From the NCBI RefSeq assembly GCF_026130045.1, contig NZ_JAIBNX010000023.1:17271-60985 (forward strand): a stretch of DNA of 43,715 nt, in the 5' to 3' direction. Numbering within the stretch: position 1 is the stretch's first letter; each line of letters starts with the position of its first letter. The notes under the pieces were generated by a model, which saw only the letters and a program-made list of their open reading frames with translations, was not told the origin of the DNA and did not search any database. Origin of the DNA: Micromonospora sp. CPCC 205371. Lineage in GTDB: Bacteria > Actinomycetota > Actinomycetes > Mycobacteriales > Micromonosporaceae. Below are positions 1-43,715 of this stretch, in pieces. Position numbers and translations under genes: made by a program.

Positions 1-1
1 C

Positions 2-307
2 GGCCTGGTCCGGGAGCTGGGCGTGCTGCCCACCATGGAGGCCGTGCGACGGTGCCCGCTGCTGCCCGCGCAGCTGGGGGCCGGCGTGGCGCCGGCGATG
101 GCGGCCAAGGGTCGCATCCAGCCCGGTGCCGACGCCGACATCGTGCTCTTCGACCCGGACACCATCGCCGACCGGGCCACGTTCACCGAGATCCGGCCGT
201 CGACCGGGATCGCGCACGTGCTCGTCAACGGCGAGTTCGTGGTGCACGACCACCAGCTCGTGCCCGACGCCCTGCCCGGCCGGCCGGTCCGCGGCCGGCG
301 CGCCTGA
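2..307 (+). CDS. Amidohydrolase, N-acyl-D-amino-acid deacylase-like, C-terminal fragment
   Basis: The gene enters from the left edge, so only about 101 C-terminal residues are present; the frame is open from base 2. The visible part is the end of the barrel and the small beta-sandwich that closes D-aminoacylase/dihydroorotase-like amidohydrolases: a GADADIVLFDP motif, then DRATF, then a GIAHVLVNGEFVV strand. The tail PGRPVRGRR is typical of N-acyl-D-amino-acid deacylases, which hydrolyse N-acyl-D-amino acids in the cytosol. The catalytic metal ligands lie outside the window, so substrate is inferred from the C-terminal pattern only. The stop overlaps the ribosome binding site of the following aminotransferase, so the two are probably co-translated. 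Confidence 0.75.
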   Translation, partial: GLVRELGVLPTMEAVRRCPLLPAQLGAGVAPAMAAKGRIQPGADADIVLFDPDTIADRATFTEIRPSTGIAHVLVNGEFVVHDHQLVPDALPGRPVRGRRA

Positions 308-312
308 AGGAG
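307..312 (+). promoter_or_regulatory. Ribosome binding site fixing a TTG start
   Basis: AAGGAG lies six bases upstream of a TTG at 319 and shares a base with the stop codon of the preceding amidohydrolase. The aminotransferase frame stays open far upstream, but the protein there overlaps the amidohydrolase in another frame and is unlike the family. This site therefore decides the start. Confidence 0.7.
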
Positions 313-318
313 ACCCGC

Positions 319-1626
319 TTGCCGCCGCTCTACGAACGCGACCTCGCCGCCGTTGCGAGCGTGCTGCACCTGCGGTTCTACCCCTTGGCGACGACCAGCG
401 GCTCGGGCGCGTGGCTGGTGGAGGAGGGCGGGCGGCGGCTGCTCGACCTCACCGCCGCCTTCGGCGCCGCCGGCCTCGGGTACGCCCACCCGGCCGTCGT
501 CGAGGCGGTGCGCCGGGCCGCGGGCGAGATGGCCGGTGTATCCGCGCTGTTCGGTGCCACGCCCGAGGTGGTGGGGTTCGCGGAGGAGCTGCTCGCGCTG
601 CTGCCCGGTGGCACCGACCGCAGGGTCTACATAGGACATGCGGGCACCGACGCCAACACCGCCGCGATCCGTGCGGCGCGCGCGGGCACGGGCCGGCCTC
701 GGGTACTGACGTTCGGCGGCTCCTATCACGGTGGGCTGGGCGAGTCGCAGGGCGTATCCGGCGTGTACGTGGCCGGTGGCCTGCGCCCCGAGCCTGGCCT
801 GGCGCAGGTGCCGTACCCCCACCCGTACCGCCCGCACACCGATGCGTCCGACCTGTTGGGGGACGTCCTGGACCGGGTCGACGCCGAGCTTTCGGCCGGC
901 GACGTGGCGATGGTGATCGTCGAGCCGGTGACCAACGACGGCGGCGTCATCGTGCCACCGGACGGGTTCCTCAAGGGACTGCGGGAGCGGTGCGACCGGT
1001 ACGGCACGCTGCTGTGCGCCGACGAGGTCAAGGTGGGGTTGGGCCGCACCGGCACCCTGCACGCCTTCGAGCGCGAGGGCGTGGTGCCGGACGTGCTCAC
1101 GCTCGGCAAGACCCTCGGTGGCGGCCTGCCGCTGTCGGCCGCCGTGCTGCCCGCCGAGGTCGACGCGGCCGCCGAGGGCGCAATCCTGCTCACCACCATC
1201 GGCAACGCGGTCTGCGCCGCCGCCGGCCGGGCCGTACTGTCGACGATCACCACCGAGCGGCTGTGGACCCGGGCCGCGGTGCTCGGCGACCGGTTCCTGA
1301 CCGGCCTGCGCGCCTTGGCCGGCAAGCACCCGCTCATCGGCGACGTACGCGGGCGCGGCCTGACGATCGGGGTCGAGCTGGTGCGTGACCGGACGACCAG
1401 GGAGCCGGCCAAGCTGGAGACCGCGCTGACGGTCTACCGGGCGTTCGAGCTCGGCGTCCTGACCGACTACGTCGGCACCGACAGCAACGTCATCGAGCTG
1501 ACGCCGCCGCTGATCCTCACCGAGGAAGAGGTCGACCTGGCGGTCGAGGTGCTCGACGCGGCGTTGACCGACGTCGAGGCCGGCAAGGTCCCCGAGTCCG
1601 CGATCGAGCCGTACAAGGGCTGGTAA
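319..1626 (+). CDS. Class III PLP-dependent aminotransferase
   Basis: The product is 435 residues, the usual size of the ornithine/4-aminobutyrate aminotransferase family, which moves an amino group between an omega-amino donor and a keto acid. The start is TTG at 319, chosen from the AAGGAG upstream. Family marks in order are: the substrate-entry segment DLTAAFGAAGLGYAHP; a GSYHGG turn; EPVTNDGGVIVPP; the cofactor aspartate in CADEVKVGLGRTG (often DEVQTG in relatives); and the PLP lysine Lys264 in LGKTLGGGLPL. The C-terminal domain has the GDVRGRGLTIGVEL strand. It sits directly behind the D-aminoacylase-like gene and is convergent, eight bases apart, with the PPOX-fold gene. The substrate cannot be read from the sequence; an amino acid or amine released by the neighbouring hydrolases is an inference. 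Confidence 0.93.
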   Translation: MPPLYERDLAAVASVLHLRFYPLATTSGSGAWLVEEGGRRLLDLTAAFGAAGLGYAHPAVVEAVRRAAGEMAGVSALFGATPEVVGFAEELLALLPGGTDRRVYIGHAGTDANTAAIRAARAGTGRPRVLTFGGSYHGGLGESQGVSGVYVAGGLRPEPGLAQVPYPHPYRPHTDASDLLGDVLDRVDAELSAGDVAMVIVEPVTNDGGVIVPPDGFLKGLRERCDRYGTLLCADEVKVGLGRTGTLHAFEREGVVPDVLTLGKTLGGGLPLSAAVLPAEVDAAAEGAILLTTIGNAVCAAAGRAVLSTITTERLWTRAAVLGDRFLTGLRALAGKHPLIGDVRGRGLTIGVELVRDRTTREPAKLETALTVYRAFELGVLTDYVGTDSNVIELTPPLILTEEEVDLAVEVLDAALTDVEAGKVPESAIEPYKGW

Positions 1627-1634
1627 CTCCTGCG

Positions 1635-2267
1635 CTAGAGTTTGCGGCCCTCGTGGGACACGCGGGCGCGGTCGGCCTCCGTCGGGGCGCCACCGAACGG
1701 GGTCAGGCCGGGGAGACCGTCGATGCTGTGGCCGTTGTTGACGTCGCAGTAGTCGCGGATGGCGTCCGGGCCGCGCTGGTCGAGCCACGCCTCGGCGGTG
1801 CGGTAGAGCTGCCGGCGATCCTCCTGGTACGCCATCAGCGGCACCGCGAAACCGCACGAGTCGGAGATCCGGGTGGCCTCGACGCGGATGACGCTGCGCA
1901 CCGTTGGCCGTGCCTCGTCGGGCAGGTCGAAGCGGGCCAGCAGGTCGTCGAAGCGGGGGTCGGCCATCTCGACCGGCTCGCCGCGCCCGTGCACCCGGAT
2001 GATCGTCGGCGGACCCTCGAAGGAGCAGAACATCATGACGATGCGGCCGTTCTCCTTCAGGTGCGACACGGTCTCGATGCCGCTGCCGAACAGGTCCACA
2101 TAGGCCAGTTCGCGCGGGCCGAGCACGGTGAAGGTGCCGCGGCCGCCCTTGGGGGAGAGGTTCAGGTGACCGCCGTCGCCGCTGGGCGCGGTGGCCACGA
2201 AGAACATCGGCTGGCGCAGCAGCCACTCGCGCAGGCGGTCGTCGATTTCGGGCAGGACGGTTGCCAT
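1635..2267 (-). CDS. Pyridoxamine 5'-phosphate oxidase-fold protein (FMN split barrel)
   Basis: This 210-residue protein starts at ATG 2267, behind AAGGGA spaced seven bases. The longer open frame upstream overlaps the paiB-like gene and is not family-like. The N-terminal half reads as a PNPOx-like split barrel: a MFFVATAP strand, HLNLSPKGG, then LAYVDLFGSG and a VMMFCSFEGPP strand followed by IRVHGRGE, the usual FMN-contacting order in this family. The C-terminal half (AWLDQRGPDAIRDYCDVNN) is the extension seen in larger actinobacterial members of unknown function. It is not necessarily a vitamin B6 enzyme; many relatives bind FMN, haem or F420. It is the last gene of a leftward set (amidohydrolase, PaiB-like, this gene) with four bases between stop and start. 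Confidence 0.85.
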   Translation of the reverse strand: MATVLPEIDDRLREWLLRQPMFFVATAPSGDGGHLNLSPKGGRGTFTVLGPRELAYVDLFGSGIETVSHLKENGRIVMMFCSFEGPPTIIRVHGRGEPVEMADPRFDDLLARFDLPDEARPTVRSVIRVEATRISDSCGFAVPLMAYQEDRRQLYRTAEAWLDQRGPDAIRDYCDVNNGHSIDGLPGLTPFGGAPTEADRARVSHEGRKL

Positions 2268-2271
2268 GGTG

Positions 2272-2892
2272 CTATCCCTTCGGCGGTGCCGCCTGCTGGC
2301 GGCGCATCGCCTCGGCCAGTGCCGGGTTGGCGTGCGCCGGGTCATGGTCGAGGGCGGCGACGACGCTGGCGACATCGGCAGCGGGTTTGTCCTGACTCAG
2401 TTTAGCCTTGCCGACCACGCGGTCCGGCCGCAGGCGGAACGCCACCGCGCCGCCGGCGATCCGGTGGGCGTACCCGGAGACGCTGTCGAGCCGCCACGGC
2501 ACCGTGCGATGGCGCTCGAAGTGTTCGACGGTGCGGTCCAGGACGCGGTACGTCTCGTCGGCGTCGAGCACCTCCGGGCGCCCGTACAGGTGGGCGACGA
2601 CGAAGTTCCACGTGGGCACGTACGGGCCGCCGGTGTACCAGCTGGGGGAGATGTACCCGTGCGGGCCCTGCACGACGAGCGCCACCTCGTGCCGCCCCAG
2701 CTCGTGCAGGTCGGCGTCGGCACGGGCCAGGTGGCCGAGCACCATGAGAGAGTCGGCGTCGGGCACCACGGGCAGGTGCGAGACGGCCAGCCCGCCGGGC
2801 GTGCCGGTGACCAGGGTCGCCCAGCCGTGATCGCGTATGAGCGCGTGGACTTCGGCCTCGTCGGTGATGGCGTGCCGCTTCTGCTCCAGCAT
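2272..2892 (-). CDS. PaiB-type FMN-binding protein
   Basis: The 206-residue product matches the PaiB family (FMN-binding split barrel, annotated as negative transcriptional regulators after Bacillus PaiB, which affects sporulation and protease genes). Visible marks are the N-terminal MLEQKRH segment, GWATLVTGTPGGLAVSHLPV, the signature VVQGPHGYISPSWY followed by VPTWNFVVAHLYG, and the terminal KAKLSQDKP. The start is ATG 2892, seven bases after the stop of the amidohydrolase gene. There is no good ribosome binding site, which fits translational coupling. A regulator function is only a family label: no helix-turn-helix is visible, and an enzymatic or flavin-storage role is equally possible. 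The classical partner acetyltransferase PaiA is not in the window. Confidence 0.88.
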   Translation of the reverse strand: MLEQKRHAITDEAEVHALIRDHGWATLVTGTPGGLAVSHLPVVPDADSLMVLGHLARADADLHELGRHEVALVVQGPHGYISPSWYTGGPYVPTWNFVVAHLYGRPEVLDADETYRVLDRTVEHFERHRTVPWRLDSVSGYAHRIAGGAVAFRLRPDRVVGKAKLSQDKPAADVASVVAALDHDPAHANPALAEAMRRQQAAPPKG

Positions 2893-2899
2893 GTGACGG

Positions 2900-4511
2900 C
2901 TAGCCCAGCGAGCCGTAGACGACGTTGCCGCCGACAACCGTGCCGACCACCTCGATCTTCGCGATCCGGCCGGGGTCGACGCGGCGGGGGTCGTCGGAAA
3001 GTACCGTGAAATCAGCGTGTTTGCCGGCGGTGACCGACCCGAAGTCGCGCTCGCGGTGCGCGGCGTATGCCGCGCCGCTGGTGTAGGACGCGAGCGCCTC
3101 CTCGACGGTGAGCGCCTCGCGCGGGCCGGTGACGGTGCCCCGCAGCGACGTGCGCTCGACCATGAACTGCACGCCCACCAGCGGGGAGCCGGCGCCCAGC
3201 GGGCGGTCCGAGCCACCCGCTATGCCGATGCCACGGTCCACAAAGGATCGCCCACGGTACTGCCAGTGCATGCGCTCCGGGCCGAGGACGGTGGCGTAGT
3301 CCTCGCCGTTGTCGACGAGGAAGCACGGCTGGATGGACGCGATGACGCCGAGCGCGGCGATGCGGTCGAGCTGATCCTCGCGGGTGATGCCGCAGTGCTC
3401 GATCCGGTGCCGGGAATCCGGTCGGGGGTGGGCGCGCTGGGCGGCCTCGATGGCGTCGAGTGCGAGGTCGATCGCCCGGTCACCGATGGCGTGTATGCCG
3501 ACCTGCCAGCCGGCGGCGTGCGCGGAAAGGACGGTGGCGGCGATCTCCTCGGGTGGCTGCGCCAGCACGCCCACGTTGTCGGTGCCGACGAACGGCTCGG
3601 TGAGCGCCGCGGTGCGTACCATCACGCCGCCGTCGGTGAAGATCTTGATCGCGCCGAGGCCGAGGTGGTCGTCGCCGAAGCCGGAGCGCAGGCCGAGGTC
3701 GATGCCGCGGCGGATCGGGTCGTCGCGGTGGGCCGATACCGGGTGCAGCGCGTCGGCCGAGACCATGAGCTGCACCCGGATCGGCAGCCGCCCGGCCGCG
3801 CGAGCGGCCTGGTACGCGGCGACCTCGACCGCGCTGAACCCGATTTCCAGCGCGCCGACGCCGGCCTCGACGGCGGCGGTGATGCCCTGGGATACGCAGG
3901 TCTGGGCCGCGTATCCCAGGGCGTCCACCAGTTCCACGGTGGACAGTGGCAGCCGGGGCCGGCGGGCGGGCCCGGGGGGCCGGCCCGACAGCAATCCGGG
4001 CGTCTGTCCCTCCGGCGGCGTCACGCTCGACGCCGTCGAGGTCTGGGTGGTCGGTGGGGAAGCCGGCGAGCACGGCGGAGCTGACCACGGCGGCGTGCCC
4101 GGAGATGTGGTCGACGATGACGCGGCGCCCACCGCCGGCCCGGTCCAGTTCGGCCCGGTTCAGGTGGCGTCCCAGCCGGCGCTGGTCGTAGCCGAGCACG
4201 TCCACCCAGGCGGCCTGGTCCAAGGCCGCGGCCGCCGACGCGATCAGATCCAGGACGCCGGAAGCGGTGGTCGCGGCCGAGACGTCGATCGCGCGGTGGG
4301 CGAAGCCCTCGGCCGCCAGGTGCGTGTGCGAGTCGACGAAGCCGGGCAGCAGGGTGAGGCCGCGCAGGCCGACGGTCTGCCGGGCCGGCAGGCCGGCTAT
4401 CTGCTCGTCGACTCCGACGATCCGGCCAGCCCAGACGCCCACGGCCGAAGCGGCCGGCCGGGCCGGGTCCATCGTCAGGATGTTGGCGTTTTCGATCCGT
4501 AGGTCCAGCAC
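2900..4511 (-). pseudogene. YtcJ-type amidohydrolase, interrupted by a one-base frameshift
   Basis: Two leftward frames join into one YtcJ-like amidohydrolase of about 536 residues. The first starts at GTG 4511 behind GGGAGG and carries the N-terminal sandwich (IENANILTMDP), the metal motif DSHTHLAAEG and HISGHAAVVSS. It runs to about position 4010. The second carries the rest down to 2900: IKIFTDGGVM, HAIGDRAIDLALDAIE, HRIEHCG, GGSDRPL and the closing TAGKHADFTVL. Removing one base near the CCC at 4008-4010 reads ERDAAGGQTPGLLSG across the junction, as expected for the family. The gene therefore carries an extra base, either a real mutation or a sequencing error. All metal and catalytic segments are otherwise present, which favours a recent lesion or an error. 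It heads the leftward set with the PaiB-like and PPOX-fold genes. Confidence 0.85.
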
Positions 4512-4533
4512 CTCGCACCTCCCACGCCGAAGA

Positions 4534-4562
4534 ACTATACGTTACAAGAACAGCGTTGACAG
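4534..4562 (-). promoter_or_regulatory. Candidate promoter for the leftward amidohydrolase set
   Basis: Reading leftward, CTGTCA (4562-4557) and TATAGT (4539-4534) are 17 bases apart, each close to sigma-70-type consensus. A transcript would begin near 4527, just upstream of the GGGAGG and the GTG start at 4511. This is visible spacing and similarity only. Confidence 0.4.
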
Positions 4563-4575
4563 CATGATCTGTATG
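4541..4575 (+). promoter_or_regulatory. Candidate promoter giving a leaderless transporter transcript
   Basis: GTTACA (4541-4546) and CATGAT (4563-4568) are 16 bases apart and predict a transcript start about seven bases on, at the GTG at 4575. No ribosome binding site precedes that GTG, so a leaderless message would fit. A TTGACA at 4556-4561 has no matching -10 and is less likely. The element overlaps the leftward promoter, so both directions share about 35 bases. Confidence 0.28.
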
Positions 4576-5534
4576 TGACATTACTTGAGGTCATGACGGG
4601 AACCCAGGCACCGCAGGTGGCGCGGTCGCCCGCCCGGCTGGCCTGGCGGCGCCTGCGCCGGGACCGGGTGGCGGTCGCCAGCGCCGTGGCGCTCGCCGTC
4701 ATCGTGGCCCTGTCGGCCGGCGCTCCCGTGGTCTGCGCGCTGCTCGGCATCGACACCGAACGCCACATCGAACTGCTCAGCATCGACAACGTCGGCTTCC
4801 CGGAGGGCGCCTTCGGCGGCATGAGCGCCGACCATCCGCTGGGCGTCGAGCCCAAGACCGGCCGCGACCTGCTGGCCCTTCTGCTGTACGGGTCGCGCAC
4901 CTCGCTACTGATCGCGCTCGGCGCCACCGCGCTGTCAGTGGTGCTCGGCGTCGCCTTCGGGCTGTGCGCCGGCTACTTCCGCGGCTGGGTCGACAGCGTG
5001 CTCTCGCGCACCATGGACGCGCTGCTGGCGTTCCCGGTGCTGCTGTTCTCCATCGCGCTGCTGGTCGTGCTCGGCGGCGTGACACCGACCGGGGGAAACG
5101 GCAACGGGCTGCGCATCGCCGTGCTCATCCTCGTCATCGGGTTCTTCGGCTTCCCGTATGTGGGCCGGCTGGTCCGCGGCCAGGTGATCGCGTTGCGGCA
5201 GCGGGAGTTCGTCGAGGCGGCACGCGCCCTCGGCGCCTCCGACCGCCGCATCCTGGGCACCGAGATCCTGCCGAACCTCGTCTCGCCGATCCTCGTGGTC
5301 GCCACCCTCACCATCCCGACGCGCATCCTCGCCGAGGCCGCCCTGTCGTTCCTCGGCGTCGGCATCCAACCGCCGGGCACGTCCTGGGGACAGCTACTGG
5401 GCTCCGCGTCGCACGTCTTCACCGTCACACCGACCTACATGCTCTTTCCCGGCCTGACCGTGGTCGTCACGGTGCTCGCCTTCAACCTGCTCGGCGACGG
5501 CCTACGGGACGCGTTCGATCCGAAAACCAACTGA
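4575..5534 (+). CDS. Peptide/nickel-type ABC transporter permease (DppC-like)
   Basis: This inner-membrane subunit of a peptide-class importer has 319 residues. It begins with the family's cytosolic helix (LAWRRLRRDRVAVASA), then the first membrane span, a periplasmic insert with the DHPLGVEPKTGRDLLALLLYG motif typical of DppC/OppC, and about five further spans. The ATPase-contact loop is EFVEAARALGASDRRILGTEILPN in split form: EFVEAARALG then ASDRRILG. The C-terminal AALSFLGVGIQPPGTSWG is a DppC hallmark. The start is uncertain: GTG 4575 may be leaderless, while ATG 4593 gives MTGTQAPQ but its GAGG is only two bases away. It is the first gene of a five-gene rightward operon. Confidence 0.93.
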   Translation: MTLLEVMTGTQAPQVARSPARLAWRRLRRDRVAVASAVALAVIVALSAGAPVVCALLGIDTERHIELLSIDNVGFPEGAFGGMSADHPLGVEPKTGRDLLALLLYGSRTSLLIALGATALSVVLGVAFGLCAGYFRGWVDSVLSRTMDALLAFPVLLFSIALLVVLGGVTPTGGNGNGLRIAVLILVIGFFGFPYVGRLVRGQVIALRQREFVEAARALGASDRRILGTEILPNLVSPILVVATLTIPTRILAEAALSFLGVGIQPPGTSWGQLLGSASHVFTVTPTYMLFPGLTVVVTVLAFNLLGDGLRDAFDPKTN

Positions 5535-5545
5535 TTGAGGCGCCA

Positions 5546-7309
5546 ATGAGACTTCTGATATCGGCCGGCGCGGTCGTCGCCACGCTGGTGACCGCTGGCT
5601 GTTCGGCTTCGGCGGACAAGGACAACGGTGGCGACGCGGCGGGGTTCGACGCGGCGCGCAAGGGCGTCGTCAACGCCTCGGACGCCACCGGCGGGACGCT
5701 GCGACTCGGCGGCACCTCCGACTGCGACTCGTGGGACCCGGCGGCCACGTACAACGGGTTCTGCTGGAACATGCAGCGGCTGATGACGCGTACCCTGGTC
5801 GCCTCGCCCGGGTACGGCGACCCGGCCCGCACGATGAAGCCCGGCGAGCTGGTGCCCGACCTGGCGACTGCCCTGGGCGAGTCGAACGCGGACAAGACGG
5901 TGTGGACGTACAAGCTGCGCCCCGGGGTGAAGTTCTCCTCCGGCGCGGCCATCACGAGCACCGACATCAAGTACGGCTTCCAGCGGATGTGGGCCACCGA
6001 CGTCATCTCCGGCGGGCCGGCCGGGTACTTCCTGTGCCTGCTGGACACCTGCGACGGCGAGGGGAACCCGGCGTACCAGGGGCCGTACAAGGACAAGACC
6101 GGTGGCCTGGCCCGGATCGAGACGCCGGACCCGCAGACCATCGTGTTCAAGCTGACCAGCTCCTTCGCCGACTTCGACTACCTGATGGCGCTGCCGGCCA
6201 CCGCGCCGGTGCCGAAGGCCGCCGACACCGGCGGCACGTACACCCGCAAGGTGACCGCGTCCGGCCCGTTCGTGATGAGCGAGTACACGCCCGGGCAGGG
6301 CGTCACCTGGACCCGTAATCCACATTGGAGCCAGGACACCGACGAGGTGCGCAGGCCCAAGGTGGACAAGGTCACGCTGACCCTGCTGAGCAACCCGGAC
6401 GACCTCGACGCCCGGCTCAAGAACGGTTCGCTGGACCTGTCGGCCGGCGGCGGCGTGCAGCCGACGTTCCAGTCCGAGATCCTCAATACCGCGAGCCTGA
6501 AAGCCAACGCCGACAACCCGGTCAGCGGCTTCGTCGGGCTGTTCGCCATCTTCCCGACCGCGCCCTCGCTCGACAACGTGCACTGCCGGCGAGCCATCGC
6601 GTACGCCCTGGACAAGCGGGACCTGCTGGTGCAGTCGGGCGGGAGCTTCGGTGGCGATTTCGCGGCCACCCTGCTGCCGCCGGCGGTCCCCGGCCATGAC
6701 ACCAAGGCCAACGCGTACCCGTCCGGCGCCGACTGGACCGGCGACCTCGACAAGGCCAAGCATGAGCTGGTGGAGTGCGGCAAGCCGGACGGTTTCGACA
6801 CCGTGATGGCGTACACGAACTCCGGCTCCGACCCGCAGATCTTCGCCAGCGTGCAGGCCGCCCTCAAGCGGGTCGGCATCACGGTGACCGGCAAGCAGCA
6901 GGACGAGAGCGTCTACTACGGCAGCTACATCGGCGCGCCGGCCAACGTCAAGCAGCAGCAGCTCGGCATCGCCGCGATCGGCTGGGCGCCGGACTACCCC
7001 AGCGGCAATGGCTTCCTGAGTCTGCTCGTCGACGGTGCCCGCATCCAGGACGAGGGCACCACCAACTACGTCAGCGTCAACGACGACGTCCTCAATGGAC
7101 TCATCAAGCGCGCCACCACCGCTCCGCTGGTCGAACAGGCGGGGATCTTCCAGGAGCTCGACAAGCAGACGATGGAACGGGCCATCTACATCCCGTACTT
7201 CTACCAAAAGTTCCTGCTGTACCGGAACCCACGCCTGACCAACGTCGACCTGCGCGCCGATCTCGGCTCGTACGACCTGGTCAACCTCGGGGTCAGTGAC
7301 GGCAAGTAG
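5546..7309 (+). CDS. ABC transporter substrate-binding lipoprotein, SBP_bac_5 family
   Basis: The product has 587 residues and starts at ATG 5546 with GAGG five bases upstream. The N-terminus is a lipoprotein signal with lipobox VTAGC (Cys19), so the mature protein is anchored outside the membrane. The body is the family 5 (DppA/OppA) fold: GGTLRLGGTSDCDSWDP, then a VWTYKLRPGVKFSSGAAI segment, and YGFQRMWATD. A cysteine pair (CLLDTCDGEGN) sits in an insert common in actinobacterial members. The C-terminal lobe includes RRAIAYALDKRDLL. Unusually it lies between the two permease genes rather than ahead of them. The ligand is unknown; a peptide, or an N-acyl or D-amino-acid-containing compound, is inferred from the surrounding hydrolases. 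Confidence 0.93.
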   Translation: MRLLISAGAVVATLVTAGCSASADKDNGGDAAGFDAARKGVVNASDATGGTLRLGGTSDCDSWDPAATYNGFCWNMQRLMTRTLVASPGYGDPARTMKPGELVPDLATALGESNADKTVWTYKLRPGVKFSSGAAITSTDIKYGFQRMWATDVISGGPAGYFLCLLDTCDGEGNPAYQGPYKDKTGGLARIETPDPQTIVFKLTSSFADFDYLMALPATAPVPKAADTGGTYTRKVTASGPFVMSEYTPGQGVTWTRNPHWSQDTDEVRRPKVDKVTLTLLSNPDDLDARLKNGSLDLSAGGGVQPTFQSEILNTASLKANADNPVSGFVGLFAIFPTAPSLDNVHCRRAIAYALDKRDLLVQSGGSFGGDFAATLLPPAVPGHDTKANAYPSGADWTGDLDKAKHELVECGKPDGFDTVMAYTNSGSDPQIFASVQAALKRVGITVTGKQQDESVYYGSYIGAPANVKQQQLGIAAIGWAPDYPSGNGFLSLLVDGARIQDEGTTNYVSVNDDVLNGLIKRATTAPLVEQAGIFQELDKQTMERAIYIPYFYQKFLLYRNPRLTNVDLRADLGSYDLVNLGVSDGK

Positions 7310-8326
7310 ATGCTCCGGTACCTGCTCGGGCGGATCGCGGGCGCGCTGACGGTGGTGGTGGTCGTCAGCGTGGTGACCTTCGCGATCTTCCAGCTCGCAC
7401 CTCGGCTCACCGGTGCCAACATGGCGTTCTACTACACCGGCAAGAGCACCAGCGAGGCACAGGCCGCGGCGGTCGCGCAGAAGTTCGGCTTCGACAAGCC
7501 GCTGCCCGAGCAGTACTGGACGTTCATGTCCGGCATCGTCGCCGGGCGCGACCTCAGCGATGGCGTCACCGAGGTCCGCTGCCCGGCGCCCTGCCTGGGC
7601 TACTCGTTCCGGCAGAACAGGCCGGTACTGGAGATGATCGGCGAGGCGTTCCCGGTGACTCTCGGGCTGACGCTCGGCGCGGCGGTGCTGTGGCTGCTGT
7701 TCGGGGTGGCTGCCGGAGTGCTGTCGGCGGTACGCCGCGGCTCGGTCTTCGACCGGCTCGCCACCGCGGTCGCGCTGATCGGGGTCTCGGTGCCGGAGTT
7801 CTTCACCGGGATGCTGCTCATCTACCTGCTCACCTCCGGCCCCGCCTGGCTGCGGCTGTACCCCGACGGCATCAACTACGTGCCGCTCACCGAGGACCCG
7901 GTCGGCTGGTTCGCCGCCATGGTGCCGCCGTGGACCTGCCTGGCGCTGCTGTTCGCGGCCCTGTACGCCCGGCTCACCCGCGCCACCATGCTGGAGACGC
8001 TCAGCGAGGACTACGTGCGCACCGCGTGGGCCAAGGGCCTACCGCCGCGCACCGTCGTGGGCAGGCACGGGCTGCGAGCGGTACTGCCGCCGATCGTCAC
8101 GCTCGTCGGCCTGGACGTCGGCGCGCTGCTCGGCGGCGTGGTGCTCGTCGAGACGCTCTTCAGCTTCCCGGGGCTGGGACGGCTGGCGTACCGGGCCATC
8201 ACCTCACAGGACCTGCCAGTGATCATGGGGGTGACCATCGTCGGCGCCCTGCTCATCGTGTGCGCGAACCTGATCGTCGACCTGCTCTACGGTGTTCTCG
8301 ACCCGAGGGTGCGCAATGCCCGTTGA
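7310..8326 (+). CDS. Peptide/nickel-type ABC transporter permease (DppB-like)
   Basis: This 338-residue permease begins with ATG immediately after the TAG of the binding-protein gene, so translation is probably coupled. It has the DppB pattern: an N-terminal span (RYLLGRIAGALTVVVVVSVV), a large external loop holding KFGFDKPLPEQYW, then about five spans. The ATPase-docking loop EDYVRTAWAKGLPPRTVVG is followed by the conserved LRAVLPPIVTLVGLDVG and ETLFSFPGLGRL. An external CPAPC motif in the first loop could be a disulfide, as in other actinobacterial DppB relatives. It pairs with the DppC-like permease to form the channel. Its last 11 bases overlap the next gene. Confidence 0.94.
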   Translation: MLRYLLGRIAGALTVVVVVSVVTFAIFQLAPRLTGANMAFYYTGKSTSEAQAAAVAQKFGFDKPLPEQYWTFMSGIVAGRDLSDGVTEVRCPAPCLGYSFRQNRPVLEMIGEAFPVTLGLTLGAAVLWLLFGVAAGVLSAVRRGSVFDRLATAVALIGVSVPEFFTGMLLIYLLTSGPAWLRLYPDGINYVPLTEDPVGWFAAMVPPWTCLALLFAALYARLTRATMLETLSEDYVRTAWAKGLPPRTVVGRHGLRAVLPPIVTLVGLDVGALLGGVVLVETLFSFPGLGRLAYRAITSQDLPVIMGVTIVGALLIVCANLIVDLLYGVLDPRVRNAR

Positions 8327-9350
8327 AACTACGCCGCCCGCTGACCCGCTTTTGAGTGTGCGCGACCTGCGTGTGCAGTTCCCCACCGACGACGGCCTCG
8401 TACGCGCCGTCGACGGGCTCTCCTTCGACGTCGCGCCCGGCGAGATCGTCGGCGTGGTGGGGGAGTCCGGTTCCGGCAAGTCGGTGACCGGCCAGGCGAT
8501 CCTCGGCCTGCTGCGCCGGACCCGGGCGCGGGTCACCGGCGAGATCCGGTTCGACGGCCGGGACCTGGTCACCGCGCCCGAGGCCGAGCTGCGGCGGCTG
8601 CGCGGCGCCGAGCTCGCCATGGTGTTTCAGGACCCACTCTCCGCGCTGCACCCCTACTACACCGTCGGAAGCCAGGTCAGCGAGGCGTACCGGGTGCACA
8701 ACCGGGTCAGCAAGCGAGCCGCCCGGGAGCGGGCCGTGCAGATGCTCGACCGGGTCGGCATCCCCGAGCCGCACCGCCGCTACGGCGCGTACCCGCACGA
8801 GTTCTCCGGCGGTATGCGGCAGCGCGTGATGATCGCCATGGCGCTGGTGTGCACGCCCCGGCTGCTCATCGCCGACGAGCCGACCACGGCACTGGACGTC
8901 ACCGTGCAGGCTCAGATCCTCGAACTTCTGGGAGACCTGCGCGACGAGTTCGGCTCGGCGGTGCTGCTGGTCACCCACGACCTCGGCGTGGTCGCCGAGA
9001 CCTGCGACTCGGTGGTGGTCATGTACGCCGGACAGTGCGTCGAGCAGGCCGGCGTCGAGGACCTGTTCGCCCGCCCGCAGGCCCCGTACACGTGGGGCCT
9101 GCTCGGGTCGATGCCGCGCGTCGACCGGGACCGGCGCGATCGGCTGGCGCCGATCGGCGGGCAGCCGCCGTCGTTGCTGGCCATTCCGCCCGGTTGCGCT
9201 TTCGAGCCGAGATGCGGGTACCACGAAGAGGTACCGGAGAGCCGGTGCGTCGATGAACGCCCCGCGCTTGTCCACGATGGACAAGGACGCGCCGTGCGCT
9301 GCCACCTCACAGCCGGGCAGCGGCTGACCCTGCGACCGGTGGCCCCATGA
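8316..9350 (+). CDS. Peptide ABC transporter ATPase (DppD-like)
   Basis: The product is a 344-residue cytosolic ATPase. The chosen start is ATG 8316, eight bases after GAGGG and inside the end of the permease gene; an upstream GTG at 8292 has no binding site. Motifs in order are Walker [13 protein letters not shown]-loop [17 protein letters not shown] signature FSGGMRQR, Walker [13 protein letters not shown] and the H-loop in [10 protein letters not shown]. The C-terminal oligopeptide-transporter extension is present, with [19 protein letters not shown] and paired cysteines, which in relatives can carry an iron-sulfur centre. It forms a heterodimer with the next ATPase, which it overlaps by ATGA. 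Confidence 0.95.
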
Positions 9351-10309
9351 CGGACCTGTTGACGGTGAGCGACCTGCACAAGGACTTCGGCGGCGTGCGG
9401 GCCGTCGACGGCGTCTCGTTCACCGTGCGGGCGGGGGAGACGCTCGGCCTGGTCGGCGAGTCCGGCTGCGGCAAGTCCACCACCGCCCGCCTGGTGACCC
9501 GGCTGCTGGAGCCGACGTCCGGCAGCGTCCGGTTCGACGGGCACGAGATCAGCCGGTACCCCGAGCGCAAGCTCCGCCCGCTGCGACGCGACCTGCAGAT
9601 CGTGTTCCAGGACCCGATCGCCTCCCTCAACCCGCGGCACACCGCCGGCACCATCCTCGCCGCACCGTTCCGCATCCAAGGGGTACGCCCACCCGGCGGC
9701 CTGCGGGCGGCGGTGGCCGAGCTGATGGCCCGGGTTGGGCTCAACCCGGAGCACTACAACCGGTACCCGCACGAGTTCTCCGGCGGCCAGCGGCAGCGAC
9801 TCGGCATCGCCCGCGCCCTCGCGCTGCGCCCGAAACTGGTGGTCTGCGACGAGCCGGTGTCCGCGCTGGACGCCTCGGTGCAGGCCCAGGTCGTCAACCT
9901 CCTCGCCGACCTGCGCGACGAGTACGGCCTGTCGTACCTGTTCGTGGCCCATGACATGGCGGTGGTGCGGCACCTGTCCGACCGGGTCGCGGTCATGTAC
10001 CTGGGTCGCATCGTCGAACTCGCCGACCGTGACACCCTGTACGCCGCACCCCGCCACCCGTACACGCGAGCCCTGCTGTCGGCGGTACCCGTGCCGGACC
10101 CGGCGCTGCGCGGGCGCCGCGAGCGCGTGCTGCTTCGCGGCGACCCGCCGGCCGCGGGAGAGGCCGCCGTGGGGTGCCGCTTCCGCGGCCGCTGCCCCCG
10201 CTACCGCGACGACCTCGACGACACTCAGCGCGAGCGCTGCGCCACCGAAGACCCGCAGCTCTCCAGCGACCCGTCAGGCGCCGTAGCCTGCCACTTCCCC
10301 GGCCATTAG
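9347..10309 (+). CDS. Peptide ABC transporter ATPase (DppF-like)
   Basis: This second ATPase (320 residues) starts within the ATGA overlap at 9347. It has Walker [14 protein letters not shown]-loop [14 protein letters not shown], signature FSGGQRQR, Walker [13 protein letters not shown] and H-loop [10 protein letters not shown]. The C-terminal extension ends with [14 protein letters not shown] and a distant cysteine, as in DppF/OppF. With the DppD-like subunit it powers the importer. Only 12 bases separate its stop from the MurG-like gene, in the same direction, so the glycosyltransferase may be on the same transcript. Confidence 0.95.
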
Positions 10310-10321
10310 GCTGACGGGGCT

Positions 10322-11491
10322 ATGTCTCTATACAGCGCTCGGCACCTGCAACGACTTCGCATGATCGTGACGGGAGGTGGCACGGGTGGACATACCTACC
10401 CGGCGCTGACCACGATCACCACGCTGCGGGCCCGGCTCGCCGAGACCGGCACCGAGCCGGAGTTGCTCTGGGTCGGGGTGAGCGACGGGCTGGAAGCCAA
10501 GATCGCCACCCGGGCCGGCGTGCCGTTCAAGGCGATCGTCACCGGCAAGCTCCGCCGCTCCACGAACCCGCGCGACCTGCTCCGCAACTTCGTCGACGCC
10601 TTCCGCATCCCGTTCGGCGTGTTCCAGGCCGTCGCGATCGTCGCACGCACCAAGCCGGCCGTCGTGCTGTCGACCGGCGGGTACGTGTCGGTGCCGATCG
10701 GGCTGGCCGCTCGCCTGTTCGGCGTGCCGTACCTGATGCACGAGCAGACCCTGAGCCTCGGCCTCGCCAACCGCATCCTTGCCCGCGTCGCCACTCGCGT
10801 CCTGCTCAGCCACGAGTCGTCGCTCGCACACGTGCCCGCCGGTTCCCGCGACCGCAGCGTGGTTACCGGAAACCCGATCCGGCCCGAGATCCTGGCGGGC
10901 GACCGCGCCAAGGGGCTGGCCGCTTTCGGTCTCGACCCGGCGGTGCCGTTCATCCTGGTCACCGGCGGCGCGTCCGGGGCGCGCCAGATCAACCAGATGC
11001 TGACCGCGGTGCTGCCCGACCTGCTGCCACACTGCCAGGTCGTGCACCAGTGCGGCGGCCTCGACATCGCCGAGATGCAGCAGGTCGCGGCGGGCCTGCC
11101 GCCCGGCCTCGCCCATCGGTACCGGGTGCTGGACTTCATCCACGACGAGCTGCCCGACCTCCTGGCCGCCGCCGACATCGTGGTCGCTCGCAGCGGCGCC
11201 GGGACCGTCGCCGAACTCACCGCGCTCGGCAAGACCTGCGTCCTCGTGCCGTACCCGTACTCGGCCGGAGGCGAACAGCGCGTCGCCGCTCGGACCCTCG
11301 CCGCGCAGGGCGCCGCGGTCATGCTGGACGGCGACGAGGCCACGCCGGACCATCTCCGGCACACCCTCCGGTCGCTGCTGGCCGACCCGGCGCGGCGGGC
11401 CGCGATGGCACACGCCGCGGCCGGGTACGGGCGCCCGGACGCCGCCGACCGGGTGGTCGCCGAGATCCTGGCGGTGGCCGCCCGAGGCTAG
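10322..11491 (+). CDS. MurG-like UDP-GlcNAc glycosyltransferase (divergent paralogue)
   Basis: The product has 389 residues. MurG adds N-acetylglucosamine to lipid I at the inner face of the membrane. The family's N-terminal loop GGGTGGH (residues 18-24), STGGYVSVP, HEQ and TGNPIR are present. Others are changed: the usual GGSQGA reads GGASGA, and the nucleotide-sugar site reads VARSGAGTVAEL followed by PYPYSAGGEQ instead of the common PLPHAxDxHQ type. This looks like a specialised paralogue rather than the housekeeping enzyme, which normally sits in the division/cell-wall cluster. The start is uncertain: ATG 10322 has no clear binding site, and ATG 10361 would begin right before the glycine loop (MIVTGGG). 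A TATACA at 10329 could be a -10 for the shorter form. It converges, three bases apart, with the D-Ala-D-X ligase gene. Confidence 0.85.
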   Translation: MSLYSARHLQRLRMIVTGGGTGGHTYPALTTITTLRARLAETGTEPELLWVGVSDGLEAKIATRAGVPFKAIVTGKLRRSTNPRDLLRNFVDAFRIPFGVFQAVAIVARTKPAVVLSTGGYVSVPIGLAARLFGVPYLMHEQTLSLGLANRILARVATRVLLSHESSLAHVPAGSRDRSVVTGNPIRPEILAGDRAKGLAAFGLDPAVPFILVTGGASGARQINQMLTAVLPDLLPHCQVVHQCGGLDIAEMQQVAAGLPPGLAHRYRVLDFIHDELPDLLAAADIVVARSGAGTVAELTALGKTCVLVPYPYSAGGEQRVAARTLAAQGAAVMLDGDEATPDHLRHTLRSLLADPARRAAMAHAAAGYGRPDAADRVVAEILAVAARG

Positions 11492-11494
11492 GTC

Positions 11495-12613
11495 CTAGTG
11501 GCTCGCGGCCGGCTCGCGCGCCACGCGGCTGCTTCGCCGCGCGAGGGCGGTGTCGATGAGCACGTCGAGCAGCGCCGGATACGCAAGGCCCGCCGCGCTC
11601 CACATCCGTGGGTACTGGGACATGGCGGTGAACCCGGGCATCGTGTTGACCTCGTTCACCACCGGGACCAGGTCCTCGTTCCCCTCGACGGTTGGTAGGA
11701 AGAAGTCGACCCGCAGCAGGCCCGAACACCCGAGTACGCGAAACGCCTCGACCGCCTGTGCCTGAAGGGCGGCCGTGACCGCGGGGGGCAGCTTCGCCGG
11801 GATGTCGAAGACGGTCTCACCCTGGTACTTGGCGTCGAAGTCGAAGAAGGAGTGCCTGTCGGGCACCCGGATCTCCAGCGGAGGCCCGGCCACTACCCGG
11901 CCGTCCGGGTACTCCAGGACTCCGACGTCCACCTCCCGCCCGCGTACCGCGGCCTCCACGAGCACCTTCGACATGCCGGTCTTGCGCGCCGTCGTGATGG
12001 CCTCGTCGAGCGACGCCCAATCGTCCACTCTGGATACGCCAACGCTCGACCCCTCGCGCGCCGGCTTGACGAAGACGGGCAGCCCGAGCCGTTTGCGCTC
12101 CTCCGGGCTCACGTCGTCTTCTTCCGTCCCATCCAGCACCACGCTGTCGGCGACGAGCAGGCCGGTCTCGGCCAGGAGCTTCTTGGTCAGCTCCTTGTCC
12201 ATTCCGATGCCGCACGCCAGCACTCCGCTGCCGACATACGGAATGCCGAAGAGCTCCAGTGTGGACTGGATGGTGCCGTCTTCCCCGTGCCCGCCGTGCA
12301 TGGCGGGAAAGGCGACGTCGACCTCGTCGCGGAGCCGGCGCAGCGCGCTCCACATGCTCTCCAGCACGGAGGGCCGGCGTCCCGCCGGATCGCGTGTCAT
12401 GTCCTGAAGCGCCACGGTGTCGACGTCGGTGGGCACCGGGTGGTCCCGGCCGATCGTCCACACGCCGTCGGTGCCGATCCGCACGGGCGTCACCTCGTAC
12501 CGCTCACGGCGCAGGTGCCGCACGATGCTCGCCGCGGAGGCGCACGACACGCCGTGCTCGGCGCTGCGGCCGCCGAAGAGGACCGCCACCCTGGTTTTCG
12601 AGTCGCCGGTCAC
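11495..12613 (-). CDS. ddl: D-alanine--D-X ligase (Ddl/Van family)
   Basis: This is a 372-residue ATP-grasp ligase that joins D-alanine to a second D-residue for the peptidoglycan stem. The start is GTG 12613, seven bases after AAGGAGG and overlapping the VanX stop as GTGA. Motifs are N-terminal VLFGGRSAEH; MHGGHGEDGTIQ; the ATP-grasp KPAREGSSVGV; the omega-loop FFDFDAKYQ (256-264); RVDFF; and NEVNTMPGFT. The omega-loop retains the Lys-Tyr pair (262-263) of D-Ala-D-Ala ligases and lacks the VanA-type loop, so D-lactate specificity is unlikely. Phe256-Phe257 replaces the Phe-Tyr I recall for typical Ddl and matches my recollection of VanC/VanG serine ligases, so D-Ala-D-Ser is possible. It is the last gene of the PLP enzyme-vanX-ligase operon. 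Confidence 0.93.
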   Translation of the reverse strand: MTGDSKTRVAVLFGGRSAEHGVSCASAASIVRHLRRERYEVTPVRIGTDGVWTIGRDHPVPTDVDTVALQDMTRDPAGRRPSVLESMWSALRRLRDEVDVAFPAMHGGHGEDGTIQSTLELFGIPYVGSGVLACGIGMDKELTKKLLAETGLLVADSVVLDGTEEDDVSPEERKRLGLPVFVKPAREGSSVGVSRVDDWASLDEAITTARKTGMSKVLVEAAVRGREVDVGVLEYPDGRVVAGPPLEIRVPDRHSFFDFDAKYQGETVFDIPAKLPPAVTAALQAQAVEAFRVLGCSGLLRVDFFLPTVEGNEDLVPVVNEVNTMPGFTAMSQYPRMWSAAGLAYPALLDVLIDTALARRSSRVAREPAASH

Positions 12614-13299
12614 GCGCACTCCTCCTTCGATGTGGTGGTGCCCGTCAGCAGCGCTGGACCGTAGTGGCTCCTGCCGGTCCCGGTGACGTACGCCCAGTAG
12701 CGGTCGCCGAAGGACCAGTGCCACCACTCGGTCGGGTAGTTCACCAGTCCGGCGCCGGACAGTGCCCGCGCCAGCGTCCGCCGGTTGTGCCGGGCCCGCT
12801 CGGAGACGTTGGTCGCGGCGGTGAAGCAGGCGTTGGCGCTGGCCTCCGGAGTCGCGTCGATGCAGGTGCCCATGTCCAACTCGATGCCCTCGTCGGTGCA
12901 CAGCGTGAGGTCGATCGCCCCACCGGTGCTGTGGGGAGCCACCTCGACCGGCGAGGCGAACTTGCTCGTCTCGACGAACAGCCGGTCCGCGCTCCAGTCC
13001 GGATGCAGGCTCCGCAGTTCGTCCCGGTACCCGTCGAAGACCGACCGTTGGGTCTCCAACCGCCGGTATCCCTCGACGACCAGCAGCCGCAGCCCGCCGG
13101 GGAGGGCGGCCTGCGCGTCCAGCAGCCGCCGCACCACCCCTTCGCGCAGGTGGGCGAAGGCATCCGTGGCACCGGCGTGGCGGTTGTCCACGTGAAGTTC
13201 GGTCACCTCGCGTACGTCCACCAACGACTCACCGTTGTCGGATAGGTCGATCGCGGCGATGCGCGGATCGGAGAGCAGGACCATCGGTCCACCCGTCAT
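12610..13299 (-). CDS. vanX: VanX-type D-Ala-D-Ala dipeptidase
   Basis: The product has 229 residues with no signal peptide, as expected for the cytosolic zinc dipeptidase that destroys D-Ala-D-Ala so that an altered dipeptide is used in the cell wall. The M15D zinc site is complete: His123 and Asp130 in APHSTGGAIDL, and Glu191 and His194 in YPTEWWHWSFGD. GYRR (78-81) holds the arginine of the family's active site. The start is ATG 13299 behind GGAGG, overlapping the PLP-enzyme stop as ATGA; its own stop overlaps the ligase start. A cell-wall-recycling role (DdpX-like) is the main alternative to resistance; the adjoining ligase favours a remodelling role. Confidence 0.94.
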   Translation of the reverse strand: MTGGPMVLLSDPRIAAIDLSDNGESLVDVREVTELHVDNRHAGATDAFAHLREGVVRRLLDAQAALPGGLRLLVVEGYRRLETQRSVFDGYRDELRSLHPDWSADRLFVETSKFASPVEVAPHSTGGAIDLTLCTDEGIELDMGTCIDATPEASANACFTAATNVSERARHNRRTLARALSGAGLVNYPTEWWHWSFGDRYWAYVTGTGRSHYGPALLTGTTTSKEECA

Positions 13300-14312
13300 G
13301 ACGCCGCCTCCTCGCGTCCCGTGCCGTACTCGGCGACCAGGCGAGCGATCACGGCCGCCTCGGCGTTTCCGCCCGTGAGCACGACGCCGATGTCGGTGAA
13401 CGACCCGCTGGCGGCCAGGCGCAGCGCACCGGCAAGGCCGGCCGCGCCGGACGGCTCCAGCAGCAGCTTGGCGTGGAAGAGTCCGAGGCACACCGCGCGG
13501 GCGATTTCGTCGTCGTCCACCCGCACGACGCCGGCGATCCGGTCCCGGACTATCTCGAACGGAAGGCGCCCCACGAGCGAGGGCCTGAGCCCGTCGGCCA
13601 GGGTTGGTGCCGGTGGCACGCTGATCCGGCGACCGGCGGCCAGGCTCTGCCCCAGCGAGTCGCATCCGACCGGCTCCACGCCGTACACGGCGGTGTCGCT
13701 TCCCTGGACCGTGAGGCAGGCACCAGCCACCCCGCCGCCCCCGCCGACCGGCACGACGACAGCGTCCAGCCGGGTGCCGCGCCGGCCGGCCTCCTCGACC
13801 AGCTCCCACGTCGCGCTGCCCTGGCCGGCGATGACATCCGGGTGGTCGTACGCGTCCAGCAGGGCATCACCACTCGCCGCCCGTAACCGGTCGACGACCT
13901 CCAGCCGTTCCTCCACCGTCGTGCCGGCCAGCTCAACCCGGCCGCCGCAGGCCTCGATACCGGCGACCTTGCTCGGCGACGCGTCGACGGGAAGCACCGT
14001 CGTGGCGGTGAGGCCGTACCGCTCGGCGGCCATCGCGACGGCGAGCGCGTGGTTTCCCGTACTCTGCGCGATCACGCCTCGATGCCCGCCCTGCTGGGCG
14101 ATCTGGTCGACCGCCCGCAGTGCGCCTCGAAACTTGTATGAGCCGCCGGTCTGAAGGTTTTCCGCCTTCAACCACAGACGCACGCCCGCGATCTGGTCCA
14201 ACGTGGTGGAACGGACCAGCGGCGTATCCACCACCCGATCGCGTAACCACCAGGCCGCCGCCTCCACGTCGTCGCGGCGCACACCTCTGTGCGCCAGCAA
14301 CCTGTTCGCCAA
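13296..14312 (-). CDS. Fold-type II PLP enzyme, serine racemase/threonine dehydratase-like
   Basis: This 338-residue enzyme has the serine/threonine dehydratase-racemase layout: LKAENLQTGGSYKFRGA with PLP lysine Lys60, the QSTGNHALAVA phosphate-side loop, and the glycine loop PVGGGGGVAG (188-197). The C-terminus has LLLEPSGAAGLAG and VLTGGN. There is no C-terminal ACT regulatory domain, so it is unlike biosynthetic IlvA and closer in size to serine racemase or catabolic TdcB. Its stop overlaps vanX by four bases, which ties it to the D-peptide genes. In that setting production of D-serine, or disposal of L-serine, is plausible but inferred. The start is TTG 14312 with GGAGG four bases upstream, a short gap; an internal GTG at residue 11 is an alternative. 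Confidence 0.9.
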   Translation of the reverse strand: MANRLLAHRGVRRDDVEAAAWWLRDRVVDTPLVRSTTLDQIAGVRLWLKAENLQTGGSYKFRGALRAVDQIAQQGGHRGVIAQSTGNHALAVAMAAERYGLTATTVLPVDASPSKVAGIEACGGRVELAGTTVEERLEVVDRLRAASGDALLDAYDHPDVIAGQGSATWELVEEAGRRGTRLDAVVVPVGGGGGVAGACLTVQGSDTAVYGVEPVGCDSLGQSLAAGRRISVPPAPTLADGLRPSLVGRLPFEIVRDRIAGVVRVDDDEIARAVCLGLFHAKLLLEPSGAAGLAGALRLAASGSFTDIGVVLTGGNAEAAVIARLVAEYGTGREEAAS

Positions 14313-14483
14313 CGTTCCTCCCCCGTCGCAGCAGTCCTCCTTAACAGATGGACGGGTGGCGCCGGGGTTGGGCTGCTACGGCGGCGATTCCTATGACCTG
14401 GTTCACAACACGCACCGCAGTGTTCCGGTTACAGATTTCGTGTTTGTCGACCGTGCTGCCGCTGCGCGCGGGACGATCGAGAC
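14313..14483. promoter_or_regulatory. Divergent intergenic region between the van-like operon and the lysin-like gene
   Basis: These 171 bases must hold promoters for both directions. I find no convincing -35/-10 pair. Reading leftward there is a perfect AAGGAGGA at 14342-14335, but it lies 22 bases before the TTG start with no ATG or GTG after it at a usable distance. A second GGAGG (14321-14317) sits next to the TTG. The middle (14380-14440) is the least GC-rich part and the likeliest place for operators. Confidence 0.4.
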
Positions 14484-15779
14484 ATGCGACGTTTCTCGAC
14501 GGTTGAAACCGGCCGGCTCGGTGAACGGATCATCAAACTGGCCGAGAAGGTGCGGGTCCGCGCCAATCTCGCCGAAAAGGACATTTACGTGACTTCCGGA
14601 ATGGATGGGGACCACGGTCCCCGGCCACACGGAAGCCACCACTATGGGCTGCACGGCAAGGATGGGTCTCGCTCAGCGGCCATCGACTTCGGCGCCCTCG
14701 ACGACTCCGAGCACCAGAAGAAGGACGAGCGCGACATGCAGGCGTTCGCCCGGCAGTGGGAAAAGGACCTCGCCGACATCACGCTGGAGCTGATTCACAC
14801 CACTCCATTCCGCGACGACAGCGGGTTCTACATCAAGGAGGGAAAGCGGACCAGTTACGGCGCGGCTACGGCGAAGGCACACCGCAACCACATCCACGTC
14901 GCCATGTCCGAGAAGCAGGTCACCGCGGCTGAGAAGCGCCTCCGTTCGACGAGCGCGCGCTCAGCCTTGCCCAAGCACGCCGTATCGGATTGGTGGACGC
15001 ACCACGTCGGCGAGAAGGGCCTGGACTATTCCTTCGACCGGCCCGCGCCGGACGCGTCGTGGAAAGCGGGCTACCGGTTCGTGATGCGCTACCTGTCATG
15101 GCGCCCCAACGACAAGATCCTGACAAAGTCCGAACTGGACGCCTTGTTGAAGCGTGGCTTCGCGGTCGGGCTCAACTGGGAGTTCGACGCTAGCGACCAG
15201 TTGCGCGGCCGCGAAGGTGGCCGCAAGGACGGTGCGGAAGCGCTGCGCCAGGCGCGCGCCCTCGGCGCGCCGAAAGGGCTGACCATCTACTTCTCGGCCG
15301 ACTGGGACGTCCAGCGCGGACAGGTCGCCGCCTGCAAGGCGTACTGGAAAGGCGCCCAGGAAGCGCTAGCGGGCCAGTACAGGGTGGGCGTGTACGGCGG
15401 GCTCCGGGCGGTGTCGGCCGCCCTCGACGGTGGCTATCGCGGTTGGCAGACCTTCGCCTGGTCCGGCGGGGAATGGGACAAGCGAGCGCACATCCGTCAG
15501 ACCAGGAACAACTTCAAGCTCGACGGCGCCAGCGTCGACCGGAACGAACTCCGAAGCCTGGACGCCGGTCTGTGGGGGCTGTCCGATGAGGAGGACATGA
15601 TGATTTTCGGAAAGGTCAAAGGCAAGGCCGCCGTCGTCAAGGCACTGCAGGACCACACGTACGTGGACATGAAGGACTGGCCCGCCGTCAAGAGGGTGCT
15701 GGAATCGGGCGGTGGCAGGCTCGTCGAGTTCGACTCCAAGGAGCAACTCGAGGCCGTCCTCGGCAAGAAGGCGGCCTGA
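14484..15779 (+). CDS. Two-domain lysin-like protein: M15-like zinc peptidase plus DUF1906
   Basis: The product has 431 residues. The first 150 carry a zinc-peptidase pattern like D-Ala-D-Ala carboxypeptidase or endolysin domains: SHHYGLHGKDG with His52/His53, AAIDFG with Asp68, and the closing HRNHIHVAM with His136 and His138. Residues about 170-365 match DUF1906, the GH25-like fold of mycobacterial Rv2525c: GLDYSFDRP, FVMRYLSW, VGLNWEFD, IYFSADWDV and VGVYGGLRAV. A 60-residue tail is unassigned. No signal peptide or Tat motif is visible, which is odd for a wall-cutting enzyme and recalls phage endolysins. The start is ATG 14484; its binding site is weak. It is transcribed divergently from the van-like operon and converges with the AraC gene. 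Confidence 0.82.
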   Translation: MRRFSTVETGRLGERIIKLAEKVRVRANLAEKDIYVTSGMDGDHGPRPHGSHHYGLHGKDGSRSAAIDFGALDDSEHQKKDERDMQAFARQWEKDLADITLELIHTTPFRDDSGFYIKEGKRTSYGAATAKAHRNHIHVAMSEKQVTAAEKRLRSTSARSALPKHAVSDWWTHHVGEKGLDYSFDRPAPDASWKAGYRFVMRYLSWRPNDKILTKSELDALLKRGFAVGLNWEFDASDQLRGREGGRKDGAEALRQARALGAPKGLTIYFSADWDVQRGQVAACKAYWKGAQEALAGQYRVGVYGGLRAVSAALDGGYRGWQTFAWSGGEWDKRAHIRQTRNNFKLDGASVDRNELRSLDAGLWGLSDEEDMMIFGKVKGKAAVVKALQDHTYVDMKDWPAVKRVLESGGGRLVEFDSKEQLEAVLGKKAA

Positions 15780-15783
15780 GCGG

Positions 15784-16665
15784 TCAGCGAGCCGTGCGGT
15801 AGTCGCGGGGTGGTACGCCGAAGTGGGCGCGGAAGCGTCGGGACAGATGAAACTCGTCGGTGTACCCGATCGCGAGCGCGATTTCCCGAACCGTCATGTC
15901 CGTGACGCGCAGCAGGTTGGCGGCCGCCCGGAGTCGCCGCGCGTTCCGGAACGCGAGCGGCGACTCACCCAACTCGCGCGCGAAGCGATGCCTGAACACG
16001 TCATAAGGCAGTCCAACCTGGACAGCGACGCTGCGCATGTCGAGCCGGGCGCTGAGATCACCGGCCAGCATGGCGGCGGCGGCCGCGACCGCGTCGCTCG
16101 GCACCGGACCGTCATCGGGCTCCGCGGTGTCCAGCAGCCAGTCCGCCAGCGCGAGCAACTGCCGCTCCGCAGCGCGCGCCGAGCGTGGCCGCGCGCCCAG
16201 CACGGTCCGTAGCTCGGCGATCGACGGCGCCGGCCGGGGCGACCGGGGGCCGGCCGCGGCGAGCACGTCGCTGCCGGCGAGCATGTCGAACAGCGGCCCG
16301 GCGAAGACCGCGAACGTCTCCGTCCACGGCTGGCCGGGCGGCGTCCCGTACCAGTGCGGCACGCCGGGTGGCACGATCGTGAACGTGCCCGGCCCGATCG
16401 GCTGTATCAGGCCGTCATGGTGCCGGTAGCTGCCGGTGCCCCCGGTCACCGCCGACAGCACGTACCCGTCCATGACCCGGAACGGCGCCGGGACCACCGG
16501 CTCGTGGTCGACCACCTCGCCGGCCCGCGGGGGCTGGCCGCGGCGGGGGGGGGGGCCGGAGGCGGGGGGCAAGCGGGGTTTGGGAGGCAATAGGGAGGGA
16601 CCACTGCTTGGGGGCCACCGCGGCCATTCCGGCGCGGCGCCTCGCGTCCCTACCGTGACCCGCAT
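15784..16665 (-). CDS. AraC-family transcriptional regulator, 5' end unreliable
   Basis: The secure part is 15784 to about 16525. It has an N-terminal cupin-like effector domain (VMDGYVLSAVTGGTGSYRH, IVPPGVPHWYGTPPGQ) and a C-terminal double helix-turn-helix, with helix one near LDMRSVAVQVGLPYDVFRHRF and helix two in MTVREIALAIGYTDEFHLSRRF. The closing FGVPPRDYR is classic AraC. The open frame continues to 16665, but that stretch is proline-rich, overlaps the start of the divergent oxygenase gene and crosses an 11-G run. A different frame from an ATG at 16627 (MAAVAPKQWSLP) may be the true N-terminus, joined by a base error in the G run. It could control the divergent PhyH-like gene, as is common for this pairing. 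Confidence 0.85.
   Translation of the reverse strand: MRVTVGTRGAAPEWPRWPPSSGPSLLPPKPRLPPASGPPPRRGQPPRAGEVVDHEPVVPAPFRVMDGYVLSAVTGGTGSYRHHDGLIQPIGPGTFTIVPPGVPHWYGTPPGQPWTETFAVFAGPLFDMLAGSDVLAAAGPRSPRPAPSIAELRTVLGARPRSARAAERQLLALADWLLDTAEPDDGPVPSDAVAAAAAMLAGDLSARLDMRSVAVQVGLPYDVFRHRFARELGESPLAFRNARRLRAAANLLRVTDMTVREIALAIGYTDEFHLSRRFRAHFGVPPRDYRTAR
16545..16555. repeat. Eleven-base G homopolymer
   Basis: An uninterrupted run of 11 G lies in the 5' part of the AraC gene, inside a purine-rich stretch (about 16530-16610) whose translation is low-complexity in every frame. It is the likely site of a length error. A true phase-variable tract is possible but less likely. Confidence 0.7.
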
Positions 16666-17398
16666 GACCGAATTGGTGACCGCGCGGATGCGCGAGCAGT
16701 ACGAGACCGAGGGCTACTTCATTCTTGAGCGTGCACTCAGCGACGAGCAGTTGGAACTACTGCGCGGCGGTGCGGCGTACGCGATCGAAAAAGCCGACGC
16801 GGAGATGGACGCCGCCGGCGTCGACCGCCTCAAGCTGAACGCGCGCGGCAAGCGCTACTTCAGCGAGATGATCTATCGGGATCGGCCGGAGCTGCGTCAG
16901 TTCCTCTTCAGCGACACGATGGCGCAGATCTGCCGGGCCACGCTGGGGGAGCAGGCGTACCTGTTCTGGGAGCAGTACGTCATCAAGGCCGCCGACCCGG
17001 TCGGCAGCTCCTTCGCCTGGCACCAGGATTCGGGGTACGTCCACGAGGAGCACGCGCCGTACCTGACGGCGTGGATCGCGCTCGACGACGTCACTGAGGA
17101 GAACGGCTCGGTCTACCTGCTGCCGTACAGCCGCTCGGGCATCCGCTCCTACGTCAAGCACATCCAGGACGAGACGACCAACGACCGGGTGTGCTATTTC
17201 GGCAGCGACCCGGGCATGCCGGTGGTCGCGCCCGCCGGCTCGATCGTCTGCTTCTCCAGCGTGGTCATGCACCGCAGCGGCTCGAACCGGACCGACCGGC
17301 TGCGGCGCGTCTACCTCGCGCAGTACTCCGGCGAAGTCATCATGACCAAGGACGGCAGCCGCCCGTGGGGCTCCTTCGAGCGCTTCGCGTTGACATAG
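16664..17398 (+). CDS. Phytanoyl-CoA dioxygenase (PhyH) family oxygenase
   Basis: This is a 244-residue non-haem iron, 2-oxoglutarate-dependent oxygenase. The iron triad is His120 and Asp122 (WHQDSGY) and His203 (VMHRSGSN), and an arginine at 214 or 215 (DRLRRVYLAQYS) should bind 2-oxoglutarate. The N-terminus (YETEGYFILERALSDEQLELL) and the middle (LTAWIALDDVTEENGSVYLLP) are typical. Bacterial members hydroxylate small molecules, including amino acids, ectoine and natural-product scaffolds; the substrate here is unknown. The start is ATG 16664, which overlaps the nominal start of the AraC frame on the other strand. The AraC protein is the likely regulator. The carbonic anhydrase follows in the same direction. 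Confidence 0.93.
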   Translation: MTELVTARMREQYETEGYFILERALSDEQLELLRGGAAYAIEKADAEMDAAGVDRLKLNARGKRYFSEMIYRDRPELRQFLFSDTMAQICRATLGEQAYLFWEQYVIKAADPVGSSFAWHQDSGYVHEEHAPYLTAWIALDDVTEENGSVYLLPYSRSGIRSYVKHIQDETTNDRVCYFGSDPGMPVVAPAGSIVCFSSVVMHRSGSNRTDRLRRVYLAQYSGEVIMTKDGSRPWGSFERFALT

Positions 17399-17457
17399 AA
17401 TTCCGCGTGTTTCCCTTTCCGGATCCCACGGCGCTGCCTCCGTTGACGCCGCCGACC

Positions 17458-18012
17458 ATGCCCGACCAACGGCGCACGCCGGATTGGGCGCTCGCCGAGC
17501 TCGTCGCCGGCAACCAACGGTTCGTCGATGGGTCTTCCCGGTACGGCCATCGGATCGCCGCGGCGCTGGCTGCCGCGACCAACCCGCGGCCGTACGCGGC
17601 GATCGTCGGATGCATGGATTCGCGGGTGCCGGTCGAGGCGGTGTTCGACCAGGATTTCGGGGCGGTGTGTGCGATCCGGACGGCGGGGCACGCGCTGGAC
17701 CGGATCGCCGTCGCGTCGGTGACGATGGCCGTCGAGACGTTGGGAGTCGCGCTGGTGCTCGTGCTCGGGCATACCCGGTGCGCCGCCATCGCCGCGACGC
17801 TGGAGCCGAGGTGGTCGGACGAGCACGACAACGCCGCCACCGAGATGATCGCGCGGAACATCGGCACGATGGGCACCGTGGACGTCCGGGCCGTCACACG
17901 CGGGCACGTGGTGGCCACGGTCCGCACCCTGCGCGGGATCGTGGCGTCGGCCGTGGCCGGTGCGGTCTACGACGTCGACACCGGGCGGGTCGAGGTGCTC
18001 CCGACGGCCTGA
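17458..18012 (+). CDS. Beta-class carbonic anhydrase
   Basis: This 184-residue cytosolic enzyme interconverts carbon dioxide and bicarbonate. Zinc ligands and the catalytic dyad are visible: Cys52, Asp54 and Arg56 in GCMDSRVPVE, then His105 and Cys108 in VLGHTRCAA. The N-terminal RTPDWALAELVAGNQRFVDG and central AVCAIRTAGHALD fit the family. I chose ATG 17458 because homology begins a few residues later; GTG 17407 adds 17 proline-rich residues (MFPFPDPTALPPL) and neither has a strong binding site. The gene lies 59 bases after the PhyH-like gene and converges with lysE. Confidence 0.92.
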   Translation: MPDQRRTPDWALAELVAGNQRFVDGSSRYGHRIAAALAAATNPRPYAAIVGCMDSRVPVEAVFDQDFGAVCAIRTAGHALDRIAVASVTMAVETLGVALVLVLGHTRCAAIAATLEPRWSDEHDNAATEMIARNIGTMGTVDVRAVTRGHVVATVRTLRGIVASAVAGAVYDVDTGRVEVLPTA

Positions 18013-18037
18013 CCACCTCGACCCGGCGGGCTTACCG

Positions 18038-18673
18038 TCAGTGGTTGCTGGTGGCGAGCCGGACGCCGAAGGCCGCGATGACGGTGCCGGTGACGCGGTC
18101 CAGCACCCGGCGGGCGGTCGGGCGGCGCAGGATTCTCCTCAGCCGCTGTGCCAGCGCGACGAGCACGGCCGACCAGGCGGTGCCGAGCAGGATGTGTACG
18201 CCCGCCAGGAGCACGCCGAAGGCGAAGGTCGGGGCGCCGGCGGGAATGAACTGCGGGAGTAGCGCGACATAGAACACGCCGACCTTCGGGTTCAGCAGGT
18301 TCGTCAACGCCCCGCGACGCCACCCGGCCAGGAAATCGTTGCGCTCGGCGACGAGCTCGTCGCTCACGTCGACGGACGGGTGCTTCCGGCTGGCCCACAC
18401 CATGCTCAGCCCCATCCAGATCAGGTAGCAGGCGCCTGCCCAGCGCAGCACCTCATACGCCAGGTGCGAGGCCGTCAACAACGCGGTCACACCGGCCGAG
18501 GTGAGCACGCCCCAGCACAGCGTGCCGCTCTGGATACCGAGCACGACGCCCCACGCGCGGCGGGGCGCCCCGACGGCCGCGGTGCGCAGGATCAGGGCGG
18601 TGTCCATCCCGGGTGTCAGGGTGAGCAGGCCCACGACGAGTACGAACGACCACAGGCCGCTGAGTGCTGTCAC
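18038..18673 (-). CDS. LysE/RhtB-family amino-acid exporter
   Basis: This integral membrane protein has about 211 residues and six predicted spans. The LysE family mark LTLTPGMDTALILRTA follows the first helix, and LTNLLNPKVGVFYVALLPQF follows the cytosolic loop (the NPK motif is diagnostic). The family exports amino acids or their analogues. I use GTG 18673 (MTALSGLW); TTG 18682 is possible. It is the third gene of a leftward set: its start lies 9 to 18 bases after the pip stop. Export of amino acids released by PepN and the iminopeptidase is a reasonable inference. Confidence 0.9.
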   Translation of the reverse strand: MTALSGLWSFVLVVGLLTLTPGMDTALILRTAAVGAPRRAWGVVLGIQSGTLCWGVLTSAGVTALLTASHLAYEVLRWAGACYLIWMGLSMVWASRKHPSVDVSDELVAERNDFLAGWRRGALTNLLNPKVGVFYVALLPQFIPAGAPTFAFGVLLAGVHILLGTAWSAVLVALAQRLRRILRRPTARRVLDRVTGTVIAAFGVRLATSNH

Positions 18674-18691
18674 GCGGGTCAAGCTATCGGT

Positions 18692-19606
18692 CTACGACCG
18701 ATGTCGCACCCGTGATTCAGGTTGGTCGGTGGCCTGGAGGAAGGCGCTGACTACGGAACGGAAGGCTTCGGGCTCTTCCAGGTGGGGGAGGTGGCTGGAG
18801 TCGGGGAAGATGTGCGAGCGGGCGCCAGGGATGCGCTCGACGAAGGGGGTCCAGACTTCGGGCGCGGCCTCGTCGTAGGCGCCGGCGATCACCAGCGTCG
18901 GTGTGGTGATGGCGGGCAGGCGGTCGATCACCGTCCAGTCGCGGAAGGTGCCGGTCGCGGAGAACTCGTGCGGGCCGTTCGTGGTGTGGTAGAGGGTCGG
19001 GTCGGCGGCCATCTGGGCGTACGTGGCGGCCAGCTCGGGCGGCATCGGGTCGAGGCGGCACACGTGCCGTTGCTCGTAGACGCGCACCGCCGCCAGGTAT
19101 TCCGCTGAGTCCAGCGTGCCAGCCGTCTCGTGCCGCACCAACGTGTCCTGGACGTCCTGCGGCAGCTCGCCGCGCAGGCGCGTCGCCGCCGCCCGCCACA
19201 GCTCGTTCGACGCTGGACTGTCGCAGATGGACAGCGAAAGCACGCCGTCGGGGCGTGCCAGGACGTACTCGGTCGCGAGCATCCCGCCCCACGACTGGCC
19301 GAGCAGGTGGAATCGGCGCTCGACTCCGAGGGCGGCCACCAGGTTGGCCAGCTCCTCGACCCACAGCTCCACGGTCCAGAAGCCCGGGTCGGCGTCCGGC
19401 AGGTGGGTGCTGTTGCCGCAGCCCAGCTGGTCGTACAGGACGACCGCGCGGCCGTCCTCAGCGAGGGCGCGCATCGGCAGGCAGTAGTCGTGGCCGGCGC
19501 CGGGTCCGCCGTGCAGCACGACCACGGGGGCGCGGTCCGCGCGCAGGTCGCCGGTGATCTGGTACCAGGTCTCGTAGTCGCGAAAGGGAACAACGCCAGC
19601 CGTCAT
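18692..19606 (-). CDS. pip: Proline iminopeptidase-type alpha/beta hydrolase (S33)
   Basis: The product has 304 residues and starts at ATG 19606, overlapping the pepN stop as ATGA. The open frame extends far upstream, but that part is an artefact inside pepN. Family marks are the oxyanion loop HGGPG (32-36), DQLGCGNS, the nucleophile elbow GQSWGG with Ser105, an acidic residue in GAYDEAAP and the histidine in DSSHLPHLEEPEAF. S33 prolyl aminopeptidases remove N-terminal proline, or in some relatives other residues or amides. It has no signal peptide. It stands in a pepN-pip-lysE set that looks like intracellular peptide turnover. Confidence 0.92.
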   Translation of the reverse strand: MTAGVVPFRDYETWYQITGDLRADRAPVVVLHGGPGAGHDYCLPMRALAEDGRAVVLYDQLGCGNSTHLPDADPGFWTVELWVEELANLVAALGVERRFHLLGQSWGGMLATEYVLARPDGVLSLSICDSPASNELWRAAATRLRGELPQDVQDTLVRHETAGTLDSAEYLAAVRVYEQRHVCRLDPMPPELAATYAQMAADPTLYHTTNGPHEFSATGTFRDWTVIDRLPAITTPTLVIAGAYDEAAPEVWTPFVERIPGARSHIFPDSSHLPHLEEPEAFRSVVSAFLQATDQPESRVRHRS

Positions 19607-22110
19607 CGGGCGTCCCGGGCGCGGTTGCGGATGGCGCGTGCGGACTCGTCGCGCTTCTCCAGCACCAGGCGGCGCTGCACGGGCGGGGTGCCGTCGAGCG
19701 CCAGCCACGCGTCGGCAGCGTCTAGTGTGGATGGTGTGGCGAGAGCGGGGAACAGGTGCGCGGTCAGCTCCTTGGCGATCAGCCCGGCTTCGTGACGCCG
19801 CCAGACGCCTTCGAGAGCCCCGAAGTAGCGGGGCAGGTACGCCGTGAGCGACTCGGCCTGAGCGTGGTGCCAGAAGCCGCCGGCGTACGCTGCGAAGGTC
19901 TGGCCGGTCAGCGAGCTGCCGCCGGTCAGCAACTCCCAGGTGCGTTCCTTGGCGTCGAGGTCGGGGCGCAGCGCCCGCGCGGTGGCGGCGTGCAGGGCGG
20001 CGGTGGAGCTGCGGTCGCGCTCCAGCTCGGCTTCGATGTCGGCGTCGCCGGCCAGGCCGTGCGGCACCAGGCCGTGCAGTAGCTTCCAGCGCGCGTCCAG
20101 GTCGAGCGCCAGGCCTTCGATCTTGAGGTCGCCGTCGTAGAGAGCTCGCAGGGTGCCGGCGTGTGCGGTGCCGCCCGCGGAGCCGGCGAACGCTCCCAGC
20201 CACGCGAGCTGCCGGTCGCCGCCTGGCTCCGCGGACTCCAGGGCGGTCCACGCCTTCGCGGCCAACAAAGCCCAACCCGCGGAAGGGTCCGCCGCGTACC
20301 GCCGCAGCGCGACGTCCACGTTGGACAGCAACGCGTGGAAGACGCTGAACTCGTTCTCGGAGTCGATGCCGGCCAGCACCAGACCGGTGTACTCGCGGGC
20401 GGGCAGCTCGCCGTCGCGGGTCATGTCCCACAGGGCGGCCCAGCACAGCGCTCGGGGCAGCGATGCGGCCAGGTCGGGCACGCGGCCGGTGACGGTGCTC
20501 AGGGACGCCGGGTCGAAGCGCACCTTGGCGTACGTCAGGTCGTCGTCGTTGACGAGTACCAGGTCGGGGCGGGCGACGCCGACGAGGGCGGGCACGTCGG
20601 TGCGCTCCCCGGTGACGTCGATCTCGACGCGGTGGACCCGGGCGAGCCGGTCGGCGCCGCTGTAGAGGCCGATCGCCAGGCGGTGCGGCCGCAGTGTCGG
20701 GTGCTCGGCCGGGGCGCTCTGCTGGATCGCGAACGACGTGAAGCGCCCCGAGGAGTCCACAGTGTAGTCGGGGCGGAGGGTGTTGACCTGCGAGGTCGTG
20801 AGCCACTGCGCCGACCACGCGCGCAGGTCCCGCCCGCTGGTGTGTTCGAGCGCCGCCAGCAGGTCGGCCAGCGAGGTGTTGCCGTACTCGTGCTCGCGGA
20901 AGTACTCCCGCAACGCCCGCAGGAACGCGTCCCGGCCCACGTACGCGACGAGCTGCCTGAGCACCGAGGCGCCCTTGGCGTACGTGATGTCGTCGAAGTT
21001 GACCAGGGCGGCCTGCTGGTCCGGCACGTCCGCCGAGACCGGGTGGGTCGTGGGCAGCTGGTCCTGCTCGTACGCGAACGCCTTGGTCTGCTGGGCGAAC
21101 ACGGTCCAGGACTCGGTGAAGCGGGTCGCCTCCGCCAGCGACAGGTGCGCGGCGAACGTGGCGAACGCCTCGTTCAGCCAGGTGTCGTCCCACCAGCGCG
21201 TGGTCACCAGGTCGCCGAACCACATGTGTGACAGCTCGTGCAGCAGCGTCTCGGCCCGCTCCCGGCGCTCGGTGTCGGTGACCCGCGACTGGTACAGGAA
21301 CTCGTCGCGGTAGACGACGGCGCCGGCGTTCTCCATGCCGCCGGCGTAGAACTCGGGCGCGAAGATCTGGTCGTACTTCCCGAACGGGTACGGGTAGTCG
21401 AACGCCTCGTGGAAGAAGTCGAAGCCGGCCTTGGTGACGGCGAAGATGTCGTCGGCGTCGAGGTGCTGTGCGAGTGAGGCCCGGCAGTACAGGCCCAGCT
21501 CGATCGGCCCGTCGGGGCCGTCGACCCGGTCGGTTGCCCGGTGGTAGGGGCCGGCGGCGACGGCGGTGACGTAGGTGGGTATCGGCTTCGTGGGCGCGAA
21601 GTGGACGGTGCCGCCCTCGCGGGAGGTGACCGCGCCGTTGGAGACCACCACCCAGTCGTCGGGTGCGGTGACGTGAAATGTGAACGGCGCCTTGAGATCC
21701 GGCTGGTCGAAGCAGGCGAACATCCGCTTCGCCTCGGCCAGGAACGTCATCGAGTACAGGTAGACGGCGCCGTCGACCGGGTCCACGATCCGCTGCAGGC
21801 CCTCGCCCGACGTGCTGTACCGGAAATCGCCCTCGACGACGAGCGTGTTGCTCGCGGCCAGGCCCGGCAGCGCGATGCGTGTCCCCGAAGGGGCGCCCAG
21901 CGGCGCGCCATTCAGGGAAGCCGAACGGATGACGGAAGCGGCGACGTCCACAAAGGACACCGCGCCGGGCTCCGCGCACTCGAACGTGATGGTGGTGCGG
22001 GAGGCGAACGTCTCGCCGTCTCCGTCGACGGTCAGCGCCACATCGTACCCGGTCACCCGCAGCAGCGCGGCCCGCTCGCGCGCCTCGCCGCGCGTCAGCC
22101 AGGTGGTCAT
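19603..22110 (-). CDS. pepN: Aminopeptidase N (M1 zinc metallopeptidase)
   Basis: This 835-residue protein is full length for actinobacterial PepN, with ATG 22110 behind GGGAGG. The substrate-recognition motif reads GGMENAGAVVY and the zinc site is HELSHMWFGD with His291, Glu292 and His295, plus Glu314 in WLNEAFA. The C-terminal half is the ERAP1-like helical domain (LCWAALWDMTRDGELPAREY). It is cytosolic with no signal peptide and removes N-terminal residues from peptides. It heads the pepN-pip-lysE set. The upstream 124 bases carry an unusual repeat-flanked element that contributes the present leader and binding site. Confidence 0.96.
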   Translation of the reverse strand: MTTWLTRGEARERAALLRVTGYDVALTVDGDGETFASRTTITFECAEPGAVSFVDVAASVIRSASLNGAPLGAPSGTRIALPGLAASNTLVVEGDFRYSTSGEGLQRIVDPVDGAVYLYSMTFLAEAKRMFACFDQPDLKAPFTFHVTAPDDWVVVSNGAVTSREGGTVHFAPTKPIPTYVTAVAAGPYHRATDRVDGPDGPIELGLYCRASLAQHLDADDIFAVTKAGFDFFHEAFDYPYPFGKYDQIFAPEFYAGGMENAGAVVYRDEFLYQSRVTDTERRERAETLLHELSHMWFGDLVTTRWWDDTWLNEAFATFAAHLSLAEATRFTESWTVFAQQTKAFAYEQDQLPTTHPVSADVPDQQAALVNFDDITYAKGASVLRQLVAYVGRDAFLRALREYFREHEYGNTSLADLLAALEHTSGRDLRAWSAQWLTTSQVNTLRPDYTVDSSGRFTSFAIQQSAPAEHPTLRPHRLAIGLYSGADRLARVHRVEIDVTGERTDVPALVGVARPDLVLVNDDDLTYAKVRFDPASLSTVTGRVPDLAASLPRALCWAALWDMTRDGELPAREYTGLVLAGIDSENEFSVFHALLSNVDVALRRYAADPSAGWALLAAKAWTALESAEPGGDRQLAWLGAFAGSAGGTAHAGTLRALYDGDLKIEGLALDLDARWKLLHGLVPHGLAGDADIEAELERDRSSTAALHAATARALRPDLDAKERTWELLTGGSSLTGQTFAAYAGGFWHHAQAESLTAYLPRYFGALEGVWRRHEAGLIAKELTAHLFPALATPSTLDAADAWLALDGTPPVQRRLVLEKRDESARAIRNRARDAR

Positions 22111-22241
22111 GCGCCGCCTCCCGCAGCCGCCACCAAGTGGAGGGAGCGCAGCGACCGGGGCGACTGGCGGCTACAGGGAGGCCTCGGGGCGCATGACCCG
22201 CGCGAGCGGAGGCGAGCGCCAGCTAGCAGGGTGGTCATGCG
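22102..22241. repeat. Structured intergenic element flanked by a 12-base direct repeat
   Basis: GGTGGTCATGCG occurs at 22102-22113 and again at 22230-22241. One copy covers the pepN start and the other the stop of the flavoenzyme gene. Between them is the inverted pair GGTCATGCGCC (22105-22115) with GGCGCATGACC (22188-22198), and an 8-base inverted pair AGCCGCCA with TGGCGGCT around a G-rich loop. No gene fits. It resembles a small insertion that split an ancestral stop/start overlap. Confidence 0.5.
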
Positions 22242-23320
22242 TGTGCCGCCAGGCGGAACCTTGCCGGTGCGGGAGCCGCCCCGGTGACCAGGTCGGCCAC
22301 GATGCACCCGATCACAGGCACGAACTTGAACCCGTGCCCCGAGAAGCCGGTTGCCACCGTGAGCGGCCCGACCCGGTCGATGACGAAGTCGCCCTCGGTC
22401 GTGTTGTCGTACAGGCAGGTGACCGGCGCGGCGGTGTCGGGGTCGAGCCCTGGCAGCCAGCGTTCGACGTAGCCGCGCAGCATCTGGTTGCCCTCCTCGG
22501 TGGCGGTGAAGTCCCGCCTGTCGGGGTCGACGTTGGGGCCGGCGCCGTGGAAGCCCACCTTGACTCCCTCGCCCGGAGTGAGCAGCCCGTACGCGTCGTG
22601 GCCGGGTCGCCAGTGTATGAAGCTCGGCCACTCCGTGCCGGCCTGCACCGGCGCGAAGTGTGCCGGCTGCTCCTGGGTCACGGTGATCGGCGGCAGGGCG
22701 AGCATGCCGCGCAGCAGCGCGGGCGCCCACGATCCGGCGGCCACCACGACGTGCCGGGCGCGCAGCACACCGCCCTCGGTGCGCACCTCGACCTCTTCGT
22801 CGCCGCGCACGGTGACGCTGATGGCGGGAGTGCCGTGCTCTATCCGGGCGCCCCCGCCGGCCGCGAGCTTCTGGAGCACTTCCACGGCTGCGTCGGAGCG
22901 CAGCCGCCCGCCGTCCGGCTGGTACAGGACAGGGGAGCCGAACGCCATGCCGGTCCAGCGGCGGCGGGCCGCGCCGGGGTCGATGATCTCGAACGGCACG
23001 CCCTCGGCGGCCAGCACGTCGGTGACGCCGGCGAGCACCGACCCGGCGAGCCCGTGGTCGATGGCGCCGGTGGCGGTCAGCAGCGGGGTGCCGGATTCGG
23101 CCTCCAGGTCGCGCCACTCGCGCAGGGCGCGGCGGGCCAGGGCCACGTAGTCGCGTTCGCCGTAGACGAGGCGGAAGATCCGGCTGGCGCCGTGCGAGCC
23201 GCCGCGCGTGTGGCCGGGCTCGTACTGTTCCAGAAGGTGCACCTCGCGCCCGGCCCGGGTCAGCGCCCACGCGGCCGCCGAGCCCATCGCGCCCCCGCCG
23301 ACGACGATCACGTCCTGCAT
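22235..23320 (-). CDS. FAD-dependent oxidase, monomeric sarcosine oxidase/N-methyltryptophan oxidase type
   Basis: The product has 361 residues from ATG 23320 (MQDVIVVGGG); a TTG six bases upstream adds two residues. The Rossmann motif VVGGGAMGSAAAW binds FAD, and HGASRIFRLVYGERDYV is the family's second segment. VTCLYDNTTEGDFVID contains the cysteine position that carries covalent flavin in sarcosine oxidase. The end GFSGHGFKFVPVIG is diagnostic. The family oxidises secondary amines such as N-methyl amino acids to imines with hydrogen peroxide release. It is the last gene of the glutamine-synthetase-like, M20, RpiR set, 32 bases after the regulator. Confidence 0.92.
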   Translation of the reverse strand: MQDVIVVGGGAMGSAAAWALTRAGREVHLLEQYEPGHTRGGSHGASRIFRLVYGERDYVALARRALREWRDLEAESGTPLLTATGAIDHGLAGSVLAGVTDVLAAEGVPFEIIDPGAARRRWTGMAFGSPVLYQPDGGRLRSDAAVEVLQKLAAGGGARIEHGTPAISVTVRGDEEVEVRTEGGVLRARHVVVAAGSWAPALLRGMLALPPITVTQEQPAHFAPVQAGTEWPSFIHWRPGHDAYGLLTPGEGVKVGFHGAGPNVDPDRRDFTATEEGNQMLRGYVERWLPGLDPDTAAPVTCLYDNTTEGDFVIDRVGPLTVATGFSGHGFKFVPVIGCIVADLVTGAAPAPARFRLAAHA

Positions 23321-23352
23321 GAGCAAAACGCTACAGGTCAGGTGTCACCGGT

Positions 23353-24240
23353 TCAAGATGAAGTGATTGATTCACCCGGATCGGGACGCAACTCCTCCAG
23401 CCGCCGCACCCGCTTGCGCGCCGCGTCGCCGAGCTTGTCGCTCACGCCCGCGACCAGGCTCTCCACCAGCGCCATCGCCGGCACCAGGCTGTCGAACGGG
23501 CTCGGCGCGTCGACCCGGGCCGGCAGCACCGCCTCGGCGATGTCGGCGATGGGGGACAGGTACTGGTCGGTCAGCAGCACCACCGACGCGCCGGCACCCG
23601 CTGCCGCCGTGGCCAGGTCGATCGTGGTCCGCTGGTACCGGCGGTAGTCGAACACCACGAACACGTCCTTGCGCGAGGCGTCCAGCAGCGCGCCGGCGCG
23701 GGCCATGCCGCCCTCGGTCAGGCACATCACGTCGGTGCGCATGATGTGCAGGTGCGCCGCGAGGTACTCGGCGAGCACGTGACTGAACCGGCCACCGATC
23801 AGCCGGATCTGCCGCCGGCCGTCGGCCAGCAGGTCGACCGCCCGCAGGAAGTCGTGGCGCGGCACGTTGTCGAACGTCTCCTTGACGGTGCCGACGAACG
23901 TGGACGACACGTACGGCAGGAACTGCTGCCCGCCACGGCGCGCCTCCTGCTCGTCGTACTGGGCCAGCGGCGAGCCCATCCGCTCGTGCACCTCGCGGAT
24001 CAGCACCCGCTGGAAGTCCGGGTACCCCTGGTAGCCCAGCCGGGTCACGAACCGCAGCACCGTCGGCGTGCTCACGTTGGCCCGCTTGGCCAGGTCGGCC
24101 GCCGACTCCAGGCCCGCCGCCGGGTACGCGGCGAGCAGCGTGCGTGCGACCTTGCGCTCGCCAGCGCTCAGCTCGTCCATCCGGTCCTGCACGCGGCGCT
24201 GCACTGTCGCGCCTACCGCCACCTTGCCTGCCTCGGCCAT
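23353..24240 (-). CDS. MurR/RpiR-family transcriptional regulator
   Basis: The product has 295 residues with two domains. Residues about 12-88 are the RpiR helix-turn-helix: MDELSAGERKVARTLLA and the recognition segment ANVSTPTVLRFVTRLGYQGYPDF. Residues about 125-270 are a SIS domain (RQIRLIGGRFSHVLAEYLA, VFVVFDYRRYQ, VVLLTDQYLSP), which usually senses a sugar phosphate but varies in amine and amino-acid clusters. The start is ATG 24240 with AAGG spaced about eight bases. It lies between the M20 and flavoenzyme genes and probably controls the cluster. Confidence 0.93.
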   Translation of the reverse strand: MAEAGKVAVGATVQRRVQDRMDELSAGERKVARTLLAAYPAAGLESAADLAKRANVSTPTVLRFVTRLGYQGYPDFQRVLIREVHERMGSPLAQYDEQEARRGGQQFLPYVSSTFVGTVKETFDNVPRHDFLRAVDLLADGRRQIRLIGGRFSHVLAEYLAAHLHIMRTDVMCLTEGGMARAGALLDASRKDVFVVFDYRRYQRTTIDLATAAAGAGASVVLLTDQYLSPIADIAEAVLPARVDAPSPFDSLVPAMALVESLVAGVSDKLGDAARKRVRRLEELRPDPGESITSS

Positions 24241-24271
24241 GGCCGCACCTTACCTTCAGTAACCAGGACGT

Positions 24272-25459
24272 TCAGTACCCGGCGGCCCGCGCCGCCGCCA
24301 CATATCCCGCGAGCATCGCCTCGGCCACCCGGTCGACCGCGCTGTCGTCGGGCAGGAAAGCCGGGTGGTGCAGCGGCGGCCCTTGGCCGTCGCTCACCCC
24401 CACGAAGAGCATGAGGGACGGGAAGCGCGCGGCGTAGTACGCGAAATCGTCGGCGCCGCAGGAGCGCAGGGAGTCGACGATCCGGTACCCGGCGGTGCCG
24501 AGCACCTCGGACGCGGCGGCCGCGAGCCCGGGATCGTTGTGCAGCACCGGTTCCCCGTTGGTGATCTCCACGGTGGCGGTGCAGCCGTGCACCTGCGCCA
24601 CCCCGGCCGCCACCGCGCGCAGCCGTTCGTGGAGCGTATGGCGGTGACTCTCCGACATGGACCGGATGATGCCCCGCGCGATCGCGGTACCGGGCGTGGC
24701 GTTGGCGGCCTCCCCGGCGGAGATGGCGCCCACCGTCAGCACCGACGGCACCATCGGGTCGGTGTCGCGGCTGACCAACTGCTGCAAGCTCACCACGCAC
24801 TGCGCCAGGGCCAGTACGGCGTCCCGGTTGAGGTGCGGGTACGCCGCGTGCCCGGCCCGGCCCCGCATCCGCACCGTGAACTCGTCCGCCGCCGCGTTCA
24901 CCGCTCCCGGCGTACAGGCGATCTGGTCGTCGGCGAGCGCGGGCTGGATGTGCGCGCCGACCACCGCGGACACCGCCTCTCGTTCCAGCGCGCCGGATTC
25001 GACGATGTCTTGCGCGCCCGACGGGTACGTCTCCTCCCGTGGCTGGAACACCGCGACCATCGGCGGGGTACCGTCCACTTGGGACACCGCGCGGGTCAGC
25101 GCGACCAGCGCCGCCAGGTGCACGTCGTGCCCGCAGGCGTGCATGGCGCCGTTCGGCGACGCCCACGCCACGCCGGTCTCCTCGGCGATCGGCAGCGCGT
25201 CCAGCTCGGCGCGGACCGCGACCGCCGGTCCCGGCCGGCCGATGCGCACCAGCGCGCCGGTCGTGGCCACCGGCTCCACCGGTCCCGCGATGTGCGACAG
25301 CACCACGTGCAGGGTGGCGAGCTCGTCGCCGGCCACCCGCGGATCGGCGTGCACGCGGCGGCGCAGCTGCCGCGCGACGGACAGTTCGGCGCGGATGGCG
25401 GCCCGCAGGATGGTGTGCAGTGCGGCCAGGTCGGTGTCGGGGCGTGCCTCGATGGACAC
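24272..25459 (-). CDS. M20-family metal-dependent amidohydrolase (M20D type)
   Basis: This 395-residue protein starts at GTG 25459. It resembles IAA-amino-acid hydrolase/hippuricase-like M20D enzymes, which cleave N-acyl amino acids. The metal site is MHACGHDVHLA, the next ligand region is FQPREE (normally QPAEE), and the lid dimerisation domain starts at FTVRMRGRAGHAAYPHLNRD. The C-terminal CGADDFAYYA keeps the family SEDF-type position with changed residues. RRRVHADPRVAGDE replaces the more common HxxPELxxxE. Its position between a glutamine-synthetase-like ligase and a flavin oxidase suggests that it removes the acyl or glutamyl group late in the pathway; this is inferred. Confidence 0.9.
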   Translation of the reverse strand: MSIEARPDTDLAALHTILRAAIRAELSVARQLRRRVHADPRVAGDELATLHVVLSHIAGPVEPVATTGALVRIGRPGPAVAVRAELDALPIAEETGVAWASPNGAMHACGHDVHLAALVALTRAVSQVDGTPPMVAVFQPREETYPSGAQDIVESGALEREAVSAVVGAHIQPALADDQIACTPGAVNAAADEFTVRMRGRAGHAAYPHLNRDAVLALAQCVVSLQQLVSRDTDPMVPSVLTVGAISAGEAANATPGTAIARGIIRSMSESHRHTLHERLRAVAAGVAQVHGCTATVEITNGEPVLHNDPGLAAAASEVLGTAGYRIVDSLRSCGADDFAYYAARFPSLMLFVGVSDGQGPPLHHPAFLPDDSAVDRVAEAMLAGYVAAARAAGY

Positions 25460-25484
25460 CTAGCGCCTCACCCGGAAGGACACT

Positions 25485-26783
25485 TCAGAAGACATCGGCG
25501 TAGCTCCGGCACCGGTCGGCGTCAGCGAGGCCATCGACGGCGGCGTGCTCGGCCCGCTTGACGGCCAGGTACGTGGACAGCAGCAGCGGGTCGAACCAGT
25601 CGGCCGTCACCGGGTCGGACTCCAGCGCCGCGAGGGCCTCGGGTTGGCTCGCCGGCAGCGGCGGCACGCCGGCCAGCTCCGCGTCGGACACCGACCCGGT
25701 GTACACCTTCGCCTCGGGGTACCCGTCGATGATGCCCCGCAGGCCGGCGGCGACCAGCGCCCCGAGCACGAGCCACGGGTTGGCGGTCGCGTCCGCCGCG
25801 CGGTACTCGATGTTGAACTGCCGTGCGGGGTCGGCGCCGGCGAACTCCACCGTGGGGCCGATGCGCAGCAGCGCCTCGCGGTTGCGCTCGGCGAGGAACG
25901 CGCCGCCGGCGCTCCACCGGTGCGGGCGCAGGCGCAGGAAGGAGACCGCGCTCGCGGCCGTGACGGCCGCCAGTGCTGCGGCGTGCTTGGGCACGCCGGC
26001 GCAGAACCGCGCGCCGACCGCGGAGAGGCGCCCGGGCCGGGCGGGGTCATAGGGGACCGGCCGGTCCTGCTCGTCGCGCAGCGACAGATGCACGTGTACG
26101 CCGTTGCCTGTCGCGTCGGGCCCGGTGAGCGGCGCGAAGCTGGCGCTCAGCCCGCGGCGGCGGGCCAGGTCGCGAACCAGTTCCCGCAGCAGCACGGCCC
26201 GGTCCGCGGCGACCAGGCCGTCCGCGGGTCGCAGCGTCACCTCGTACTGCGCGTCGCCGTACTCGGCGAGCCAGTTCTCCGGCTCCAGCCCGGCTCGTTC
26301 GAGCAGGTCGACCAGGTCGCTGCCGAAGGGCTCGGCGGCCCGCAGCCGCTCGAACGTCATCGCGCCGTACGGCAGCGTCCCCGCCGGCCCGGTGCCCGCG
26401 AGGGTGAACTCGTGCTCGAAGGAGGCCAGCACCTTCAGGCCGGTCTCGCGCCGCAGCCGGTCCAGCGTCCGCGCCAGCGTCGCGCGCGGGCAGACGGCCC
26501 ACGGCTCGCCGCCGGTGGTGGTCTGATCGGCGAGGTACAGCACGACGCCGGGCGGCTCGGATATCTCGACCGCGGTGGCCGGATCGGGCATCAGCCGCAG
26601 GTCACCGACCGAGCCGAACGCGTTGGGCTCCGCGATCGGGCCGAAGCAGGTCAGCGCCGCGTTGGCCGGTACCCAGCCGACGCCGCGGTCGAGGGCGGCC
26701 TGGTGCCGGCTGTAGGGCACGGCCCGCCCTCGATACCGGCCGGACAGGTCACACGTGCCAACGAAGGTGGTGCGGGCGCTCAT
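25485..26783 (-). CDS. Glutamine synthetase-like gamma-glutamyl amide ligase
   Basis: The product has 432 residues with the glutamine synthetase catalytic fold. Marks are FEHEFTL (metal glutamates), GDAQYEVTLRPADGL, GNGVHVHLSL (histidine near ATP), FLRLRPHRWSAGGAFLAERNREALLRI in the loop that normally reads YKRLxPGxxAP, and FNIEYRAADATANPWLVLGA. The N-terminal domain is short and divergent, and the adenylylation region of GlnA is absent. This fits PuuA/GMAS-like relatives that join glutamate to an amine. It starts at ATG 26783 and is the first gene of the leftward cluster, so the reaction may be the entry step. Confidence 0.88.
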   Translation of the reverse strand: MSARTTFVGTCDLSGRYRGRAVPYSRHQAALDRGVGWVPANAALTCFGPIAEPNAFGSVGDLRLMPDPATAVEISEPPGVVLYLADQTTTGGEPWAVCPRATLARTLDRLRRETGLKVLASFEHEFTLAGTGPAGTLPYGAMTFERLRAAEPFGSDLVDLLERAGLEPENWLAEYGDAQYEVTLRPADGLVAADRAVLLRELVRDLARRRGLSASFAPLTGPDATGNGVHVHLSLRDEQDRPVPYDPARPGRLSAVGARFCAGVPKHAAALAAVTAASAVSFLRLRPHRWSAGGAFLAERNREALLRIGPTVEFAGADPARQFNIEYRAADATANPWLVLGALVAAGLRGIIDGYPEAKVYTGSVSDAELAGVPPLPASQPEALAALESDPVTADWFDPLLLSTYLAVKRAEHAAVDGLADADRCRSYADVF

Positions 26784-26938
26784 CGGCGCGCCACGACTTG
26801 AAGCATTCTCGTCACATCTCCCACTTCAACGGGAATCTGAAACTATCATTTCTTCCGCCGCGCACCCAAGCCTTCCCGTGTCCCTTGATCGCCGCTGCCA
26901 GAATCGACGCCGTCCTGGGCCACCGCGACGGGAGCACG
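26784..26938. promoter_or_regulatory. Divergent intergenic region between the GS-like and NADAR genes
   Basis: These 155 bases are noticeably AT-richer around 26835-26860. Reading leftward, GATAGT lies within the AAGAAATGATAGTTTC stretch with TTGGGT 16 bases upstream, a weak promoter candidate for the glutamine-synthetase-like gene. For the rightward pair only the ribosome binding site CGGGAG ahead of 26939 is clear. The rightward frame is open from 26798, but the added residues are not family-like. Confidence 0.35.
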
Positions 26939-27487
26939 ATGACACCGCAACAGCGCCTTGACGACCTGCGCGCCGCCGAGATGGCCGGGCGGCCGCTCAA
27001 GCTCATGCCGTTCTGGGGACACAAGCCCACTCCCAGCGGCGCGATCGGCGCCGGCTGCCTGAGCCAGTGGTGGCCGGCGGCGTTCACGGTCGACGGGGTG
27101 ACATACCCGACCGCGGAACACTGGATGATGGCCGGCAAGGCCCGCTTGTTCGCCGACGACGACGGGCTTGCCGCCGTGCTCGCGGCCAAGAGCCCCGGCG
27201 CCGCCAAGGCCGCCGGGCGCAAGGTCCGCGGTTTCGACGAGCAGCGCTGGGGCGACGCGCGCTACGACCTGGTCGTGGCGGGCAACCTGGCCAAGTTCGG
27301 CCAGCATCCCGACCTGCGCGATTTCCTCATCAAGACCGGCGATCGCGTACTGGTGGAGGCCAGCCCATACGACCGGATCTGGGGGATCGGGATGGCGCCC
27401 AGCAATCCCGACGTGCACCGCCCATCCGCGTGGCGCGGGCTGAACCTGCTCGGCTTCGCGCTCATGGACGTGCGGGAGCGGCTGTGA
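26939..27487 (+). CDS. NADAR-family protein (YbiA-like, DUF1768)
   Basis: The product has 182 residues from ATG 26939, with GGGAG five to nine bases upstream. The NADAR fold is clear: MPFWGH, then GCLSQWWPAAFTVDGVTYPTAEHWMM in two parts (LSQWWPAAFTVDG, YPTAEHWMMAGKARLF), then AAVLAAKSPGAAKAAGRKV, WGDARYDLVVAGNLAKF and the terminal DRIWGIGMAP. NADAR proteins act on ADP-ribose linkages: YbiA relatives act on riboflavin intermediates, and others remove ADP-ribose from guanine in DNA. The stop overlaps the next gene by GTGA, pairing it with a PARG-type hydrolase. No ADP-ribosyltransferase is nearby. Confidence 0.93.
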   Translation: MTPQQRLDDLRAAEMAGRPLKLMPFWGHKPTPSGAIGAGCLSQWWPAAFTVDGVTYPTAEHWMMAGKARLFADDDGLAAVLAAKSPGAAKAAGRKVRGFDEQRWGDARYDLVVAGNLAKFGQHPDLRDFLIKTGDRVLVEASPYDRIWGIGMAPSNPDVHRPSAWRGLNLLGFALMDVRERL

Positions 27488-28320
27488 ACAGCGCGCCCAC
27501 AAGGCAGCGGCTGCGGGCTCTCGCCGCCGAGACCATGGCGATCCTTCACGAGGGCGGCTACCGGGCACCGGGCGGTGCCTGGGTCGACCTCCGGTACGCC
27601 GTCCACCAGGCCACCGCGGACACCCGCCTGTACCAGCCGGACGAGCCGCTGACCACGGCTGGCGTATCCCGGCGGACACCACGCGTCGAGGTCACCAACG
27701 AATCCACCCTCGCGGCCGCCCGGCGGCTCGGCCCGGACACCGCCGCGCTGGTCTTCGCCTCCGCCCGCAACCCCGGCGGCGGCTTCCGCAACGGCGCTCG
27801 CGCACAGGAGGAGGACATCGCCCGATCTTCGGCCCTGTATGTCTGCCTCGAAACCGTGTCCTACTTCTACCAGCACCATCGCAGCGATCCCGACCTGCGC
27901 TACAGCGACCGGGTCATCTACTCGCCCGGCGTGCCCGTGTTCCGCGACGACCAGGGCGCCCTGCTCGATGAGCCGTATCGCGCGGCGCTGATCACCGCCG
28001 CCGCGCCCAACCTGCGGGCCGTCGCGCAGAACCGGCCCGAGCTGGCCGGCACCGTTCCCGACGTGATCCGGCACCGTGCCGCCCGGGTGCTCGAGGTGGC
28101 CGCCGCGCACGGACACCGCCGCCTCGTCCTCGGGGCGTGGGGCTGCGGAGTCTTCGGCAACGATCCGGTGGTGGTGGCGCGGGCCTTCGGCGACGCCCTG
28201 CGTCGCGTCGCACCCTTCGACCACGTCGTGTTCGCGGTCCTGGACCGCGCCCCCGGAACCCCCACCCACGAAGCGTTCGCCAGGACGGTCGGCACCACAC
28301 TTGGGGGCCCAGAAGCCTGA
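27484..28320 (+). CDS. Bacterial-type poly(ADP-ribose) glycohydrolase (TIGR02452/DUF2263)
   Basis: This 278-residue macrodomain protein starts at GTG 27484 within the GTGA overlap. The PARG signature is intact: NPGGGFRNGARAQEEDIAR, with the glycine loop at 98-100 and the catalytic glutamates in Gln108-Glu109-Glu110. Other marks are the N-terminal helix RALAAETMAILHEGGY, the VIYSPGVPVFRD strand and LVLGAWGCGVFGNDP. Such enzymes release ADP-ribose from poly- or mono-ADP-ribosylated targets. Coupling to a NADAR gene suggests a two-enzyme module reversing ADP-ribosylation or processing ADP-ribose compounds. It is followed by a hairpin with a T tract. Confidence 0.93.
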   Translation: MNSAPTRQRLRALAAETMAILHEGGYRAPGGAWVDLRYAVHQATADTRLYQPDEPLTTAGVSRRTPRVEVTNESTLAAARRLGPDTAALVFASARNPGGGFRNGARAQEEDIARSSALYVCLETVSYFYQHHRSDPDLRYSDRVIYSPGVPVFRDDQGALLDEPYRAALITAAAPNLRAVAQNRPELAGTVPDVIRHRAARVLEVAAAHGHRRLVLGAWGCGVFGNDPVVVARAFGDALRRVAPFDHVVFAVLDRAPGTPTHEAFARTVGTTLGGPEA

Positions 28321-28369
28321 GGGCAGCCTATGTGGGCGTACCTCAGCGCGGAAGCTCAGATAGACGACC

Positions 28370-28393
28370 GTTGCATCATGGTGCAACCTTTTT
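28370..28393 (+). terminator. Palindrome followed by a T tract, terminator or operator
   Basis: GTTGCATCATGGTGCAAC is a near-perfect 18-base palindrome (one mismatch pair) followed by C and TTTTT. As RNA it forms a 6-bp stem with a 6-base loop, 50 bases after the PARG stop, so a Rho-independent terminator is plausible. The symmetry through the centre also suits a dimeric repressor site upstream of the LamG gene. Confidence 0.5.
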
Positions 28394-28424
28394 GGGACAT
28401 TCAACGCACTGCGCAGTTCGTGGA

Positions 28425-28454
28425 TTGTGGCGCCCAGAAATCGGCGGCTATACC
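28425..28454 (+). promoter_or_regulatory. Candidate promoter for the LamG-Rhs pair
   Basis: TTGTGG (28425-28430) and TATACC (28449-28454) are separated by 18 bases, between the upstream hairpin and the GAAAGGGG binding site of the GTG start at 28491. The match is partial. Confidence 0.33.
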
Positions 28455-28490
28455 TTGCCCGCCGTTCCTGCACCTCGGAAAGGGGCCCAC

Positions 28491-31400
28491 GTGTCCGGTC
28501 CGCGATCCCTGCTGTCGACCCTGCTCTGCGCGACTCTCGCCGGTGGCTTCCTCGTCGCCTCACCGGCTTCCGCGCGAGCCCCGGAGCTCCTCGCCGAATG
28601 CACCGTTCCCGAAGGCGGTCTGGTCGCCGACACCGAGGAAGCGGCGCTGGCGCTGGCCGCGGAGTGCGGCGTGGAGGTGCGGATAGCCGCATACCAGGAC
28701 TACGCGGTGCGGTGGTTCGCCGAGCCCGATGGCCGGGTGCGTACCGAGTCGTACGCGGCGGCGCAGTGGGCGCTGGACGAGTCGGGGAAGTGGGTGGACG
28801 CCGACGCGACCCTCGTGCCGACCGGCGACGGCGCGTTCCGTGGCACGGCGACGGTCTCGAAGCTGCGGATCGCCGGTGGCGACGGCGCCTTCGTGACCGC
28901 GACCGCTCCGACCGGCCAGCAGGTGAGCCTGGACTGGCCGGGCACGGTGCCGGCGCCGCGTATCGGCGGGGGCACCGCCGTGGTCGCCGGCGTGGTGCGC
29001 GATGTGGTCCCGGAGGGGTACGCCAACGTCGACGGGTTCTCGTACGCGCTGGTGGTGCGCACCGCCAAGGCGGCCGCCGATCCGGCGCTGAAGCGGATCG
29101 AGCTCGGCTTCCAGGCGACCGGCCTCGCTATCGCCGCCGACACGAACTCCGACACCGCCGAGCTGACCGCCGCAGGTGGCGAGCTGGTGTACGCGGTCGA
29201 GACGCCGTGGATGTGGGACTCGTCGGCGCCGGCGAACGCGCCCACGATCGCCAAGAACGGCGAAATTGGCGCCGCCACCGAGACCGCGCTGGCCGCCCCG
29301 ATGGACCTCGAGGTGGACGCGGACTCCCTGGTGGTGTTGCCGGATGCCGAGCTGCTGAGCAATCCCGACGTGACCTATCCGCTGTACATCGACCCGAAGT
29401 TCACCGGGAAGATCAGCCAGTGGGCCAACCTCCACTATGGAACGAACGGCCAGTACGTCAACCAAACCACCTGGTCTGGCGACTCGTATCTGCGGGTCGG
29501 CTTCCAGGGCTGGCAGAACGACAACGCCAAGGGCCTGTGGCGGTCGGCGATCCAGTTCAACGGCCTGGACAGCCTGGACAACCGCGTGGTCGCCGATGCG
29601 CAGATATGGATCACGCAGGATCACACCGGCGGCTGCGGCTCCAACTACAAGGTGCGGCTGGGCGCGATGGACTACTTCAAACGCTCCACCGCCACGTTCG
29701 CCAACACCTACCCGGACAAGTACATCGGTCTGGTGGCGACGGCCACAGTGCCGACCTCCAATGAGGACCGCTGCGGCGACGAGGGCGACCAGCGGTTCAA
29801 ATGGCAGGACTCGCACCTGACCAACCGGTTGAAGTACATCGTCGATCGCGGGTGGAACACGGCCTCGTTCACCATCTTCTCCGACAACGAGGGCAACAAG
29901 TACCAGTGGCGGAAGCTGTTCCCGAGCAGCGGAAGGCTCATCATCTGGCACACCGCCAACAAGCCGGTGAAGCTCGACACCAACGGCTCGGGCTGCTCGA
30001 CGTCCGCGCCCGGGTACAAGATGAATGTCTTGACGCCGACGCTGAAGGCCACCGCTCCGTCCAACCTGGCCTCGACCGCGGAGCTGCGGTTCGAGCTGAC
30101 CAAGGCCAACTCCAGCACGGTGCTCAAGCACATCGCCGTGCCAGTGACGTCGGGGGCGACCAAGACGGTCACGGTGCCGTCCGGCGTTCTGGCCGAGGGC
30201 ATCGGGTACCGGTGGCGGGCCCGCGTCTGGGACAGCGACGGCGACAGCGCCCGCAACGGGCCGTTCTCTGCCTTCTGCTACTTCCGCACCAACGCGGCGC
30301 CGCGGGTACCGGACGCGCTGTCCACCGAGAAGCTCGGCTGCGGCACGCAGACCGCCCCCACGCTGGTCACCACGCCCACCCCGATGCTGACCGCGACCCC
30401 GCGCGACCCTGACGGCGGCGCGGTGCGCCTGCGCTACGAGCTGTACCCTGCGACCGGCGCCATCCTGCGCCAGAAGACCCTGGACAGCCAGGCCGGCACG
30501 GCCGTGCCGAGCAGGGTCGACAAGGAGCTCGCGCTCGCTGAGGGCCTGTACCGGTGGCGCGCGCAGACGCTCGACGAGTTCATGTCCGGCCCCTGGACGG
30601 CCTACTGCTGGTTCCAGATCGACACCACGCCTCCGGAACCGGCCGACGTGGCGCAGGTGACGGTCGATCCGAAGGCTGGGGACCTGGTGTACTTCAACCT
30701 CGTCGGCGGCACAGACGTCGCCAAGTTCAAGTACATCCTCGCCCCCGAGGTCACCGGCGGCACCGGCTCGGGTGCCTCGGTGAAGGTGTGCACCAACTAC
30801 TCCTGCCACCTGACGAAGACCGCGACCGGCGGCCGCGCGACGATCAACGTGGACCCGTCGGACACGACGATCGACCACGTCCTGCAGGTCTGGGCGATCG
30901 ACGCCGCCGGCAACGAGTCGTCGCGCACCGACACCTGGTTCACCACCGGCACCACGAACCCGGTCGAGCCCGTCGCGGCGTGGCGGTTCGACGGCGACAC
31001 CGATGGCGACGCCGGTGCGGCGAAGGTGAGCGTGGCGGCTGGACCGCGCTATGTCGCCGACCGGAAGGGACGCGCCGGCTCGGCGCTGGAGCTGATCGGC
31101 ACCGGTACCAGCTGCGCCGTCGCCGACGGCCCGGTGGTGGACGTCGCCCAGTCCTTCACCCTGGCCGCCTGGGTGCGCGTCGACAGCTACACCACCGGGG
31201 TGCCGCAGGTCGTGTTCAACCTGGCGGGCTCAAACGGCAGCAACCTCAAGCTGGTGCTCAACGCCACCGGCGACCGCTGGTACTTCTCCCGGCACTCGCA
31301 GGGAACCGGCACCGCGGGCTACTGGAACCACGCGTCCGCACCGGTTCCCGGCACCGCCGCCGGCGGATGGGTGCACCTGACGTCCACGTACGACGCGCCG

Positions 31401-32969
31401 GCCGAGCGGCTGCGCCTCTATATCGACGGCGTGCTGAGCGCGTCCACTCCGATCACGTTCGACCCGCAGAGCAGCACCCGTGGCCTGGCTATCGGTTGCG
31501 GCTACGCCAACGCCCCGTTCGACACCATCGACGGCGCCATCGACGAGGTACTGGCCGTCCAGCAGGTGCTGACCGGCGGGCAGGTTGCGGCCCTCGCCCA
31601 GACCGGCGCCGGGCTTCCCGCCAGCGGGCGGACCTGGTGGCCACTGCGCAAGGCGTACCCGGGGGAGCAGTCCGGACACGGCGGGGCGCTGTCCGGTATG
31701 GACACCGCTGCCTGGGTGGCCGACCAGCACGGGCGCGCCGACAGCGCGCTGGCCTTCGACGGCCGCACCTGTCCGACCGCGCAGTCGATTCCGGTGCGCA
31801 CCGACGGCTCATTCACGGTCTCGGCGTGGGTGTTGCTCGACCCTAGCCACACCGGCGAGCACTCGCGGGTGTTCAGCCTGCACGGCAGCCAGTACTTCGC
31901 GGCGATGCTGAAGTACATCTCGGCCACCGGTAAGTGGGACTTCGTGGTGACCAACGCGAACGACCCCACCGCCACCTGGGGAGGGGTCAGCAGCGCCAAG
32001 CCGGCAGCCGGTACGTGGACGCACGTGGCAGTCACAGTGGACGCCGACAGCCGGCACATCGCGCTGTACCTTGACGGCGCGCTGTCGGCGGAGCGAACCA
32101 TCAGCTTCACACCGTGGCGAGCCAGCGAACTGGTGGTCGGCTGCGACGGTACGTCCGACGGGGCCCGCTCCTCGCAGTGGAAGGGCGCGATCTCCGACTT
32201 CCGGGTGTGGCGCGGCGTGGCGTCTCCGGACATCGTCCAGGGCCTGCGTACCCAGCAGTTGGCGTACTGGGAACTCGACGCGACGTCCGGCGGTACCGAC
32301 GGCTGGGGCGACCGGGATCTGGCCTTCACCGGCAGCCACCAGTGGGTCGAGGACCGGTACAACTGGTGCCACGCGGCCTACGGCGTCGGCTTCACGGGCA
32401 CCGGCTACGCGAGCACGGCGGCACCGGTGGTGACCACCGACCAGTCGTTCACCGTCGCTGCCTGGACCAAGCTGGACGACCTCGACGACTACCGCACCAT
32501 CGCGTCACAGACCGGGACCGTCCGAAGCGCCTTCAACCTCAACTACAGCCCGGCGTCCGACGGTGAAGGCGGCAGGTTCCAGTTGTCGATGCCGCAAAAG
32601 GACACCGCGAGCGGCAACGGCTGGGTACGCGCCGTCTCCAAGCAGGCGCCCGAGCCGGGCCGCTGGTACCACGTGGCGGCGGTCGTCGACTTCGGCACCG
32701 GCACGATGCGGCTGTATGTCGACGGTGTGCCGCAGGACGAGGAACGGCTCGTCGACTCGCCGTGGCAGGCCGGCGGCGCCTTCGTCCTCGGCGCAGCGTG
32801 GCTGGAAGGCCAGCCGGTCAACCAGATGCGGGGCGTCATCGACCAGGTACGGGTGTGGTCCGGCGCGGTCGATCGCCTGATCATCGGCGACCTGGCCCGC
32901 CGCCCACCGGGCCAGCCGAGCCCAGGCAGCGGTGCCTGCGACGACGACGAAGGCGAGTCGCCGCTGTAG
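28491..32969 (+). CDS. Secreted DNRLRE and triple LamG-domain protein
   Basis: This very large exported protein has 1492 residues. GTG 28491 follows GAAAGGGG and opens a Sec signal peptide (LLSTLLCATLAGGFLVA, cleavage near ASA-RA). After an N-terminal beta-rich region comes a DNRLRE-like domain (about 306-490; SYLRVGFQGWQ to GRLIIWHTAN). Two fibronectin-like units with paired cysteines follow (about 500-715), then three LamG/concanavalin-like domains at about 826-1036, 1047-1255 and 1257-1470, each with the SFTVAAWVRLD-type strand and a YIDGVLSA-type hairpin. There is no membrane or wall anchor. It lies 57 bases ahead of the Rhs gene with a similar binding site, a pairing often seen in actinobacteria; it may be a surface adhesin or delivery partner. 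The function is not known. Confidence 0.88.
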   Translation: MSGPRSLLSTLLCATLAGGFLVASPASARAPELLAECTVPEGGLVADTEEAALALAAECGVEVRIAAYQDYAVRWFAEPDGRVRTESYAAAQWALDESGKWVDADATLVPTGDGAFRGTATVSKLRIAGGDGAFVTATAPTGQQVSLDWPGTVPAPRIGGGTAVVAGVVRDVVPEGYANVDGFSYALVVRTAKAAADPALKRIELGFQATGLAIAADTNSDTAELTAAGGELVYAVETPWMWDSSAPANAPTIAKNGEIGAATETALAAPMDLEVDADSLVVLPDAELLSNPDVTYPLYIDPKFTGKISQWANLHYGTNGQYVNQTTWSGDSYLRVGFQGWQNDNAKGLWRSAIQFNGLDSLDNRVVADAQIWITQDHTGGCGSNYKVRLGAMDYFKRSTATFANTYPDKYIGLVATATVPTSNEDRCGDEGDQRFKWQDSHLTNRLKYIVDRGWNTASFTIFSDNEGNKYQWRKLFPSSGRLIIWHTANKPVKLDTNGSGCSTSAPGYKMNVLTPTLKATAPSNLASTAELRFELTKANSSTVLKHIAVPVTSGATKTVTVPSGVLAEGIGYRWRARVWDSDGDSARNGPFSAFCYFRTNAAPRVPDALSTEKLGCGTQTAPTLVTTPTPMLTATPRDPDGGAVRLRYELYPATGAILRQKTLDSQAGTAVPSRVDKELALAEGLYRWRAQTLDEFMSGPWTAYCWFQIDTTPPEPADVAQVTVDPKAGDLVYFNLVGGTDVAKFKYILAPEVTGGTGSGASVKVCTNYSCHLTKTATGGRATINVDPSDTTIDHVLQVWAIDAAGNESSRTDTWFTTGTTNPVEPVAAWRFDGDTDGDAGAAKVSVAAGPRYVADRKGRAGSALELIGTGTSCAVADGPVVDVAQSFTLAAWVRVDSYTTGVPQVVFNLAGSNGSNLKLVLNATGDRWYFSRHSQGTGTAGYWNHASAPVPGTAAGGWVHLTSTYDAPAERLRLYIDGVLSASTPITFDPQSSTRGLAIGCGYANAPFDTIDGAIDEVLAVQQVLTGGQVAALAQTGAGLPASGRTWWPLRKAYPGEQSGHGGALSGMDTAAWVADQHGRADSALAFDGRTCPTAQSIPVRTDGSFTVSAWVLLDPSHTGEHSRVFSLHGSQYFAAMLKYISATGKWDFVVTNANDPTATWGGVSSAKPAAGTWTHVAVTVDADSRHIALYLDGALSAERTISFTPWRASELVVGCDGTSDGARSSQWKGAISDFRVWRGVASPDIVQGLRTQQLAYWELDATSGGTDGWGDRDLAFTGSHQWVEDRYNWCHAAYGVGFTGTGYASTAAPVVTTDQSFTVAAWTKLDDLDDYRTIASQTGTVRSAFNLNYSPASDGEGGRFQLSMPQKDTASGNGWVRAVSKQAPEPGRWYHVAAVVDFGTGTMRLYVDGVPQDEERLVDSPWQAGGAFVLGAAWLEGQPVNQMRGVIDQVRVWSGAVDRLIIGDLARRPPGQPSPGSGACDDDEGESPL

Positions 32970-33026
32970 TCCACAGCGCATCCCGAAGCCAACGCCCTCT
33001 TCCGCCCGCAGCGAAAGGCCCTCACG

Positions 33027-36000
33027 ATGCTTTCCCGGCTGCAAGCCCCCGCCCGCTGGACCGCGATCCTGGCGTTGCTCGCCGGTGCGGCTATCTTCGC
33101 CTTCCAACCGCCGGAACGGGACAGGTCCGGCGCGCTCGACCCCGACCTCGGCACACCGGTGGAGGCCGAAAGCGTCAAGGGCGCTCCGGTCGACCTGCAG
33201 GCCGAGGGTGTACGGATCCCGGACCGGACCTGGAAGGGGTCCGGACCGGTGGGCTGGCCGGCGGCGGGCACCAAAGCCATCCCGCTGCGCGCCACGACCG
33301 GTGCGGCGCGCGGCGGAACCGCGGAATTGCGCACCTTCGCCCAGGACACCGCGACGAAGCTCGGCATCGACGGTGTGGTGTACGAGGTGGCGTCCGATGT
33401 GGATGGTGGCGCCGATCTCGTGGTGGACTACAGCCGGTTCGCGGGCGCCTTCGGCGGCGGCTGGTCCTCCCGGCTGCGCCTCGTCGCGCTGCCCGGTTGC
33501 GCGTTGAGCCAACCAGACAAGCCGGAGTGCCTGACCGGCACCGAGCTGGACAGCGTCAACGACACCGCGAAGCAGACGGTCAGTACGACCGTGCCGGTCA
33601 CCGGCGGTGCCACGATCGTAGCGCTGTCCGCCGCCGCGAATGGTGCGACCGGCGACTGGTCGGCCACCGACCTGTCGCACGCGGGCTCATGGTCGCACGG
33701 CGGATCGTCGGGCGGCTTCAGCTACTCCTACGCCATGCGGGTGCCGCCGTCAGCCGGACCCGTGCCGGCGCTGTCCTTCTCGTACTCGTCACAGGCGGTC
33801 GACGGCCACACCTCTTCGTCGAACAACCAGGCCGGGCTGATCGGCGACGGCTGGGGCTATCACCCGGGCCTCATCGAACGCACCTATGTGGGCTGTTGGG
33901 GCGATGAGGGCGGCAACACCCCGGACGTCACCGGAGACCGGTGCTGGGACGGGACGTCCGACTCGGTCACCATCTCGCTCAACGGCGTGAACGCCCCGCT
34001 GGTCAAGGACGACAGCTCTGGGGCATGGCACGTCGCCGCGGACGCCGGTTGGAAGGTGGAGCTGCTCGGGGCGCGCGCCGCCGCGTCGTCCGCGACGTCG
34101 GAGCGCTGGCGGATCACCGCCAACGACGGCACCCAGTACCTGTTCGCGGCCCGCGCCGGCGCGACCGACTCCCGGTTGACCCAGCCGGTGTTCGGCAACC
34201 ACTCGGGCGAGCCCTGCTACAAGTCCGACGACTTCGCGGGCTCGTCGTGCGCCCAGGCGTACCGGTGGCTGCTCGACGAGGTGATCGACGCGCGTGGCAA
34301 CGTGACGCGCTACGAGTGGACCGCGGAGACCGGCCACTACGGCGCCGCCGCCGACGTCGACAACCGGAAAGCCTTCCACCGCGCCGTCCGGCTGACCAGG
34401 ATCGACTACGGACTGCGCGCCGACGACGCCTCCGCCGCCGCGACGGGCCGGGTCACGTTCTCCTACGGCGACCGGTGCGACGCCGACTGCCGCGACTCAG
34501 GCGGTGACGTGCGGCCGGCCAGCTGGCCCGAGACGCCATGGGACCTCGACTGCAAGGCCGCACCCTGCACCGACCAGCTCACGATGGCGTTCTTCGCCTC
34601 CCAGCGGCTGACGTCGATCGCTACGTACGTGCGCGAGGGGGAGTCGTTCACCAAAGTGGACTCGTGGGCGTTGAAGCACAGCTTCGTGGACTACGGCGTC
34701 GAGGAGGACACGGTGCTGTGGCTGGCGTCCATTCAGCACACCGGTCACGTCGGCGGCAGCGAGTCCACGCCGCCGGTCACGTTCGCCGGCACACCGATGG
34801 CCAACCGGGTGGAACACTCCGAAGGTGAGCCGTCCATCTGGCGTACCCGGCTGACCAGGATCGTCTCCGAGACCGGCTCGGAGACGCTGGTCTGGTACTC
34901 CGCTGAGGAGTGCAAGTGGGACGACCGGCCCAGCCCGCAGGACAACGGCCGCCGCTGCTATCCGATGTTCATCGACAGGGGCCCTCACGAGGAGCGGCTC
35001 GAGGAGTGGTTCCACAAGTACGTGGTCACCCAGGTCGCGGAGTTCGACACCACGGCCGGGCAGTTGCCACTGCGCACGTACTACACGTATGACACGGCCA
35101 GCGGTGGCACATCACGGCTGTGGGCCTGGGACAACAGCGAGTTCACCGATGACGACCTGCGCACGTACTCGCAGTGGCGCGGCTACGCCCAGGTGACCAC
35201 CAAGGTCGGCGACCCGGCCGAGGACACCCAGCTCACCTCCCACACCCGCTACTACCGCGGCATGGACGGCCAGCCCGACACCGCGTCGGGCACCGGGTCG
35301 CGCACCGTGAAGGTCACCGACGGCGAAGGCAACCAGCTGACCGACCACGCGACACTCGCCGGCGCGGTGTTGGAGACCGCCCGATACGACGGCACGACCG
35401 TCATCGACGCCACGGTGAGCCGCTACTGGACCAAACAGACCGCCTCCCGCGCTCACGACGGCGGCACCACCAAGGCATGGATGACCGGGGAGTCCCGCAC
35501 GGACACCCGCAAGCTGCTGGATGCCGCCACCGGAACCTGGCAGCGCACGCGCCACACCACCGAGTTCGACGACCGCGGGCGCCCGGTGGCCGGCTCGGAC
35601 CTCGGCGACCTCGCGGCACCGGACGACCAACGCTGCACACGCACCACCTACGTCGACAACGCCAGCAAGCACCTGTACGAGCAGCCGTCCCGCATCCAGG
35701 TCGTCGCCGTGCCATGCTCGGACACCCCGTCGTGGCCCGGCGACCTGGTCGCCGACCAACGGTTCTCCTACGACGCGGCTGGTGCCCAGACGGCCGTCGA
35801 GGAAGTGTCGACGCACGACGGCACATCGGCAAGCTGGGTCAAGACCAGCGCGTACACCTACGACCGCCTGGGGCGGCAGACCTCGGAAACCGACGCGCTC
35901 GGCAAGACCACTACCACGCGGTACACCCCCGCCGATACTGGCGTGACGACGTCAGCGACCACCACCAATCCACTCGGTCACGCGACGACCGTTCACAACG

Positions 36001-39000
36001 CGCCGGCATGGGGACTGCCAGCCAAGACCGTCGACCCGAACGGCCGGGTCACCGAGCTGGCCTACGACCCGCTCGGCCGCACCGTCGCGGCCTGGGGGCC
36101 GGGCTGGAGCCGCGTCGACCACCCCGATACGCCGACGGCGTCGTACCGGTACCGGATGAAGAACGACGGCCCGTCGGCGATCATGTCCTTTGTGCTCAAG
36201 GCCGACGGCGGGCAGCGCCTGGACGGCATCGCCCTCTTCGACGCGCTGCTGCGTCCCGTACAGCAGCAGGCGCCCACGCCGCAGGGCGGCCGGCTGGTGT
36301 CCAGCACCAGGTACGACACCCGTGGCCTGACCGAATGGACCTCCGGCCCGAACTGGGTCGACGGCGTGGGGCCGGGCACCGACCTGGTCGCGATCTCGCT
36401 GGGCGCCGACCACGCCCGTACGTTCCATACCTATGACGCGGCCGGGCGGGTCACCGCCGAGGAGTTCAGGTCGCTCCAGCGAACCCTGTGGACCACGCGG
36501 ACCAGGTATGGCGGGGCGACCACGGGCTGGATGGAGCGCACCGATCCGCCGTCGGGCGCAACGCCGTCGGCCACCATCGTCAACCTCCAGGGCGAGCCGA
36601 TCGAAAAGCGCGACTACCACGGCGCGACCGCCGACGGCGACTACGACGCCACGACCTACGACTACGACCGCCGGGGCCGGCTCAGCACCGTCAGCGACCC
36701 GGCCGGTAACCAATGGTCGTACGAGTACGACCTGAGGGGTCGCCGGGTGGCCTCGCACGACCCGGACACTGGCACCACCCGGGCCGTCTACGACGACGCG
36801 GACCGGTTGGTGGCCACCACCGACGCCCGCGGCAAGACGATCAGCACCGAGTTCGACGCCCTCGGCCGCGTCACCGCACGGTGGGCCGGCGCTCCTGGAA
36901 CCGGTGAGCTGCAGGGCAAGTGGCTCTACGACCAGGTGGCCGGCGGGAAGGGTCTGCCCTACGCTGCCGCCTCCTATGTGGACGGCAAATCGGTGACCAC
37001 GCAGGTGGCCGCGTACGACGCCGCCGGCCGGCCGATGAGCACCATCGAGTGGATTCCCGCCATCAAGGGACTGGAGTCACTGGCGGGGTCCTATCGTACG
37101 TCCCAGTACTACCACCCGGACGGCTCGGTTTCGCACACGAACCTGCCCGCGGTGGGCGGCTTGGCCCGCGAAAGCGTGACGTTCGAGTACAACGACCTCG
37201 GCCAGGCCACCGGTGTGTGGGGCGAGTACTTCGACGGCGCCGGCACGATCGTGGACTATGTGGACGGTGCCGCCTACACCGCCTGGGGTGAGCTCGCCCA
37301 GCGCGTACTGGGCGGCGCCAAGGGCAAGCAGGTTTACCAGACCTGGACCTACGAGGATGGCACCCGGCGCAGCGCCGAGTACCGGCTGTCCCGCGACGCG
37401 GTCGGCGCGACGAACGTCGCACACCTGTCGTACCAGTACGACCCGGCAGGCAACATCCTGTCCATCGCCGACGCGGTCACCGACGCACGCGGCGCACCGG
37501 AGCGCCAGTGCTTCGTCTACGACTATCTGCGCCGCCTGACCGAAGCGTGGGCGCAGGCCGGCACCGGTGCCTGCGCCGCCGGGGACAAACCATCCAGCGG
37601 CGATGTCGGCGGCCCGGCACCCTACTGGACCTCGTACGCCTACGACGTGACCGGCAACCGCACGTCGGTGACCCAGCGCCGCACGGATGGGACCAGAAGC
37701 ACCGACTCCTACGAGTACACCGACGGCGAGGCGCACCTGGTCGAGAAGCTCACATCGACAGCGGGCACCGACACCTTCGCCTGGGATTCGGCCGGCAACC
37801 TCACCAAGCGGGTGGTCGACGGTCATACCGAGACGCTGGCCTGGAACGCCCAGGGCAAGCTCGCCGCGATCACCGACGACGAGGGCACCACGCGGATGGT
37901 GCACGACGCGGAGAACAACCGCGTCGCCCGCATCGACCCCGACGGCTCGGCGACCCTGTTCGTGGCCGGGCACGAGGTCACCGCGGCACCGACCGGTGGG
38001 GTGACCGCCATCCGCACGTACAGCCACAACGGAGCCACGGTCGCCACCCGGTCGACTACCGAGGGGGTGGTCTGGATCGGCAACGACCACCAGAACACGT
38101 CGACGTGGGCCATCTCGGCGGCCACGATGGTGGTCACCCACCGCCGCCAGGACCCGTTCGGCAACGACCGCGGTTCGAACCGGCCGTGGACAGCCAGCCA
38201 GCAGGGGTACCACACCGGCACCGAGGACCCCAACGGCCTGGTCTCGATGGGCGCGCGGTTCTACGACCCGGCGACGGGGCGGTTCATCTCCCGCGACCCG
38301 ATCATCGCGTTCGAGGACCTGCAACAGGTCAACGGCTATTCGTACGCCTCGAACAGTCCAGTGGTGACATCCGACCCCAGCGGGCTGCGGGAACTGGAGT
38401 GCAGCACCGGACCCGGCTGCAAGGACGGCAGGAGTACCGGCGTCACGTGCGCGGCCGGTGGGTACGGGTGCACAAACAGCAACGGCGACAACCTCGGCAG
38501 CTGTGGATCGACGGGAACGTGCAACGACAACGGACGGGGCTCGGACACCGGCCTGGCGGGGGCGCTCGGCGGCACGTCCTACGAGCTGCCGGGAGGCAAC
38601 GAACTGGTCCTGTCGGGCGATGACGCCTACCTCAACGGCGTGCCTCTCACGGGTGCCTGGGATGACCCGCTCGAGCTGGCGCTCGACGTGCTCGAAACCA
38701 TGGAGGAGTTCGGCCTGTCCAACAGTGGTTGGGACACGGTGAAGGCGTTGTACCTGCTGTGCGAGAGCTCCGAGAAGTACCAGGGGTGCAACGGGTACAG
38801 CAGGGCACTGTCGGAGCTCTATGACGTCGCCATGTGTGCCACCGGCGAGGACTGCGTCGACTTCGAATACTGCAACGGAGTGACCTGCGAGTACGTGAAC
38901 GCCGAGGACGTTCTCGAATCGGCGACGGCGTTGGAGGAGGAGCACAACTTCGGCGACGGCGACGGATTCACCATGGCCCTCGCTTTCGCGTACGCCGGCG

Positions 39001-39272
39001 GCCTCGGCGGTGGGGGTGGTGACGCGTGCTCGGTGCACGGCCCGGGAGCGTCTCTGGCCTGTGCGGCGAACGGGGAGCTGGCGGTCGCGATGCAGGTGTA
39101 CTACGGCTGCGTGGACAATGCGAACGCGCCCAACAACGCGTGCCTGGGAGCGCTCGTCGGCGCGGCGACGTTTGGGATGAACACATACCTGATCTCCAAG
39201 GGCGACGCGATCCAGTCGCGGGGCGTTTGGGGCGGAGAGCTCAGGCTGGGGAATCCGTTCAACGGCACCTGA
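33027..39272 (+). CDS. Secreted Rhs/YD-repeat protein with unknown cysteine-rich C-terminus
   Basis: This is a 2081-residue giant from ATG 33027, with GAAAGG ten bases upstream. The N-terminal helix ARWTAILALLAGAAIFAF is a signal peptide or signal anchor. Residues about 225-275 are SpvB/TcC-like (FSYSYAMRVPPSAGPVPALS, then LIGDGWGYHPG). Residues about 910-1760 hold many YD repeats (YDPLGRT, YDRRGRLSTVSDPAGN, YDYLRRLTEAW). The Rhs core closes with GLVSMGARFYDPATGRFISRDP and NSPVVTSDPSGL near 1784. About 297 residues follow with no family I recognise, containing 16 cysteines and strong acidity. In polymorphic toxins that position carries the effector; no obvious immunity gene follows, so an effector role is only a hypothesis. 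Confidence 0.93.
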   Translation: MLSRLQAPARWTAILALLAGAAIFAFQPPERDRSGALDPDLGTPVEAESVKGAPVDLQAEGVRIPDRTWKGSGPVGWPAAGTKAIPLRATTGAARGGTAELRTFAQDTATKLGIDGVVYEVASDVDGGADLVVDYSRFAGAFGGGWSSRLRLVALPGCALSQPDKPECLTGTELDSVNDTAKQTVSTTVPVTGGATIVALSAAANGATGDWSATDLSHAGSWSHGGSSGGFSYSYAMRVPPSAGPVPALSFSYSSQAVDGHTSSSNNQAGLIGDGWGYHPGLIERTYVGCWGDEGGNTPDVTGDRCWDGTSDSVTISLNGVNAPLVKDDSSGAWHVAADAGWKVELLGARAAASSATSERWRITANDGTQYLFAARAGATDSRLTQPVFGNHSGEPCYKSDDFAGSSCAQAYRWLLDEVIDARGNVTRYEWTAETGHYGAAADVDNRKAFHRAVRLTRIDYGLRADDASAAATGRVTFSYGDRCDADCRDSGGDVRPASWPETPWDLDCKAAPCTDQLTMAFFASQRLTSIATYVREGESFTKVDSWALKHSFVDYGVEEDTVLWLASIQHTGHVGGSESTPPVTFAGTPMANRVEHSEGEPSIWRTRLTRIVSETGSETLVWYSAEECKWDDRPSPQDNGRRCYPMFIDRGPHEERLEEWFHKYVVTQVAEFDTTAGQLPLRTYYTYDTASGGTSRLWAWDNSEFTDDDLRTYSQWRGYAQVTTKVGDPAEDTQLTSHTRYYRGMDGQPDTASGTGSRTVKVTDGEGNQLTDHATLAGAVLETARYDGTTVIDATVSRYWTKQTASRAHDGGTTKAWMTGESRTDTRKLLDAATGTWQRTRHTTEFDDRGRPVAGSDLGDLAAPDDQRCTRTTYVDNASKHLYEQPSRIQVVAVPCSDTPSWPGDLVADQRFSYDAAGAQTAVEEVSTHDGTSASWVKTSAYTYDRLGRQTSETDALGKTTTTRYTPADTGVTTSATTTNPLGHATTVHNAPAWGLPAKTVDPNGRVTELAYDPLGRTVAAWGPGWSRVDHPDTPTASYRYRMKNDGPSAIMSFVLKADGGQRLDGIALFDALLRPVQQQAPTPQGGRLVSSTRYDTRGLTEWTSGPNWVDGVGPGTDLVAISLGADHARTFHTYDAAGRVTAEEFRSLQRTLWTTRTRYGGATTGWMERTDPPSGATPSATIVNLQGEPIEKRDYHGATADGDYDATTYDYDRRGRLSTVSDPAGNQWSYEYDLRGRRVASHDPDTGTTRAVYDDADRLVATTDARGKTISTEFDALGRVTARWAGAPGTGELQGKWLYDQVAGGKGLPYAAASYVDGKSVTTQVAAYDAAGRPMSTIEWIPAIKGLESLAGSYRTSQYYHPDGSVSHTNLPAVGGLARESVTFEYNDLGQATGVWGEYFDGAGTIVDYVDGAAYTAWGELAQRVLGGAKGKQVYQTWTYEDGTRRSAEYRLSRDAVGATNVAHLSYQYDPAGNILSIADAVTDARGAPERQCFVYDYLRRLTEAWAQAGTGACAAGDKPSSGDVGGPAPYWTSYAYDVTGNRTSVTQRRTDGTRSTDSYEYTDGEAHLVEKLTSTAGTDTFAWDSAGNLTKRVVDGHTETLAWNAQGKLAAITDDEGTTRMVHDAENNRVARIDPDGSATLFVAGHEVTAAPTGGVTAIRTYSHNGATVATRSTTEGVVWIGNDHQNTSTWAISAATMVVTHRRQDPFGNDRGSNRPWTASQQGYHTGTEDPNGLVSMGARFYDPATGRFISRDPIIAFEDLQQVNGYSYASNSPVVTSDPSGLRELECSTGPGCKDGRSTGVTCAAGGYGCTNSNGDNLGSCGSTGTCNDNGRGSDTGLAGALGGTSYELPGGNELVLSGDDAYLNGVPLTGAWDDPLELALDVLETMEEFGLSNSGWDTVKALYLLCESSEKYQGCNGYSRALSELYDVAMCATGEDCVDFEYCNGVTCEYVNAEDVLESATALEEEHNFGDGDGFTMALAFAYAGGLGGGGGDACSVHGPGASLACAANGELAVAMQVYYGCVDNANAPNNACLGALVGAATFGMNTYLISKGDAIQSRGVWGGELRLGNPFNGT

Positions 39273-39326
39273 CGGCAGGTCCGGCGCTCCTGAAGAAATT
39301 AGCCCTAGCCACCAGCTCACCTGCAA

Positions 39327-39332
39327 GATAGT
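39327..39332 (+). promoter_or_regulatory. Candidate -10 element for a leaderless lyase transcript
   Basis: GATAGT lies nine bases before the GTG at 39341, so transcription could begin at or next to the start codon. The only purine-rich match (AAGG) is one base from the GTG, too close for normal initiation. I find no clear -35. Confidence 0.27.
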
Positions 39333-39340
39333 TTCAAGGC

Positions 39341-41851
39341 GTGAAGGTTTCGCGTCGTGCGGTGTTGTCGACCGTCCCCGCGGCCGTGTTGCTCGCGGCC
39401 GTGGGGACGCGGCCGGCACGCGCCGCGGCGAGCACGGATCTCGCCACGCTGATGAGCAACATGGTCGCGATGTTCGCCGGCACCGCGGAGTCGAACGCCC
39501 ACGCCGACGTCGCCGCGAAGCTGGCGGCCATCGACTCGACCGCCCGGACCTGGCTGACCGCCATGGATCAGGCGGGAGCGGGTGAGCTGTTCCAGGGTGT
39601 GCCGCTGGGCACGAACGACGTCAACCTCAAGCGGACGTCGCTGGGCCTCTACGAGATCGGGTTGGCGACGCGGGCGCCAGGATCGGCCCTGTACGGCGAT
39701 GTAGCGGTGCGGCGGCGCGTCATCGACGGCCTGGCCTTCCTGCACGACAACTACTACGGCGACCAGTCCAAGGGGTACTACGGCAACTGGCACAACTGGG
39801 AGATCGGCATCTCGACCGACGTCAGCCGGACGCTGGTGCTGCTGGCCGCGGACATCGCCGCGCATCGGCCCGACCTGCCGGCCACCTACGTCGCCTCCAT
39901 GGACGCCTACCTGCGCAACGGCCGCGACGGGGACGTGGACCTGAACTCCCGCTTCCACACCGGCGCCAACCTCGCCGACATCACCGCCAACCGGATACTT
40001 CAGGGCGCGGTCCTGGGCGACGGTGCCCGGGTCGGCAAGGCGGTCGCCGACCAGCTGACCGTGTTCGCCACCATCGACCCGTACGACCTGCGACACGGTG
40101 TCACCGACGGGTACTACGCGGACGGTTCCTTCATCCAGCACTCGTCCGTGGCGTACACCGGGTCGTACGGCAAGGCGCTGCTGACCCGGGTGGTGCAGAG
40201 CGTCAAGACCCTCGACGGGACGACCTACGCACAGGGCGGCGAGCTCGTCGGCGTGGTGCAGGGCTGGATCGTCGACGGCTTCGCTCCGCTCATCTTCGAG
40301 GGCTACCTGATGGAGATCGTCAAGGGTCGCGCGGTGTCGCGCACCGGCACCGGGTACGCCGACGTGGCGCAGGTCGTCGAGGCCATTGTGGACCTGTCCG
40401 GCTACGCCAGCGGCAGCGACGCCGCCGCGTTGCGCGGATACGTCAAGTACCTGCGGCAGTCGTCGCGGTCCGCGCTGAACCCGACGACGTTCGTCTCGCC
40501 GGTCAGCATCGTGCGGTACACCGACATCCTCGCCGACGCCTCGACTCCGGCCGCGGATCTGAGCGCCACCGAGCGCAGCGTCGCGTTCAACGCCATGGAC
40601 AAGCACGTCCACCGCCGCCCGGGGTACGCCTTCGCGCTGGCTCGAAGCTCCAGCCGGATCAGCAAGTACGAGTATATGAACGGCGAGAACCTGATGCCCT
40701 GGTTCCAGGGCGACGGCGCGTACTACCTGTACCTGTCCGGACAGGACCAGACGCAGGCGTTCGGCGTCGACCACTACGCGACGGTGTCGCCGTACCGCCT
40801 GGCCGGTGTGACCGCGCCGGTGGAGAGCCGGCGCACCATTCCCCAGCTCTACGGCACCATGTGGTACGAGAACCCGGCGCTCGGGTTCACCTCGTCGTCC
40901 GAGTCGCAGAACAGATACGTGTACTTCCCGCGCGGCACGAACGAGTTCTCCGGCGGCGCCGTGCTCGGCGCCTACGGCGTGGCGGGTCTGGTGCAGTCCG
41001 ACGACTTCGCCTACGCGGCCAAGCAGGCCGGCGACCTTCCGGACGACTTCGTCGCCTATCGCAACGCCGAGGCCACCAAGTCGTGGTTCATGTTCGACAA
41101 CGAGATCGTGGTGCTCGCCGCCGGCGTGGGGGACACCGCCGGCCGGGCGGTGACGACGACCATCGACAGCCGGATAGCCGCGGTCTCCGACGATGTCGTG
41201 CTGAGCGGAGAGCAGCGGGACGGCAGGGCCTGGTCCGGCACCGGCACCGGACGGCTGGAGTGGCTGCGCTACGCGAACGCGACGCAGGGTACGTCGATCG
41301 GGTACGTGTTCCTCGACCGGCAGCCGGCGACGGTCACCCTCGACGCGGTGACGGCCAGCCGGCGCGTCGTTCGACTGTCCAATCCGGACACGGCGGTCTC
41401 GAAGCGCGTCTTCTCGGTCGGTTACGAGCAGCCGGCCGGGGCGCCGCCAACGGCTATGGCGTACGCCATCGTCCCCAACGCTCCCGGCGGGGTGTTGAGG
41501 TCGCGCGCCGCCGTTCTCGTCAACACCACCCGGGTCCAAGCGGTCAAGCACAGCGGACTGCGCATGGTGGGCGCCAACGTCTTCGCCGACGGCGTCCACC
41601 ACGCCGGCCCTCTCGCCATCGACGGCCCTGCCTCGGTGATGGTGCGGACAGCCGACCACGGTGTCACGTCGATCGCCGTATCGGACCCGACCATGCGACG
41701 CGACACCGTCGCGCTCACCATCCACGGCCGAAGGATGCGAGTCGTGGCGGCGCAGGAGGGGGTGCGCGTCCGTCCCTGCGCCGGCGGCACGCGCATCGAG
41801 GTCACGACCAGGCACGCCTACGGCCGCAGCTTCACCGCGACCTTGCGGTGA
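39341..41851 (+). CDS. Family 8 polysaccharide lyase (hyaluronate/chondroitin/xanthan lyase type)
   Basis: The product has 836 residues. The N-terminus has a twin-arginine signal (VSRRAVLSTVPAAVLL, cleavage near ARAAA), so it is exported folded. The PL8 alpha/alpha toroid shows NWHNWEIGISTDVSRTLVLL, and the catalytic set fits the family spacing: Asn210 in TGANLADI, His267 in FIQHSSVAYTG, and Tyr276. The central beta domain includes ISKYEYMNGENLMPWFQGDG and the smaller C-terminal domains follow. PL8 enzymes cleave uronic-acid polysaccharides by beta-elimination; the exact substrate is not readable. It is 68 bases after the Rhs gene and converges with an unknown gene. Confidence 0.93.
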   Translation: MKVSRRAVLSTVPAAVLLAAVGTRPARAAASTDLATLMSNMVAMFAGTAESNAHADVAAKLAAIDSTARTWLTAMDQAGAGELFQGVPLGTNDVNLKRTSLGLYEIGLATRAPGSALYGDVAVRRRVIDGLAFLHDNYYGDQSKGYYGNWHNWEIGISTDVSRTLVLLAADIAAHRPDLPATYVASMDAYLRNGRDGDVDLNSRFHTGANLADITANRILQGAVLGDGARVGKAVADQLTVFATIDPYDLRHGVTDGYYADGSFIQHSSVAYTGSYGKALLTRVVQSVKTLDGTTYAQGGELVGVVQGWIVDGFAPLIFEGYLMEIVKGRAVSRTGTGYADVAQVVEAIVDLSGYASGSDAAALRGYVKYLRQSSRSALNPTTFVSPVSIVRYTDILADASTPAADLSATERSVAFNAMDKHVHRRPGYAFALARSSSRISKYEYMNGENLMPWFQGDGAYYLYLSGQDQTQAFGVDHYATVSPYRLAGVTAPVESRRTIPQLYGTMWYENPALGFTSSSESQNRYVYFPRGTNEFSGGAVLGAYGVAGLVQSDDFAYAAKQAGDLPDDFVAYRNAEATKSWFMFDNEIVVLAAGVGDTAGRAVTTTIDSRIAAVSDDVVLSGEQRDGRAWSGTGTGRLEWLRYANATQGTSIGYVFLDRQPATVTLDAVTASRRVVRLSNPDTAVSKRVFSVGYEQPAGAPPTAMAYAIVPNAPGGVLRSRAAVLVNTTRVQAVKHSGLRMVGANVFADGVHHAGPLAIDGPASVMVRTADHGVTSIAVSDPTMRRDTVALTIHGRRMRVVAAQEGVRVRPCAGGTRIEVTTRHAYGRSFTATLR

Positions 41852-41870
41852 AGCTCAGCACCGGAGCCGC

Positions 41871-42860
41871 CTACTGCTGTTCCATCCAGGTGTAGAGGGG
41901 CTGGCGGTGGGTCACGAAGTAGTCCACCGGCCGCTCCGGGTTCCAGTAGTCCCATGGGTGCTCGGTGACGTAGTCGTCACCGATCTCCCGGTAGAGCCGG
42001 TACGCCGCCTGGTAATGGTCGGCGCGGTGCAGCACGAACGCGAACGTGTTGTGCAGGCGCGGCCAGCCCGGGCGGCGCTGGTACGACGGGTGGAAGACCG
42101 ATCGCTCGGCGGCGGCCAGCAGCTCGGCGCTCACCTCCGGCTGCTCCAGATACCCGGCGCTGGCGCCGGTGCGGCCCAGGTCGACGTACTTCTCGATGTG
42201 TGCGTCGGCGATCGCGCCGTGTAGCGGGCTGCCGGGCGGCGCGTGGTGCGAGGCCTGCCGGGCGAACGCGAACATCTGCTCGTGGCTGCCGTGCCACTTC
42301 GCGGACAGGTACTGCAGCATCGCGCCGTGCGCCCACTTGTGCTGCGGATGGCGCTTGACCACCTCGGTGAAGCGGCGTCCCTGCTCGGTGAGGTCGACCT
42401 GGCGTCCGATCCCGGAGTTGAGCAGGAACGCCCGTGCGGTCGTGTCGTGCGGGTCGCGCTGTGCCACCTCGTCGAGGCAGTTGTCGGCGTAGACGATGCG
42501 GTTGAAGAACAGCTGGAGCTGCGCCTGCGGGGTCTGGTCGGCGTACGCGGCACCACGCGCCTCCCAGGCCCAGTAGACGGCGTGCACGCCCTGCACCAGC
42601 CGGGGAAGCGTCGACTGCGGCTCGGCCGCCACCCACTGCGGTATCCAGTCCTGGATGCCGGGGACCTCGCCGCAGATGGACAGGTAGAACGCGTGGTCGT
42701 CGCGATCGGTTATCGAGGAAAGGAAGTCGCGGGCCGTAGGCCAGTCGCGCCGCTCCAGCGCCGCCCGCAGGAAGCGTGCGGCCGGATCACCCTGGCACTT
42801 GTCGATCACCGGCCCAGCGGGCGGCGGTGTTGGTTCGCTCTTTCCACTGAACAATCCCAC
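41871..42860 (-). CDS. Uncharacterised helical protein, TPR-like
   Basis: I do not recognise this gene with certainty. It encodes 329 residues from GTG 42860 (MGLFSGKSEPTPPP), with no signal peptide or membrane span. The body is mostly alpha-helical with tandem tryptophan and aromatic-rich pairs (RDWPTARDFLSSI, HPQHKWAHGAMLQYL, DHYQAAYRLYREIGDDY), suggesting TPR-like repeats. Its start and length recall actinobacterial DUF4034-type proteins, from memory only. No ribosome binding site is visible; TATATC near 42904-42909 on this strand could be a -10. It converges with the lyase and diverges from the ABC permease gene. Confidence 0.75.
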   Translation of the reverse strand: MGLFSGKSEPTPPPAGPVIDKCQGDPAARFLRAALERRDWPTARDFLSSITDRDDHAFYLSICGEVPGIQDWIPQWVAAEPQSTLPRLVQGVHAVYWAWEARGAAYADQTPQAQLQLFFNRIVYADNCLDEVAQRDPHDTTARAFLLNSGIGRQVDLTEQGRRFTEVVKRHPQHKWAHGAMLQYLSAKWHGSHEQMFAFARQASHHAPPGSPLHGAIADAHIEKYVDLGRTGASAGYLEQPEVSAELLAAAERSVFHPSYQRRPGWPRLHNTFAFVLHRADHYQAAYRLYREIGDDYVTEHPWDYWNPERPVDYFVTHRQPLYTWMEQQ

Positions 42861-42967
42861 GGCGAAGGACTGTACCCGGCGCCCGGAGACGGGGTAGTGC
42901 TAGATATACCCAGAAGACTCCACCGTCCGTGAATGCCCTGGGCACCGCCCTTCGAGAGACTGATGGC
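42861..42967. other. Divergent intergenic region before the ABC permease gene
   Basis: These 107 bases contain an AT-rich island, TAGATATACC at 42901-42910, that could serve a promoter in either direction. No -35 partner is convincing. The permease start at 42968 follows GAGAG by about nine bases. Confidence 0.35.
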
Positions 42968-43715
42968 ATGATTCGCGCCGCCCTGCGCAACGTGCTCGCG
43001 CACAAGGCCCGGCTGCTGATGACCGTGCTCGCCGTAACCCTCGGCGTCGCGTTCGTCTCCGGCACGCTGGTCTTCGCCAACAGCATCACCGGCGCGTACG
43101 CCGAGAGTTCCCGGAAGAGCTTCGACCACCTCGACGTCCGTATCCGGCCCGTGGTCGGCTTCGGCGAGCCCGGCTCCGGCCGCCTGCTCGGCCAGGACCT
43201 GCTCGACCGGGTCCGTGTCCTGCCGGGGGTGGGCGCCGCGACGGGTACCGTCTCCGGCTTCGCGGCGCTCGCCGGCCCTGACGGCACGCTCGTCGGCGAG
43301 GGCTGGTCGAACCAGGGCGCCAATTATCCGGAGGCCGGCGGCGCTCGCTTTCCGCTCACCGATGGCAGTGCTCCGCGGGCCGAGGGTGAGGTCGCCATCG
43401 ACCACCGGACCGCCGAACGCACCGGCTACCGCGTCGGCGACACCGTCCGGGTGTCCGTCAGCGGACCGGTCATCGAGCAGCGGGTCAGCGGCGTCTTCGC
43501 CACCGACGACGGGAACGTCGCCGCCGGGGGGACCCTCACCCTCTTCGTCACCGCGGCCGCCCCAGCGCTGTTCGCTGCTCCCGGCCGGAACAACCAGGTC
43601 GACATCCAGGCCGCGCCGGGCACGTCGCCGGCGGAGTTGCGGCGGCAGGCCGAGACGGGGCCGGCCCACCGGAACGGGGGGGTCACCGCCCCCGAACCCC
43701 CCGCCGCACAGGCGG
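42968..43715 (+). CDS. FtsX/MacB-type ABC transporter permease, N-terminal part
   Basis: The gene runs off the right edge; 249 codons are visible from ATG 42968. The first helix follows a short basic start (MIRAALRNVLAHKARLLM, then TVLAVTLGVAFVSGTLVFANSI), exactly as in actinobacterial lipoprotein-export-type permeases with two FtsX domains. The periplasmic MacB-PCD-like domain begins with DVRIRPVVGFGEPG and includes GEVAIDHRTAERTGYRVGDTVRV. These proteins work with a small ATPase, not in view, to extrude lipids, peptides or drugs. The last 50 bases are G/C homopolymer-rich and the translated end (after RRQAETGP) is less typical, so an end-of-contig error is possible. Confidence 0.9.
   Translation, partial: MIRAALRNVLAHKARLLMTVLAVTLGVAFVSGTLVFANSITGAYAESSRKSFDHLDVRIRPVVGFGEPGSGRLLGQDLLDRVRVLPGVGAATGTVSGFAALAGPDGTLVGEGWSNQGANYPEAGGARFPLTDGSAPRAEGEVAIDHRTAERTGYRVGDTVRVSVSGPVIEQRVSGVFATDDGNVAAGGTLTLFVTAAAPALFAAPGRNNQVDIQAAPGTSPAELRRQAETGPAHRNGGVTAPEPPAAQA

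Follow-up and report, generated by a model that had tools for sequence, protein, structure and literature searches.

A soluble serine racemase-like enzyme coupled to a VanX-like peptidase and a D-Ala-D-X ligase in a putative cell wall-remodelling operon of Micromonospora

What does a soluble fold-type II PLP enzyme (PALP) do in an operon where it sits next to a VanX-like peptidase and a D-Ala-D-X ligase? The question is raised by three leftward genes of the window, by which we mean the whole 43.7-kb stretch of Micromonospora DNA that was analysed (Table 1). The operon is real and probably functional, with a putative role in remodelling the cell wall. Our best explanation, which we hold with somewhat more confidence than doubt, is a chromosomal system that modifies wall precursors and reaches a VanC/VanG-like (D-Ala-D-Ser) function from other parts, D-serine being the most likely amino acid.

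Three coupled genes and their linkage across genomes

An earlier note on this DNA had described three minus-strand genes overlapping by four bases each, and both the coordinates and the two junctions are exact; GGAGG-like ribosome sites, recognised by eye, precede each of the three starts. The gene identities proposed there are upheld by Pfam: the first product matches PALP (E 3e-72), its Lys60 lying inside a GSYKFRG motif, the second matches Peptidase_M15 (E 8e-20) and the third Dala_Dala_lig_N and Dala_Dala_lig_C (E 5e-33 and 4e-53). The view that a soluble fold-type II enzyme occupies the usual place of a racemase or of VanH is likewise supported. The zinc site of the VanX-like protein is complete, again as claimed: H123, D130, E191 and H194 align with H116, D123, E181 and H184 of 1r44, giving the His/Asp/His ligands and the Glu, and the Arg (R79) is placed by motif alone; all five residues are invariant in 26/26 aligned sequences. 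The protein is nevertheless far from enterococcal VanX (36.9 bits versus an equivalog cut-off of 320).

Table 1. Features of the operon and its immediate surroundings (positions in the window).
Feature	Position	Strand	Remarks
PALP, fold-type II PLP enzyme, serine racemase / threo-3-hydroxyaspartate dehydratase branch	13296..14312	-	338 aa; TTG start; Lys60, Thr85, Arg136
VanX-like M15 D,D-dipeptidase	12610..13299	-	229 aa; zinc site complete
D-Ala-D-X ligase (ATP-grasp)	11495..12613	-	372 aa; Phe257/Gln333 correspond to VanG Phe252/Arg324; Lys262-Tyr263 kept
4-base overlap ATGA, PALP stop / VanX start	13296..13299	-	read from the sequence
4-base overlap GTGA, VanX stop / ligase start	12610..12613	-	read from the sequence
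Second MurG-like glycosyltransferase	10322..11491 (or from 10361)	+	convergent, separated by 3 bases from the ligase stop; association partial
Upstream element TGCGTGTTGTGAACCAGGTCA, divergent promoter region	14394..14414	-	14-base core before PALP in the genus

The note had named missing linkage among homologous loci as grounds for refutation; the genes are in fact linked across genomes, more than by chance. In a set of 200 genomes of the family, 132 have VanX relatives when weak matches are counted (E <= 1e-3) and 34 have a close PALP (E <= 1e-65). In 31 of these 34 the neighbour of PALP is VanX or a ligase; a VanX match lies within 3 kb of it in 29 (a fragment alone in G090), and in G057 and G077, both of the window's genus, VanX is missing from the locus and PALP overlaps the adjacent ligase by 4 bases. 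Neither partner was seen in the other three genomes, two of which have remote PALPs (51%) and one a PALP at a contig end. The exact order PALP-VanX-Ddl was found in the window and in G031 only, among the loci examined, wide neighbourhoods covering 40 VanX places. A scan of named genomes, made on the best 80 of 337 PALP matches, gave 79 loci. VanX is present at 30 of them, and at 2 a ligase like that of the window is adjacent; another 3 lie on short contigs that show PALP and the regulator pair. The remaining 44, remote ones (38-54% identity), lack both VanX and any operon-type ligase, a housekeeping-type Ddl lying 7 kb away in one of them. At the 30 VanX-linked loci of this set, response regulator/kinase matches were strong in 26 cases and weak in one. 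Thioesterase or NRPS-like genes were noticed by eye near 6 of 8 remote loci inspected, with PALPs of 47-54%.

That the architecture is new as such is not supported by the literature. A triad of PALP, Ddl and VanX with VanRS was described in outline in 2021 as the 'pdx operon' of Micromonosporales, common in Micromonospora; its authors suggested D-Ala-D-Ser and stated its functionality as not known (PMC8698665). A literature search on 'pdx operon' and vanX returned nothing beyond this paper; its coverage leaves out most subscription journals, and later experiments may exist. The window likewise joins genes resembling a PALP serine-threonine dehydratase, a Ddl and VanX but differs in several respects: (i), its order is PALP-VanX-Ddl with a convergent murG, where the published triad (PALP, Ddl, VanX) comes with VanRS; (ii), tblastn with eight regulator/kinase proteins of related operons found no VanRS-like pair in the 43.7 kb; (iii), its ligase belongs to another lineage. 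The interest of the locus lies in a proposed racemase exchange within a variant of a published putative operon kind. It shares with vanHAX the three-gene logic of substrate maker, ligase and VanX; membership of that group is ruled out by the lack of VanH and of a VanA-type omega loop in the ligase, and the VanX proteins are distant kin.

Ligase lineage and partner enzymes

In a tree of 44 rows, the ligase of the window clusters with those of 14 Alr-linked loci (SH-aLRT of 94, and 90 for the inner fork) and falls outside the pdx Ddl clade, sharing 39-42% identity with 17 pdx ligases; a single clade of all PALP-linked ligases was rejected (p-AU 2.9e-9, 13 rows versus 31, a quick tree with long branches flagged). 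It follows that PALP, a single enzyme family, is paired with two ligase lineages, and that two racemase-type folds occur with one and the same ligase lineage. Elsewhere in the family this ligase lineage is found beside an alanine-racemase-fold enzyme, several of the loci also having VanX and some MurG; what distinguishes them from the window is an Alr-fold enzyme with His at the position of Tyr354 where the window has PALP. No alanine-racemase-fold gene was found in the window itself, and three genomes of the genus (G031, G077 and G103) carry an additional, separate VanX-Alr-Ddl-kinase-regulator locus.

The active site of the ligase was read on 4FU0, in VanG numbering, Asp243, Phe252 and Arg324 being the VanG residues of importance. 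Position 252 is Phe in the window ligase, its sister, 8/8 PALP-linked and 13/13 Alr-linked ligases, VanG, VanA and 3/3 vanHAX ligases, and Tyr in 11/11 housekeeping Ddl and in Mtb Ddl; four further rows agree (two PALP-linked of the genus and one Alr-linked, Gln324; one pdx, Met324). On the tree, a single Tyr/Phe change suffices and may have been a single event, so that the individual ligases do not count as independent evidence. At position 324, Gln is found in the window ligase, its sister and 13/13 Alr-linked ligases, Met in 8/8 PALP-linked ligases of the ordinary pdx kind and 10/11 housekeeping ligases, and Arg in VanG, VanA and 3/3 vanHAX ligases. Gln324 had been considered as proof of D-Ser and was dropped: it is not diagnostic, because Met is retained in the ordinary pdx ligases and Gln turns up in a housekeeping Ddl (G062). 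The Lys257-Tyr258 loop pair, lost in VanA types, is present in the window ligase, which is why a dipeptide rather than a depsipeptide would be expected. Among HMMs, D-Ala-D-Ala ligase models fit best, the VanG model giving 258 bits versus a cut-off of 495. The 9.36-Mb genome of the window has four ligase matches: the operon ligase, a housekeeping Ddl, a Ddl-like gene of 325 aa and a weak fragmentary match; two ligase paralogues were aligned and neither is VanA-type.

Compared with VanC/VanG-type operons (VanT, VanC/VanG, VanXY), the window also combines a PLP enzyme, a ligase with Phe252 and the Lys-Tyr loop, and a D,D-peptidase. However, its PLP enzyme is soluble and of fold-type II while VanT is a membrane enzyme of fold-type III, its ligase has Leu243, Phe252 and Gln324 against Asp, Phe and Arg in VanG, and its VanX-like enzyme is separate.

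The Alr-fold enzymes that accompany the ligase elsewhere have their own signature. Tyrosine 354 sets the specificity of alanine racemase and the serine racemase VanT has Asn there, according to PMC3485190. His takes this position in 13/13 Alr-linked operon racemases, and a fourteenth (G006) shares the TNPHE motif; the position of Tyr43 holds 12 Phe, 1 Asn and no Tyr in the same 13, while both tyrosines are kept in 6/6 housekeeping alanine racemases and in 1VFH. The one operon racemase scored still passes the alanine racemase HMM (260 bits, cut-off 168), the VanT model giving 202 versus 460, so that a change of specificity in the partner racemases is suggested by a few residues.

Proposed function and competing readings

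Of the five solved structures closest to PALP, four belong to serine racemases, the top one being a threonine deaminase; among these best relatives, 1v71 is labelled uncharacterised in the structure listing and is given as the S. pombe serine racemase in PMC6424897. K60, T85 and R136 correspond to K56, S84 and R135 of human serine racemase, Thr replacing Ser. In the human enzyme the re-face base is putatively S84, which like R135 is conserved among serine racemases and hydroxyaspartate dehydratases; of the S84 mutants studied, S84T is the sole one reported to racemise L-Ser, at a 10-fold loss (PMC6424897). Lys60, Thr85 and Arg136 are common to the window and 27/27 operon homologues drawn from the best 80 of 337 matches (70 named-genome loci were aligned, 9 of the 79 being left out because the frame was too short); the non-operon relatives of this same set have Thr in 16/43 and Ser in 27/43 at position 85 and Arg in 43/43, and the PALP paralogue of the window's genome (L084) has Ala at position 85. 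The nearest named HMMs are ammonia-lyases, all below cut-off among the 25 matches listed. Racemisation and dehydration use one active site in this enzyme family. PALP is best read as a candidate soluble fold-type II serine racemase, and a dehydratase activity is equally conceivable and may coexist with racemisation.

On our preferred explanation, PALP would work in the cytoplasm and generate a D-amino acid there, in all likelihood by converting L-serine to D-serine, acting as a stand-in for the Alr-fold enzyme of related loci. The ligase would couple D-Ala to this amino acid, the VanX-like enzyme would hydrolyse the competing D-Ala-D-Ala, and the precursor pentapeptide incorporated into the wall would end in D-Ala-D-X, with weaker glycopeptide binding. 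D-Ala-D-Ser ends bind glycopeptides less well, as established in enterococci, and altered precursors could blunt vancomycin-type antibiotics.

The comparative evidence favours a D-serine-like product. The same architecture could serve another X, perhaps D-threonine, D-2-aminobutyrate or an acidic D-amino acid that PALP racemises or supplies, an unlikely variant that would account for the departure of Gln324 and Leu243 from Arg324 and Asp243 of VanG and for the His, not Asn, of the partner racemases. It would also suit R136, whose human counterpart R135 binds acidic substrates, and an aminotransferase-like gene that was noticed by eye close to a PALP relative of Streptomyces (L190). The predominance of serine racemases among the solved relatives of PALP nevertheless points back to serine, as does the Phe252 that the window ligase shares with VanG, a D-Ser ligase.

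We regard it as rather improbable that PALP instead dehydrates L-serine/L-threonine or hydroxyaspartate while its two partners serve ordinary turnover of D-Ala-D-Ala or protection from a Ddl inhibitor. The HMM labels (ammonia-lyases, D-Ala-D-Ala ligases) lean this way, together with the threonine deaminase as best solved match, the Met324 of PALP-linked pdx ligases and the loci lacking VanX. However, the pairing of Arg136 with a hydroxylated residue at 85 is constant in the operon homologues (27/27, from the best 80 of 337 matches) and broken in the paralogue L084, Phe replaces Tyr252 in 23/23 operon ligases counted, window included, and a ligase working alongside a D-Ala-D-Ala hydrolase would presumably be futile if D-Ala-D-Ala were its product. 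Very improbable is an assembly of chance neighbours or an uncharacterised biosynthetic pathway unrelated to the wall: the thioesterase and NRPS-like neighbours of remote PALPs are compatible with it, while the 4-base overlaps and the linkage conserved across genera argue against it.

If the D-Ala-D-Ser explanation is followed further, the locus may belong to a system with an interchangeable racemase, an idea to which we give an even chance: one specialised ligase lineage would be served by two unrelated PLP folds, on the one hand the Alr fold carrying His instead of Tyr354, on the other a soluble serine racemase of fold-type II, and the window would show the swap, VanX having later been placed between PALP and the ligase. 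In the genus, VanX lies between PALP and ligase in the window and in G031 and is absent between them in G057 and G077; in the simplest history, PALP would have replaced the racemase beside the ligase and VanX would have been inserted later. The tree is unrooted, and we therefore infer the direction of the exchange. Were this true, precursors ending in D-serine (or similar) would be native to environmental actinomycetes without VanT, and searches based on VanT or VanH would overlook such systems. Phe257 and Gln333 of the ligase, Thr85 of PALP and the His of the partner racemases make the D-Ala-D-Ser suggestion of 2021 directly testable.

Control and neighbouring genes

The upstream element is conserved before PALP while the flanking DNA diverges: its 14-base core precedes PALP in three members of the genus, with a one-base variant in a fourth, and occurs once in the window's genome. 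Consensus searches for sigma-70 promoters and terminators gave 0 of each. Eight regulator/kinase proteins of related operons had no match in the 43.7-kb window (tblastn), so control may differ here; the sister G031 has a different regulator pair ~1 kb beyond murG.

Several other assignments and neighbours were considered and set aside. PADLOC, run for an anti-phage system, matched 0/4 proteins, and the Opp importer (4593-10309) has a single OppF-like match (34%) in the 19 kb of G031. MurG was rejected as a core part: relatives occur in 31 of 200 genomes, and 2 of 9 loci surveyed place them beside a ligase or a racemase-ligase pair, the other 7 not. MurG relatives at L051, L052 and L075 do lie beside a ligase or such a pair, and the window's genome has another MurG in what appears by eye to be a division and cell-wall cluster.

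Promoter region and regulators of the operon

The PALP-VanX-ligase operon and the divergent gene encoding a protein with an Rv2525c-like domain have a 171-base promoter region in common. The 14-base core of the element upstream of PALP (the fold-type II PLP enzyme) is conserved 5' of PALP in three genomes of the window's genus and differs there by one base in a fourth; it occurs once in the window's genome and at most twice in each of the genus's other five genomes. Unlike the sister genome G031, which has a response regulator/kinase pair near murG, the window holds no such pair; the G031 regulator and kinase are 45% and 27% identical to the pair at the separate VanX-Alr-Ddl locus of G103.

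Features in the window and in sister genome G031
Feature	Location	Strand	Remark
Upstream element TGCGTGTTGTGAACCAGGTCA	window 14394-14414	-	5' of PALP
Rv2525c-like glycoside-hydrolase-like domain protein	window 14484-15779	+	divergent from operon
Opp/Dpp-type peptide importer	window 4593-10309	+	
RHS-repeat protein, 2081 aa	window 33027-39272	+	
Response regulator/kinase pair, G031	L039 12301-13577		~1 kb beyond murG

PALP in other genomic settings

Natural incomplete operons were seen at L151, L152 and L153: G177 and G056 carry PALP-VanX without the ligase, and G090 carries PALP-ligase, with VanX present as a fragment only. Among eight loci of PALP relatives inspected by eye, thioesterase or NRPS-like genes lie nearby in six (L186, L187, L190, L193, L196 and L205; the others were L184 and L200). 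The PALP relatives at these six, from Streptomyces and Actinomadura (47-54%), share an STGNH motif, and are perhaps D-amino-acid suppliers for peptide antibiotics.

Other neighbours in the window

The MurG-like gene starts 12 bases past the importer end, and at L150 a MurG relative likewise has importer genes nearby. Elsewhere, the RHS-repeat protein adjoins a LamG-domain protein of 1492 aa and a member of polysaccharide lyase family 8.
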